DNA of 64,000 nt from Schizochytrium sp. TIO01 (taxonomy: Eukaryota; Sar; Bigyra; Thraustochytrida; Thraustochytriidae), in assembly GCA_004764695.1 (NCBI GenBank), contig SMSO01000014.1, positions 1,749,148-1,813,147 on the forward strand, written 5' to 3'. Below the pieces are notes generated by a model, which was not told the DNA's origin, searched no databases, and saw nothing but the letters and a program-made list of their open reading frames with translations. The position numbers and the translations under genes were made by a program. This document shows positions 1 to 64,000 of the stretch, one piece after another. Each line of letters starts with the position of its first letter. The first letter of the stretch is position 1.

Positions 1-3000
1 ACATACCAGGAGGCGGAAGTTTGTCGAGTACCACAGCCATGACATCCTCATCTGCTTCGTCGTCAACCTCAATAACAAAAGTGTTGCGAGTGCTTCGCAT
101 TTCCTCTAACATTGCCTCAGCCTTGTCTACGTCCATGTCACTATCCTCACTTGATGACGATGAAGATGATGAAGACGAGGATGAAGACCAGGACTCCGCA
201 CCCCTACCCTCGTCGTCAGAGTCGCTTAGCAAAGGGACGGGATCATTTACTGCATCCAAGTGTTGGCCTGCCCATGTCCAAGACAGTGAAGAGGATGATG
301 TTGACCCAGAGGATGAAGATGATGACGAGGATGACGAGGAAGACGAATCCGACTCTGAGGAGCTCGAGCGAGTTCCACGAGAAAGAACTGACTGCGGGGG
401 TGCGGTAGATGCTACCGAAGACTCAATTGAAGAGGTTCGAGATCGCGAGCCAGAGTCTAACCCAGAATTGGAACCTTGGGACCAGTCGCTTTGACCATCT
501 TCCCCTCGTGTACGATCGCGAGACTGTTTGCGTCGCCGGGATCGACGTTTCTTTCGAAACGACTTGCTCCCGCGCCGTCCGAGAATGCCACGTCCTTTGC
601 CTGAACGTGTCTTTGCCTTAGGCGAGCTCATGAGCGTGTCAGAACCACGTTGACTTGAACGTCGCTTGACTGTTTTAGTATATTCTTCAGCATCTTCGCT
701 CATATCCCCCATGTCGTCAGCCTCGTCATCACCGCGATAGTCAACCTCACGAGACTGCAAGCTTCCACGTTTAATGAGATTGCGAGCTTCCTTCTCTGCA
801 CGCGCCTGGGCGGTGCGACGTTGGAGTTTAGCAATGAGGCCTTTGCCAGCGCCTGAGCTTCCCGCAGAACGGTCTTTTCGAGATGACTTGGTTCCGAGAG
901 CACTACCTCCACCCCCCTGGTGACGGGAGGTTCCATCTCTATTTTCATCGTAATCGTGCCCAAAGCTAGCAGTTACATTTGATGAAGACCGTGAAGCTTC
1001 TCCATTTCGCTTGGCCCTTGAGAAAGGAGCAAACATATTTTTCGCAGTTTGAGCAAAGCTGGAAGTCTCGAGTTCTTGAGATGCACCTTTTCCAGAAGTA
1101 GAAATGTCCGTAGCACTATCATGGGCTTTTGTTGAGGATGAGTCCGTTGTCGCCTGGCTATGTTTGGGCTCGAGACCATGCTTAATTGCTTCCGCACTCT
1201 TCGCAGCTACAGACTCAAGCGAGTGTAGCAGAGATGCAGGTCCTGTCATTTGGTGTCGAGATGGGCCAGATGCTGTATTCGCAGACTTGCCTTGATAAAG
1301 CCTGGGCGGGGGAGTTTGCGCATGGATATCTGAGATAGGATGTTTATTCCCAGCTCCATTTGCTACAGAGTGACTTTCAGACCCTTTGAGGTTTGTAGAC
1401 ACGGTTGCAATATGAGAATCAGAGTTATACCTGTGTCGAACCCCTCTTTCTTTGACCAAAGGGCTTGCGTTAGAAACGACAGATTGCTTAGAAGTAGATG
1501 GTCGGTTCAGGTCTCGCGTTTTAGCACGTAAGCGTCGCCACACGGAAATTTGTTGGGGTGGGCCTGCGCGGCTTCCTCGATCATTGTGGTCGTCATCTCG
1601 GTCCCCGTCATCAAGATCGACATCTCGCGTCATTTCAACATCATGCGTGCGCCGCCGAAGAATTGCTCCATCTTCACTGTCGCCGTGATCACCATGCTCG
1701 TCACCAACAATTAATTCAGTCCAATTGCGACCATCGGCTGGCTGGTCGCCTGGTACTTCTTGCAACGAAGGAGTGGGAATTGGTGTCGGGACAGGCGTAG
1801 CGACTGGAGTCACAGGTGCTGATGACTCACTTATGTTGAGCCCTATTGATCCATGCTGGCTCGAGTTCTCTTCGCCCCCCATAGTGTTTGCGCCATTTTT
1901 TCGACGAGCAAGTCTTGCGAAAACAGCAACTGGGTTTCGAGTTTTATTCACACTACGAGCTGAACCGCGACGAGATGAATGAGATCGCTTGAAAATATCA
2001 GACCTATCATCTGCATCTCCATCCTCAAAACCGTCTTCATCGAAATCATTGAAGCCAACCGCGCCGCGTTCAGATTCGAGTTGTGTAGACTCTTGCAAAG
2101 AGGGAGTTGTTGCCTCCTCCATAGGGTAATAATGGGAATCGTTCGGTGTTTCTTTGTCCTCAACATCGTTCCCTCGTGTATCATATCGAGACCGGCGCAC
2201 TGGTTCGGAGTCATAACGAACATCATCTGTGTCCATACCACTTTCTCCAGTGCGAAATCCGCCAAGAGGAATGATGACTTTATCCTTCTCTTGTTCAACA
2301 AACCTCCCACTTGCTTTTACATCGCCCGGGTCATCGTCGCCTCCCTGTGAGTCCTTTGAACGGCGAGATAGGCGATGCATTACTTCTCGACCTCGCTGGC
2401 GACGCTTACGCTGTCTCTTGCGTGCTCTGCGTTTTCTTTCTTGCAATAAATACTCTTGTTGCCAACGTCGGCAAGTAGCCCTTGTTGCGCGTTGTATACG
2501 CCGCTTTGCAGTTGCGATTGCACGACGGTAAGCATGGGCATCAGCCACAGCCATCCGGATCATTTTCTCGCGATTTTCTGCTGCCACCATTTCGATACGT
2601 TTCTGAATATCCCATAGCTCGCGATCTTCTTTGTCTTCTACAGCTATGCTACGATGAATACGCAAAACGGCAGGTGGTGGCAACGCTGGTGTATGAACGG
2701 CAGTAGCAGTTGTGATGCCAACCATAAGACTTGATCCAATTTGCACCTGGGAACGCAACCCAAATGCAGCATTCATACCCATGAGCTTAAGTTTCAACAT
2801 AAGCTGCTTATGGAGTTCAATTTCCAAAAATATTAAGTTTTCTGAAACTGATGAAGCATCCACCTCACGACTTTCAGCTTTCGTGGTTACTTTCTGTCGA
2901 GCCCGGCAGATCCGTGCCTCAACAAGGACACCGTGGCCTGTGATTGGTAACAAGGGAGGCACCTCAGTGGTAGATAACATTACCTCTGGAACCCATTTGC

Positions 3001-5503
3001 GTCGACAAAGGCCACATGGCGCAAGACGCATATTCGCGAATGGTGCGGTACCGCGATGATAAGGTGCATGCACAATAGAGCAAGGTAAGACTGGCCTTGC
3101 ATCCCTACGACGCTGCTTCCGAGCTTGCGCTTCTGCATTACTTGTAAGACGGGGTCTGCCTTCGTTATCGTCACTTTCAGGGTACTGTGAAGGATTGTTT
3201 CCGGTAGGACCTCCCTCAGATTCACCAGCTGGGCCAGTACCTGATAAGTTATTCGTTGATCCTCCACCAGACGCGTTAACTCTTGATTGGCTCAACTCAG
3301 GCGACACAGAGGATTGATGTAAGCCTGCAGTAGACTGAGGAGGGCTCACATTTCCGGAACGAGCGTTCTGAGTACCACGCTTTGTTTGAGCAGATTTCCT
3401 GCGGCGTCGGCGATCATCTTGCTTTTGTTTCGCTTTCAACTGCCACTCTTCCAAGTCCAGACGAAGTTGTTCATAATGACTGAAACGCTGTGTTCCAGGA
3501 GGAGGGAACTCCATGACTAGCATTTCGGCGGTACTTGGTACAGATGTCATGGCATCAGCATCATTTGTAATGTCAGTCTGATCGTGCAGTCGAAGCCCAC
3601 TTCTGCTACGCCATGAGGTTTCCCCAAAATTGGAGCGTTGCAACGATGGCTCGGCGCCACGAGCAGCAAGTAAATCTGCAAGGATACCATCCTTGGGCTC
3701 TTGGCGTGAATCTCGTGGTGCGTCATAGTTGTCGTCGTCTGTGTTTCTACGGTCGTGTAATGATAAAACTCGTGTCTGCTGCGCGCGAGACTGCCTCACA
3801 CGGTCTTGAAGAGACTCGGTTGCAGCAGAAACACTCCAAATCGGGCGATCCGACATCACCGATGCAGCGGTTCCAGTTGCCTGCAAGATACACACATCAT
3901 CATGCACAACACAATGCTCTTGATAACCAATAACATATCGGCACCTTAAGATTCGAGCATGAGATCTTATTTCCTCTCGTATTTCTGCCCACCATTCATC
4001 GCGAGTTTCTTGATCAGCTATCTTTGCAGCGAGCCGGCCTAGAAATTTAACTGATCTCGAAGCCACCACGCCTGCGAGGCGTACTCGGACATTGAGTGGT
4101 AACACAGTTGACGTCAAAAGTGTAACCTCTCGCTCAAGACCAGGAAGTTTGCGAATAAATTGTGTTGTTGCGGCACCTGCCCTTGATTCATCATCGTCGC
4201 TTGAGCTGCCGTCCCCTGTGTTTTCAATCTCAAAGTGACGAAACCCGTGAGGACTTGGAATGTCATTCTCATTATTTTGCGCTGTGATGAGGGGGCTGTC
4301 AAATGGTGTGTCTTGAGATATTTCGCCGACCGAGAGGCTTCGTTTGCATTCTAATCGTTTGTGCACCGTCATAACTCGAATACCCTGATGTATAAAAGAC
4401 AATGGTGGAAAATTGAGACGATTCAGTGTCTCAAGTGCACCAATGCCTCCAGGCATGCCACCTGCCTGGGGAAGCAGAGGAATCTGGCCGACTAGTGGTC
4501 TCGCGAGAGGGCCCACGGCTCCAGCAAGGACAACAGCGTCCTCCCGAGACGTGCCCGCAACAGGTTCTACAATGCAAGCTGTACCAGCCCCGCGAGCAAC
4601 CATTCCAGAATCCCCCTCAACATCGAAGGTTTGTTGATATCCAATAACCGCATTGCCACCCAACTCTAGCACTTTCTTGCCAATCTGGCGTCGTAGCTGG
4701 CTGGATAATTTATGAAGTAGTCCTTGTCGAGACTCGTTACTCTTTCGAGCCGTTCGAAAATTATCAATGAGCTCATACTCTGGGTCTGCCTCCACAACCA
4801 GTTCCTCAACAAACCCAAGAACACCCTTAACGCACATAATACTTTGCTCAAGTGCTGATGCTGCAAAGAAGCGCACGCCTGCAGAACTATCTTTCCACGG
4901 GTTCTCATCTCCATAGAACGTAATCTTCACCACGACGTGCAGTTCTCCTCGAATTCCATTCAGCGTATCATAAATCGGAAACCATCCTGCGATTTGGTCA
5001 TCATCATGGCGTTCATATCCTTGCCTTTGTGAAGTTTTCAAACCAATATTTCCGTCTTGAAAGTCCTCTGGGCGGTCTGTATCCAAACCAGTAGAGCCCA
5101 CCGTTTCCAATGGCAGTGATGTGGACCTCTGCAAAGCAGTGCCCTGCTCGACTCCTTGAAGTGCTGCTGTCGCAAGATTATTGCTGCGATCAGAGCTATC
5201 CACAGCCATTTGAAGCAAAGGCCCAAGACCTATAGACACAGTACCAATGAGATCATCGGCACTATAGACATCATGATCAAGCACCCTAAACACGAGGGGT
5301 TCATTCTGCAAATCTGAGTCGTCAGAAACATGGAATCTCGTATCTTGTTTCCAGCACGGGTCTAGAGTTTTACGCGCGATTCGGGTTTGGAAAACGTGGC
5401 TTGCAAATCTGACCTCCACGAAAGCGTCGGTTAAGTTTGATGTGCGGTCCATTACGGGAAGGTCTCGTGCCTCGAGCACACGGATTTTTAGAGTAGACGG
5501 CAT
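1..5503 (-). CDS. C2CD5: C2CD5/CDP138-like C2 domain protein (C-terminus beyond window)
   Basis: Reads open from ATG at 5503 to the window edge, about 1834 codons with no stop that I saw; the C-terminus lies off the left edge. C2CD5 (CDP138) is a Ca2+-binding membrane-trafficking protein, known for insulin-stimulated GLUT4 vesicle fusion in animals. The C2 domain is residues 1-175, with Asp at 19, 26, 76, 78 and 84, which to my recollection are the five Ca2+-site aspartates of the human protein at the same numbers. Conserved C2CD5 blocks follow at about 230-315 (LELGGNAVIGY), 468-545 (ETRDEWWAEIREEI), 806-938 (KLKLMGMNAAFGLR) and at the window edge (FVIEVDD...LPPPGM). Between about 990 and 1800 lies a charged, Ser-rich, apparently disordered insert with poly-Ser runs, much longer than the matching human linker. 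Orthology is well supported; the function in this organism is inferred. Confidence 0.93.
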   Translation of the reverse strand, partial: MPSTLKIRVLEARDLPVMDRTSNLTDAFVEVRFASHVFQTRIARKTLDPCWKQDTRFHVSDDSDLQNEPLVFRVLDHDVYSADDLIGTVSIGLGPLLQMAVDSSDRSNNLATAALQGVEQGTALQRSTSLPLETVGSTGLDTDRPEDFQDGNIGLKTSQRQGYERHDDDQIAGWFPIYDTLNGIRGELHVVVKITFYGDENPWKDSSAGVRFFAASALEQSIMCVKGVLGFVEELVVEADPEYELIDNFRTARKSNESRQGLLHKLSSQLRRQIGKKVLELGGNAVIGYQQTFDVEGDSGMVARGAGTACIVEPVAGTSREDAVVLAGAVGPLARPLVGQIPLLPQAGGMPGGIGALETLNRLNFPPLSFIHQGIRVMTVHKRLECKRSLSVGEISQDTPFDSPLITAQNNENDIPSPHGFRHFEIENTGDGSSSDDDESRAGAATTQFIRKLPGLEREVTLLTSTVLPLNVRVRLAGVVASRSVKFLGRLAAKIADQETRDEWWAEIREEIRSHARILRCRYVIGYQEHCVVHDDVCILQATGTAASVMSDRPIWSVSAATESLQDRVRQSRAQQTRVLSLHDRRNTDDDNYDAPRDSRQEPKDGILADLLAARGAEPSLQRSNFGETSWRSRSGLRLHDQTDITNDADAMTSVPSTAEMLVMEFPPPGTQRFSHYEQLRLDLEEWQLKAKQKQDDRRRRRKSAQTKRGTQNARSGNVSPPQSTAGLHQSSVSPELSQSRVNASGGGSTNNLSGTGPAGESEGGPTGNNPSQYPESDDNEGRPRLTSNAEAQARKQRRRDARPVLPCSIVHAPYHRGTAPFANMRLAPCGLCRRKWVPEVMLSTTEVPPLLPITGHGVLVEARICRARQKVTTKAESREVDASSVSENLIFLEIELHKQLMLKLKLMGMNAAFGLRSQVQIGSSLMVGITTATAVHTPALPPPAVLRIHRSIAVEDKEDRELWDIQKRIEMVAAENREKMIRMAVADAHAYRRAIATAKRRIQRATRATCRRWQQEYLLQERKRRARKRQRKRRQRGREVMHRLSRRSKDSQGGDDDPGDVKASGRFVEQEKDKVIIPLGGFRTGESGMDTDDVRYDSEPVRRSRYDTRGNDVEDKETPNDSHYYPMEEATTPSLQESTQLESERGAVGFNDFDEDGFEDGDADDRSDIFKRSHSSRRGSARSVNKTRNPVAVFARLARRKNGANTMGGEENSSQHGSIGLNISESSAPVTPVATPVPTPIPTPSLQEVPGDQPADGRNWTELIVGDEHGDHGDSEDGAILRRRTHDVEMTRDVDLDDGDRDDDHNDRGSRAGPPQQISVWRRLRAKTRDLNRPSTSKQSVVSNASPLVKERGVRHRYNSDSHIATVSTNLKGSESHSVANGAGNKHPISDIHAQTPPPRLYQGKSANTASGPSRHQMTGPASLLHSLESVAAKSAEAIKHGLEPKHSQATTDSSSTKAHDSATDISTSGKGASQELETSSFAQTAKNMFAPFSRAKRNGEASRSSSNVTASFGHDYDENRDGTSRHQGGGGSALGTKSSRKDRSAGSSGAGKGLIAKLQRRTAQARAEKEARNLIKRGSLQSREVDYRGDDEADDMGDMSEDAEEYTKTVKRRSSQRGSDTLMSSPKAKTRSGKGRGILGRRGSKSFRKKRRSRRRKQSRDRTRGEDGQSDWSQGSNSGLDSGSRSRTSSIESSVASTAPPQSVLSRGTRSSSSESDSSSSSSSSSSSSSGSTSSSSLSWTWAGQHLDAVNDPVPLLSDSDDEGRGAESWSSSSSSSSSSSSSEDSDMDVDKAEAMLEEMRSTRNTFVIEVDDEADEDVMAVVLDKLPPPGM

Positions 5504-6929
5504 CTTGCCTGACGCCAACTCAAATCAACTGCAGCTTACGAAACCTCGACACTAAGTGGTCGAGACCCGCGAGGATAGCCCGCAGGAACCACGACGCAGA
5601 AACGGCATACGTCGCAGAGCGAGACTTGACTTGGTCAGCGCGCAGGCTAAGGATTCCCGCATTGAAAGCTCCAATGACGATCACTTGAAACCTTTTTCCT
5701 ATGACTTCATGTTTAAGTACATAAATGGTACCCAAATATTACCGACTAAAGCAAATAACGTCGAGGTTCACCACTGCGCTGTATGAGCTCGCTCGCGGGC
5801 GAGAAAGCGCTCAAAGTTCGCCCAAGTGAATAGCTAATTCGACGTAATTAGGTCAAAACAGCTTTGGATTGGTTGATTGATATCTTGATGGTCGAATGAT
5901 TGATTTGTCACTCCTCAAAATGTAGTTCATGTGTAGGTGTTCAAGTGAAGACCTAAGTAAATCAAGGTACGTGCATGGAGATTTGATGTTTATATAATTT
6001 TTAATGTTGATGTTGCTTTCTGTACAAATGAAAGGCAGCTCTTAGGATTTCTCTTCGAAGCTACTCAAAGAAGCGGTACCAAGAATGCATCAGTGCTCGA
6101 TAAAGTTTATTACTCTTGTGCACACTGGCCAACAGTCTTTAGGCGTCAACGTTGAGGATACGTTGTCAATTTACACCTTTCGACCAGCTTCATTCGTTTT
6201 TTCACATTTCTATGATTTATTATGATTTAGGCTATTCTTATCATTTATAAGATTTGGTTTTCATTTTTATAAAAAGTTAAAAATCAGAACAAAACATAGG
6301 ATCAAAGGTCCCACGACTAGTTTCTTTTCTACAATGGTAAGAACTTATTCAGACTCGTGGCAATCAATCTGCATCTGCATCAAAGTGTTTCAATGATCTT
6401 CAAGACATCTCTTTCTGCGTTTACTCCACGACTATTTCGATATTGCGATGCCAAAATAAGCTAAAGCTTAGCAGAGCGGGTCTTTCACTTCGCACGCACG
6501 CGTCTAACGGCGAAAGAAAAAAGCTCTTAGTTTCGCTAGTAGTATTCACTAATTAGTGCTTGGGACGAGCTGATTTTGTGAAAGACAGCTTTGAAGCAAG
6601 AGAAACTAATGATCGCCGAAGCACAGGCTCGCTGTCCGCTTGGTAAAGTACCATGAAGAAGGTTTCTTCGAGGAGGCCGGCGAGCTCGCAAGAAGCTCCA
6701 AGCGAATTCCATCAGAAACACAGCGCGGTAGTGCCTATACTGCGATCAGCACGAAGGAAAATTTCATTTGTTCATACTAGCTAGGTACCTAGTAGATATC
6801 TAACTAAATATGATGAAAAGTTTTAACCGTGATGAAAAGAAGAGAATAGAATCATTCTGACGAATCAAATCCAAAACGCGATCGAAACAGCTTCGGGAGG
6901 GGCTCGTTTGCCGAGTGGCGCGTGGCAAA
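5504..6929. other. Intergenic spacer between divergent genes
   Basis: AT-rich spacer of 1.4 kb between the divergently read C2CD5-like gene and the secreted-protein gene, so it should hold both promoters. I see no convincing ORF in it. It contains the 12-base palindrome at 6781-6792, listed separately. Confidence 0.6.
6781..6795. promoter_or_regulatory. CTAGGTACCTAG palindrome, possible regulatory site
   Basis: Perfect 12-base palindrome (6781-6792) followed by TAG, so it also contains TACCTAGTAG, a motif seen at several other noncoding places in the window. It lies about 135 bases upstream of the ATG at 6930. A role as a transcription-factor site is inference only. Confidence 0.3.
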
Positions 6930-8162
6930 ATGCGTTTCGTCAGCGCCGTGGTTGCGTTTTTAGCGGTTGTGGTCGCTGTGGGCGCCCAGGACGACAGCAG
7001 CAGCGATGTTGCCTCGGAGGTGGGCATCGACGCGGGTGCAGTTCGAGTGAATCTTATGGCAGAATGCGCTGCCGCAGAGGCAAATGGCACGGAGATGAGT
7101 CCAGAATGCGCCAGTCTTGCGGATATGAACGACCCTGAAATGTCTATCATGGATGCTAATGATGTTGAAAGGTGCTTTTACAACGGAGAGAGCTTCTCCT
7201 CGTGTCTTGGAGGAAATCCCTTACGAGGATATTACCGGCAACCTTACAGTGGTTAAGCCTCTGAACGGAAGCGAGACGCCCGGGAATGCTGTTGCAGTAC
7301 AGCTTAATGTGAACACAAACTGCGAGAATGTAACTCGATTTCAAGAAAAATACAACGAATCTAACATTTGCATTTCTCTTGATGACTCAGACTTTGCGTG
7401 CTGGCCCATTTTTGGTCTCTCTCGATTTCCATTGTACACGAACTTGACCGAAGGTCCTCATCGCCTGGTAGCCAAGCTTATTGATCCTATTACTGGGGAG
7501 GAATTGATTGACGAAAGTGTCGTTGAATCTACTTTCTTCATGGTGCCAGCAAACGAGACTGATAACACAGCTCAAAAGAAAAGTCGTCATGAGGAAGATG
7601 ACGAATTTGATGATGACTTCGAAGATGACGAAGACGAGGAAGAGGCCGAGCCTGAAACTGAGACCATATCTATACCTCAGGTTGGTATTGAGTTCCCACC
7701 TGAACAGCATGCGGTGCCTGGTACTTTCGAAGTTCGCCTGCATATACTTACGGCGGCAAATCTCACCCAATTCAAGCGACTTTTTACAAACTCTTTCATC
7801 TGTTTGTCTCTTGACGCTGCTTCACATCAGGTATGCTGGCCTATTTTTGAGGAGAACTATTATCCCAAATTTTTCAATCTCAAGCCTGGACAGCATACAT
7901 TGGTGGCACACCTTTCTCATCCCAACACTTTGGAGATTATCCCGGGCACTGCTATGGAGATCCGGTCATTCTGGGTCTCTGAAAGGCATCAAGGTATGAT
8001 TCCCATGACATTGCGCGATCCATCAGATAGTTCGAATGCATTCTCAAACGAATTGAAGCTGCAAGCGGAAGCTCTGCGCCAGATGGCCGCTAAGCAGAAT
8101 GAGCCCGTTGAGGCTGTGCAGGAAGTAGTGTCGAATTCACAGCAAACCCCACCCTCCCAACA

Positions 8163-8238
<76 letters not shown>

Positions 8239-8505
8239 CCGCAGCAACTGCAGACGCAACAGAAACAGCAGGAACAGCAGGAACAGAAGCCGGGAAAGCT
8301 TCATGTATCACTGCAGATTAACGTGGATGGTTCTCGCCATGTCCTTATAGCCCACGAAGGCGAAGATACAATTGCTAAGGCCGGCTATTTCTGCGTAGCA
8401 AACAACATTATTGGACAGAACTGTGTTTCCTCTATTTCGCGCTTACTGGACATTGAGTGGCAGAAGCTACGCGACATCCCGCACATTGAGTTATACACCG
8501 CTTAA
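6930..8505 (+). CDS. Secreted two-repeat polyglutamine protein, unrecognised (frame break at about 7170)
   Basis: I do not recognise the family. ATG at 6930 starts a signal peptide (MRFVSAVVAFLAVVVAVGA), followed by a Cys-containing segment. This frame closes at 7256, while the rest is read in the next frame to 8505. A 49-base intron at 7164-7212 would join them in frame; a sequencing indel is the alternative. The second part has two copies of a domain of about 90 residues, the first with ICISLDD...CWPIF and the second with ICLSLDA...VCWPIF, each ending in G-x-H-x-LVA and FxV. They are probably beta-sandwich units. An Asp/Glu run separates them. A 27-residue Gln tract comes next (CAG then CAA codons), and a C-terminal module with GED and FC-x-x-N motifs (EGEDTIAKAGYFCVANN). 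Several N-x-S/T sites fit secretion. Confidence 0.75.
7164..7212 (+). other. Candidate 49-base intron
   Basis: Removing 7164-7212 (GT...AG, with a pyrimidine-rich stretch before TTGGAG) joins the signal-peptide frame to the repeat-domain frame as ...DAND|EIPYED. The donor GTTGAA is weak and the intron is very short, so an assembly error or another splice pair is possible. Confidence 0.35.
8161..8238 (+). repeat. CAG/CAA trinucleotide repeat (polyGln)
   Basis: Eight CAG codons (8161-8184) followed by eighteen CAA codons (8185-8238), in frame within the secreted-protein gene and encoding its polyglutamine tract. The block switch from one codon to the other points to slippage expansion of two separate units. 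Confidence 0.95.
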
Positions 8506-9052
8506 AATCAGTTCTTTAAAGGAAATAACAAAATAATTTCTTTTCATCGCTGGCAAGATACTCAGGCATCAAGTAGGCTGCATCCTGTTCTTCAGTAAAC
8601 TCATCCACCCATTTGACTTGACGCCTTCAATCCTTTTTCTAGAAGCTTGACCTCCTCAGGAGAAAAGTAAAAACGGTGTTGCTTCGTTTATTTATACGAG
8701 TCCGCTTTAATATAACGGCACAACTTATGGGACATAGAGGTAAGATTTGAAATGAAGGTTACACTGTCAATTACTTGAACGACAAATCAAAAAAGATAAA
8801 GAGAGATTAATTTTAATTTTTATATGTAAGACCTTACTGAATTAGATCGTCACACGATACCCCATCCAGACTTCGAAATCCTCAAGTGAGATGAGCTAGG
8901 ATAACTTCTGGAGAGTGAACTGTCAGAACATATCCAGCTCTTGCGAAAAGATGGGAACGTGAGATTTTTCTGGAGCAGATCACCTAGTTGCTGTTTTTGT
9001 GTATTCGAATTGGTGCCGCATTGCTCAGTTACAAGCTGCCACATCCAGTTAC
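8506..9052. other. Intergenic spacer between convergent genes
   Basis: A 547-base AT-rich spacer holding the 3' ends of the secreted-protein gene and of the MT-A70 gene. No ORF worth calling was seen. Confidence 0.6.
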
Positions 9053-11506
9053 TCAGGGTTTGATATTCTCCGACACAGTAATCCAGCCGGTACGCTGACG
9101 ACCAGAGGGAGCCCAAAGATGCAAAAGCTTGCCAGGGCCAACCCCAGCAAAACTTTCGTCCTTATCACCCTCTGTTTTTGAAGTAGAACCATCTGAGTCT
9201 TGCATAGCATTATCAGTGGCAGATGTTCCAGCAGGGCGAGGAGAATTTGACGCACTAGCGTCACCACTGGCGGTTGAAACCCCGTCTTGCTGATCTTCGG
9301 CCATGGCCGCTTCCTCTGCCGCGGCAGCGTTTGCATCTTCATCGTTGTCATCAAGATCCTCTTCCATACGAATCTTGACCTTTTTTCGCGAAGCAGCCTC
9401 TCCAGTAGCTTTAGGAGGAGCAGGGGGTTCTGCTGCGACAGGGTTGAATCTTGCATGTGGAAGCATTGTCTCGACCATGTTATGAACATAGTTGTGTGCA
9501 TATAGATGTGGACCTCCGTCAGCATTTTCTCGGCGAAGAAATTCAAAGTGTACATCGGATGTGCGCTGGTGGCGAATTTCGACCTTTTCCCATGTAATCT
9601 TGCCTGATTTATTTTTCCGGCCCTTACGACAGATCAGAAGGGTGTCTTTAGACTGGCGGATGTATGGGCTCGATTCGCAGTAGAAGTCGTTGTGTACGTG
9701 CTGCTTAACACAAACTGCATTTTCGACATAGTGCAGATCCATCTTCTCGAGAGCACGCAAGACGCGCAGAATCAAATGTTTTGGGGTCCAGATGTAGACG
9801 AAACCGGACGGGAGGAGTCCCTTCCTATTGAGTTTCAGCTTGAGGAGGTCCTCTGGTTCGATACCGCTGGGAATGTTATTAGGATTGGGCTCTTCAGAGT
9901 CACATACTAGTTTGCGACCATCCTTCCACGGCGGGCTGAGAACAATACCTTCAAGAGGGGCTCGGTTGCCAACAATCGAGAGAAGATCTGCATTAAGAAT
10001 GCAGTCGACCTGTGCATGTTTAGAGCATTTGGGTACCTCTGCTTTCATTGTAAAGTTATCTTCGTCAATGCAGACCTCGTCAGGACGCCATGTGGTGTGC
10101 CGATGCACCGCTGACTTTGGGCGATAAGGTGCGATACGTTTGGCCCATGATGGCGTAATTTCCCTCGGAATGCGAGTGTACATAATTGCATTCGGGTCAA
10201 ACATGCGAATTTTCTTTAGCCCAGTCACAAAGCGACCAGATTTGTCAGCCACAAAAGCAATGTGGGTAACACCGTTAGCAACAATCTTGGATACTGAGGT
10301 GGTTCGGTTCGAGGGCATGGCTAGCCTTGGTGCACGGACGCGAGCTTGCTTCTTCTTGCCAAATAGCTCGTCCCAGAGCTCATCATCAGTACCATCTCCA
10401 AAAAGAAAGACTCTTTCTCCAGACTCATTCTCGTGAGTGGTCACATGTCCCATTTCCCAACCGTCATCGTCATAGTAGTAATCGTCGCCCATCTTGTGTT
10501 GACGTGTGGCAGCCTCCACAGTGAAGTTCGAAGTTTGTCTAAAAACCTCGAGCAAGGCTGCCCTATCCAGCACGTTTTCCTCCTCCATCGGTTTACTCTG
10601 GCCTTCAGGTGTTGCTTCTGCTCCCTCAGCATTGGTCTTCACCACATCGCCTTCTGCGCAATTCGAATTTTCAATCGGCGATACCGCTGCGTCTCCTGCT
10701 GCATTTGTTGTTATTGCCGTAGAACTCTCCTGATGCTGATTAGCGTTGCTGGGATCATTACTCTGTGAACTCTGTTGGTTTTGGCTGGTCTCGCGATCCC
10801 TCTTAAGTCTAGCCTCAATCTCTTCGAGACGCTTGAACTTGGCCTCAATCATCTCCGGCGTTTCGTATTCCTCCACATATCCCACAAACAGGGTTGGATC
10901 CAGCACTTGCATAGTTTCATTTCGCCGTCTTTTAGGAGGCCTTGTCCTCGTCGATGTCCTTCTTGAGCCTGCCGCGGTCGAATTCAATGCTGCCATCGTC
11001 GATGCTGTCGTCGAGGTTTTTCTAGGGGCCGCCCTCCGACGGGGCGCCGTTGATGTGGTTTTGGCTTTGGTAGGTTTCTTTGCAGACGTGGTTCGGGCCG
11101 GAGGTTTCTTAGTACTAGCAGTGTTTCTCTTACTGAGGTCTTCATTAACCTTCTCCAAATCCTCCCGCTCAATCTTTTCGGGTGCTGGATCAACATTGTA
11201 GATTATGGTTGTCGAAGGCGCAGGCGCTGACAGCGAGAAGCCTCGCGTGGTAGCGAGTTTAGGTTTGGTCGCGGCTTTTGCTTTATCCTCAACTCTTTCC
11301 TGTAGATTGTCACCTGGTGCAGTAGCTATACCCGTCGCAGATTCTGTGGATGTCATCTTGATGTGCAAAGATATTTCACTTTTGAGATCACACGATGATG
11401 AAGGTGAAGATGAGGATGAAGTCGAGTCACCAGTGCCGGTTATGGCACTGAGAGCTAGCCGGGGAGATCCGGGGAGGTCCCGAGGCGCATCAACGCGCTT
11501 GCTCAT
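9053..11506 (-). CDS. MT-A70 family (METTL14-like) RNA/DNA adenine-methyltransferase homologue
   Basis: 817 residues from ATG at 11506 (an in-frame TTG lies six codons upstream). The first 230 residues are Ser/Thr/Lys-rich and disordered, then a coiled segment (VEEYETPEMIEAKFKRLEEI). The MT-A70 core covers about 430-690: EGIVLSPPWKD holds the motif-IV position, followed by GFVYIWTPKHLILRVLRALE and CESSPYIRQSKDTLLICRKG. After an acidic, Ala-rich insert of about 140 residues the protein ends LLHLWAPSGRQRTGWITVS, matching the C-terminal LFGR...PGWLTVG segment of METTL14. MT-A70 proteins make N6-methyladenine, usually as METTL3-METTL14 heterodimers. Here the catalytic DPPW is SPPW (Ser524), so it may be a non-catalytic RNA-binding partner, as METTL14 (EPPL) is. 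The family call is firm; the catalytic state is inferred. Confidence 0.9.
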   Translation of the reverse strand: MSKRVDAPRDLPGSPRLALSAITGTGDSTSSSSSPSSSCDLKSEISLHIKMTSTESATGIATAPGDNLQERVEDKAKAATKPKLATTRGFSLSAPAPSTTIIYNVDPAPEKIEREDLEKVNEDLSKRNTASTKKPPARTTSAKKPTKAKTTSTAPRRRAAPRKTSTTASTMAALNSTAAGSRRTSTRTRPPKRRRNETMQVLDPTLFVGYVEEYETPEMIEAKFKRLEEIEARLKRDRETSQNQQSSQSNDPSNANQHQESSTAITTNAAGDAAVSPIENSNCAEGDVVKTNAEGAEATPEGQSKPMEEENVLDRAALLEVFRQTSNFTVEAATRQHKMGDDYYYDDDGWEMGHVTTHENESGERVFLFGDGTDDELWDELFGKKKQARVRAPRLAMPSNRTTSVSKIVANGVTHIAFVADKSGRFVTGLKKIRMFDPNAIMYTRIPREITPSWAKRIAPYRPKSAVHRHTTWRPDEVCIDEDNFTMKAEVPKCSKHAQVDCILNADLLSIVGNRAPLEGIVLSPPWKDGRKLVCDSEEPNPNNIPSGIEPEDLLKLKLNRKGLLPSGFVYIWTPKHLILRVLRALEKMDLHYVENAVCVKQHVHNDFYCESSPYIRQSKDTLLICRKGRKNKSGKITWEKVEIRHQRTSDVHFEFLRRENADGGPHLYAHNYVHNMVETMLPHARFNPVAAEPPAPPKATGEAASRKKVKIRMEEDLDDNDEDANAAAAEEAAMAEDQQDGVSTASGDASASNSPRPAGTSATDNAMQDSDGSTSKTEGDKDESFAGVGPGKLLHLWAPSGRQRTGWITVSENIKP

Positions 11507-11985
11507 GAAGGAGTCCACCGACAACTCAGCCTGCCTTGCAAGCAGGACTCGATGAATAGACGGATGAAGTAAAGAGCGAGAAAACTGAAGAGTGATAGAT
11601 GGAGGCAGATCTCGAGGTCACCAACCTCACCTCGGCGACTGAAGTGATTTTAGGAGAAGATAAAATTCGAAAGGCCAATGTCAATTCACTACTGCACCTA
11701 ACGCCTACCCAATTGCATGTGTGGCTTGCCTTGCCAACGGAAGGGTTGCGCTTTGCAAGCAAGGACTAGAGAAGCGCAATCCGATGAACGAGGAACTGCC
11801 ACGAGGAAAGAAGGCCACAAAACAAGTCGAAGCCAACCCAGCCGCCCGACAGCTGCAGAACGCTGACTGCTAGGTACTGCTCCTGACTGCCGAGCAGTCA
11901 GAGGTCCTCTTGATCGCTTATCAGTCAGGAAGAGATTTGACTGCTCAAGTGAACCCAACTTTTATAATTCTATGTTTTATTCTTT

Positions 11986-12040
<55 letters not shown>
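11986..12040. repeat. (CTTT)n microsatellite
   Basis: About 14 near-perfect tandem CTTT units, all pyrimidine on the + strand, about 480 bases upstream of the MT-A70 start codon. Confidence 0.95.
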
Positions 12041-12164
12041 GTCTTATTTTTAGATTTGAGGAGATGTAACGTAAAGAATGAAACCAGAGGCAGAGGCAGC
12101 GAAATAGATGTGTCCTGATATGCCTCGCAGCAGCGATTTGTGGCACCTCTCGACAGCTCTTTCT

Positions 12165-12189
12165 TTCTGAAAGAAGGCTTCTTTCAGAA
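12165..12189. repeat. Perfect inverted repeat, 11-bp stem with 3-base loop
   Basis: TTCTGAAAGAA (12165-12175), loop GGC, TTCTTTCAGAA (12179-12189). It would form a tight hairpin in RNA or a cruciform in DNA. Its role is unknown. Confidence 0.7.
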
Positions 12190-12815
12190 GAAGGTTGTTG
12201 AATGTTGATGCATGCTTTTCTTCGTACTATCTGGGTTTCTTTTCTTTTTTCTTTTGCGACCTAACCACGGAATTCGGCAATGCACCTTAATAAGAGGCCA
12301 TGTTTTTGTGCGAACGATTAAGGCGATAATCGACGATCTGCCTAACGACGAGCGGCCAAAACGTCTCCCGAGTCCCAGGCGAAAGGAGCTTCGTCTTCTC
12401 AGAACTCATCAAAATAGGGAAGCCACGCTCGAACTCAAAAGTACACGTTCAATCAGCGCCCACGAAGCTTGACAAGCAATATAACGAACAGCTCAAGCAA
12501 GAGGCCTCGTTTCCATGTTTTGGCTCTTTGTCATATATTTGTAAAGAGAATATAAAATAAATGCTAGTGATGATAATTCTTTCTGCATTAAAAGTTTTGC
12601 CAACTTTTATAACTACCATGTCTGCCATATAAACTCCCTTTCAAGAGCGGTCGTTAGGTTTGCGATAAAAATATTTCTCTATAAAACTTTTCTTTTCTCT
12701 TTCCTCTTTAGGGGTTCTGAAAGTATTTTGAAGATAACTACGGATTGCATATAAAGGAGCATAGAGAAAGGTAAAAATGAATTAGTTTTTATTCGAAAGA
12801 ACTTGAAAATAATTT

Positions 12816-13088
12816 TTATACGAAGTTCACGAATTGTAAATTGAAACACTTGATCAAAGCAATCAAAACCATCACAGCTCCGTCGAGGACAGCGAGCAGA
12901 GTGGCAAGGCGTGGGTAGGCGGCAGCTTGCCCTAGCGCTGAGATCGCACGAGTTGCTGAAGAGTTCTGAAGCAGCTCCAGGTTAGTCTTGCTGCGGGCAA
13001 GACCGAGATCGGTAACCAAGTACAGAACCAAGTGCTCGAGGACGGCAACGACGACGGCCAGTACAAGAGCAAGGAAGCGCATTTGCAT
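12816..13088 (-). CDS. Small membrane protein, unrecognised
   Basis: 90 residues from ATG at 13088, with an alternative ATG two codons in (13082). There are two hydrophobic segments, at about residues 5-28 (LALVLAVVVAVLEHLVLYLV) and 63-83 (TLLAVLDGAVMVLIALIKCF), joined by a polar loop, which suggests a hairpin in a membrane or a signal anchor. The body uses mostly C- and G-ending codons (CTC, GTC, GCC, CGC) while the flanking DNA is AT-rich, which argues for a real, fairly well expressed gene. It is divergent from the CAF-1 gene with only 104 bases between the start codons, so the two probably share a promoter. The first helix loosely resembles DUF1304-type proteins, but the rest does not; I give no function. 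Confidence 0.55.
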   Translation of the reverse strand: MQMRFLALVLAVVVAVLEHLVLYLVTDLGLARSKTNLELLQNSSATRAISALGQAAAYPRLATLLAVLDGAVMVLIALIKCFNLQFVNFV

Positions 13089-13192
13089 TCAGCAGCTAAG
13101 CTGCAGGTTTTGAGACGAGGACTTTCTTCTATCCCCCTGCAAGACCGAAGGAAGTAAGGAAGGACAGATCTGGACACAGTTCCACTGAGACC

Positions 13193-16100
13193 ATGTTTGC
13201 AAAGCGCATGACAACGCCGACGAAGAAAAAAGAAGCAACCGAGGATGAGGTAGACCTTACTGGCGACCAAGCTTCGACAAAATCGCCTGGAAAATCCAAA
13301 ATCGGCGACATTAGCCAAATTAAGTCCCCAGCAGCGACAAAGGACTCAACGCCAAATGCAAAGAAACCGGCCAAATCAATCATGTCATTTTTCCAAAAGC
13401 GGACACCGGGGCAGCCTACAAATAGCAACACGAACCAAAAGCGCGTGGCATCTGCTGTAATCGTCTCTAAAGATAAATCTGCAGATGCAACAAACCCGAA
13501 CAAAAGAGCTAAACTCGCGGAACAGAGCAATGCCAAAGAGGAGCTTGAAAACAAAGTCACAGACCCTGAGGAAACGATTCGTGAAGATCCAGAGGACAAG
13601 CCTTCCAAATCAACAAGATCAGACTTCAAGACCAGAAGCTCACGTAGACTTCGCGTAACCGTGCAAGAACACAAAAAAGAAGCTATGCATGAGGACAGTG
13701 ACAGCGAGTTTGAGCATGACGACGTTATTGAGAGGCCGAAGGATAGCGAAAGTGACAGCGAGAGCGAGAGCGGAAGTGGAAGCGATGGGTGGCTTGTAGG
13801 TGACGACGAGGAAGAGGATCACGAGGAAAATGAGAGCACTGTGGATCCCGACAATAAGGACTCTAGTGCTGACAAAAAGGTCTCTGAAAGCAAAAACAAA
13901 GATGATGTGGTTGTCGTTGTTGACATGGAGGATGCCAACAGTAATGATATCATCAATGATAACGCTGAAGAGGAGGACAGCAGCGCTAGTGAAGGCATGG
14001 AAGTTGATGATAACGAAAGCTCGGCCAATGAAAGCGATGCAAATGATGATGAGGACGATGAGGACGACGTCGACGACGACGATGATGATGAAAACGAGGA
14101 CGGGGACGAAGAAGAGGAAGAGGAAGAGGAAGAGGAAGAGGAAGAGGAAAATAACGAAAAGGACATCAACTCCGATGACAAAGTTAAAAAGCCTTACAGA
14201 GGCCGACCTAAACGTGTTAGATCACATTTGCTCGCTCCTAAGGTTGATATGAGCGATATTGCTGTCACCAACCTCGCCAATTGCGCCTACCGTGGAATTT
14301 TGGAAGCCAAAAAGAAAGGCGAGATCATTCAGGAGGCAAGAGAAAGCTATGTCAAGATGGAGCCTGAAAAACGTTTTACACTCAAGGAAGCTAATATCCA
14401 GCTAGCCTACATGTCAGACTTTACTAAGAAGAAGAATGATACCGAACGCCGCTGGTGGCTCAAGGAGGAGTTTGCGAATCTCGTAGAAAAGGAGCTTCGC
14501 AAGAGTGTCGACGAAAAAATGGATGACTACATTCGTGAACTTCTAAAAGCCAAGCGCGCGGCCAAGAGAGCAAAGTCAAAATCCAAGCGTAAGTCTGACT
14601 CCGATTCTGAAATAGGCTGTAAAAAGGCCCGAAAGGATAGTGACTCCGCTGGTACAACAGCAGCTGCTGCTGCTAAGCCCCCACCTCCGGCTGACCTTAC
14701 TGAAGATGATGATCCACGGATTGGTACCCACAAAGGCCACTTTGAGTCCTGGCTGGCCGACGCTCGTAAAATTATTGGTGAATCGTGTGTTACTGATGAA
14801 GAAATGCCGCAGAAACTCCCACTGGACAAGACACCGGAGGACTTCACCGATGATGCTACGCAAAAACTCCTCGCATGTATGATTCAGGGTCGATGTGAGA
14901 CGCTCGAACTTCTTGCGGAGCACATTGCAAAACAACTCTGTACAGAAAACTCAACTGATCTTCAAGACCGCATTCTCCTCCTCGCAGAGCGCAAGGCGCA
15001 CGGAGTTAAGGACCAGAGAGCCATCGCGAAATCTGACTCGAATCCTGACGCGCTTTGGCGATGGGAGGTCGTCAACCAAGCTCTTCTACCTGAAGACTGT
15101 CAAAAGACTCTCACAGATAATCGACGTCGTATGTTTCATTTCTCTCGTCGTATTGGTGCAGTGTCTAGGCTTCTCAAATCTCTTCGGAAAAATCACAACG
15201 AAATAAAAGAAACCCGCATTGCCAAAGATCTAGAGCTTGTCGAAAAGTACCTTCGTGAAGATGAGGTCGCACGCCAACGCGATGCTGAAAAGCAGGAACG
15301 TGTTGCGGCAAGAGAAGAGGAGAAAAAACGCAAGGAATTGGAGCGCGAGCAGCAGAAACGTGTACGTGAAGAAGCCAAGGCTCAAGAGAAGGCTAAGCTG
15401 GAGCGGAAGAAGGGCGTACCTCTTACAAACTTCTTCTCCGTCAAGGCCCAATCAGCTTCCACTTCAAGCACGAACGCGAATGGTGCAGCATCCCCTGCCA
15501 AAAAGGATGTTGCTTCAGAGGATGACGAACGTGCTCGGATGGCTGCAAAGATTGATGAGGCTCTACAAAGGCCAGAAGAGGCTCTGGTTTTGACAGACTG
15601 GGTCAAACGTCTTGTTGCAAAAAGACCTCGTGCAACGTCCCCTAGCCCTCTTCCCAAAGAACTTCAAAATGACCCAGTTGCTATTGCTAAGCAGAGCCGT
15701 AAAAAGCTTCTCCACTTTGGCGAGAACCGTCGTCCTCCTTACTTCGGTACTTTTCGGAAGAGGAGTGCACATGTTACAGCCCGCCGCCCCTTTGCAATGG
15801 ATGAATCTCTGGACTATGACATCGACAGCGATCTTGAATGGCAAGAAGATCCCGAAGATGCCGAAAGTCTTGGTGGAAGTGACGCTGCTTCAGAAAATGA
15901 TAAGGACCTTGATTACCAAGATGGTTGGTTGATGCGAGATGAAGATGTTGTTTACGCCTCCGATGCCATGGATAACGACGAATATGAAGATCCTGCTACG
16001 AGCGGCACTCATGAAAAGACCCAACCGGCTCGTGGTGCTCGTCGCTACGCTGTTGGTATCGTCTATGACCGCGAACGCATCGAGGCTGCGGATGACGGTA

Positions 16101-16747
16101 CAGATCCTGCAACGAACCTTTCGTCATATCCTGTCAAAGCTCTTCCCCTTTCGCACATTACTACTTATGAGCAAGCTGTGGCCTACCTTGAGGAGCCTTT
16201 ATCTCTCGAGCCACCTAACGAAACTGAAATCGCCAAGGAAATGTTGTCAAAGGCAGACTTAAAGTTGTTAAAGCAAAATGAAAAGGTCGCGCAGAAAGCT
16301 GCTGCGCAAAAGGCTGCTGCCCAGAAGAAGATTGAGCAAGATGAGAAGAAACGCCAAGAACAAGCTCTTCTGGCTGATGGTATTGTGGACATCACAACAA
16401 GTTCCACAGGTTCGCCGAAGAGGTCTCAAGCTACTGCACCACTTGCATCTACGCCGGGCTCGAAAAAGGATGGCCAGACAGAGTTGTTCCCAGAGATCTT
16501 CATGTCTGTGCTAGTAACAAATGTGCAAGGCTCAGATCTCATGCTGAAGAAGCTTACGCAGCTTGTCCAGGAAGAAATCGACAAGACACTGATGAAAGCA
16601 TACGTGGAAAACGATTTCAAGGGTGATAAGGGTAAACCACCAACCCAAACCTGCATCAAGGCAACAATCCAGGAGGTCGCTAAAAAGCCGAAGCGAGCTA
16701 GCTGGCAAGTCGAGCCCGATGTCCTTGCAAAGTACGCCGCTAAGTAA
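13193..16747 (+). CDS. CHAF1A: Chromatin assembly factor 1 large subunit (CAF-1 p150/CHAF1A)
   Basis: 1184 residues from ATG at 13193. CAF-1 deposits H3-H4 behind replication forks and docks on PCNA. Visible parts in order: a PCNA-binding PIP-like motif (KSIMSFFQKR, 61-70); very acidic Ser/Glu/Asp stretches (about 160-330); a conserved helical middle region of unknown role; a KER coiled coil of Lys/Glu/Arg repeats (about 680-740); a second PIP-like motif (GVPLTNFF, 741-748); the ED/p60-binding block (LLHFGENRRPPYFGTF, about 840-860), followed by DYDIDSDLEWQEDPEDAESL, nearly the human DYEVDSDEEWEEE; and a C-terminal winged-helix-like segment (about 1095-1184). The order matches animal and yeast orthologues. 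The poly-Glu tract comes from a GAGGAA repeat at about 14107-14150. The protein is nuclear by inference. Confidence 0.95.
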   Translation: MFAKRMTTPTKKKEATEDEVDLTGDQASTKSPGKSKIGDISQIKSPAATKDSTPNAKKPAKSIMSFFQKRTPGQPTNSNTNQKRVASAVIVSKDKSADATNPNKRAKLAEQSNAKEELENKVTDPEETIREDPEDKPSKSTRSDFKTRSSRRLRVTVQEHKKEAMHEDSDSEFEHDDVIERPKDSESDSESESGSGSDGWLVGDDEEEDHEENESTVDPDNKDSSADKKVSESKNKDDVVVVVDMEDANSNDIINDNAEEEDSSASEGMEVDDNESSANESDANDDEDDEDDVDDDDDDENEDGDEEEEEEEEEEEEEENNEKDINSDDKVKKPYRGRPKRVRSHLLAPKVDMSDIAVTNLANCAYRGILEAKKKGEIIQEARESYVKMEPEKRFTLKEANIQLAYMSDFTKKKNDTERRWWLKEEFANLVEKELRKSVDEKMDDYIRELLKAKRAAKRAKSKSKRKSDSDSEIGCKKARKDSDSAGTTAAAAAKPPPPADLTEDDDPRIGTHKGHFESWLADARKIIGESCVTDEEMPQKLPLDKTPEDFTDDATQKLLACMIQGRCETLELLAEHIAKQLCTENSTDLQDRILLLAERKAHGVKDQRAIAKSDSNPDALWRWEVVNQALLPEDCQKTLTDNRRRMFHFSRRIGAVSRLLKSLRKNHNEIKETRIAKDLELVEKYLREDEVARQRDAEKQERVAAREEEKKRKELEREQQKRVREEAKAQEKAKLERKKGVPLTNFFSVKAQSASTSSTNANGAASPAKKDVASEDDERARMAAKIDEALQRPEEALVLTDWVKRLVAKRPRATSPSPLPKELQNDPVAIAKQSRKKLLHFGENRRPPYFGTFRKRSAHVTARRPFAMDESLDYDIDSDLEWQEDPEDAESLGGSDAASENDKDLDYQDGWLMRDEDVVYASDAMDNDEYEDPATSGTHEKTQPARGARRYAVGIVYDRERIEAADDGTDPATNLSSYPVKALPLSHITTYEQAVAYLEEPLSLEPPNETEIAKEMLSKADLKLLKQNEKVAQKAAAQKAAAQKKIEQDEKKRQEQALLADGIVDITTSSTGSPKRSQATAPLASTPGSKKDGQTELFPEIFMSVLVTNVQGSDLMLKKLTQLVQEEIDKTLMKAYVENDFKGDKGKPPTQTCIKATIQEVAKKPKRASWQVEPDVLAKYAAK

Positions 16748-17255
16748 CAATATCTTCATCGCATTCAACCGTGCCATAGAATAAACTAGCTAGTCGTAGT
16801 GGCAGAGAAGGTCGTTCTAAGCTGCTGCTGTAAATCGAAAGAAATTTTATGATTTTGCATCTCTATTCAAGTTCACAAATTAATACTCGTGTCTTTGAGG
16901 ACCAGACCGAAGGTACGGCACGATAAACATGCTCTACTGCTTGGAATCCAAACACCTAGTAGTCACCTCAGGCGACCGGTCCAACCATGGTGGGTTATAC
17001 TGTAGAACGTTTCAACCTAAACAAAGTTTAAATGTAAAATACTCTCCATTTCATTCGTCTATATAGGACTTACAGTGCTATAATAGAGCACTTCGCGATT
17101 TAAAGAAAAGATAAGAAAATAACTTTACTACATGATTTCATAATACGAAAGCGTGGAATGTACGTAAAAAGCCAGTTTCGTCGGTAATGCAAGTTGTTGA
17201 AAAGATTCAGTTGCATCAAATTACTTAAAGACTGAATTGTGAATGATCGCGTAGT
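16748..17255. other. Intergenic spacer between convergent genes
   Basis: A 508-base AT-rich spacer that holds the 3' flanks of CAF-1 and of the giant helical-repeat gene. It contains one copy of the motif CACCTAGTAG (16953-16962). No gene seen. Confidence 0.6.
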
Positions 17256-20200
17256 TTAGGCTTCGCAATACTGAGATGAACGCAAATAGCGCCCAAGAAA
17301 GTTCTTATCAAGGTAGTCTAGAGCAAGTCTAAATCCTTCGTCAAACAAATCTGACGAGACGCGGTCCTCCAAAATGGCGCTTTCTACACAGTCACGCAGT
17401 TCATCCGGCACGTCAATCGTGTCTAGCCCATCTAGAACAATGAATTGTTTGTTAACTGACTCAGCAAGATCCTTGCTGGGCTTTTTCTTGAAGTCAATAA
17501 CAGCAAGAGCGAACTCAAGCCAGGAGGTGTCTATTGAAGGCTGTTGCACTATAAAGGTTTCAATCTGCTTGTGATTCGACCGATCCGCAAGAAGTTCTTC
17601 CAAAAAGCTCCTTCGCATTACAGCAGATTGTTGTTCCGAAACGCCTCCCCTGTCAAGGGTTTTATAGCGCATCAATCGAATCGTGCCAGGCGTTCGACCA
17701 GGACGATAAGAAGAGGCTGTCCATCCAGATATGCCGGTGTCCTGGTGTATCTCATCACTAGAGTCACTCAAGTCTCCCTCATCCTCTTTGTCTTCACTTT
17801 CATGAATATGAGCAAAATTATCCAAAGAATTCTCAGACATATCACGTCGACTGTTTAGATGTTTGGATCTGTCAAATGACGCAACACCACCAATCGTGTA
17901 TTCATCAAAGTTAGCATCACTTGAATCTCGTCCTGTATAATTCGGACTCGTGAGCACCGGCGAAGCTGCCCGGGAATGAGTTTCGATAGTGGGAGGTTGA
18001 TGGATATTGCTGCCAAGTTTCATTTCCTCGACACCTTGTAATTCAAGTGCAAGTCCACTTTCTAGAGAGGCCCGCCGAGTTCCACGAAATCCGCTATCCG
18101 AAGCCCTTCGCCATTGCACTGTTGCGCCGCCCACAGGCGACCCCGGTCTCAACATGAATTGAGACAAGAGTTCTTCAAGAGCGCTAGCATCGGATTCAAT
18201 CAGTGCTGCCATGTTTGCTAATGCATCCTCCCTATACATGTCCAACGACAAAGTCAAATTTCGTGTAGAAAACCCTTCTGAATGGAAAGGTGGAGCAGCA
18301 GGAAGAGACCCAGTTGTGTCTGACTGAGCAGACGATACTGACGAAGACGGCACAACTCGAGAAGCAGAATCCTCAGGCTTCAAACATAGGATTGAAGCAT
18401 CATGTGCTACCTGCAGCAGCTCTCGCACGACTTTTCGCATCGCCTTAGGTTTACTCGCAATTTCAACTGCTGTGCCCATTCGTATCAGAAGTAGAAGCGA
18501 AACGTATGTTGCGGGTGCTGTGCGTAGCATACAGGTCACGATTCGTAACACTGCTGTTAGGTATGTATCGGAGTGGGAAGTGCACGTTGTGCGTTTGATT
18601 TGGCGGAGGCAGGCCGTAGTGAAGCCTAACGCGAAAAAGTTCCGCTCCTTTGTAGTCCATTAAAGCAACACATGTAGATTGCAGCAGTTGTTCATCCGTA
18701 GGACGAAGGATGATAGCTCTTAATGAGTCTTGAATTTCTGCAGGTAGGTTCAGCTTGCTTATTGTTTCCTCAATCAAAACCCCGCGCGCTAAACCTCCCA
18801 TCGTAACAATAGGCAAAAGCACACATAGGAGTTCCATCCGCAAAAGACCGCAACAAAACAAGCGAGCACTCAATGAAAGTAAGTCATTTGGATCTTCATC
18901 ATCAGTTTCCATCTCGCTGTTGCCGAAGACCTCGTCCTGCTCTTCAAATAAAACGAGTTCACTGGTGATCTGGTCTTGAAGCTTCATTTCAAGAGCATCA
19001 ATGCACACGTTTTCTTCATCGAGCGTTTCAGGCAACGAATGCAGCAATAGCTTTTGACAAAGTTTCTCGATTTGCTTATTCTGTGCATTGGTAGCATAAA
19101 TATTCAGAATAAATTTGCAAAGAGTGGGTGAAATTTGCACAGCTGTCAGCTGAGAGATGCAAAACAGGGTCCGCTCAAGTAGGTCGGGTGACTTGTTATA
19201 CATTGCTTGGTGGCTCATACGTAGTATACCTAAAATTTCGATCCATGAAGCGACAGCTTCATCTACTTCTGCGAAGCCCCGAACAAGGTAAAGTGGACCA
19301 CTTATTTTGGTGCGAAGTATGGCATACACAGAGAGGCAACGTTCCATCAAAGATGGCTTCCAAAGCATTTGCTGTTGATAGAGGCCCAGCGCGTTTAGTA
19401 AGAGGCATTGACACCATAAATGCAACAAATCTCCATCCGGTGCACAAATGGTCAAAAGCTCAACCATCGCAGAGACTACTTCAGAAAGTTCCTGTTTTGT
19501 ATATTCAAGTGGGCTTGCTTCAGCCAATACCAGCAGTCGTTCTGTTGATGGACCTGTGAGATGGGCAGGAAGTGTGACAGCAAGCATAGGATCTGCAGCA
19601 GCATCTCGAGAGTGTTTTCGAATAAGTCGCTCATGGATTAGGGCGTGCAATAACTGCGTTATACAAGCTGAGGCTGCCCCACGAGTATCACGGGTCGATG
19701 TTCGCGGGGTACGTTGGTTCAGGCCCACGATGGAGCAGAGACTAAAAGTAAGCATTTGAGGAAATGCCATAGCACAGAGTTTGCGGTTTCCTGTAGCACA
19801 TTGGTTAAGTGCTTGCAAGACGCAACGTTGACTTTGCAAAAGTGTCATCAAGTTTTGTTCGCGTTCTGGGTTGTGCGATAAATGTCCTATCGGGTCTGCA
19901 TTTTGAGTAAGAGCGAGTTGAATCCACTCCTGTAAAATGCGAGGCCGCTGCGACGATGGGGAGGAGGTTGGGCCTGCAAAAAGTCCGCGAACTACATCTG
20001 AAAGATTGACACGGTAGAGTACACCAAGAACTAGGTTGTTCAGAATGATATTAGGAGAGGCAGCAAAGACTTCAGGTGCAATAGCAGTCAGGAAAAAGGA
20101 GGCAATCTCGCGGTGCACTGGAAGTCCCTGAGGTGAGCTGCTTTCAAGAATATGTGCAAGAAGAAAGTCAACTACGGTTGTGGCATGGTTTTGACAAAGA

Positions 20201-23200
20201 GCACGCCAAAGTGGCAAAAGCATATCAAGTGCATCTCGCCCATCCCAAACCAAAACTTTCGTACTTCCCATGGCTCGCTTTTCGTTTTCCACAACCTTTA
20301 AGACGTCGAGAATAGCGGTCCAGATTTCCTCCAAGTTAAAGTAAGATTTTTGTGCACGACGCATATCTTTTTGTACACTCTGTCGCATTTGTAGTTCCAT
20401 GGTTCCATGAGCAGCCCTACGAGATCCATGTGAGTCATGAGGTACTTGTACACGAATATCATCGACCTCAGCCCCGCCCCGCTGTGAGCCTCGAGCACTA
20501 TTGCTTCGAGATTTACGTGTGCGGACAAGGTGAGGTGGGGTTTCTGGCACAAAGTCTGGGTCTTGTGGAGCAGTGAAGGTAGATGTAGTACCACAAACCC
20601 GGGTCGAAGGACTCTGAGCAAATGCAATGCACACCTGGATTGCGTGGCGCATTAGTTTGGCTTTATACAAAGCAGGTAGCCGCTGGCACAGGTGGCTTAG
20701 GAGGCTTGCGCCAATACCTGAGCAACGGTCTGCTAGGATAATCGAGGCTTGTTCTGCTGCTTGTTCAATCGTTTTGGAATCCGACGCCCAAGTTTGCTGC
20801 CCTAAAGTACTAGCACTATGTAGCTCATATGGGAGAGCGCTACCACGTGCATTTCCAGTTTCAAGCCTGGCCCAAGAATCAGAGCGCTCAACAACATCAA
20901 GGATACCGAACGCTCTTGACCGGAAGCCGGGTCGTTCGTGGCTTGAGGCAAGCACCAGGGCAGCAAATGCCAGCAATGTGATTGCACTTGGCTCCAGCGG
21001 TCGGACCATAGCATGCTCCGAACCACGGAAAAGCCAGGCATTGATCGCATCTGAAAATGCAGCAAAAATTGCGTCAGCATGACTTTGACCAAGCGACTGT
21101 TTCTGAATTTCCTCAAACCATCTTTCAATGTAAGGGCCAAATGTGCCTCCTCCGGCAGCTTCGACGTCCCCAACATGCCAATGAGCCACCAGATAGTTTC
21201 TCAGCAATGGTGCTATTAGCTTCAACGATTTCGTGCACTCTTCGTCATAATAGAACCAAGCCCACAGCATTTCATCAGGTCGTGGTGCCACAGTTCCCAG
21301 AGATGTCGGGCCTAAGCAAAGCATTTGCGCGCCGACCTGGGTGGCAAGCTCGCGAATCATACGAAAGTTGGCTTCTGAAATAGGCTGCCGATCACCTTGA
21401 GCAAAGCTCCTCCCCGAAACATTCACGTCTGTCGCTCCAGAGCGGTTATGAGAGTTTGAAGTAGGAGTAGAACCATCAAGGCTGGTACGCGGAGGATTAG
21501 AGACTGACTGTACAGCGAAGATTTTGACGTCATCAAAGCCAACAATCGATTGCATAAGTTTCCAAATGCGCCGTCGCTCTGCACGCAACCACACTTGGTC
21601 AGCTCGTTGCACCACCTGAGGCATCTCAATTTCAGAAGGGAAACTTGATCGAAGAGTTTTTGCGCTCTGCAGTGCAAGTTTGACAAACTCCTGAGTCACA
21701 GTCCATTCTGAAGAGCGAAGACGCTCAGATTGTGCAACATGAGACATGTAATCAAAAACCATTCGCAAGGCTTGTTCCCAGCCAGGAAGTTGCGCATGAC
21801 GAGTTGCACTTGTAAGCAGAATCCGCAATGAAGAGCAGCATACTTGCTCAACCGTACCAGGGTCACCGTCAATGTGCTGAGGTGTGGAATTATCATTCGC
21901 TCGATTTCGCCTAAATTTTCCAAACTTGGGTCTTTCTTCATTAACTGTGGCTCGCGCAAGCCCTGAGCCAGTTGTCAAGCGTGTCTGTCGCCAAGACAAA
22001 CATAGTGATATAGCACGAGAAACGCACTTGGGATGAAAGCTCCGTCCTATAATATCGATGACGATACGCCGCAAAGCAATTTGTTCCTGGGAAGTGGGAC
22101 GAATTCGGATGGCTGCGTCCCACAAATCATGAAGAAGATTTTCAGTATCATTCTCCATTTCTCCGGGCCAATCAACAGAGTCTGGCTCGATTTTCAGTGG
22201 GGATCTATCCAATTCCTTACTTGTTCCGCTGAGCCCGAGCACGGTTGCCACAGCAGATTTACGTAAGACGGCTTCAAAGAACCAAATCTGATCATGATCA
22301 ATATGAAATGCTGAAAGTTTGTTGAGCCACTCCAGCAGGATTACAGTGGATTGATGAAGAAGTTCATAAAGATCGGGAAATTCAACCAGCTCTCTAGTAA
22401 TCTTAACAAGCTCATCTGCCCACTGGTCAGACCGCCCAGAACCACATCGAGGATCAAGTCCATCAACAGGCACACCAGTGGCACGGTACCACATGAACAA
22501 TTCATCCCGACTTACCAAGGGTGCTTCCTTCAGAGCGATGTAATCGTACGCCCCTTCAAGTGGAGCAGTGCTTCCTTTGAAAAGCGTATCAAGTGGGACC
22601 GCTCCACGTAAGACAGGAATACGAGGGGCGGCCCCTTCTCCCATGCTACCATGGCTATAGGTAGAAGCAGTAGATAGCGTTGGAATGATTTGATTTCCAC
22701 CAAGAGCAGGCATTGTCTGGGATCCAGTCTGAGGAAGCTGATTGGAGTGAATATGGTGACGCAGGCTATCTGCAGATAAAGGGCTACCCCTGGTATTTCC
22801 ATCAGCAGTGGCGCTTCGTTCATGGTGGTGATGAGGCTGCAAGTGTTGTTGATGCAATGTCGGGTGAGCCAGGGACTGTCCATTCATCGGTGAAGATGTA
22901 GATGCGGTGGGTGAACTGCGGTGGTTTACTTTAAGAGGCTGAGCGTCATCAGCGGTACGACGACGATGCAATTCTGTATCTGATGACACGGCTGCACAAC
23001 CGCATGATGCTTTTAAAGCACATTGGAAGGAGAATGGTTCATGTTTGCAGAATACTCGAGTGAGGCGTTTACACGCAGTTTTGAATTGCGGCCATAACTG
23101 TTGAATAGATTCAATAACTTCTTGAGCATGCATTCGGACACTTGTGCAAGGAAAGCACATGAGAGCAATGCTGAGAGTAAGTAAAGGCTCCCCTCCAACA

Positions 23201-25899
23201 TCAAGAAGTTCTGGCATTTTGTTCAGCTCTTCGTTGGTTTTGCAAGAGCGGAGATGCAGCCAAAGGCGCAAAAGTAACGTGAGTTGGCGAAGGTATGTCA
23301 GTACAACACGCGTACAGGTTGGTGCACGGCGTACAGAGCCTCGAATTTCCCGTGCAAGTTTTAGAAGGACACGAATGCGAATGTTGTCATCCGGTGCAGT
23401 ACCTACAATTCTCTGCAATGCATGCGACATAGCAGTTGCAATAAACCAATCTGCGTGTAGAAGTAGAGTCACGTCAGGCAGCGGTGCTTCGCCAGACGAA
23501 GGGCGCCCCTGAACTGGTGAGCATGACAACAAAGGAAAAATATAAATGAGCTCACGGAACACATCGAGCGCAGGATTTGATCGTTTTTTGAAAAAAGCAG
23601 ATCGAAGTCTCATTGTTTGAGCAATCTGCAATTCTGCGCCATACTTGTCGGTAAGGTTCCGCGCTCGAAAGGCAACTTCATTGCCGCCTTCAAACACATC
23701 AGAAGTGTTGAGAAGATGTTGAAGCTCTAGTACCAGTCCATTGGACGTAAATATATAAGTATCGAAAGATTGGCTTTTAGTAGGGTCTGCCCAAGCAAAT
23801 GGGTAGCCACGGTGGTCACCCATTGGATCATGCAAACTTTGAGTGTCGTCGCCAGAACTGCTGAAACCCATACAGCCATCCCACAACAAGGTAGGGACTA
23901 AAGGGTATTCTGACTGCCCCATTGCTTCGAGACCTAAGGCATGTTGCAAAGAGGACATCATACCTGTGATTGTGCGCACCGAAGCTTTTAATATGTCTTT
24001 GAGAGCTGCAAGATTGGGATCTATCTGGCCATGGTGAAGACAAAATGCAGTCTCCCGGAAGACACTGGTCCCTGGGCCAAGAATGTCCCACAAAGCACGA
24101 ATACCCACGGTTGCGCGATTTGCGGCTGAAGATGAGCAACGCGCCAAGTCGTCAGGAAGTTGTAATAGAGAAGGAAAAGCCTTATCACGGAAAATAGTGA
24201 GATCATGAGCTGCAAGCTGAAGAAGGATGTGTTTGCAAACGACGAGATTCTTCGGCAAAGCTGGCATGCTGTGCTGTTGAGCATGAGATATTGAAGGGGC
24301 CTTACTGAAGGATGATGTTGAGCCATAAGATGCAACTGAAACCACAGAGCTTTGGCTGGTACGGTTTCCGCTCATGAAAAGTGACCCCACATTACCTGTG
24401 TCTACCTCAATGGTATTAACAGGAGATGACGAAGTGTTTACTGTTGGGGGTGCACTATTTGCGAGATTATAAGAAGATGAGCCACTGAGAGAAGTAAGTG
24501 CCTTTGATTTTGAGCGCTCAAACACCTCCATATAAATTGATTCAAGAGCACGGCGGTTTAAAGTTGTTACATATGTAAAAGCACTATGCGACATACGAAA
24601 CCGTGTTTGCATAGGCACATAGTTCTCAAAAGCATCAAAGCCAGTTGCAGGGCGCGCAAAGCGATGGTTACGTAAAGATCGTAGAATAATCTCCAACGAA
24701 TGTGTCACCTTTCGTGGTTCCGAGAGGTGTCGCAAAACTCTTTTGGAGAAAAATGATGCATAATTTGACTCATGAAAGTCGCGAGGCGCATGAATCAAAA
24801 TCGTGAGCATTAAGGAAAGAGCCGCGGCCTTCAACTCTTCAATTTTAGCCAATTGTTCTGCAAGTTTAAAGAGACGATTTGCAACCACGTCATTAAAGAC
24901 AGATTTCCAGTTTGCATCTCGCTCAAGGAGAGGCTGGAAATTAATACGTTCCAAAATAGGTTCGAAAGCAAGAAGCATGACGAGACGCGACGCTTTCTCT
25001 GTTTTTGGTTGTGCCAACTGGTCCACAAGTAGAGCAAGTACCTCTCGAGCTACTTTTGAATTAGTGAGGGTCAAATCGACAAATTGCCATACTAGAAATG
25101 ATGGTCGCAAATTAAAAATGTGGGTGATTAGACTTGGTTTCCCTTTCACCGCAAGACCAATCAGACTTGCCCATGAAACTTGAGCTTGAGCAATTATACG
25201 ACTCATAATATCTCGTGGAACTTGCTCTCGGCCAGAGCCAGCTGGTGGCTTAAGCGAGCAGTGCGCTAAGGCAAGCTCCTCAAGTTTAGTCCAATCCCGA
25301 CTCATTGCTGCTTCATTGCCACCAGCAGCATCATAGCGTAACAAATGATTCAAAACGTCACCAGCACATCTTGACCATAGCACTTCTACTAAACGGTTGT
25401 TTCTCACTGAAATACCTGGAAATTTGTCTTGGGCAGAAAATGGCAACTCTGCCCATGCGAGAACTGCAGCGAGTAAGCCTTCGAACATTGGCCGAGGAAG
25501 GGCAAGCCAAGAACGCAGGCTTGAAACAAAGAAAGGGCATTTGCGAGGATAGTCTTCCCAAAGTGTCTGCATTAAGAATGAGTCCGGATGACCAGTAGAC
25601 ATATCTGGCATTCCACCAGAACTGTCATCAGAGGCATTGATAGAATCTAATTGTGCAATCTTCTGCTCGATACCCACAGCAAGATTTACTACGAAATCTT
25701 CAAGAAAAAACCACCCTTCGATTGCATTTACACTACTCTGACCACCTGACACATGGCGGGTTGAATCAGAATTTGTTGGTGTTGAAGCTCCAGAAGAAAG
25801 ACCTGGAAACGTTGCGAATCCTGTCGGCGTCGCCGGCTCCGAGCCTAGCGATTTCCGCGGGAGAGAGCCCCCTGTGCTAACGCTCTGTGAGTGCGACAT
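17256..25899 (-). CDS. Giant helical-repeat protein, Furry/Mor2-like (tentative), with C-terminal RGS-like domain
   Basis: ATG at 25899 opens a frame to 18463; a second frame then runs to 17256 and seems to be the same gene after a short intron at 18470-18551 (joint ...YIPNS-T-VEIASK). The total is about 2880 residues. Most of it is alpha-helical, HEAT/ARM-like, with Ser/Thr-rich loops. The first 150 residues (WFFLEDFVVNLAVGIEQKI..., then FLMQTLWEDYPRKCPFFVSS) and the size resemble Furry/Tao3/Mor2/PAG1 scaffolds that act with NDR kinases in cell shape, but I hold that name loosely. The last 120 residues read as an RGS fold: LEFALAVIDFKK, a helix with QFIVLDG, IDVPDELRDCV, LFDEGFRLALDYLDKNFLGR and YLRSSQY. 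RGS domains speed GTP hydrolysis by G-alpha subunits. If the two frames are not spliced together, the RGS part is a separate gene. Confidence 0.8.
18470..18551 (-). other. Candidate short intron joining two frames of the giant gene
   Basis: The upstream frame stops at 18463 and the downstream frame is offset by one base. A GT (18551) to AG (18470) intron of 82 bases restores the frame. Before the AG is a pyrimidine-rich stretch with a plausible branch site (CTTCTACTTCTGATACG). A second GT at 18539 and a second AG at 18467 would also keep the frame, so the exact ends are uncertain; a one-base assembly error is the alternative. Confidence 0.5.
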
Positions 25900-26682
25900 A
25901 AGACCTACTCCGGCACCAGAAAACAAGCTGTCTGCGCGGAGCAGGATTTACTTTCCCTCAGACAGCACACCTGTGACGGCACAACTCGAGTAAACAATCC
26001 ACCTCAGACGAAGAATTCGTTAAAGCTATCGAAATCGGATTTTCAAGGTTCCCAAACCTCAATTACAAGCTTCAACCACACTCCCAAGACAACGTATTAT
26101 ATTACCAAGTCTTCGCACCCCTTCAAGATAACTTCTCTCTGCCCACGTTGAGGTAAAAGTCACGCAACAATCTGACCTTAGTCACACAAAACAGGCTTTC
26201 TCGCACGCGAGACTTCCCGAGAAAGAAACTATCAGATAATAAAAATAACCGTGAAAACAGGTGTCTCCAGATCCTCAATCGGGCCACGAAACTGAAGCCG
26301 TGGAACCGGAGCCCCTAGATCCCTCAGCTTGTTTCACCGTCCAAAAGTAATTCAAGTTTGCGTGCCAATTACTTCGATTGATCCAGCGATAATCGATCGT
26401 CCAACGAATTGATCTAGTTAACTGCTTGCTATTTTCAGCACTACCTACGCAGCAATGAATCAATGAATCAATGAACCAATCTCTCTGGAACCAGTGCAAT
26501 CCAGCCTTGACGTTCCGCAGGCAACCAACCGGCGTTCTCTGCAACACCACAACCTCAATACAAAACAGCCAAATCGCGAAGAGTCACCAGAAGCAATCAC
26601 GCCGCCAAGGAGGAATGCCACCTAGATTTATCTACTCAACAAGAAGAAAGCACTGATGCCCTTACCGTATAAACCAAAGTCT

Positions 26683-26772
26683 ATACTCTACTTTCGCCTT
26701 AATAACCCCACTATACCGTACAGTACAGTATAGCACGCGACACTATGCGTTATAGGGTAGAATGTAGAGTAT
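26683..26772. repeat. Nested inverted repeats
   Basis: ATACTCTAC (26683-26691) is repeated inverted as GTAGAGTAT (26764-26772). Between them is a 23-base near-palindrome at 26711-26733 (arms CTATAC and GTATAG around GTAC units). The DNA could extrude or be a protein-binding site. Confidence 0.55.
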
Positions 26773-27119
26773 TCCTCGGCCTACGCTCCTGTAAGAAACT
26801 CTTAGCTATTTAGCGAGCGAGCGATTGAAGCGGACGACACAGCGGGGCTCGCTTTTGCCCAGGCAGGCAGGCGAAGCGAGCTGTCTCCGTACGGCGGCTG
26901 ATGGACAGCCGGTCCGACTACGGTACCCAAGTTTAGTGAGAGCGCCCCGCACTGCCTCCGCTGCTGCCACGCCGCCAGAGCCGCAGCGGCCGGCAAGGGA
27001 CCTGCGAAGTCGAAACTCCGACTGTGATTTGTTTGCTTGCTTTCGCTCCTTTCTCTTTTCTCTTAATTCTCGTTTACTTTTTTTTCAAACAGAATTAATT
27101 AATTAATCATTCAATCAAT

Positions 27120-27146
27120 TATGATTCATTCATTCATTCATTCATT
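27120..27146. repeat. (ATTC)n microsatellite
   Basis: About six tandem ATTC units in AT-rich spacer DNA. Confidence 0.85.
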
Positions 27147-27604
27147 TACTTACAGAACAAAAGAAGGTAGGTCTCTCTCTACCTAGGGTCCTCCTACGCA
27201 CTGCTAACACTACCGCTATCACTAGGAGCTGCCCTACGATGGTAGCATACAAACATACATACATTTATTTATATATATCTTTAGTACAGCGGTGGACTGG
27301 AAAAACAGAAACCATCGTCATCATCACCAAAGTAGAACTTAATCTTGATGATAGTGCGGCCTCGCGCTGGGGGAACGACCAAGACCGACATCCAGTCCTT
27401 TCCACAACTCCAGGGTCCTCTGGAGCGTGGTACTTCAGAGGTTTCTGACGGGATCCCTACGTGCGAGGCGAAGATCTGGGGTGTCTTGATTGTTCTTATT
27501 TTTACTCCAGCTTCTCATAAATCTCACCTTTCACGGCTGCTATATAAATAAATGCTAGTAATGTATATCTACTTATAAGTTATGGGCTGGCTGCCGCCAA
27601 GGTG

Positions 27605-27634
27605 GGACCAGCTTTGGTCCTTATTTTAAGGACC
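27605..27634. repeat. Two overlapping, mutually exclusive hairpins
   Basis: Hairpin A pairs GGACCA (27605-27610) with TGGTCC (27615-27620). Hairpin B pairs GGTCCTTA (27616-27623) with TAAGGACC (27627-27634). Both use the same GGTCC, so only one can form at a time. No coding context; the role is unknown. Confidence 0.6.
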
Positions 27635-29008
27635 CCACATTGAGGTCGCGTTTCCCGTAGTTCTTCCATAGAGTAAAATAAGGTCGGTTTCTAAACGGCT
27701 ATATGATAACGAGAAAAGCAGGGATGATGATCATATGATGATGCCCTTGCTCTTGTCAACCTTGGTTTGTCTCGTTTGTTTTCTTGGATTCTTTGCAGCC
27801 TGGGCTGCCAGTTGCGATGGTTTTTATAGGATGGCATTTATGTGGTTTATTGGAGTAGGTTTTTATGTGATTGCATTTGATTCTTTCTTGGGGCGTGGGT
27901 GGAGTATAGATAGCTATTATGACCTGTCTGGGTCTTTACTTGCGGTTATCTTCCATCTGGAAGGAATCTGTAGTATCTGATTATGATGATATGATGCTTC
28001 GCTTTGATTGCTGATATCTGGGCAACTTTGGGGAAACATTGCAAGTCTGGGCTCATCAGCCACGGGGAACTTGGAGGGTGAATATAGAAAACTGACCCGT
28101 GGGACCGCGGCTACTGGCGAAGCCGTGCACTCAAGAATCTAATATCTTCAGCAAACAGACATATTTCATTAAACGGAAGTGTTTTCACACGTCATCCTAT
28201 TTTTTAAAGAATATCAGAATCGGTGAGAGCACCTGTGTCGAAGGGGCCTAAACAGGATAATACAAATAACGATTCCTCGATCTGTATGGTCGTGCAAAAG
28301 AAGCTTCTCGTGCGGAAATAGCGGTGGCGATAAAAATTCACCTCCAAACAAGCCATCATTGTCAAAGCTTACAGGGGTTACTTTTTTTCTTTTCGTTGCC
28401 ATTTTTTAATTTTTGCTTAGTAGCTGCCTAGTAGTAGTTAGTGCATTTCTAAAAACAGTGTGCGAGCGGGTAAGAGTTTGGGGTGTTATGGAGTGTCACC
28501 GGCAATGAAAATGGCCCATCAAACACCTTCTGCAAGAACGTTGCACTCCCCTTGCGCGACTGAGGTCTTTGCCAAAGTCGCGGTCAGGAGGCAGCCACAC
28601 AGCTTTTCTGTTACTGAGGCTGCTGTTGCAACGGAAGGCGAGAAGCTCTAGCTGCGACCCCAGGTTTTGCCTTGTGGTGGCGTTATAGCTGCAACGCGAA
28701 CTAACCTACAAGAGACCAGGCGTGCTGAGACAAGAAAGACGACACAAGAAAACAGACAAAGTGAAGAAATTTGTGGAACAGAGCACCAACAAGCTAATCC
28801 TTTGCTTCTTTTTGGCGAGTTGAGGTTAATAAGTATTGCAGAGTTGCATCTGCAGATAAAAATTGCTTGCATCGAAAGGTGGCGGAGGTGAGACACCATA
28901 CTGGTCAAGACTGGAAAAGGAAACAACAGGTGTTGGATGTTGAACGCGGTGGTTTACCAGTGACAATTAGACTCACGAGGCTTCACAGAGGATAAAATCA
29001 AAACATAA

Positions 29009-32000
29009 ATGCAGCGTCTCGGTTCCTCCGTTAAACCGGTACGTGCCCTGCTGGTCATTGATTGTCAGAATGATTTCGTCCCAAGCGAAGATGGTTCGCT
29101 TGCTGTGCCAGACGCAGAAGCTATCATCCCAGTCATTAACAAATTAAGAAGCAAGGAGTTCGACTTTGTATACCTCTGCCTAGATTGGCATCCTTATAAT
29201 CATTGCTCGTTTCGTACAAACAATCCTGGCGCAGATCTATTCGAATGTGTACATCTACCGACGACTGGAAGTGCACAGATCATGTGGCCAGATCATTGTG
29301 TGCAAGGAACCCATGGTGCAGAACTACACAAAGACCTTAAGGTTGAAGTCTCAGATATCTTTACGTATGCAGGTTGCAACCCTCAGCGAGATAGTTATTC
29401 TGTCTTCAAAGATAACGGTTCATCGGTGTTGACAGAAATGCGTGACCTACTAGAAGAAAATGGAGTGACAGAAATTTATGCTGTAGGCCTTGCTACAGAC
29501 TACTGTGTTCAATACACACTACTAGACGCAAAGTCGCTATTGCAGGGTGTTGAAGTATTTTACATCGAGGATGGATGTCGAGGTATTAGTCCGCAGGGAG
29601 TGAAAAATGCTGTTGACGCCTTCAAAAGTGAAAAGGTTCATATCATCAAGTCAGAAGGATCCCAAATTGGGAATATTCCTAATCGTAGACTTCGAATTGA
29701 TGGTACCTTAGAAATAACTAAGCGCAATGACAGAGTCGCATTGTTTGTGGAAGTGGATCGAGTCTATGAAGCTGTTATCTTTCGCACAGCGACTGGCACA
29801 GCGTGGGAAAATGATGTTGCAAATCTTGTCAGGTCTTCAATTGTAAACCAACTGTGTTCATGGAGTGGGAAGAATGTATTGCATGCCTGCTGTGAGATGG
29901 GAGATGTCGATACGCTGAGACAGGTACTCTTAATTGCTGGCAAAAGCCTGAATCTTTCAGTACGCACAAGACGGGATGAAAACGCACTCATGCTTGCTAT
30001 CCAAGGGAAAGAGCCTAAACATCGAACAAAAGTCGTCCAAACTCTTTTGGAGTACGCCGACGACAACCAACTTCGAGAGCTCATATTTAGTCAGAGTTTG
30101 CAATTCAACCTCAGTGCACTCATGTTTGCTTGTAGAGATGGTTTGCCAGAAGTTGTGGAGACACTTTTGAAGTACGATGCTAAATCTTCTTTACAACTGA
30201 GGTCCGCATTTGGTAAAACACCAATTATGTATGCTTGTATGACAAATACAACAGAACATGCCACCGTGATTGAATTATTGTTGCGTTCACAGCCAAAAGT
30301 TGAAGATCGCATTGCGCTTCTGCAAGAGACTGATAAGGAAAGGTGGAACAGTCTTCATTTTAGCGCAAAATCTGGCTGTTTTGCACGTGTAGACTGGAGT
30401 CGCGCTTTGGAAGGGTATGAAAACACTTCTCGTCTTCCTATCAATGCAAAGACTCATTCTGGAATAACTTTTCTTCACTTGGCTGCATTTAATGGGCGCT
30501 TTGAGGTCATTCGTTCACTTCTCGATAGTTGCGACCCAAACCGCAAGCGTAAACTCATGGATGCAATTTTGAAAAAGGGCCTCCGACATCGTGTAAAGGT
30601 GAATGTAAAGATCAAGGGCACTGATAACGTAGAGTTAGACTTAGCGATTCAGCGACGTCACCTGGAGTGTGCTCGTTTGCTGTTGCGCTTAGGGTGCCAC
30701 GCTGGATCATCATCACCTGAGCAAATGCAAGAGCTTCTTCATCGTCTTGTACTCATGGGTGATGTTGAGGCATGCGAGAGTATCCTTAATTTTGCTGATG
30801 AAAATCGAATTACCATTGATGATGCTCTTGTAGAGACAACACAGCGTATAGAGCATCCGGAAACTTGTACTGTTTCATTTGCCAATCGTACAGATCCAGT
30901 TGGCCAGTATCTGTATAAATGCAAAATATGCCAGACCTGTGTCTGCCTTGTCTGTAAAGATCGTTGCCATGGTCCTGGGTCATGTCGCAGTAACTATTCA
31001 AAACTCGACTTTGAACACTTTCCGGACAAGGATTGGGAGCCCTGCGGTGTTGTGGTTTCACAGTGTGATTGCAACCGTGATACGTGCTGTGCTACAGCTG
31101 CAACAGACATTCGAGAAATTGAAGGATATAGATTTATTCCCCACCCAGTCAGAACAAGTCAAGTCCGTCTCACCGCAGAGTTTTTTCGCTTATCACAATC
31201 GATTGCTCGAAACATGCATAATGTGTGGGCAAAAACCCTGAGCCTTCAAGGCTGGCGCTATGGTCGAGACAAAGATGTCGAAGAGCGTCTCCATCCTCAT
31301 CTTCTCCCGTTTGACTCATTGTCTATTGAAGGCGCAAAGTACAATATGGATATGTCTGTTGAGACACTGAAAGTTATTCTTTCACTTGGATATGAGCTTG
31401 TTCGTGAAGTAGAGGTCCCAAGCTTTGAGCGTTCACAATTATCCATTAGTACAGAACCTTCTAGCCCACCGACGTTAATGAAAGCAGTGTCATTAATGAC
31501 GCCAGGTCCAGACAAACGTAGTAGGTTGAAAATGGCAACAACTTCTGATCTTCATGCAGGTGCAGCCAAATATGCTGAATTCGCTTGGGATATCTCACGT
31601 CCAGACTGTGTACCTCTGGATACAAGTGGATTTTTAATACCGCATCAATTAGATAACCTTATTGATCGAATTGCTTCGAACTCACATGAGGTTTGGGCTA
31701 GTGAAAAGATTCGGCAGGGATGGAGGTATGCTCCAAACCGCAACATTCGTAAAGATCTGAAACTCAATGCGTCTTTAGTTCCGTACTATGTTTTAACATC
31801 AGAGGAGAAAAATCAACTCCGAGAAGGGGCTATCGAGACTATTAAAGTAATTTTGATGTCAGGATGGATTATTCGGCGACCAGAAAACTTTCATGATTCT
31901 GACGACGAAGCGACAAGCCCAGCTTCTCCAGACCCCAACATCTCACAGGGGCGCCGCGATCGCCGCTTCAGTACGGCCATGATGCCTCTACGGCGGCGTG

Positions 32001-35000
32001 ACACTACTCAACCAGCAAAAATGACACTCGCATTTCGTCAGCTGAAGCATATCCGCCGCAAACTTTTCAACCAATTTCTTTTCGCAGCGGTCCGACGTGG
32101 GCAGATCGAATCTGTGAATATTTTACTTTCCAAACGATCAAGTATGCATGTAGGGGCAAATTTGAACGCAATTGATGAGTTTGGACACACTCCATTATAT
32201 ATTGCGATCAAGCGTGGTCATGTTGCAACGGCGCAACGCCTCTTGACACTAGGGGCGAACATAGAACTCCGAGACATTAATGGGCTCACACCTCTTTCGC
32301 TTTGCGCCTATTTGGGTAACTTAAAATTGTGCCAAGTTTTGATTCAACATCAAGCCAGGATTCTTGTGTGTGATGCAATGGGATTCACCCCCCTGCACCA
32401 TGCTGCTAACCAAGGACACGTTGAGGTGTGTAAGTATATCACAGAGCGTCTCCAGCAGGAACATCAAAGCAATGATATTGTAGATTTGAACGCAGATATG
32501 GTGGACTATGCTAGCTTAGGTGGCGTAATAGAGAAAGTTTCCATGGAAGATTCATCGAGCTACCTTGATCATACCTCTCCAGCTCATTTGAAGCGGAATG
32601 CTACGACCGCCCGAGAAAGCGCCCAATCTAAATGGCGTGTGTTTCGTATCATGTTCCGTTCACGAGGATTAGGTAGTGAGCGCTCACGAGCTGCGCGAAT
32701 AATTCCTGCCGAAAATCTAACAAATTCTCAACAGCTATGGACTCCAAGCCTTGCTGCACAAGGCTCTAACGTGCAACGCATGCCAATTCACCAAGGTACA
32801 CAAGGTTCTGACTTGGGCGAGCTATCACTCAGTGATCGAGGCAATCCTGATGACGGAACCTATCATACTGATGGATTAGGTGTTGGTCCATCAAAAGCCG
32901 CAATGCAAGTAATCCAAAAACCATCCATGAGAAATTTTACACCGGATCCAACACCAGAACCTGGCATGGCACTTTCCATGTACCCCCCCATGTCCCTTGC
33001 TGTTCAGTCTGACAACATCGAGATTGTTGAGCTGTTAATAAAACATGGGTCAAACCCTATGTTGGCAGATGGCCCAGCTGATCGAAGCGCAATGCTGAGC
33101 CCTTATATTCGTGCATTGCTCAGACATATTGAAATGAGTGCCAAAGTGGAGTACCTGCAGGACCGCATTGCCAAACGTGCTCTATATGAAATGCAAAAAG
33201 CTCAAACAATGCGTAGTGCATCTCGTAGAGGTCCGAACAATGGGCAAATGCAAGAAAATGGTCACCTTGGAACAGTCCGCATTTCGATGAGTTCAATTTT
33301 ACATGGTATGGACACCTTTCGTAACGAAGGCAACGGAATGGAAAATGATCCTCCAAGTCTAGATTCAGTCGAGCCGCACCCGAAACGAAAAAATACCAAT
33401 ACTATCATGAGCCAACCCATTTCGACGCCAAAGTCAACAGCAATTATGTCAAGACCATTGTCTCTTCGCAGACGCCTTGGATTGGTAAAACGTATAGATA
33501 CGCATATAGGGAACTTGTTTGGTTTCGCAAACCAAGTCGGTGGAGCGAATGTAGCAAACGTTGGCGATGATGTGATTGCAGAAAGTGCAGATGAAGAATC
33601 TGCTGGGCGAGCAAGCTCGCAGATCAATTCTACTCGGGAGCTTGATCAACTGTTGGAAAAGGCACAGAGAGATAAAGATAGAGCTGCACAGATGGTCGAG
33701 GCGATGAGTAAGTCTTCTAAAGTAAGTGCATGGCGTCGACGAACAGCAATTAAAATGTGTGTCAGGGAGACTAGTCTCATGCTGCTTTTGATTATCTCCT
33801 TTGGCTGTTTAGTACAGCTCTCGCCAGATTACAATATGGCTGCAGAGGGTACATGGGCTATTCAACTTGAGACTTACTTTGAAAACAGTACCGCCGATGT
33901 TGACGGCCCAGATGATTTTATGGGATGGATCCGGGATGAGTTTATATCGAAAGACCTCATGCGCAGTGAAAACTATACTAGGCTTCGCAACTCAAATTTT
34001 GTATTTGGGGCAATTTCCCTCAAAATGTACGATCTGAACGCTCTTGAGTATACCACTGAGTACTATCAAAGCTCAACAAGCTCCGACTCTAAGATAGAAT
34101 CTACAAGTCTACCAAGCAACTACATGTCCCTCTTACTGCCCCAGGCTAACCCAGAAGACATGGTTACCGTTTTCGATGAAGGAACTGTAAATTGGACTAG
34201 CCCCGGCGTCTATGTGATTTCCATGGAACTCAACTTATACAATCCTTTCTACGAAGTCTATGGTATAGTTGAGGTTCAGCAAACTTCCACGTTTATTGGA
34301 CTCAGTTCACTCAGCATGGACGTTAAGCCATTTCGCCTTGAGTATGGTCGTTTCCCGCCGTCCCGAACTTTTCAGATTGCTGTATTCGTGATGGTTGTGC
34401 TCTTTACTATTACAAAGGTTCGCAGCTGGCTTCGCTCTCAGCATCGCTCCCGTCGCCGCCGGCGGGAGGAGTGGATGATTGAAATCCTTTTGATCGGAAT
34501 TTTGCTATTTGATGTTTACGTCTATGAATCTACAAAGAATGTGATAATGGACTTACGCAACAGCGTCGACGAGTATATGGATTTGACTGGTGCCCAGCGG
34601 CTTTTGGAGATCGAGAGGCGCTTTTTTGCAGTGTATTTTCTCCTTAGTGTACTTCCGCTTCTAAAAGCTACTCAGACAATTCCTTCTATTGGACCTGTAG
34701 TCGTAGCCCTGTTGAGCACCATGACAGACACAGCTGTGTTGATCTATCTGCTAGTTATTTGCACAGCTTGCTTTCTGTTGACACTAACTTTTCATGTTGG
34801 CTTCGGCATTTCAGTGACTGAGTTTTCGACCATGATATCAACATTCGAGAATCTTTTTTTAACTCCCTTTGTTGAAACTTGGAATGGCATTACTCATACC
34901 GGCCACAGTTCATATCTTGGAGCTGTTTTGTACGTGTTCTACATTCTCTTTGCAACAGTCTCACTCAATCTTCTTATCGCTATCGTTACAGATGTATATC

Positions 35001-35335
35001 CGTCAGCACGGTCTGCATCAGATCGGGAATGGGAGGAGATTATCACTGGGGGAATTGAAGACAATCTTCGCGACCTTTTACATTCGAAAAATATCTCCTC
35101 AACAGATTTACGCATCGAAACATGGAGCGAGGCTAAATTGCTGCTGGGCCGTGATGGTCGCAAGCATTGGAGCAAGACAAAAGCAGAAGAAAGTAACGAA
35201 GATCCTGCTGAGCTTGCAAAAAATGGAGCATGCACAAAATCTACCTCTGAAAAGCTTGTAGACTTATCTGAGCAAATCAAGCAACTAACATCAATTGTTG
35301 AATCTCTGCGAAGCGAAATAGTAACTTTAAAGTAA
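29009..35335 (+). CDS. Nicotinamidase-ankyrin-UBR-RyR-polycystin (TRPP-type) channel fusion
   Basis: 2108 residues in one frame from ATG at 29009. Domains: nicotinamidase/isochorismatase-like (about 11-215) with Asp18, metal ligands Asp59, His61, His96 and nucleophile Cys166, but Ala121 where the catalytic Lys should be; ankyrin repeats (about 286-588); a UBR-type zinc finger (about 617-696, ending QCDCNRDTCC); two RyR domains (about 725-800 and 876-960, each with VWA...QGWRY and a final helix ETxKVIL); more ankyrin repeats (about 1021-1149 and 1323-1351); then a six-helix polycystin-like channel with TM1 at about 1590-1604, a long extracellular loop with N-x-T sites, TM2-TM5 at about 1787-1929, a pore loop (about 1936-1960) and TM6 (about 1969-1997). 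A Leu/Ile heptad coiled coil ends the protein. It is probably a cation channel gated by ligands bound at the N-terminus; NAD-related ligands are a guess. Confidence 0.93.
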   Translation: MQRLGSSVKPVRALLVIDCQNDFVPSEDGSLAVPDAEAIIPVINKLRSKEFDFVYLCLDWHPYNHCSFRTNNPGADLFECVHLPTTGSAQIMWPDHCVQGTHGAELHKDLKVEVSDIFTYAGCNPQRDSYSVFKDNGSSVLTEMRDLLEENGVTEIYAVGLATDYCVQYTLLDAKSLLQGVEVFYIEDGCRGISPQGVKNAVDAFKSEKVHIIKSEGSQIGNIPNRRLRIDGTLEITKRNDRVALFVEVDRVYEAVIFRTATGTAWENDVANLVRSSIVNQLCSWSGKNVLHACCEMGDVDTLRQVLLIAGKSLNLSVRTRRDENALMLAIQGKEPKHRTKVVQTLLEYADDNQLRELIFSQSLQFNLSALMFACRDGLPEVVETLLKYDAKSSLQLRSAFGKTPIMYACMTNTTEHATVIELLLRSQPKVEDRIALLQETDKERWNSLHFSAKSGCFARVDWSRALEGYENTSRLPINAKTHSGITFLHLAAFNGRFEVIRSLLDSCDPNRKRKLMDAILKKGLRHRVKVNVKIKGTDNVELDLAIQRRHLECARLLLRLGCHAGSSSPEQMQELLHRLVLMGDVEACESILNFADENRITIDDALVETTQRIEHPETCTVSFANRTDPVGQYLYKCKICQTCVCLVCKDRCHGPGSCRSNYSKLDFEHFPDKDWEPCGVVVSQCDCNRDTCCATAATDIREIEGYRFIPHPVRTSQVRLTAEFFRLSQSIARNMHNVWAKTLSLQGWRYGRDKDVEERLHPHLLPFDSLSIEGAKYNMDMSVETLKVILSLGYELVREVEVPSFERSQLSISTEPSSPPTLMKAVSLMTPGPDKRSRLKMATTSDLHAGAAKYAEFAWDISRPDCVPLDTSGFLIPHQLDNLIDRIASNSHEVWASEKIRQGWRYAPNRNIRKDLKLNASLVPYYVLTSEEKNQLREGAIETIKVILMSGWIIRRPENFHDSDDEATSPASPDPNISQGRRDRRFSTAMMPLRRRDTTQPAKMTLAFRQLKHIRRKLFNQFLFAAVRRGQIESVNILLSKRSSMHVGANLNAIDEFGHTPLYIAIKRGHVATAQRLLTLGANIELRDINGLTPLSLCAYLGNLKLCQVLIQHQARILVCDAMGFTPLHHAANQGHVEVCKYITERLQQEHQSNDIVDLNADMVDYASLGGVIEKVSMEDSSSYLDHTSPAHLKRNATTARESAQSKWRVFRIMFRSRGLGSERSRAARIIPAENLTNSQQLWTPSLAAQGSNVQRMPIHQGTQGSDLGELSLSDRGNPDDGTYHTDGLGVGPSKAAMQVIQKPSMRNFTPDPTPEPGMALSMYPPMSLAVQSDNIEIVELLIKHGSNPMLADGPADRSAMLSPYIRALLRHIEMSAKVEYLQDRIAKRALYEMQKAQTMRSASRRGPNNGQMQENGHLGTVRISMSSILHGMDTFRNEGNGMENDPPSLDSVEPHPKRKNTNTIMSQPISTPKSTAIMSRPLSLRRRLGLVKRIDTHIGNLFGFANQVGGANVANVGDDVIAESADEESAGRASSQINSTRELDQLLEKAQRDKDRAAQMVEAMSKSSKVSAWRRRTAIKMCVRETSLMLLLIISFGCLVQLSPDYNMAAEGTWAIQLETYFENSTADVDGPDDFMGWIRDEFISKDLMRSENYTRLRNSNFVFGAISLKMYDLNALEYTTEYYQSSTSSDSKIESTSLPSNYMSLLLPQANPEDMVTVFDEGTVNWTSPGVYVISMELNLYNPFYEVYGIVEVQQTSTFIGLSSLSMDVKPFRLEYGRFPPSRTFQIAVFVMVVLFTITKVRSWLRSQHRSRRRRREEWMIEILLIGILLFDVYVYESTKNVIMDLRNSVDEYMDLTGAQRLLEIERRFFAVYFLLSVLPLLKATQTIPSIGPVVVALLSTMTDTAVLIYLLVICTACFLLTLTFHVGFGISVTEFSTMISTFENLFLTPFVETWNGITHTGHSSYLGAVLYVFYILFATVSLNLLIAIVTDVYPSARSASDREWEEIITGGIEDNLRDLLHSKNISSTDLRIETWSEAKLLLGRDGRKHWSKTKAEESNEDPAELAKNGACTKSTSEKLVDLSEQIKQLTSIVESLRSEIVTLK

Positions 35336-35531
35336 CATGTGTAGTTTTGTAAATGGGTATCAACCTTCAGTTTTCCCCTCAAATCAGTATCATAATTCAA
35401 GTAGATAACGTGCTCGCCGAGGAAGTCGCAAGGACTCTAATTTATTTACCTCCGCCAAGGTTGAAGCAAGTACTATAATCGGAAACTCCAGATGAATGGA
35501 AGAAATAACTTTTAATAATAGTAAAAATAAA
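35336..35531. other. Short convergent spacer
   Basis: 196 bases between the stop codons of the channel gene and of the FAM21 gene; AT-rich 3' flanks only. Confidence 0.6.
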
Positions 35532-37448
35532 TTAATGCTCTACATCAGATTCATCTGAGGAGTCGAACAAAGACTTCGTTTTAAATGCGGCCGAGCTTGC
35601 TCGGGACGCAGTTATAGGCCTATGCTCCCTTTTCAATTGCCCGGCTGACACTGAAAGAGGCAACTCTGAGTTTCCAAGATTTGATGGAAGGTCTGACAGA
35701 ACTTGGGTAGTGTTCTCTTGTACTGCTAAGACTTTTCGGGAGTTTTTCAACACTTCCGGGGAGTGGAATCCTTGTTCGTCCTCACTAGCTTCGGTATCAC
35801 TGTCAAATAAGTTTGCTAAGAGCTTCCGGCGATGAGTTGATTTCTCGTTTTGAAAAGCTGACAGTTTTGGTGCCTTAGAAGAATATGGCACATCTTGCGC
35901 ACCAGAATTGGAAGGTATCTTGCTATCAGACAACTTGGTTGGAGGAGATAAAACGTTCCTATCTGTTTGGCTATTGAGAATAGCGGTTGGTAGTTTTGCA
36001 AGACCTGCAAGTTCTTTGGGTGGAGGTATCTCCAGTGGCTTTTCTGCGATGAACGGATTTTTAGAGTTTCGAGGAAAAACATCCTGCTGTATATTTGGAG
36101 TCATATCAATGAGCATTGTGTCTTTATTGTTGGAATCCATTCCTGCTCCTGAACTTCTTGATGCCATATTAACTTGGTTCACTTGAGGAGGAATTGATGG
36201 CTTTGGCCTTTCCACTCTCGTCTCAACTGGGACATGTTCTTCTATATCATTTGGTGGCTGTTGATATTGAGATGTCGCCATAGCCAGCCCTTTGCCCTTA
36301 GGGGAGCATATTTGATCACCTTTAGAAAAAAGTTCTGTAAGAGAACTATTGATGAGTTGGCGTTTCTTATCTATTTTGCTGTCATCAGGACTAACTTCAG
36401 GTATAATTGACGATTTTTTAATGGATCCAGATACGTCAGATTTATGAGTCCCCATCATGCGTTCAAGCTCTGCAAGGTCGTCAGGTTCATCATCGATATC
36501 GTTGCTAGCATGTTTGCGGCCATCTTCGGAGCTCAAGTAGTGTCCCTCATCAGGAGTATCGACATGCAGTTTGAGGTGAAGGTTTCCCGTCGTATTTGAG
36601 TTCGGTTGTGCCAAAACATTGGGCGATGGTGAGGTAGCCACACCTTCCAGGATATTGTGAGTAGAATGCTGTTTATATTTCTTTGCCTCTCCGCCTTTGT
36701 CATCTTCTTCGTCATCAGAAAATGGGTTCATAGAAGGCTGCTGCAAGCGAGGTTTAATACCCCCCTCCATAGTTTCTTTCATGGGTTCAGGAAAGTCCTT
36801 GAGGCCCTTTTCAATAAGAGCAGCAATTTCTTCATTACTTGGACGTGAGACAAATGTGGTATCCCCAAGGCAGGCAGAAGAAGGGGATCTAGCCTGTATT
36901 AAGTGTATTTCGTCTTCGTCTTCGATGCGACTTTCGAGAAATTGGTTATAAGAGAGCAGTGTGATTCGGTTGCGTGCATCATCAAGATCAGTGGCCATTG
37001 TTTGTGCTTTCAGATCTAACTCCTGAATGCTTTGTTGCAATTTCTCTGCACGTGCTGTCATGGCATCTGAGAAGATTTGAAGATATTTGAGCAGCTCTGA
37101 CTGTTGGTTGTTTCGACTTTGGAACTTCATTGCCTCAGTAGCTTTCATTAATCTTTCGTCAGTGCCTGCATGCTTTGTGTCATCCAGATGATGTACATTT
37201 GTAGCTCCTGGTCTAGCATCGGGTGCATGTTCTGTCATATAAGACGACGAATCGGTCCTCAGTGCAGTGGCGTCAATCTCTTCACCGTATTGGGAGCTAT
37301 TGTTTCCATCATCAGGGAGTTGGTTTCGTCTCGTGCCAATTGCAAGTCGTTCTAAAAGGTCTTCACGACCTGTGAGTGGAGCGCGTTCAGTTGCATGGAC
37401 AGAGTCTTGGGCAACGTCAAAGCCCGGCATCTTGCATGCTCCTTTCAT
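35532..37448 (-). CDS. WASHC2: WASH complex subunit 2 (FAM21) homologue
   Basis: 638 residues from ATG at 37448 (an in-frame GTG lies six codons upstream; a second ATG is six codons in). FAM21 anchors the WASH actin-nucleation complex to retromer on endosomes. The amino-terminal head has the family signature: a coiled coil with LLKYLQIFSDAMTARAEKLQ (about 120-140) and then LLSYNQFLESRIEDEDE (about 165-181), which matches LSNTQFIENRVYDE of animal FAM21. The rest is a long disordered tail with acidic LFa-like retromer-binding motifs: NPFSDDEEDD, LFSKG, NPFIAEKP, LFDSDTEASEDE, and SLFDSSDESDVEH at the very end. It is shorter than human FAM21 (about 1300 residues), mainly in the tail. The gene is convergent with the channel gene. 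The call rests on the head signature and the repeated acidic motifs. Confidence 0.85.
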   Translation of the reverse strand: MKGACKMPGFDVAQDSVHATERAPLTGREDLLERLAIGTRRNQLPDDGNNSSQYGEEIDATALRTDSSSYMTEHAPDARPGATNVHHLDDTKHAGTDERLMKATEAMKFQSRNNQQSELLKYLQIFSDAMTARAEKLQQSIQELDLKAQTMATDLDDARNRITLLSYNQFLESRIEDEDEIHLIQARSPSSACLGDTTFVSRPSNEEIAALIEKGLKDFPEPMKETMEGGIKPRLQQPSMNPFSDDEEDDKGGEAKKYKQHSTHNILEGVATSPSPNVLAQPNSNTTGNLHLKLHVDTPDEGHYLSSEDGRKHASNDIDDEPDDLAELERMMGTHKSDVSGSIKKSSIIPEVSPDDSKIDKKRQLINSSLTELFSKGDQICSPKGKGLAMATSQYQQPPNDIEEHVPVETRVERPKPSIPPQVNQVNMASRSSGAGMDSNNKDTMLIDMTPNIQQDVFPRNSKNPFIAEKPLEIPPPKELAGLAKLPTAILNSQTDRNVLSPPTKLSDSKIPSNSGAQDVPYSSKAPKLSAFQNEKSTHRRKLLANLFDSDTEASEDEQGFHSPEVLKNSRKVLAVQENTTQVLSDLPSNLGNSELPLSVSAGQLKREHRPITASRASSAAFKTKSLFDSSDESDVEH

Positions 37449-38301
37449 ACGAACTGTTTTGGGCACGTTGTGATGCCTTATTTATTATATTTCGAGTCCG
37501 AGGCTCCTCTATCCAAATAAGTAGCTTCTTTGAAGTCTCTGTATCATATGGCAACGAACATAGTTTTAAAGAATATTTATTTTTAAAAATAAATTGACAG
37601 AGATTTCAAACGTAGGCTGATACGTGCCTTCTCTAAAACAATGTCTGCATGCGATCAGACTTGCGTTGCTATGACGAGAAGCAAAACTTTCCCATGACAG
37701 GCTCATGAAATTGAACAAAGTCCGTCTAAACTTGGTACTAGATATTTCGATATTTGTAAATCATCCTTATAAAAAAGCGCGTGGTTCTCAGACGCAGATT
37801 ATAGAATCATCATTTGACTTGGTCAAATTATACAGATGCACACAGAAGTCATGTGAAAGAAGGACGCATCTCCCAAAGTTGCAGTGAACTCCCGTCGTAC
37901 CTCAAGAGGCAGGTAGCAACCTAAAAATTTTAACTTGACTAGGATTGGTGCAGTGGTGCAGAAGATTAGAAAGCACAAAGTAGTAAGCAATAAAAACTTC
38001 AAGTAATAGAAATGAGAGAGGTATGCGTTGTTGTGTCCAAGCGACGAAAAAATGTGTACGTCAATGTTTAGGTGAAAATCAGTAGGGTTTGCTTGCAGTT
38101 GAAGCGACAGCTGCGGCAAGAGCGCTTTCAAATTATGTGTTTGAAAGGGTGATTGCTATCCAAGTATGTGGGCAGGCGGAAGCATTGCACGTGCGCAGCA
38201 TCTGCGACGCCTTCAGCTGCTGCTATGAAGAAGATGTCGAGGGAGTGAGAGTGGTGTGTAAAAAGGATTCTAGGGGAGGGAGAAACAAACAATCAATCAA
38301 T
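37449..38301. other. Intergenic spacer between tandem genes
   Basis: 853 bases of mostly AT-rich DNA between the ETF beta 3' end and the FAM21 start, both read leftward. I see no supportable ORF. Confidence 0.6.
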
Positions 38302-39060
38302 TTAGAGCACACCGGTCTCCTTGAGCTTGCTGATGACCTGCTCAACGGAGTCAACCTTGATACCGGCCTTGCGCTGGGGAGGGTCCTCAACCTGGGTGTA
38401 TTGGACGTGGGGGGTGAGGTCAATGCCGAGGTCCTCTGCCTTGATCTCCTCAATCTTCTTCTTCTTGGCCTTCATGATGTTGGGGAGGGTGGCGTAGCGG
38501 GGCTCGTTGAGGCGAAGGTCAGCGGTCACAACAGCGGGGAGGCTGAGCTCGAGCTTCTGGAGACCACCGTCAATCTCGCGGGTCACGTTGACCTTCTTGC
38601 CGTCAACGGTCACCTCAGAGGCGAAGGCAGCGATGGGGCTGTCGATGAGACCAGCGAGCATCTGGCCAGTCTGGTTGTTGTCACCGTCGATGGACTGCTT
38701 GCCGAGAATGTACATGTCGGGGGACTCCTTCTCGCCGATGGCCTTGAGGATCTTGGCGACGGCGAGGGGCTGGAGCTCAGTGTCGTGGCGCATGTCGGTA
38801 ACGATGTGGATACCGCGGTCAGCACCCATGGCAAGGGCAGTGCGGATGGTCTCCTGGGCGGCCTTGGGGCCGACGGAGATGGCGATGACCTCCTTGGCGA
38901 TCTTCTTCTCCTTGAGGCGGACGGCCTCCTCGCAGGCGATCTCGCAGAAGGGGTTCATGGACATCTTCACGTTAGCGAGGTCGACGGCAGACTTGTCGGC
39001 CTTGACACGCACCTTGACGGCGTAGTCAAGGGTACGCTTCACTGCAACCATAACCTTCAT
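38302..39060 (-). CDS. ETFB: Electron transfer flavoprotein subunit beta
   Basis: 252 residues from ATG at 39060, the usual family length. ETF is the mitochondrial FAD/AMP heterodimer that takes electrons from acyl-CoA dehydrogenases and passes them to ETF-ubiquinone oxidoreductase. The sequence follows animal ETFB almost without gaps: [35 protein letters not shown], the AMP-binding [33 protein letters not shown], the [20 protein letters not shown] block that holds the dehydrogenase recognition loop, and [12 protein letters not shown] near the end. No long transit peptide is seen, as in animals. Codons are strongly biased to C and G endings (CTC, AAG, GCC, ATC), unlike the large genes nearby, which fits high expression and also opens a long antisense frame. 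Confidence 0.98.
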
Positions 39061-40140
39061 TTTGGCTGGGGTTTGTTTGTTTGACAGTCGAGATTACAAC
39101 AAGGGCACCTGTGCGGGCTCCTGGACACCAATTCTGTGTATTATTATCATCGCGTTTGCATAATCGTTGTACAATGTCAACAATCGTTTTACACATCCAC
39201 TTCATTCGTTAGTCATTCCTCTTCATTCTTTCCAAATAATTAGATCGATCCATTCCGTTCGTCTCACCCCCACAAAAACACAAGCACAAAAGAAAGAGCA
39301 TTATTGATAACACCACAAACCACCCTGACACGAAATCCTCTCGAGGCCTCAACTGAGCTTTCTTTCCCTCGATCGCGCGCCTTCCCATCTCACTGTCATG
39401 CTTCATTTCTCTCCTCCCTGCCTCATAGTGAACTAGCCCTCGCACCATGGTATCATTGAGATGATACGATATCATGGATATAAGTATATATTACTATATA
39501 CATATTATACGGAGGTTTCGTCATTAGGAGATAAGAGGAGAGATCCATAAATGGACACATAAAGAAACAAGAAGTACAAATAGATATAGCGACCGACATG
39601 GCCTCAGGACCATCGCTTCATCGGCGTCCAGTCCATCGCACGAGCAGCGAGGGCGAGGCGGCCGTCATGATGCAAGGCAGACGAGGGCAGGTAGCTAGGT
39701 GGTTGAAGTAGGGAGTGTCGAGGAGCGGGGTGGTTTTTCAAAAAAGCCTTGCAGACTCCACGAGGAGGCCATTAGCCGCATTACCGCATCGTGTCTCCTG
39801 CGGCGCTTCAGCAAGGTCTAGCAGGTGTAGTGATGCTGATGCAGAGGCTCTTGTGCTGCTTGCTGTCTGTCTGTCTCTGCGGGGCGTGGCGTCGTGGCGG
39901 AGCGACCTCTCCGACGGGCGCGAGCTACGTACGAGCGTTGAGTGATTGCTCGAGATTTGCCTTCGACTTCTCTCCAGGTTTGGCTTATTATAAGAGGTCT
40001 CTGCTTATTCCCTTTAAACTTCTCTTTTACAGAAACAGACAAACAGACATTTAGATAGTGAATACATAGAGAAAGAAAATCACCTCTTTTGTGCGGGACT
40101 AATCCCCACTACCACTTACGGTAGCACTCTGCATTACGGC

Positions 40141-40390
40141 GACTCCTTTTCTTTTCTTTTCTTTTCTTTCCTCTTGTCTTTCCTCTTTTCTTTTTCTTTT
40201 CCTTTTCTTTTCTCTCCTTTTCTCTCCTTTTCTTCGCTCGTCTGTAATTGCAATTGTCTTTTCTTTCCTTTTCTTTCCTTTTCTTTTCCTTCCTTTTCTT
40301 CCCTTTTCTTCTCTTTTCTTCCCTTTTCTTTTCTTTTCTTTTCTTTTCCTGAGGTTGATTCTTTTCTTTTTTGTTGACCTTTTCTTTACA
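40141..40390. repeat. Long interrupted polypyrimidine tract (TTTTC-like)
   Basis: About 250 bases almost purely C and T on the + strand, made of TTTTC and TTTCC units with a short interruption near 40237-40257. Such tracts can form triplex DNA. Confidence 0.9.
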
Positions 40391-40461
40391 TGGACTACCA
40401 CTTTACTACCCTCCATTACGAGTGGCTACCCCCTCCCTACTGATATCTTCATCTCAGAAAG

Positions 40462-40462
<1 letters not shown>

Positions 40463-40501
<39 letters not shown>

Positions 40502-40512
40502 CAGATAGATAG
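40463..40512. repeat. (GATA)n microsatellite
   Basis: About twelve tandem GATA units with one GACA variant. Confidence 0.95.
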
Positions 40513-40680
40513 CATCGTAGGTGCCTATTGCCTACTATCACCTTAACTTCTTCTATCCAGCACAGAGAAAGCGAGAGAGAAAAAGGAGGAAAGAAAAGAC
40601 GAGGAGACAGACAGAGCAAAGCAGGGACAAAAGCTCAATCAACAACACGAAGCGGCAATCAATTAAGTGGGCACTCTTGC

Positions 40681-40717
40681 TGTATGTTGTATGTTGTATG
40701 TTGTATGTTGATGTATG
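40681..40717. repeat. TGTATGT tandem repeat
   Basis: Four to five copies of a seven-base unit TGTATGT. Confidence 0.85.
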
Positions 40718-40859
40718 TCAGAACGTAGTAGAAGACGCCTCTTTCTTCGACTTGAATCTCTCGACATTTTGCTCATGAATTGAACTGAGGAAGCACTGAG
40801 ATGGATCAATCACACGGATGATCCTTTATCCTTAAATTTAAAGAGACACGGGTATGGAG

Positions 40860-40890
40860 AGAAGAAGAAGAAGAAGAAGAAGAAGAAGAA
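40860..40890. repeat. (GAA)n microsatellite
   Basis: About ten tandem GAA units, purine-rich on the + strand. Confidence 0.9.
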
Positions 40891-41202
40891 AGAAACAAAT
40901 GTCACGGCCTGCTCTTCTTTGCCTCTGCTTTAGGCGTCGCAGCAGAAGAACGTGCACGAAAGCAAAGGGACTGAACACGAGGTGAGTGAGGGTCCACATT
41001 CCTTCAGCCCCATCGGTGTCACCATCGCGAACAAAACAAACCGTGATCATCAATCGCAATTGCTTTGCAACATAAAAAGTTTTGATGTGGTACCGCTTGC
41101 ATATCAAACAATTTGTAATTAATTAGCTAATTACTCATTAGTTAGTTAGTTAGTTGGATAGATACTTTAGATAGATACTTTAGACATGCGCGATGATGCG
41201 CA

Positions 41203-41225
41203 TTCCTCTCTCTCTCTCTCTCTCT
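41203..41225. repeat. (TC)n microsatellite
   Basis: About eleven tandem TC units. Confidence 0.85.
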
Positions 41226-41499
41226 GTCTCTGTCTCTCTCCTTCTTAGAGCAGGTGTTCCTCTTAATCTGAGTTAGACGTAATGCATTTCTTTCCCCTAG
41301 CTAAGCACTAGCGTTGCTTAACATCATGTTGATTAAAAATCCCTGGCCTATGGCGCCCTTCTAGGCCAATCGCTAGCACTCTGCACTGGCGTTGTGCTAT
41401 AGTTTCGGTTAGGAGGCTGGTGGTGCGGCGCTCTGCATTACATTACATTCCGTAGGTGGCTACTAGAACATTGTAATTTGCAAGAGAGGCAGCGCAGGC

Positions 41500-41562
41500 A
41501 GTGCAGTGCAGTGTAACGCAATGCAATGCAATGCAGAGCGATGCAATGCAATGCAGTGCGGT
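41500..41562. repeat. GCAAT/GCAGT pentamer repeat
   Basis: Tandem and slightly varied pentamers (GCAGT, GCAAT) over about 60 bases; a second short block of GCAAT lies at 42004-42022. Confidence 0.85.
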
Positions 41563-42401
41563 GGATAAGTTGTCGATGGCCCGCTTTGGGGGCGTACTGG
41601 CGGCGATGACGGCGCGTCTGCAGAGCGTGGAGCTAGCTAGCTTGTGCCGCGTATCTTGCGAGAAGTTTTGACTTCATTCAGTCTTTTTGGAAAGCTTTTC
41701 CTCCCTCTTTCTTCTTTTGGCTCCTCCTTTCCCTTCCTATTTCTAACTACACAAAGCTAACTTTGCTTTCCTTTTCCTCCTCTTTTCTTTCCCTTTCCGC
41801 CAATTTCGATGACCTCCTTGTTCTCTTACAACTAAAAGACTAATTTTATTTTTTATAGATCGAGAATTTTAAAAATAAATATGCTTTCTTTAAAATTAAA
41901 TTTATTTAAACTTAATCAAATAAACAAATAAAATACCAATGGAGGAAAGACAAGCAGACAAAGATAAGATCCCTTATTTTTGTTAATACAAAAAAACAAT
42001 CCAATCCAATGCAATGCAATGCAGATCAGAGCGAGCCTTGGCATCATCCTGGACTCGGCGGCAGTGCAATGATAGACAGACAGACAGACCCATCATACTG
42101 TAGCCCCGCCCTTCTGGGCGGCCTTACTCGCGTTTGTATTGTGTGCGCCTGTCTAGTGGCGATGAAGTGACGGAGCCCTGTATGCCTTACGTTAAGGTTG
42201 TAGTTTCCTTTGCGGAGCAAATTGCAAAGCGCAGTTCTTTCTCTGGCACCTTTGGGGTCCGTCCATCCTGAACGATTGCTTCATTGTAATTTCACGAATT
42301 AGGATTTACAATCAATCCGAATCCCTGGCTCGAGGCGTGTGCTTGCAAGCGTCGCGGTGCTTGCGAAGGGAATGGGTGGGAGCTGGCTGGCGATGTCTGC
42401 C

Positions 42402-42425
42402 TGCCTGTCTGTCTGTCTGTCTGCT
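42402..42425. repeat. (CTGT)n microsatellite
   Basis: About six tandem CTGT/TCTG units. Confidence 0.8.
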
Positions 42426-43147
42426 TGTCTATCTCGAAGATGGCGATTCACGAGGCAATGGAGGTAGAGAATATCTTCGCAAACGAACTAAAAAGACTTC
42501 AGAACCGGCACACAGACAGGCCTTATTTAGCGATTTCCAGCCAACTTCAACTACACTTGAGCAGTTCCAGAGACGGGAGACGCTCTTTTCATGGCAGGTC
42601 TCGAGCCTCTGTTCGGGAGGGAGCAAGTCAAGTCTCAGGTCTTCTTCTTCTCCAATGCATGCGATACATCGCATCAACGAGCAAAACACGAGGTCAATCG
42701 AATGTAACGTAATGCAGCGACTCTCGAGCATCTATCTTATCTCTCTATCTATCCGTGTAATAAGCAGCATACGCATGTTAGTATTATGAACGAGTTAATG
42801 AGTCTTCCTTCTTCTGATGAATAATCAATTTGTAAATCAATTTGTATATATATCACTGCGCGTTGTAGGTATCCTGGACACCCATCTTCTTTCGACTTTG
42901 GTGCACTTGCGTGCTTTCTCTTGCTCGCTTTCCTTTCAGGCCATGCCGTGCTCTGTAGCTTCGCATTGCAAGTGCTGAAGACGGGCCTGTGTATCTATCT
43001 ATGAACTATCTTTCTGTCTATCCAGTTGCGGAGGAGGCAGCTTCGTCCGAGTAATACGAGCAATGTTAGCAATGAAAAGGAGGCAGACAACGAACAGATC
43101 TTATTAGAGGAAAGGAACAAACTAAACAGAGCAAAGCAATGCGAAGC

Positions 43148-43251
43148 CTTTTCTTTTCTTTTCTTTTCTTTTCTTTTCTTTTCTTTTCTTTTCTTTTCTT
43201 TTCTTTTCTTTTCTTTTCTTTTCTTTTCTTTTCTTTTCTTTTCTTTTCTTT
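43148..43251. repeat. (TTTTC)n microsatellite, about 20 perfect copies
   Basis: About 104 bases of uninterrupted TTTTC, the cleanest array in the window. The open frames across it in several readings are artefacts of the repeat. Confidence 0.97.
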
Positions 43252-44436
43252 CTTGCAAGTTTCCTTTTCTCCCCTCGTCTTTTCTTCTTCTTCTTGGCTT
43301 TTCTTTTTTCTTTTTCTTTCTTTGCACATGCAGCATTTTCCTATCAGTGATACTAGACCTAGCTGGGGCCTAGTTGAATGTGTATCTATATCTCTCACTC
43401 ATATGTATGTAAAGTAACCATTAACCAAAAAAAGTAAAATCGTTTTAAAGCCTGCTATCGATAGGAGGTAAAAGGAAAAACAAACAAACAAAAAAGCATC
43501 TTTTATGCGCCGCTCCTGCGAGTGCAAAGCAGCACCGCATATTCCAATACAAGTTTACCACAGCCACAGATTAACTAGACCACTCACCATAATACAGTGC
43601 CCCTCGGCAGAACTTGTAGAAGCTCCTGGCAGGAAGGGGAGCCACTTGTGCTGCACAGCTAATTAATTAGCCACTACTAATTACTAATACTGACCTGGTA
43701 TGGTAATAGTTAGCCAGTCAGCTGGCGAGCAAAGTATTATGACGTAGTCTGAGCAACATCCTAACAATGCAACTCTACAGAAGACAGTCTTCGGGCGAAA
43801 ACGCGGCTCCTTATCGTCGCTTGCTTGCGCCTTTAAGCAGAGGGCTTTATCTCTATGGGGCATCGCGAGGCTGCCGCAATGGTCTCGTTCACCTTATTCA
43901 TCCTCCTCATCGTTGAAAGCTGTTTTCGTTGCCTTTTTCAGCGTTTTCCAATCATGGTCCTTTGAAGGGTCTGAATTGTTTATTTATAAAATAAGATCGA
44001 TTGATCAGAATTAAGGAAGGAAGGAAAGAGAGAGAAAGAAAAAGAAGAAGAAGAATATCTTTCGCGCTGGAGAATGGTTTTCATATTCCGACTATTGTTC
44101 GTTTGTTGTTTAGTTTTATTTCAATCCGCCACTTATTTCCTGCGATGGTAGATAAGGACACAGGCGTAGACATTCCCTGAGAGATTGTTGATCGTCTGTC
44201 TCTTGAGCTGTAGCTTTGGGTTGTATCCTTACTTCTTTCTCTTCAATATTTTACTGGATTAAAAAAATAATAAAATGAAAAATCGAAATGAAAGATTACT
44301 AAACTCAGCATTACCACGACAATGACACTAAACTAATCACACCTGTTTATCCTCTTTCAATCTTTCTTTCAACCACTCCTATTGCTCCATAGCTAGCTCC
44401 TAAGAAAGCAGAAGGGGAAGTAAGAAAGTGCAAAAG

Positions 44437-44453
44437 AAAGAAAGAAAGAAAGC
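44437..44453. repeat. (AAAG)n microsatellite
   Basis: Four tandem AAAG units at the left edge of the GC-rich island. Confidence 0.8.
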
Positions 44454-44455
44454 AA

Positions 44456-45700
44456 TGTGGAATTCAAAATTTCAAATTTCATGACATTTCAAGTAAAGAA
44501 AAGAACCGCTTTCACCACGCTCTCCCATTCTGTGAGATCCGCACCCCCTCCGCACAATACCAAACCGCTTTCCCCTTCTCTGTGCACGCCGCACGGGACA
44601 GCGTGTAAGCTTCGCTCCGGCGCCGCGGTGCGAATGTACGGGACGCGGAGAGCGGAGGCCTCTGCATAAGAAAGGGAGGGCAGCGAACACGAGGGAACCG
44701 CGAGCGCCGAGAGCACCTGAAGCGCGTGGGCTCTCGCCGCAGAAGTGGCGAGGCGCTGTCTCCTGGGCCCTTCCTGCGCTCTGGCCGGCCTGGAGGCGGC
44801 GCGAGGAGGCCTCTCTCTTCTCCGGCTCGAGGAAGGCCACGCGTAGCGTCCGCCGGAGAGAAAGGAGAAAGAAAGAAAGATATCCTCTCTGCGTGGATAT
44901 CTACTTACTCTCTTTCTTTCACATATGCATGCTCAGGTACGCACCTTCTACGCACTTATGGATGTGAAGGGGCGCATGCGCGGGTCTGGTGGGAAAATGG
45001 CGCCCGCTCTCTGCCTTGAATGAAATCAAACCCCGTCAGTGCTCGTCTTTTCCTGAAATGGTTTTCCCTGGGCAAGACTAGGCGCGCCTAAGCGTGACTA
45101 GGCGCCAACTTCGGCCTTCGCCGCAACCCAAAAGTCTTCTCGTGGGGGAGACTCCTGAGAGGACCCCTGGAAGCGCCAGAGGCCGGTGCTTCGGTGCGGG
45201 GGCGCAAAGCACAGATGGGCTAGGCCAGGAGTTTGGCGGCGTGGGTGGAAGGGTGGAAGAGAGATACGGCACAGTATGGCGAAAAGAGGCCAGTGGGACA
45301 GGGCGCAGGAGACCCGGTGTGTTCCAGTTTGGAGAGAACGGAGGTTGGAACGCGCGCGAGTCCACTGAGATCGAGGAATTGATATTACTTACACAGAAGT
45401 ATTTGCATTGCAATGAATTAGTTGACTTGAAGGAGAACTTGGACTTGGACTCGAAGCTCGCTGCTTCTGCGGTGGACGATTGCAGATGATGATGCTATTT
45501 GCAGGCCGAGGATTGCTTGATTTCATTCTTGCAGAGCTTGAAGCATCTTGAAGCCCGCGGGAAAGACGGCGCCGGGTACTACGCCTGTGGCGTCATTGTG
45601 GGCATCGGCGTCGCGACTAAAAAGAAGCAGAGCAGGGTCCGCCATTTTCCTGAAATCTGGCCGAGCGCAAATCATCGCCGCTTTCCGCTGTGCGCTGTAG
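44456..45700. other. GC-rich island without recognisable coding sequence
   Basis: About 1.2 kb clearly richer in G+C and CpG than its flanks, in the middle of the gene-poor block. Open frames of 60-130 codons exist on both strands, but the two longest (44472-44840 - and 45094-45489 +) begin at GTG and show no domain. It could be a promoter or first exon of a noncoding or spliced transcript; this is inference. A direct repeat GACTAGGCGC lies at about 45076 and 45096. Confidence 0.4.
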
Positions 45701-45824
45701 TCGCACAGACTGAGATAGACAAAGCAAACAAAGCAAACAAAGAAACAAATTGAACATAAGGTTGGAACTTCAAGCTGGTGGGAAAATACACTCATCCGGG
45801 ATCATGAATGATGGACGATGAATC

Positions 45825-45842
45825 GATCATGATCATGATCAT
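45825..45842. repeat. (GATCAT)3 self-complementary repeat
   Basis: Three GATCAT units; the unit and its junctions (TGATCA, ATGATC) are self-complementary, so the array is palindromic as well as tandem. Confidence 0.8.
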
Positions 45843-46064
45843 GGTCATGAATTATGGTGTTTATTTGTTTGTTCGTCTGAATATGCATGCAGTGATGATG
45901 GGCAATCATCGACCGCATTGGCTGTAGTAGATCTCACGAGCTGAGGGTCTTCTGAGTAAGCTCAATCGATCGATCACACACAGCCTTGTGAAGATCAGCA
46001 AATTGCACTTTGTCTTGTCTCATGAATGCTCGCCGTGCGAATTCAGAGCTCTTAGATCAAGGTT

Positions 46065-46068
46065 GTCG

Positions 46069-46109
<41 letters not shown>

Positions 46110-46110
46110 G
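46065..46110. repeat. (GTT)n microsatellite
   Basis: About fifteen tandem GTT units on the + strand (AAC on the other strand, giving poly-Asn in one false frame). Confidence 0.95.
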
Positions 46111-49100
46111 CTTATGATGATGTTGTTACTGCTGCTGTCATTGTTGGTGTCGTTGTTATTGTTGTTATTGTTGTGGTGCAGTTGATCATCATTGTCTTTT
46201 TTTGCATTTTCTTTCTCGACATCACACATCCTATCTTCCTATTGTTTTCTTCCCTTTTAAAAATAGAATTAATTTTTAAATAATAAAAAATTGTGAAGAA
46301 AGCCATAGAAATTAATACCGCCTACTTTGCGGGTGCCTTCCTCGCAGGCATATTTGGGGTGATTGAGAAACAGCATAAAACCCGAAAGCTACGAAACTTT
46401 GAAGATATTTGACTGCTGATGATGAAACGAACTTGTGTGCCTTTGATGTATCGAAACGATTCGAACATGTGCCGTCTTGTTCATCTATTTTTAATTAAAA
46501 TAATCAAAATACTTTTTTCTTTTCTTTTTTAATGAAAATAAAATGTTTAATTCTATTTTTAAAGGGGAGTGAAAAGAAGATTGCTGTTTAGAATTATCAC
46601 GAATATACATGTTGGTGACATAGGCCTTATGTCTACATTACTTAGTAGTGTGCGACTTCACGGAAGCGCCAACTCCCCAAAGTTGCCTTGCGACCACAGA
46701 CAATCACTTGCGGTCGTTCGAATCAATCTCTCTTGCTACAGCCAAGCTAAGAAAATGCAGCCGAAGCTTCAAGAGCGCACAATGAATTAAGCAAGCCAAC
46801 TCTGCGGTGAGAGTCTTGAGACCAAGTGCATTGCAGCATCGATTGTTCTTGACAACTGCATAAGATCCTGCTTGCGTACGCCTGGCCTGCATTGTTTGCA
46901 ACCAAGGAATTCATTGTGCAGTAACATTAAGAAAAGTCACCTTCACACAAAGCCGCTTCTTGGACTCTTGGTAGTAGGGGTACCTAGTACCAGTCCCTGC
47001 CTCTCAGGTCAACAAGCAAACATCAACTAGTCCAACGATGGGGACTACTAGGGAGATAGTCAAGATATAGAACACATTTGTCCACCGTGGCAAGGGAGGT
47101 GCCCGAACGATACTGCTGTGAGAAACTAAGTAACCACAACCAATACCTAGGTAGGTAAGTACCTACGAGCAAGATTTTGATGATTAAAATACCTAGTAGT
47201 AGCTACTATCCCATGTGATCCTTGGCTATTCTGTAATAAAATGGCCATGCAATTCATTATGAGTACTATTTCTATTTGTAATTCCCCAATGCATAAAGCT
47301 GGCCACCACGCACAATCAAGTAAAAATTCACGAAGTGATGTGCATTTTACAACTCACTAGCTGCTTTGTGGCATAGGAAATTTTGGACAGCGCGAGCAAT
47401 GCTCATCCTGATCGATTAAATGCCCTAAATGTAGCTTGCAACGAGCTTTTCTCCTAGCGGCATTGAGATCGTCATCTTCTTTCATTGTGATGTACATATT
47501 GTTGCATTTGAAATCCCAGCGACTTGAGCAAGGGGAGAGCTCGATCAGCCACTATGTAAATTATTGCACTGATCGACACCACGTCAACAGCGAGAACGCT
47601 TTTCTTTTAATGTGAGCCAAAACCAATTGCTATTCGCAAGATCTTGCAGAAAGCTATTCATGCTAGTTTTCCGACCTTGTAGCGAGCTCGCTCGCTACTT
47701 AAGCCTATGTATTCTTGGGACCAAAGCTTCTCTCTGATCAATTTACCGAGCTAGTAAACGTACTCAAGGCATTGATTGTGCTCTGTTTGGGCTTCTAAGC
47801 AAATTTTGACATCCGTTTCCGTCAGATCAGACACCCTCCTTTCATAATTGGAGAACACAAGCAATTTGTTGTCTAGACTACTGTGCTATCGACATACTCG
47901 TCATATGAGCCGGGTCGAAATACATTATTAAAGCGCTAACGTTGGCAAACTCGTTTGGGTTCCAAAGCTTTCTTACGGTTTGACACAATTAGCATCAATT
48001 AGAAAATGCTCACGCTTGGGATCGGGCGGAATTTTAGTTTCCATTCTGCAAAAAGAACTATTCAAAGGTTTTCGCGTTACGGGTTGTTGCATGAGGGGCA
48101 ATAAGGAGTTGCTGGGCAATAACAACATCTCAAAGCCATTCGACAAGTGACTCGGTGCGCTTTAGCGCACGCACTATATATCTCGCGCGTCCTGTAGGGT
48201 TGTTTATCCTGGATATTTCCTTGCTGTTGAGCATGTTTACTCACCTCTCCACTTCCTCATGGTATCCTTCTTCTGGACATACTGGAATTTAAGATATAGT
48301 CTTCTCGTAGTTGATGTCCACCGGTATGTGTAGCAAAAGAAGACTTTTCTCTACGGTCTGACATTTGTCTCCTCGCTACATCTGACAGAGTCATGCTATT
48401 TTTCGGTATTGGGAACTCGAAGCACTCGACTTGCTCCTCCCACGTGCAACGCTCGCTTTGAATTGTAGGTTTTACACATACTAAGTCATTGACACATGCT
48501 GTACGTGTCCAGTTTATGTAGTCACAGGAGCACTGTAGTGGTCAGTAGGTAGAATCGTAGTACAAGCAAATTGCCTAATTTATTCTCGGATCGTCGCACG
48601 CCACAGGATTTGATGTGCGTTTCGTTAATCAAATGAAAGTAGACAGTGCGCGAGAGCAGATTTTTTCCAATGGAACTTCCACTCTATCATGACCAAGTTT
48701 CTCAGCCATCAGGTAGGGTCGTCCTCAGCCCCGGTGACCACAAAACGTGCGCTCCCAAAACGTATCTCCTACATGTGCGCCTTCCATAATTTATCATTAT
48801 TAAGAAGACCTTACACCCCATTTCCAATAACTCTTACCTATTTTCTCTAACAGTGCTACCCAGCGCTCAGCTCGCATGCTCAGTCTTCAGAATGGCGCCC
48901 CAAAACTCCGCCCAAAACTTCGCATCACCATAAAACCACAATATCCTCATAGACCGCGATCTCTACTTCAAGTTCGACCACAAAATCGTCCCAAGTCCCA
49001 AGCTGATCAACCTCAACCCCTAATTGTGCCGCTGTGTCTCGCCGCCATCGTCGCGAGAACACTCCTCTGCTTCGGAAGGTTGCGGCGTCGTTCGCACACC

Positions 49101-49808
49101 GCGGATTATGTCCTCTTTTATGGTACATGGTACCCACGTGGGCCTCCTCTCACGCCCTCTGCAATTGTCCCCTCCTCGTTTTTGTTGCCCTCGCTGCTGC
49201 GCGAGCCGAATCAGCTAACGAGGCCGTGTTCGCTGCTCAGGCTCGCCCGTGAAAGGGCCTCGTCTGCCTGCTCCGTGTCAGCTTTGCCTCGTTCCTGGTC
49301 GCCTTCTGGGGCCTGATGTCTTGGTTGATTTGTGCATCATGGTGGCGGGCACGGGAGAGAGGCTATCGTTACTGCGATATAACGAAAGCTGTGTTTTGTT
49401 ATGTTTATTGCTATGAGGACTCTTTCTCTCTTTCTCTTTCTCTCTTTTTGTGTGTGTGTCTCTGAGATGTTCTTTCTTTCTTCGCTTTACTGTTATTTCT
49501 GCGGCTGTGTTTTCAGGGAAAGGAGCCATGAACTAACTCGCTCTGCTGTGTTTCTCTGCGTATGCAGCGAGGTGCCTGCTGGGAAGGCATGTGCCCTGGC
49601 AATGCGGAGGGCATGGCGGTCTGCAGTGTTTATGGGTCGGCTCCGGAGGAGTTGTTCTGTGCAGTTCTCAGAGTCTCTTCTGCATAGACGGATGGATGAT
49701 GATCTTTACATTTTTGCTCCTCGTGCTTCACTCTATGTATATGGTTTACATAGGATATCTGTGTTAGTTTGTTTTATTCTTCTTTCAAAGTTTCTCTGTG
49801 GTTACCCA

Positions 49809-49813
49809 TAATT

Positions 49814-49857
<44 letters not shown>
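49809..49857. repeat. (CTTT)n microsatellite
   Basis: About twelve tandem CTTT units, the same unit and strand as the array at 11986-12040. Confidence 0.95.
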
Positions 49858-49887
49858 AATTACATACATAGATCATTCCTATTCTTG

Positions 49888-49923
49888 TTAGTGGTAGTGG
49901 TAGTAGTGGTGGTAGTGGTAGTA
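49888..49923. repeat. GGTAGT repeat
   Basis: Alternating TGGTAG and TAG units over about 36 bases. Confidence 0.8.
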
Positions 49924-50333
49924 GGCCAATTCATAGGTATGTTTGTTGGAATGGAAAGAAGTGAGAGCTAGCAAGCAGAATGCAAATCCCGAAGAGCCCG
50001 TGCCGCTGTGGCTGAGACTGCCAGCGGTACGCACGAGCCGACGCCTTCTTTGCGCTGCCGACTCGCTTATTCTTCCTCATTTAACTTCACCACCGGCTAA
50101 GCTCTCGCCTGCTTGCGAGATTGCTGTTAGGCTGAGCGCTTCAGCTAACTCGTGCTGTCTCTTTCCGATTTAGACGACCTTAGAGCAAGACAACGAAGTT
50201 CTGGGAGCTCTTAAATCGCGCTTGAGGCTGCCTTGGGTAAAACTGGAGAGAAGCGCAATAGACCACCTTATCTTGAGGTATATTGAGAGGTTATCGTAGC
50301 CTGAAGTTAAGATTTATTGAAGCGTTATTGAAG

Positions 50334-51680
50334 ATGCTTGCGCTCCGTGCTCACAATGCTGTGGCATCAAGGAGCTCGCGTGGAGCAATCTTAGGCGCAA
50401 CCACATCATTTACTTATGCTACTCTTGGCCAACGAAGGTGGCAGCCATTTTCATCTTCAGCGTCAACGTCAAGTGACCCTGATCAAGCCCTTCAGGATCT
50501 TGTGAATCGCTACGCAAATCGTTCTCAGACACCTGTGGGAATCCGAACCTTGATTGATACAGGTACCGGCAAGCTCCTCGGTAAGGGCCAAGGTAATTGG
50601 AAAGAGACTGCCGAAATGTTGAGGCAGCTCAAGGGAGGCGAAAAATCACCTTTTCCTGCAGAAATTAGTGATCAAGATCGAAAGAAGCTTGCACGCGTCC
50701 AAATTGCAAGCTTCTTGCGAAGGGAGCTCCCTGTGCGTTTTGCACATCGCGCTCGAGAATTGTCGCTAGCGCCTTATGGTTTAGGTAATATGCCTGCGAT
50801 ACAAGAGGTGAAGAACTGGTATGTAAAGAGTTTCGAGGAAGTGATGTCCTTTGACGAGGAGAGACTCGCGGGTGCGATCCACGCCGAGGACGAGGCCTTT
50901 AAGGATATGCTTAGTAGCATTTACCAACGTCACCAGGATACACTTGTGATGATCGCCAAGGGTTTGCATGAGTTCAAAAAGAGTGAACAAGGTAGTGCTC
51001 TGTTGCAAAGAGTGAATAAGGATCTCTCTGATGTGCGTGAGATTCATGACTACTTTGATCGTTTCTTTCTTAGCCGTATTGCGATTCGTATCCTCATCGG
51101 TCACTTTCTGGAGTTGTACGAAGAGCAACCACCTGACTTTGTTGGACTCGTCTGCCTCAAAACTTCTGCGGCACAGGTTGCACGTGCTGCTGCAGAGGAT
51201 GCAAGGTACATGTGTGAGCGTCAGTATGCAGATGCACCAGAAGTTGAGTTCCTCGGGCGTGTGGACCTAACTTTCCCTTACATCCCTTCCCATCTTTACT
51301 ACGTTCTCTTCGAGCTTCTGAAAAATAGTATGCGTGCCGTCGCAGAACGGCATGCAGGAGAGGACATGCCTCCAATTCGCGTGGTTATTGCAGATGGTGA
51401 GAAGAATGAAGATGTTGTGATTCGCATTAGTGATCTTGGTGGAGGAATTCCACGCTCCATTACACAAAAGGTCTTTTCTTATTTGTTTACTACGGCGCAT
51501 GATGCTTTCCCCGAACACTTGGAGGAACTTCACGATTTTGGCCGTGAAAACCCCATGGCTGGTCTCGGGTATGGACTGGGTGTCGCACGCGGCTATGTGC
51601 GTTACTTCAACGGCGATCTCACCTTGATGTCTATGGAAGGTTATGGCACGGACGTGTTCATCCATGTACCTCATGTATAA
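50334..51680 (+). CDS. Mitochondrial dehydrogenase kinase, BCKDK/PDK family
   Basis: 448 residues from ATG at 50334 (in-frame TTG upstream ignored). The first 45 residues are Arg/Ser/Ala-rich with almost no acidic residues, a mitochondrial transit peptide. A four-helix region (about 120-270) precedes a GHKL ATP-binding domain: N box ELLKNSMRA (Glu327, Asn331), G1 box DLGGGIP (Asp367), the FSYLFTTA loop, and G2 box GLGYGLG (Gly410 on). These kinases phosphorylate the E1-alpha subunit of branched-chain ketoacid or pyruvate dehydrogenase and switch it off. PPDFVGLVC, FPYIPSHL and the final GTDVFIHVPHV resemble BCKDK more than PDK, while HLYYVLFEL is PDK-like, so I lean to BCKDK without certainty. 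No PDK-type DW motif is seen at the C-terminus. Confidence 0.9.
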   Translation: MLALRAHNAVASRSSRGAILGATTSFTYATLGQRRWQPFSSSASTSSDPDQALQDLVNRYANRSQTPVGIRTLIDTGTGKLLGKGQGNWKETAEMLRQLKGGEKSPFPAEISDQDRKKLARVQIASFLRRELPVRFAHRARELSLAPYGLGNMPAIQEVKNWYVKSFEEVMSFDEERLAGAIHAEDEAFKDMLSSIYQRHQDTLVMIAKGLHEFKKSEQGSALLQRVNKDLSDVREIHDYFDRFFLSRIAIRILIGHFLELYEEQPPDFVGLVCLKTSAAQVARAAAEDARYMCERQYADAPEVEFLGRVDLTFPYIPSHLYYVLFELLKNSMRAVAERHAGEDMPPIRVVIADGEKNEDVVIRISDLGGGIPRSITQKVFSYLFTTAHDAFPEHLEELHDFGRENPMAGLGYGLGVARGYVRYFNGDLTLMSMEGYGTDVFIHVPHV

Positions 51681-51924
51681 TCATCACAAGTGTTTACCTA
51701 TCACCAATGCACATAAATTAAAAGCAGAAAATCAACAATAATAATAATGACGAATGCAAATATCTTTGTCTTCGCTACACAACTCGCTCATTTATCAGCA
51801 TGGAATACTCTCTCTTTCTGTGAGTAAGTAGCACAACCGCTGGAACAGTGTTCCTATCTTCTCATCTTTCATCCTCATTTAGAAGGTGTCATACATTGTC
51901 TTAATTGTTACTTCGGCGGATCAT
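51681..51924. other. Convergent 3' spacer
   Basis: 244 bases between the stop codons of the kinase gene and the PDZ-LRR gene; AT-rich 3' flanks only. Confidence 0.6.
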
Positions 51925-54900
51925 TCAGGGTTCATTCAAGTTACCCTCTGAGTTTTGTTCTTCCCCAGGTGTTTTCTCTGTCTCATCGTCCGATCTGTTT
52001 AACATAGCAGAGTCTATCTGGAAAGGCTGTGACACTCCAATATTCCCTGGTTTAGCTTCAAATAAATAGTCATCGCGCTCAGGGTACTGCATAGCTTGAT
52101 GTTTTTCACGCAACCCAGTCAGCAACGATGGGTAGCTCGCTTTCTTGAAGCAGTCCTGCGGTGCTGCTCCTAGAAGCATTTCCAAAACGCAGATTAGCTT
52201 CTCAGAAAGGTAGGCATCAGCCGGCAAGCCCACGTCCTCGACTACTATAGGGTGTCCTATTGCATCCGCAAGATAGACAATGCCTTCAAGGAATTCCGTA
52301 TAGCTTAAGGCTGCACTCATATTTCGAGCACGATCCCGTACGTTGCGCACAAGTTTGTTCCGCTCTAGCGTCTGCGCTGACCAAAAAGCAAGTTTGATTA
52401 CCAGGGGGTTAAAGATCGAACGTGATATATCGCCGCCTTTTTTCCGAGCCAAGGCACTTAGTGAGGCTCGACTTACACCTGTGCTATTAATCATATCTAG
52501 CCAATGATCCTTTTTCATCAGTAAATTTGCACCCGTCACTCCAGCATATGTTCGCCATAGCTTGTCAATCTTGAGTTTGTAGGTCGTCAAAACAGTCACT
52601 ATGTCGTAGTAAAAAAGCTTGTCCCGCCGAAAGCAGTTGCTTGTCATGCGCTTCCCGAACGGGAAAATATTCTCCAGCAATAACCATTCAAAAGCATCTT
52701 TACGTGTAGGTGCGCTTCGCAATGATTTCTTATCGAAGAATTTGCGCATTGCAAGTCGAATGAGGGCTTCCACAAACTCATAAAGACAAAGAGCATTGTC
52801 TGGATTTTCGTTCATGGCCATTTGTGCTTCCTTCGTTTCAGCCTTGAGCTCTACATTTGCAGCGATGAAGGCGCCTTGCGCAACATTATCGGGACAGCCC
52901 GAGTCAGAGATGCGACACTCGAAAACAATGTCCATGAATTCATTAAACCCGATGCAGTCATGATCATTACCCATGGCTGCATAATAGCGGTGAACGTTAG
53001 AAAGTTCAAAATAATTCTCGCTAACCACAGCACGGATTTCTATAATGTCTTTCTCATCTTTGATAAATCGAATAAGTTTTGGTTCCATAAATTGCCAATC
53101 AGTATACATTGCAGTCTGAGCAACAATAATAGTATCAAAGAACGCATACGAATCGGCTTCTTTAACTCGATCGTGAAATATACTTGCAGAGAGGTCTAAG
53201 TGACTTGATTGTGCTGTGAGCTCTTCTGCAGCGACAGCTTTTGACAATCCCAAGTAAGGCTCATAGCATTTAATGGTGCCAACTAGATGCCTTAGTCTAG
53301 GGGGATATTCCAAATGAACTTCAATAATTTCAAACCCATGAAGTTGCAGACGCAGGATGTTCATATGCTCTTTAAGTTCCCATATAAATTGTATTAAGCC
53401 ATCACAAAAAGTCAGCGATTTCTCACCATCAGCATTGGGGAATTCGCTTGGTGCTGTGCTGGAAGGGGAGTCATCACTGATTGTGTTTTCCAAGTAGAAC
53501 AATGCCAGATTCTCAGACTCCCTCACGCAAGCGATGAGTGCCATACTCGTTTCGAGACCAAGAGGGTTGAAACTCAACGAGAAGTCTACCAAAGTGCTAT
53601 TTGCTCGTAAGCCAGGAATCAAATGAGTTCCAATTGCTTTTGTGAAACGATTGTTCGCAAGAACAAGCTTATTGAGACCTTGTAATGGGGACTCCTCCTC
53701 AAGGATCTTACGCAAGGCAGGCCCGCACCGGTCAGTGATGCCATTAAAAGCGAGAGAAAGCTCTGTTAGCGCAGATGCTTTTGCTGCAGATAGTCTGCTA
53801 AGAAGAATTTCGGCCCCTTCGCCACCAAGTTCGTTCCATGACAGGTTCAGAACTTCCACTGTAAGACGCAATCCCAAATTTTCGTCATTCAATGCATCGG
53901 CAAACTGTTTCGCAAATGACGGGCCTAGCATATTCTGGCTTAGATCTAGACTACGCAAGCACGCACAACCCCGAAGCGCTTTGACAAGTTCCTCTGTACA
54001 TGTGTCATCGAAAGCTGAGTTCGAAAGAGTAACTTGTGACAGGCGAGCCACCATGGGCAAAGTGGCTTGCAAGATGCGAGCAAATGGCTTTCCATAGAGG
54101 CATGGCTTATCAAGGCCCGAGTCCGCACGTGTGCTAACCTCTTCTCCCTCAACGCGTATGCACTGTTTTTTATCAAGGCCACGAACTATACTGAATCCTT
54201 GCAACGAAAGACGGTCTAATGGTCTCCAACCAAAATTAAGCGTAAGCTGTACGCAGCGAAGAATGTCATTTACATGACGACTTAGCGTGCGCATCAACGC
54301 ATAGGTCTGCAATGGGACTGTAGACTGAAGATCGACAAAATCTAGAAAAAGTTCAACAGTATTCTCCTCTGATGCGTACTCGATTCCACTACCAACAAAT
54401 GTGTCCCGAAGCATAGACATGAGATCGACCTCTGGAGAAGAGAATAACTCTGTACACGTTTCTACAAATGTGTAAAGAATTTCAGACTTTTGCGCAATGA
54501 CAAGCGCCTCAAGGCGTCTATCAAACCGATCTTGATGATACTGCCTAAGTTTTTCTTCCTCAAGTTTATTTTTTTCGATTACCGTCTGCTTTCGTCTTTG
54601 CGCATGTGCTCGCGCAAGCATATTTTCTTCGGAGTCGCGGCCTGGTTTGGGGGTCCTAAAACCACCTCGCATGATGTGTACCAGTACATGACTTCCAATC
54701 TGACATTCATAAACGGCACTGTTCGCTTCGTCCAATTGTTCAATCGGACAATCACCAATTTGTAATACGACGTCACCTACTTGGAGCAGATTTTCCGCGC
54801 GAATTGTTGTGTTCTTGATTATAGGCGCCCGATTATCCGTGAACACCTGAGAAATTCGCACTCGTGAAGGCTGTGCATCAGGGTCATTGGGATCCCCACG

Positions 54901-55296
54901 ATTATTTCCTTGCCGCATGACGAATCCGAGGCCAAACATAGTTCGTAGAATCTCAAAAATAAAAACTTGCGGCGCATGTACCTCACGAACATTTGCCAAA
55001 GCTTTTCGAGCATACAATGGAACAAGCAAGGGCTTTCCCCCGGCTTGCCACTCCTGCAACCTTGGTTTGAGTGTTATTTTTTTCATAATTGCTTCTCTGT
55101 TCGCATTCAGAGCGCGATCTGACCTTCTCTGTAGTCCATTTACCGTGAAGCTTCGTGTGCTTCGTGTGCTCCGAATGTTCTCCGCATGCATAATGTCCTT
55201 GACAATCGTCAGGTCAGCAGTTTCTTCATTCGCAAGTCCATGGTCAGGATCTCCTAGAGCAAAGTCCTGGCTCTCCGCTTCAGCATCGGCACTCAT
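51925..55296 (-). CDS. PDZ and leucine-rich-repeat protein, unrecognised family
   Basis: 1123 residues from ATG at 55296. Residues about 110-212 form a PDZ-like domain (FIFEILRTMFGLGFVM..., AENLLQVGDVVLQIGDCPI, GSHVLVHIMRGGF) with a long loop after the first strand. A charged coiled stretch follows, then ribonuclease-inhibitor-type leucine-rich repeats at about 400-640 (CLRSLDLSQNMLG, VEVLNLSWNELGGEGAEILL, LTELSLAFNGITDRC, LNKLVLANNRF, LVDFSLSFNPLG). The C-terminal 450 residues are helical, with EF-hand-like or calponin-like blocks of the type 'F..LW..Y...' and 'L.Y.EFLEGIVYLA', a layout I associate with protist and ciliary proteins, but I see no complete Ca2+ loop. It is probably a cytoplasmic scaffold. 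The amino-terminal RSTRSTRS is a short tandem repeat. No gene name can be given. Confidence 0.9.
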   Translation of the reverse strand: MSADAEAESQDFALGDPDHGLANEETADLTIVKDIMHAENIRSTRSTRSFTVNGLQRRSDRALNANREAIMKKITLKPRLQEWQAGGKPLLVPLYARKALANVREVHAPQVFIFEILRTMFGLGFVMRQGNNRGDPNDPDAQPSRVRISQVFTDNRAPIIKNTTIRAENLLQVGDVVLQIGDCPIEQLDEANSAVYECQIGSHVLVHIMRGGFRTPKPGRDSEENMLARAHAQRRKQTVIEKNKLEEEKLRQYHQDRFDRRLEALVIAQKSEILYTFVETCTELFSSPEVDLMSMLRDTFVGSGIEYASEENTVELFLDFVDLQSTVPLQTYALMRTLSRHVNDILRCVQLTLNFGWRPLDRLSLQGFSIVRGLDKKQCIRVEGEEVSTRADSGLDKPCLYGKPFARILQATLPMVARLSQVTLSNSAFDDTCTEELVKALRGCACLRSLDLSQNMLGPSFAKQFADALNDENLGLRLTVEVLNLSWNELGGEGAEILLSRLSAAKASALTELSLAFNGITDRCGPALRKILEEESPLQGLNKLVLANNRFTKAIGTHLIPGLRANSTLVDFSLSFNPLGLETSMALIACVRESENLALFYLENTISDDSPSSTAPSEFPNADGEKSLTFCDGLIQFIWELKEHMNILRLQLHGFEIIEVHLEYPPRLRHLVGTIKCYEPYLGLSKAVAAEELTAQSSHLDLSASIFHDRVKEADSYAFFDTIIVAQTAMYTDWQFMEPKLIRFIKDEKDIIEIRAVVSENYFELSNVHRYYAAMGNDHDCIGFNEFMDIVFECRISDSGCPDNVAQGAFIAANVELKAETKEAQMAMNENPDNALCLYEFVEALIRLAMRKFFDKKSLRSAPTRKDAFEWLLLENIFPFGKRMTSNCFRRDKLFYYDIVTVLTTYKLKIDKLWRTYAGVTGANLLMKKDHWLDMINSTGVSRASLSALARKKGGDISRSIFNPLVIKLAFWSAQTLERNKLVRNVRDRARNMSAALSYTEFLEGIVYLADAIGHPIVVEDVGLPADAYLSEKLICVLEMLLGAAPQDCFKKASYPSLLTGLREKHQAMQYPERDDYLFEAKPGNIGVSQPFQIDSAMLNRSDDETEKTPGEEQNSEGNLNEP

Positions 55297-55719
55297 GGCG
55301 TACAAACGCGCGGCACTGTCGGTGTGTCTCTACAGTTACCTCCTGCAGATCGACTTCCCCACGTTGAGGTGGTGACCTATGCCTAGGCATACATACGCAA
55401 GCGCTTGAGTTTCCGCAAGACTTTAGTGAGTGGTCTTTTTCAAAGCACCGCGCCGCATGCACGTGCGCACCAGTGCCTCATCATACTATTAAACAATATC
55501 ATGGTCGAAGGTGACCTCCACAATTACGGAAACGGATCTTTCCGACAGCGAAGGACCACATGTGCTAATCAGCGTATTAAGTAAGAAGTATCATGATCAA
55601 TAGAAAAAGGTTATACGAAAGAGCTGGAGTATTATCTAGGAGACATTGAGAAATGTATAGGAAGTGGGTCAAGTTATAAGAATGGGCAGACGCTTTTTTA
55701 CTATCTATAAAATCAGTTT
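55297..55719. other. Spacer between tandem genes
   Basis: 423 bases between the 3' end of the dioxygenase gene and the start of the PDZ-LRR gene, both leftward. Nothing further seen. Confidence 0.6.
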
Positions 55720-56844
55720 TTAAGCAAAAACATTAAGATTTGGGTTGGGATTTTCTTTATATCCAATTATGCAATAGTGTAGCTCACATTGCGAGTGTTT
55801 ACGGTATCTTACTGCGCTGCATCCATTAGTAGAGCATATATTGCTACGCGGTTGCATCCTTCTACGTTTTGGAGGAGAGTCGGACTTTTCATCAGCAGTA
55901 GCCCTTTGGTCTATCCTATTTACTTCCTCTCCGTTTTCATTATGCCGAGGGCTAGGTTTGGGCAAGGCATTCAGCCGAAGACCAGTCTTACTTTGTGCAT
56001 AGGCCATCTGAGTAACCGAAGATACCCAAATGTTCATACCAAATTTTACCACGCCGGCCGTAGTTGGTTCAGCCTGGTGGATAACGCGCGAATCAAGGGT
56101 CCCGTGCTCATTAATATTACAAAATAACACAGCTGCGCCTCGTTTCGGCGATACTCGAAGTTTCAATTTAGGAAAGTAAGTGCACCCGCCTTCGCCTTCA
56201 CTAAGCGAATTTAGATAGACAAAAAAAGTCACGAGGCGAACTGGTTCGTTGATATCTAATAGAGATAGAGTTCCATTTGGTTTCAAAACGCTACAGTCAT
56301 GGTGAAGACCAAAATGCTGACCATCCCTGTAGCGAACGACTTGCAAAGGCTCCACATTCTCAGTCGGAACTCCAACAAGCTCTGCAGCTCTACGCTCAAT
56401 CGTGCGAACCTTCGCATCCCCCATTTTTTGTAAGCTTAAGAATGTTGAGGTTCGATGTTCTGAGAATACCTTATTGCCACCCATATCCATCATGTACGAA
56501 TCACTCCCAAACTTCGATGCATCTTTGCCACTTTTTATCTGATCAAGATGCTCGAGCTCGCTTTGCGTAAGGAAGTTGTGTACTATGTACACTGGCGGAT
56601 TGGCGTTAATGCGTTCTAAAGTACGTTTCGTAGGCATTGTTGATGTAGAAGTTGTCAAAGCTGTAGTAGGTTTTGCTTTGGCACTGGTGCTAAAAAAGAG
56701 TGTCCTCATCTGTCCCGAGTGTACCTTACAAGCTTCTTTAATGTGAACTCTGCTTGAACTGCGTCGTTTTTTAGGATCGATAGCTTTCTGCATAAAAGAA
56801 GCACCCCGACGGCGCCCATGTCTTTGACTTCTAAGGACGGGCAT
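55720..56844 (-). CDS. Prolyl 4-hydroxylase-type 2-oxoglutarate/Fe(II) dioxygenase
   Basis: 374 residues from ATG at 56844. The catalytic domain spans about 83-285. Iron ligands are His181 and Asp183 (GLHHDCS) and His256 (RVIHQAEP); Lys267 (GVVKFGMNIW) should bind 2-oxoglutarate; RYRDGQHFGLHHD and GEGGCTYFPKL are family signatures. Such enzymes hydroxylate prolines, in secreted proteins or in regulators. The first 70 residues are basic and Ser/Thr-rich (RRRGAS, KKRRSSS) with no clear signal peptide, so an organelle or nuclear location is possible; an inner ATG at residue 70 would remove this extension. The C-terminal tail has a compact C-x4-C-x10-C-x2-H motif (ICSTNGCS...CELH), possibly zinc-binding, which I know as an add-on in stramenopile proteins. 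Substrate unknown. Confidence 0.9.
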   Translation of the reverse strand: MPVLRSQRHGRRRGASFMQKAIDPKKRRSSSRVHIKEACKVHSGQMRTLFFSTSAKAKPTTALTTSTSTMPTKRTLERINANPPVYIVHNFLTQSELEHLDQIKSGKDASKFGSDSYMMDMGGNKVFSEHRTSTFLSLQKMGDAKVRTIERRAAELVGVPTENVEPLQVVRYRDGQHFGLHHDCSVLKPNGTLSLLDINEPVRLVTFFVYLNSLSEGEGGCTYFPKLKLRVSPKRGAAVLFCNINEHGTLDSRVIHQAEPTTAGVVKFGMNIWVSSVTQMAYAQSKTGLRLNALPKPSPRHNENGEEVNRIDQRATADEKSDSPPKRRRMQPRSNICSTNGCSAVRYRKHSQCELHYCIIGYKENPNPNLNVFA

Positions 56845-57256
56845 CTTCAATCCCTGCAGTTTGTTTGCAGTGTGACGATCTCACTTCCAGTATGTGACAG
56901 AGCCACGAGGAGCTGTGCTGCCTCAAAGGATGAAAAGCTTACAGCAAGTAGCCTTGCAGCCCTATCTCTGCGTGAGTCTGTCTCCTGAGAAGTTATGGAA
57001 CTGCTTCAAACGAGAGAGCTAGCTAACTGCGCTCTCATCAGCACTGTTTCGAGTTTTTTAACTTTTGACTTTTTTCTTTTCCACACTACTAATACCTAGT
57101 CATGACTGATCAACCGCTTGGAAGGGTGCCGATTACGTGCGTGCGCGCTTCTAATAACATTTTAAGAGCGCTGATAAGCTAAGCACCATAGCAGTGTCCT
57201 GGGTTTTCTAACATGCTTTTTGGAAACTATCACACATATGCAGCCTTTCCTCGCTC

Positions 57257-57526
57257 TCAATAATATGTAAAAGGTGGGGTGTGCCTTATGCTGTTTCGTA
57301 TACCAAATTGCACCTGCGGAATCCTTGCGTACATTTGAAGGCATTCGTACCATAATTTCTGGCAATCAAAGTTTTGTGTTGCGCTGACAATTGTAACTCG
57401 ATATTCAGACCTTCGTCTGGGAAGAAGCTTAATTAGATTATCTGCTCTTCCAATCGCTTCGTTCCTTCGAATACTGTCAAGATATGTTTGCACATTTAGC
57501 CTGTTTTTCTTTTGTACTTTCGCCAT
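57257..57526 (-). CDS. Short ORF, doubtful gene
   Basis: 89 codons from ATG at 57526. The first 60 residues are basic and look protein-like (MAKVQKKNRLNVQTYLDSIR, then KLLPRRRSEYRV), with no hydrophobic segment. A GTGCAA donor-like site follows CCGCAG near residue 71, and another frame continues to 57162, so it could be the first exon of a small spliced gene. I recognise no family, and the surrounding DNA is AT-rich. It may be chance. Confidence 0.25.
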   Translation of the reverse strand: MAKVQKKNRLNVQTYLDSIRRNEAIGRADNLIKLLPRRRSEYRVTIVSATQNFDCQKLWYECLQMYARIPQVQFGIRNSIRHTPPFTYY

Positions 57527-58204
57527 TTGAATGGCGTTTTATCTCTTTCTATATCTCCTGAATGAAGGATAGAGTTCATTGCCACATTGGCCTGCAGACT
57601 CACAATTCTGTTTCAAGTCAGGACTTAATATAAGTTACTTTCCAAGTCCATGCTGTACCAAACTCAATAATAGATCTCACTTCGTATGCCCTTTTCATCC
57701 TCATCAAATAAGACTCTGAATTGCAAAGTTGAAAGTTGGGTTCTATCTCTCAGTAGAGCAATCAAGCAAAGCAATAACCACCTAGAAAAATAATATCTTC
57801 AGTGATAATGTAAAGATGCGATGGGGGATCTTGAAGAACAGATTGTCCTGAAGCGAGATCAGCGTCATCACCGAAACCTCGAATAGTGGCATTAACTTGA
57901 AGTTGGAGAAAGCAGAAAGAACGAAGAAAGAAATTAGAAAAAGAAAAAGAACAGCAAAAAATAAAGAACAGAAGAAATGAACAAGAAAAGAGGGAATTTG
58001 GAGTTGTTTTATTTCAATAACAAATCCTTAGTTGAGCAATCAATCATTTAAACTGCACTGGTTTCAACAGAAGTCGGCGCTTCGTAGTGCCTCAGGACCG
58101 GGGGCCGAGGTTCCGCGGCGGTCCGCGGAGTGGCGTGGTCGCGCTTGCAGCGAGGGAGGATCACATAAGCAAGCCCACTGATCAATTGCTTAAACAATTA
58201 ATCG

Positions 58205-58232
58205 AAGAAAGAAAGAAAGAAAGAAAGAAAGA
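58205..58232. repeat. (AAAG)n microsatellite
   Basis: About seven tandem GAAA units about 390 bases upstream of the BAG6-like start codon. Confidence 0.9.
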
Positions 58233-58617
58233 ACGAACGTCAACCTCTCTTGCTTGCCTGCTTACTTTCCTGCTTGCCTGCTTACTTGCTCACGTGCTGC
58301 GGACGCAAGATCTACACATTTCGTTAGAGATTTGCACGCAAAGAGTTCTTCACAAGGTTTGGCGATTAATTCCTTTGTCCGTCATCACTTTGCGTACAAC
58401 AAGAGGGTTTTAAGGTATTCCAGAGTCGTTCTCCACGACGGGGTAAATTTTGTAGCAGCCGAAACTTCGCTAAAAATCTGCCGCTTCATCAGGGCAAATC
58501 AGCATCATTAACGTGTGGATCCTCGCGAATATAATTTAAGGGGCAACCTAATTCGGTAAATTAGAAATTGCTTGCGGTGGGCTTTGTAGTTGAGTTGACG
58601 TTGAGTTTGCTGTCAGA

Positions 58618-60756
58618 ATGACGACCGCGTCACCGATGTGGACTATTCGCGTGAAGCAACTTAACTCCGAGTCTGCCAGCCCTGTACAACTCTCTTCAAC
58701 AAGCTCGGTGCCAGACTTAAAGTCAAGCATTCATGAAAAATTAGGCGTGGCGGTTGATCGTCAGAGGCTTATCTTCAGAGGTCGTGTGCTCAAGAACGAC
58801 GAATCGCTCGCATCATGCTCTCTAGAAGATGGTGTGACTATCCATCTTGTGGAGAGAAGTCAAGATGCCCCCCCATTACCTCCAGGTGCTGTTCAAGACA
58901 GTAGTAATGGCCAAAGAGACAACTCTCGATCTTCAAGTCAAAGTTCTGCTCGCAACGGCACCGCAACCCGTCCAAACGTAACTCGTCGAAACGCACTGAA
59001 TTCAATGTATTCTGCAATGTCACATTTTTCAGCTGCAGGAGCAGGACCCATTCCACATATCGCTATTATGGGCCTTGAAGTCGGCCCTGGCCTTCATGAT
59101 GTTGTTTCAAACCTCTTCAACCCTCAGCTGGACGGTTTTGGGGACAGCCTTTTTTCAGCTGAGCGACCAGTAGACCAATCTCGCAGTAATTCAGAAAGTA
59201 ACTCTCCTCCACCTATCTCACCGCTGAGATTCGGAGGTCAAGGAAGTTCGTCTCGCAGCAGTGTCAACTTGCCTGCGTTTCAGAACACTCGTGAACAGGA
59301 GAGAGATATAAGAATATTGCGGCATCGTGCACTTCGTTTACATCACATGGCACATCAGATGCAATCAGACGTAGCTCGTGTTGGTAACTTCAGTATTGAC
59401 GGTGAGCGTTTGATTGGTCGTGCTGTTTTAAATGAGTTACTGACTGAGACCCGACGTGCACTCCATCCACTTCTCACCTCTCGAACGAGCACAGATGGAA
59501 TTCAGAGAGGCCAGCTATTGCTACAAGTAACTGCCGGTATTTCACAGCTTACCAAACTTCAAGATCAACTCTTGCAACCTCCGCGTCTTGGTCAACGGAT
59601 TTCTGCCTCATCTGCCTCGCCTGCAGCATCTGCAGCATTTGCAACACCTGCAACGCCTGCGCAGCCGACTATGCAAGCAGCAGGCTCACAATCTTCCAAC
59701 CCACCCCAACTGCCGAGCCGTATGTCTATACCACTTCCTTTGCCCTATGATTTCCCTTCAATTTCTTCCGTACTACGTCGACCTATTAGTGAAGGGAACA
59801 GAATTAGCAGCAGTAGAACCAGGGACATCGACAGCGACAACTCTGGTAATACCAATAATTCCGCCTCAATTTCTACTGCTACTTCACAAACTTCTCGTAG
59901 ACGTAGTTTGTCATTGAGCTCTTCTACAGTGCGTCAAGCATCTGCTTCTAGCCGCAGAACTCGTACAAGCGCTCGTAACACCGTATTCAGTGATGACAAT
60001 AGCAACATTAACAACAGTAGAAACGCTGACCCGGGTGATGGGAATCCTGAAGAAGGCAGCTCTACTAGTTCATCATCACATTTTTTCCCAAGATTTGGGG
60101 AAGCTGGAATCCCGCCAGGGTTCTCCCTAGTTGGCAGTCCTCAGATTTTGACAAACTTCTTCCTTTCTATGGCCGATGTGGATACCCCTTCTTTTCCTTT
60201 GCGAAGTCGGCAAACTTCTACAACTAGTTCTTCTACAACTAGAACGCAGCGAGAATCTGTTCCACCTACCCCTGATTTAGCCTCGCGCATTGCTTCACGT
60301 CGAAGCGCAAGTCGCAGCTCAAGTTCTCAGCGCACTAGCGCTACGGTTCCATCGTCAGGAGCAGTAGCTCGTGGTAAAAAACGTGAACGTGTTTCATCTG
60401 AGGAAGACTCTGCCGTACCAACTGCACAGTCTTCTTCGTCAACGTCAGAGCTTTGCCCAGGTGCTGGTGAAAGTGTAAATTCACAAAGTAGAGGCGAACT
60501 TACTGCAAATGGTGCAGGTAGCACCGCACAACCTGTGACTAATAGTAATAGTAGCATCAATAGTAGTAGCAGTAGCAGCAACAGCAACAGCAGAGTCGCT
60601 CCTGGTTCTGACGCAAATTTATCTACATCTGAGACCAACAGAGACAACATCGCAAACAGGGGGAAAGTCGACGATGTTTCGCAAGTTTCCTCTGGTGATA
60701 GTACCACGACTAGAGAGCGGAAACGGCGCACTTTGAAACATAGACCGTCAACGTAA
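58618..60756 (+). CDS. BAG6 (BAT3/Scythe)-like ubiquitin-like domain protein
   Basis: 712 residues from ATG at 58618. Residues 8-80 are a ubiquitin-like domain; its second half (RQRLIFRGRVLKNDESLASC, then GVTIHLVER) follows BAG6 closely, including the L-P-x-GA just after. A helical block at about 222-323 (ILRHRALRLHHMAHQMQSDV, GRAVLNELLTETRRALHPLL) sits where BAG6 has its DUF3538 region. The rest is Ser/Asn/Thr-rich and disordered, with runs of Ser and Asn, and it ends in a basic tail (RERKRRTLKHRPST) that could be a nuclear localisation signal. BAG6 holds hydrophobic clients for tail-anchored targeting or degradation together with GET4 and UBL4A. A GET4 gene is the next, convergent neighbour. 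No clear BAG domain is visible at the C-terminus, and the protein is shorter than human BAG6 (about 1130), so other UBL proteins remain possible. Confidence 0.75.
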   Translation: MTTASPMWTIRVKQLNSESASPVQLSSTSSVPDLKSSIHEKLGVAVDRQRLIFRGRVLKNDESLASCSLEDGVTIHLVERSQDAPPLPPGAVQDSSNGQRDNSRSSSQSSARNGTATRPNVTRRNALNSMYSAMSHFSAAGAGPIPHIAIMGLEVGPGLHDVVSNLFNPQLDGFGDSLFSAERPVDQSRSNSESNSPPPISPLRFGGQGSSSRSSVNLPAFQNTREQERDIRILRHRALRLHHMAHQMQSDVARVGNFSIDGERLIGRAVLNELLTETRRALHPLLTSRTSTDGIQRGQLLLQVTAGISQLTKLQDQLLQPPRLGQRISASSASPAASAAFATPATPAQPTMQAAGSQSSNPPQLPSRMSIPLPLPYDFPSISSVLRRPISEGNRISSSRTRDIDSDNSGNTNNSASISTATSQTSRRRSLSLSSSTVRQASASSRRTRTSARNTVFSDDNSNINNSRNADPGDGNPEEGSSTSSSSHFFPRFGEAGIPPGFSLVGSPQILTNFFLSMADVDTPSFPLRSRQTSTTSSSTTRTQRESVPPTPDLASRIASRRSASRSSSSQRTSATVPSSGAVARGKKRERVSSEEDSAVPTAQSSSSTSELCPGAGESVNSQSRGELTANGAGSTAQPVTNSNSSINSSSSSSNSNSRVAPGSDANLSTSETNRDNIANRGKVDDVSQVSSGDSTTTRERKRRTLKHRPST

Positions 60757-61028
60757 ACAGGAAATATCAGTGAAAGCGAACATACTTGCACAATCAGTTG
60801 GGTTATACATGAGGATTTATCATAAAACTCTATTTCATATCCTCTGACAGTAAACTGATGCACTACAGTTGCAATGCTCTTCAGAAGCTAGAAATCAAGA
60901 TTCTTGATAGTCTTGGATTGAATTTTATATTTTGTTTACATCTTGTCTAGCAAGAATTAAGCTTAATTTGATGTTTGAAAATGGGAGATAGTATGTATGA
61001 ATTTTGATTATATTATATCAGCTTTTAA
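60757..61028. other. Convergent 3' spacer
   Basis: 272 AT-rich bases between the stop codons of the BAG6-like gene and GET4. Confidence 0.6.
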
Positions 61029-62288
61029 TTATGCACCAAATCCTTGAAGCATACTATCAATGAGTGCCTGGAAGCCCTTCTTCTGTGCCTTGATGCCAAA
61101 GTAAATTTCGCTGATGCGATCCAAGTACATTTGGAAATTTTGATCACGTTGGATTGACGGCTGGTACTTCTCGCAGAGCATCTTAAACAGAGGGTAGGCG
61201 TCGCGCTCGACAGCTTTGAGCAGAAACTTGACAAAGTGGGCAAGGGGAGTTTCTTTGAGAGGCTCCTTCTTCAAAATAAGTAGCTTCACGAAGGTCTCGT
61301 ACAGAATATTGGCATCTTTAAGGTTCTCAAGTGCCAAGAGCTGGAGTACTGCGCGTGCCAAGAAAAGATCTCGCTCACCCTTGTAACCAAGAGATGACCA
61401 TTGGTAAAGAAAGGTAGCAAACTCCTGAGGCTGCCGAGCGTGGAGAAAATGGGTAGCAGCACCAGAGACGTCGCCCATGCGAATCTTAGCGCCGGCAGCA
61501 AGACGGTGAAGTTCAGGGTCACCCTTTTCGAACTTTCCACAGTGCTTGAGCGTAGACCATACGATGCACGCCTTTAGGAAACGAGCTTGGTTTTTCGCGG
61601 CTTCCTTGCTGGCAGTGACGGTCTCAAATGCCTTAGCGACATCCATGACCACAGCTTTAGCATCGTCATCCTGCTCAATCTTGGCTGCTTCCAAAGTCTC
61701 TACAAGAAGCAGTGCGAGTTCTGTGCCTGCAGTCAAATGTTGCTTCTTCAGCAGGACGATACTGCCTGATCTGCAAAAGTCCACGGCTGCTGCAAAATCC
61801 TCTTTTTTGTTGGCCCGAGCATGGAATGTCTTGTAGGTCTGTAGAGCTCCATAGGGATCTTCATCCTCCTCCACACTATTTAGATTCCGTACCAGGCAGT
61901 CCACGTAGCCATTCCACATGCGGTTGAGATCATGAAATGTTTATAAGTTGTGTCATCCACACCGCATTCGTGTATCAATCAACAAGAACAATTCATCGCA
62001 CGCAGGTATGAAGGATGTTATGTTGTTCCTTCTTAAAGTTAGTTATCTCTATTTGTTAATATTTGAGATGAGCAGAAGTCCAGCACGCTTCGGATGTGGC
62101 TTTCGAAAGGATGACGTTATTCTCGTCACTTTCTTCAATGGTATGCTACCTCATGGAAAACAGGCCACTGCTCAACTCCTAAAGAGAGGTCGCCAGAAGG
62201 CGCCTCTGTGCTGCTACAGAACCTACCGCTGCTCAAGGCGGCGCGCTTTGTCGCCTGCAGCGCCCACGAAGCGGTTAGACTCGCTCAT
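61029..62288 (-). CDS. GET4: GET4/TRC35, tail-anchored protein targeting factor (one intron)
   Basis: Two exons: 62288-62227 and 61875-61029, about 302 residues, close to yeast (312) and human (327) GET4. GET4 is a cytosolic alpha-solenoid that bridges Sgt2/BAG6 and the GET3 ATPase and hands tail-anchored proteins to the ER route. The body reads as GET4 throughout: EDPYGALQTYKTFHARANKKEDF, AGTELALLLVETLEAAKIE, ATHFLHARQPQEFATFLYQW, DLFLARAVLQLLALEN, then LCEKYQPSIQRDQNFQMYLD and ISEIYFG at the end. An uninterrupted frame begins at ATG 61919, but its first 15 residues match nothing. Splicing the exon with KARRLEQR to VEEDEDPYGA gives the expected amino-terminal helix. The GTAGGT donor and TAG acceptor keep the frame. 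Convergent with the BAG6-like gene. Confidence 0.88.
61876..62226 (-). other. Candidate 351-base intron in GET4
   Basis: The donor GTAGGT at 62226 follows codon fragment CG; the acceptor AAATAG ends at 61876, and the next T completes CGT (Arg). The frame is kept, and the joined protein gains the family's first helix. If this is wrong, translation starts at 61919. Confidence 0.7.
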
Positions 62289-62984
62289 GGTGCTTGCAAC
62301 AAAGTCTTCTTGAATTGCCACGGCATCACAAAACGAGAGAAGAATAATACTTTAAGATCGATTGATCATTTACTATACATTTAAATAGGACCAGGTAAGG
62401 CTTATCACACTTCTACTATTTACGGTAGGTACTTCGAACAAACCCGCATCACAATCTTGAGTGCTATGATTTAATGTAAGTAGGTAAGGGTGATGAAGAT
62501 GAAGCGGGATCTAGAATTCTGCGTTGATTTCTAGTGCTTAGAAATAAGGATAGGCATCTGTGAACTTCCCATGAATTAGAAGTAGGTGTGTTTGCATCAG
62601 TTGGAATACATTGCAGAATATAGTGCAAGAAGGCCGCACATGTGAGATATATAATACTAGACAGTAAACATTTTTGCGAATTAACGAAGAAGACAGGTCT
62701 TGTTGCTTGCATATGGCAAAAAATTAATAGTTCATCAAGGGGTCTTCCATTTGTATACTTGCTTGTAATTTTACTTCCATCTGTAGAGGCGCAGAATAGC
62801 ACTAACTTGGGTCTGCTATGCTGCAAGGAAACAAATGTAATTTCACTCAACCAATAAGATGTTCCAAATTGAGGTACACAGAGGGCGTACTAGTATCAAT
62901 CTCCTCTTGGACTCATATTGGTTCTTTGACTTTCAGGAAGTCAATCAGTTGATGGGTTATTTTATTTGGTGGCTTGCTTTAGAT
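62289..62984. other. Spacer between tandem genes
   Basis: About 700 AT-rich bases between the 3' end of the acyltransferase gene and the proposed GET4 start, both leftward. No supportable ORF. Confidence 0.55.
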
Positions 62985-64000
62985 TTAAGACTCGACCACA
63001 TGAGCCGGGACCTGCGAGAGAATGCCACCCTCAATGATGCGTTGGGTTTCTGCGAGCATAGAGTCACTGTCTTCAAAATCCTCAACGTAAAGGGGCTTGT
63101 GAATGTGGATTAGAACTGGTGCGTCTTCACTGCGCTCTAACCAGGTCTCACCGTGGCGGGCAGGCATGAGCTTGCCAGTTCCGCTAATGGAAATAGGAAC
63201 AATAGGCACATGGGCTTCCTTGGCAATAACGAAAGCCCCGCGCTTGAAGGGTTGCACTAGGCCGTCTCTTGAGCGCGTGCCTTCAGCAAATAGATATACA
63301 GAAACGCCGGCCTGCAGCTTTTGCACGCATGCGTCAACGACCGAGCCGCGGCTCTGACGATTACCACGACGTACTCCCACGTGGCCAATGAGACCCATGA
63401 CCCAGCCCACCAGAGGGATGTAAAATATCTCCTCCTTGCTCACAAAGCGGATTGGAAATGGCAAGCACAGCAAAGCATAAATATCAGTCCAGCTTTGGTG
63501 ATTTGACACATACACCACAGCAACATCCCCTTCTGTAAGGTGTTTAATGCGCTCTATGCCCTCAAATTGTGGTTTAAAGAAAGGATAAATTGTCATCTTG
63601 GCCCACGTGCGTTGAACTTCATCTAAAAACGCACGTCTCTGTGGATCCAGTATTACTACGAAAGGGTACGCTGCCAGCAAAAACATAGACAACGGAATAG
63701 CAGTGAACCCGGTCCATGCGAAAAACGCATGAGCTCGTACCACCTGTTCTGGATGGCCTACTGCCCAGTGGTACCCTGCAGCAAGCGTTAGCGTTGTAGG
63801 AATTAGCGAAAGACCCAGATAAGTATACTTCGTGGTTTTCCACAGAATGTTGAGGCCTCTTTTGGGCCAGTGCGTCCAAGTTCGCTGTTCATTTCCCCCC
63901 GCCACACTAGTCAACAGCCTCCTCGATCCCAAAAGACCTGCAGACGCCGACCAGGGTTCTCGTAAGGAGGGGGCTAAGCCCACCCTTCGAACCGAAGCTC
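62985..64000 (-). CDS. 1-acyl-sn-glycerol-3-phosphate acyltransferase (N-terminus beyond window)
   Basis: The frame is open from the right edge to its stop at 62985, about 338 codons; there is no ATG before the conserved domain, so the start lies outside the window. PlsC-family enzymes acylate lysophosphatidic acid to phosphatidic acid in membrane lipid and triacylglycerol synthesis. Motif I is NHQSWTD (NHx4D), with FVSKEEIFYIPLVGWVMGLIGHVGVRR next, motif III is FAEGTRSRDG, followed by FKRGAFVIAKEAHVPIVPISISGTG, the usual phosphate-binding and motif IV region. Two hydrophobic segments precede motif I (LGLSLIPTTLTLAAGY and AFFAWTGFTAIPLSMFLLAAY). The visible amino-terminal stretch is Arg/Ser/Ala-rich (ASVRRVGLAPSLREPWSASA), possibly an organelle transit peptide. 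Good length and motifs for an active enzyme; the acyl preference cannot be read. Confidence 0.93.
   Translation of the reverse strand, partial: ASVRRVGLAPSLREPWSASAGLLGSRRLLTSVAGGNEQRTWTHWPKRGLNILWKTTKYTYLGLSLIPTTLTLAAGYHWAVGHPEQVVRAHAFFAWTGFTAIPLSMFLLAAYPFVVILDPQRRAFLDEVQRTWAKMTIYPFFKPQFEGIERIKHLTEGDVAVVYVSNHQSWTDIYALLCLPFPIRFVSKEEIFYIPLVGWVMGLIGHVGVRRGNRQSRGSVVDACVQKLQAGVSVYLFAEGTRSRDGLVQPFKRGAFVIAKEAHVPIVPISISGTGKLMPARHGETWLERSEDAPVLIHIHKPLYVEDFEDSDSMLAETQRIIEGGILSQVPAHVVES

Follow-up and report, generated by a model that had tools for sequence, protein, structure and literature searches.

The window analysed here, a stretch of 64,000 nucleotides from Schizochytrium sp. TIO01, contains a single open frame of 2108 codons, and the coordinates and length given for it by the first-pass annotation proved exact in an ORF check (Table 1). 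The codon directly 5' of its ATG is an in-frame TAA, and when the window was shuffled 20 times by mononucleotide, the longest stop-free stretch reached 240 codons. The predicted protein runs from a nicotinamidase-like domain through ankyrins, a Cys/His finger, a RyR pair and further ankyrins to a polycystin-like pore, and a Pfam scan recovered Isochorismatase (residues 13-214, E 7e-20), Ank_2 (seven stretches, E 3.8e-49) and RyR (two stretches, E 8.7e-46), confirming the ankyrin blocks and the two RyR domains claimed earlier. The genome holds a second such gene, P0002 on contig C33, whose 1839-aa product is encoded in one frame with the same domain order and is 35-54% identical to the 2108-aa protein per domain; alignment is poorer in the linkers (18-23% in loose parts). 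Judged from the sequence, pseudo-nicotinamidase, RyR pair, ankyrins and TRPP-like pore belong to one gene, and the paralogue upholds the earlier reading of the locus as such.

Table 1 Features of the 2108-codon frame, with positions in the window and the evidence for each.
Feature	Position	Strand	Evidence
Whole coding frame, 2108 aa	29009..35335	+	Single open frame, as in paralogue P0002 (contig C33)
Nicotinamidase-like (isochorismatase fold) domain, residues 12-215	29042..29653	+	Pfam Isochorismatase E 7e-20; NCBIfam PRK11609; PDB 2wt9
Ala121 codon GCA, site of catalytic lysine	29369..29371	+	Lys in 5/5 nicotinamidase alignments listed
First ankyrin block, ~residues 285-600, limits approximate	29861..30808	+	Pfam Ank models; 37% identical to paralogue
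Cys/His-rich finger, ~residues 605-694	30821..31090	+	Cys/His conserved in paralogue; UBR-like by eye only
RyR domain 1	31133..31399	+	85.8 bits; groups with animal RyR repeat 1
RyR domain 2	31613..31876	+	80.6 bits; near animal repeats 2/3
Second ankyrin block, ~residues 1015-1165	32051..32503	+	Pfam Ank_2, best stretch 1081-1147
Third ankyrin-like segment, short, ~residues 1318-1375	32960..33133	+	43% identical to paralogue
Predicted S1	33746..33802	+	Hydropathy
S1-S2 loop, ~190 residues, LYNP stretch	33806..34372	+	Sequence and hydropathy
Pore domain S2-S6	34370..35014	+	Pfam PKD_channel and Ion_trans; hydropathy peaks
Putative filter TPFVET, residues 1952-1957, register uncertain	34862..34879	+	TPFVES in paralogue

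The N-terminal domain carries the three motifs for which it had been called nicotinamidase-like (IDCQNDF, residues 17-23; LDWHPYNH, 58-65; ATDYCV, 162-167), a designation that holds; it matches PDB 2wt9 at E 4.5e-47 and scores 163 bits against NCBIfam PRK11609, under the cut-off of 174. Structurally, it resembles the nicotinamidases PncA/Pnc1 (PDB 2wt9, 2h0r, 9u8m) in fold, in the Asp and Cys of the triad and in the metal motif DWHPxxH, and differs from them in its fusion to a channel and in having Ala for the catalytic Lys. The metal motif D-x-H ... H is complete (D59, H61, H65, H96) and the Asp-Lys-Cys triad is not, with D18 and C166 kept and the lysine replaced by Ala121. In P0002, where the residues H, K, E, T and A occupy the sites of D18, D59, H96, A121 and C166, only His61 and His65 are retained among the seven sites; the catalytic Asp, the Cys and two metal ligands are therefore lost there and the catalytic lysine is replaced in both paralogues, although the fold retains 35% identity between them. 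A computed nicotinamidase mechanism has the Lys stabilise the Cys thiolate (PMC6271260), and the K104A mutant of OiNIC showed 1.45% activity (PMC3581539), a loss for which its authors blame refolding from inclusion bodies. Because the lysine is Ala121 and P0002 lacks the Asp, the Cys and two metal ligands, the domain is probably a catalytically dead pseudoenzyme; since two metal ligands are missing from P0002, it would be unsafe to suppose that both paralogues bind nicotinamide.

Beyond the matches in Table 1, a partial Ank_KRIT1 match at residues 1307-1346, below its cut-off, falls at the third ankyrin-like segment, the PADLOC matches lie within the ankyrins in both paralogues, and those to phrogs are to families without a known function. 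The Cys/His cluster between the first ankyrins and the RyR pair is present, but its earlier assignment as a UBR finger did not hold up: a zf-UBR search of the genome (E limit 10) matched five other places and not this segment, which had no Pfam match at E <= 1, and comparison by hhalign with four UBR boxes from the same genome gave a weak, though not nil, probability of 17% (E 0.0015, 22 columns).

Evolutionarily, RyR domain 1 joins animal RyR repeat 1 and does not group with bacterial RyR domains, in trees of long branches over 105-110 columns; support was 99/94 with 54 of the 68 bacterial rows and 97/93 in a reduced set that took every second bacterial row and omitted the paralogue, animal repeat 4, B_L113 and B_L118. 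RyR domain 2, also on long branches, fell with animal repeat 2 (92/68) or, in the reduced set, with repeat 3 (83/41). Six sites of domain 1 read H, W, L, K, H and N (H, W, R/K, R, H and N in animal repeat 1); the adenine-contacting His/Trp/His are retained in this domain of both paralogues, as is the pocket Trp of both repeats. R12 is described as contacting phosphate through three basic residues, of which the 2108-aa protein retains one (R897 corresponds to Lys, R886 to Leu and the R2 site to Ser) and P0002 two. The presence of His and Trp in 68/68 bacterial rows is circular, because the way in which the loci were selected and trimmed ensures it; the remaining four sites are free of this. Ryanodine receptors are marked by MIR, RIH and SPRY domains together with an ITPR/RyR pore, none of which appeared in the Pfam scan of our protein at E <= 1. 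Among 50,697 phage records, two carry a RyR domain (33-42% identical), and two scans of viral contigs returned nothing related.

The six-helix polycystin-like channel described earlier stands in part, in that Pfam indicates a TRPP-like pore by a weak match (PKD_channel, residues 1788-1997, 28.7 bits, cut-off 22.4; Ion_trans, 26.2 bits, cut-off 25) and hydropathy peaks are the only sign of the six helices. PKD_channel scores 17.6 bits in P0002, below the cut-off, and neither protein is among the matches listed from a genome-wide PKD_channel scan. No polycystin was named among the best 60 of 64 PDB matches to the pore region, the best of those listed being bacterial 'Ion transport protein' chains (1.5e-4) and TRPC3 (0.0012), and blastp against 12 other PKD loci matched L044 alone. 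The long S1-S2 loop with its LYNP stretch is a feature that we take to resemble polycystin and mucolipin channels; overall, these searches make the match to polycystins a weak one.

TIR_2 matches 33 places in the genome, and these proteins are a possible signal source for the channel. Among bacteria, one locus (L062) is a RyR-TIR fusion, and TIR_2 occurs in 5 of 119 nearest neighbours of RyR loci versus at most 1 of 99 third neighbours among the matches listed, counts that are not independent as they include related MAGs; the 119 were drawn from 130 nearest neighbours, less seven at >=400 bases, the three longest and one other. The genome also encodes a PUFA synthase of the PfaA type whose central segments are repeated, which agrees with a labyrinthulomycete, thraustochytrid-like origin.

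Functionally, we tentatively favour, at a little under an even chance, a TRPP-like cation channel that would sense NAD turnover. Its RyR clamshell would respond to adenine nucleotides and its dead enzyme domain perhaps to nicotinamide; what binds, how the channel gates and which ion passes are all inferred. The nicotinamide- or NAD-related ligand is suggested by analogy: RyR modules bind adenine nucleotides, adenine stacking on Trp880 of RyR3 R12 as the clamshell closes (PMC12627627), and phage RyR proteins bind or cleave the cADPR isomers 2'/3'cADPR (PMC13232231). The protein would be one subunit of the channel, with a putative cytosolic sensor of ~1500 residues before the first helix. Its RyR pair would fold like the animal Repeat12 clamshell and close on an adenine nucleotide, for which ATP/ADP, or ADP-ribose and its cyclic forms, are candidates, while the metal of the dead nicotinamidase might retain nicotinamide or a related pyridine, which would not be turned over; the ankyrins would transmit the movement to a pore that would admit cations, probably Ca2+. 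Since nicotinamide and ADP-ribose are the two halves released when NAD is cleaved, such a chain would report NAD turnover.

Several other readings have to be weighed. The RyR pair and the dead nicotinamidase may instead be protein-contact scaffolds, with gating by force through the ankyrins, by voltage or by Ca2+; RyR domains are intra- and intermolecular contact sites in RyR1 (PMC4820453), force on the ankyrin region opens NOMPC (PMC12539804), and the loss of two of three phosphate-binding residues points the same way, but we hold this unlikely, if still a serious contender, because both paralogues retain a pocket Trp in each repeat and the two His in repeat 1, and because identity persists over a nicotinamidase fold without catalytic residues. 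A more specific version of the sensor, a direct receptor-channel for NAD+ cleavage, appears quite improbable to us: the RyR clamshell would read the ADP-ribose product, linear or 2'/3' cyclic and made by the many TIR proteins of the genome, the pseudo-nicotinamidase would read nicotinamide, and one chain detecting both halves of NAD+ would thereby turn TIR-type signalling straight into Ca2+ entry. It is distinctly unlikely that the N-terminal domain is still a nicotinamidase, in a channel-enzyme feeding nicotinate to NAD salvage. Asp18, Cys166, Asp59, His61, His65 and His96 would allow it, the genome encodes nicotinate phosphoribosyltransferase and gave no match to a NAMPT_N profile search, and the 1.45% activity of OiNIC K104A, refolded from inclusion bodies, may be a refolding effect, which its authors blame (PMC3581539); against it stand the Ala at the lysine site, the further losses in P0002 and a 311-aa ORF on contig C24 that matches the nicotinamidase family (52.4 bits, cut-off 174) and in which D, K, C and metal motifs are visible on inspection. 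With that ORF in the genome, the notion of the 2108-aa protein as the cell's sole nicotinamidase was dropped. Finally, it is highly unlikely that the frame merges two genes or spans an assembly join, because P0002 repeats the domain order in one frame, and GC3 varies only from 0.36 to 0.47 along the frame and no N occurs in 28001-36000 of the window.

If the protein binds cyclic ADP-ribose forms, it would offer a simple system in which to test RyR modules as receptors for such signals, a possibility that PMC13232231 poses as a question, and a single chain would connect TIR-type signalling with a channel. A module akin to animal Repeat12 appears to sit on a different pore in a protist, adjoining a second NAD-related fold. 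A close parallel is TRPM2, whose NUDT9-H is likewise an enzyme-derived, NAD-related domain on a TRP-like chain, though from another enzyme family, at the other chain end and in another TRP branch; the first-pass annotation drew this comparison, which is apt, the more so because the nicotinamidase-like domain looks dead. Animal Repeat12 shares with our protein the tandem RyR module, the R1 grouping and the His/Trp/His/Asn sites, whereas the 2108-aa protein has a different pore, fewer phosphate contacts, a repeat 2 that is not firmly placed and a linker of ~75 rather than ~27 residues between repeats. Phage RyDEP (PMC13232231) also has a RyR domain with the His/Trp/His pocket, but our protein, like the animal ones, has Asn in place of its catalytic Asp117, and RyDEP is an enzyme or sponge where ours is, on its sequence, a channel.

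Nearest in architecture are the PKDRR proteins of oomycetes, in which a polycystin-type pore and tandem RyR domains are already joined (PMC4820453, PMC7399828), so the first-pass statement that no described channel has this set stands for the nicotinamidase part alone; a literature search of partial coverage for the full combination found only PKDRR near it, and one for thraustochytrid channels found nothing. Some PKDRR carry extra domains that the main text leaves unnamed, one from Albugo laibachii is ~twice as long with N- and C-terminal domains of its own, and the main texts mention no nicotinamidase (PMC4820453, PMC7399828). Both kinds of protein have a polycystin/TRPP-type pore and two RyR domains, but in PKDRR the pore is followed by the RyR pair, close to the C-terminus, and here the pair precedes the pore (RyR ~709-960, pore ~1580-2002), the filter is LGA or AG(D/E) in PKDRR and TPFVET/TPFVES, register uncertain, in the 2108-aa protein and P0002, and ours adds ankyrins and the pseudo-nicotinamidase. 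The authors state that PKDRR is found only in oomycetes (PMC4820453, PMC7399828); contrary to this, our labyrinthulomycete host would place a polycystin-like pore with tandem RyR domains outside them. RyR-polycystin channels as such are thus already known, and the combination predicted here is a variant with reversed RyR/pore order and a pseudo-nicotinamidase.

The nicotinamidase-ankyrin-RyR-channel fusion is real, duplicated and conserved in this genome (64.06 Mb, 37 contigs; window at C13:1749148-1813147). The single frame proposed by the first-pass annotation is open throughout; when the window was mononucleotide-shuffled 20 times, no stop-free run was longer than 240 codons, GC3 along the frame ranges from 0.36 to 0.47, and window positions 28001-36000 hold no N bases. 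A protein search of the same genome recovered a second fusion gene on contig C33, a single frame of 1839 aa whose global alignment to the window protein spans its whole length. Where the two proteins align, 35% of residues are identical in the nicotinamidase-like domain, 44% in the Cys/His finger and 40% in the channel part. The ankyrin parts reach 37%, 42% and 43%, the two RyR domains 45% and 54%, and the segment between these 50% (42 aligned residues); the remaining linkers and tail stay at 18-23%. Because domain order and identity are common to both genes, the fusion is older than the duplication and was retained in both copies; as far as DNA goes, this end-to-end paralogue answers both the reading as two separate genes and that as an assembly break. 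Elsewhere, four window genes with Pfam assignments are housekeeping-like, and a PfaA-type PUFA synthase on contig C4 (2172-aa frame over the model cut-off, with repeated central matches) presumably fits a thraustochytrid.

The Pfam domain search matched the nicotinamidase-like domain, the ankyrins and both RyR domains, bearing out that part of the first-pass annotation, and its TRPP-type label for the channel stood in part. The label is kept because of a PKD_channel match above cut-off and a long S1-S2 loop, with ~190 residues between S1 and the next hydropathy peak, a helix layout (S1, long gap, rest) like that of polycystin or mucolipin channels. At the same hydropathy threshold the paralogue gives ten peaks, of which some overlap and one lies elsewhere than in the channel. 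Against the label, PKD_channel scores below cut-off in the paralogue, and no polycystin appears among the best 60 of 64 PDB matches of the pore region. These matches are weak, led by bacterial ‘Ion transport protein’ chains (1.5e-4) and TRPC3 (0.0012), with calcium channels lower. In blastp, only one of 12 other PKD loci (L044) gave a match, and judged by sequence the pore is divergent. A genome-wide PKD_channel scan listed 21 matches with neither fusion gene among them, and the genome thus holds at least 21.

Coordinates of the fusion channel and other features (residues for the window protein, nucleotides otherwise; positions in L030, L062 and L135 are counted within the locus)
Feature	Location	Position	Strand	Detail
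Fusion-channel coding frame	Window	29009-35335	+	2108 open codons; in-frame TAA directly before ATG
Isochorismatase	Window protein	13-214		Pfam
Ank_2	Window protein			Pfam; seven stretches
RyR	Window protein			Pfam; two stretches
S1	Window protein	1580-1598		Hydropathy peak
Helices after S1	Window protein	1790-1808, 1823-1841, 1873-1891, 1910-1928, 1976-1994		Hydropathy peaks; second peak overlaps 1873-1891
PKD_channel	Window protein	1788-1997		Pfam
Ion_trans	Window protein			Pfam
Open frame	Window	18463-25926	-	2487 aa; no Pfam match at 1e-5
CAF-1 subunit A	Window	13193-16747		Pfam
Mitochondrial dehydrogenase kinase	Window	50283-51680		Pfam
Ubiquitin-like protein	Window	58618-60756		Pfam
GET4	Window	61029-61919		Pfam
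RyR gene (L030)	C30	4486-5214	+	242 aa
NACHT-ankyrin ORF (L030)	C30	84-3476	+	1130 aa; ~1 kb upstream of RyR gene
Nicotinamidase-like ORF (L135)	C24	1447-2382	-	311 aa
RyR-TIR fusion (L062)	Ruminococcaceae MAG	1-1563		Frame extends past contig start

Functionally, the N-terminus of the window protein matches the NCBIfam nicotinamidase PRK11609 at 163 bits (cut-off 174) and retains the catalytic and metal sites Asp18, Asp59, His61, His65, His96 and Cys166, with Ala121 (codon GCA) where all five enzymes of printed alignments carry Lys. In the paralogue (35.6 bits, same cut-off) sites 18, 59, 61, 65, 96, 121 and 166 read H, K, H, H, E, T and A. Excerpts of the enzyme literature give 1.45% of activity for OiNIC K104A, a protein refolded from inclusion bodies whose improper refolding its authors suspected (PMC3581539), and a computed role for the lysine in stabilising the Cys thiolate (PMC6271260). 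The domain is probably catalytically dead. Since the metal sites are kept, the lysine is lost and nicotinamide binds through its pyridine nitrogen on the metal (PMC6271260, in part), putative binding without turnover is possible in the window protein, and less likely in the paralogue. The genome has one nicotinate phosphoribosyltransferase and no NAMPT_N match. Beyond the two channel genes, contig C24 carries an isochorismatase-like ORF and a nicotinamidase-like one that has large inserts and in which D, K, C and metal motifs can be picked out by eye, so that the channel domain is not the sole candidate nicotinamidase.

The genome search found five RyR domains, two in each fusion protein and one in the 242-aa ORF on C30, which were compared with 68 bacterial loci and the repeats of RyR1 and RyR2. 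In trees of 105-110 columns, with long branches and a program warning on joined long branches, R1 of both proteins grouped with animal repeat 1 (99/94; 54 of the 68 bacterial rows), as did window R1 (97/93) once the paralogue, animal repeat 4, half of the bacterial rows and two long rows had been taken out; R2 was placed with animal repeat 2 in the fuller tree (92/68) and with repeat 3 in the reduced one (83/41). The site of catalytic Asp117 in the phage protein RyDEP (PMC13232231) is D in 67 of 68 bacterial rows (one gap) and N in R1 of both proteins and in animal repeat 1. Both proteins keep the pocket His and Trp in R1 and R2, and the second pocket His in R1 with Asn in R2, as in animals. 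The basic phosphate sites of R1 are L and K in the window protein versus R/K and R in animal repeat 1, and that of R2 is Ser versus Arg in RyR1.

Among bacteria, ten RyR proteins picked from the longer of the 68 included one RyR-TIR fusion (L062) and five RyR-TPR-S-guanylate cyclase proteins (L067, L069, L081, L085 and L103; Verrucomicrobia, Armatimonadetes and Pyrinomonadaceae MAGs). Of 119 genes lying nearest to bacterial RyR genes (loci L055-L122), 5 carry TIR_2 and 4 an MscS-type channel domain (MS_channel_2nd); among 99 third neighbours, TIR_2 turns up once at most. The Schizochytrium TIR set (e.g., L124, L127, L128) is itself large for a protist, with 33 TIR_2 profile matches; of six ORFs checked, four match TIR_2, two of these also having COR-A and one ankyrins, whereas the remaining two lack a TIR_2 match.

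Compared with known systems, the channel type is already known and the sensor part is striking, its predicted mechanism being plausible. In RyR3 Repeat12 crystals, as excerpted, the clamshell closes with AMP-PCP bound: the ligand's adenine stacks on Trp880, and Lys884, Arg895 and Arg1018 form salt bridges (PMC12627627); window R1 and R2 keep the pocket Trp but have fewer basic phosphate sites than animal repeats. RyR proteins of phages are reported to bind 2'/3'cADPR or to cleave it (PMC13232231). The first-pass view that no described channel has this set holds for the nicotinamidase domain, for which no channel was found among the literature matches listed, but not for the polycystin pore with two RyR domains, already joined in PKDRR proteins (PMC4820453, PMC7399828). 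Excerpts of these papers call PKDRR oomycete-only, with the RyR pair toward the C-terminus, filters LGA or AG(D/E), and in some proteins further domains unnamed in the text, one Albugo protein having double the usual length and its own terminal domains. The window protein lacks two of the features so described and is therefore set apart from PKDRR, although it may work like these channels.
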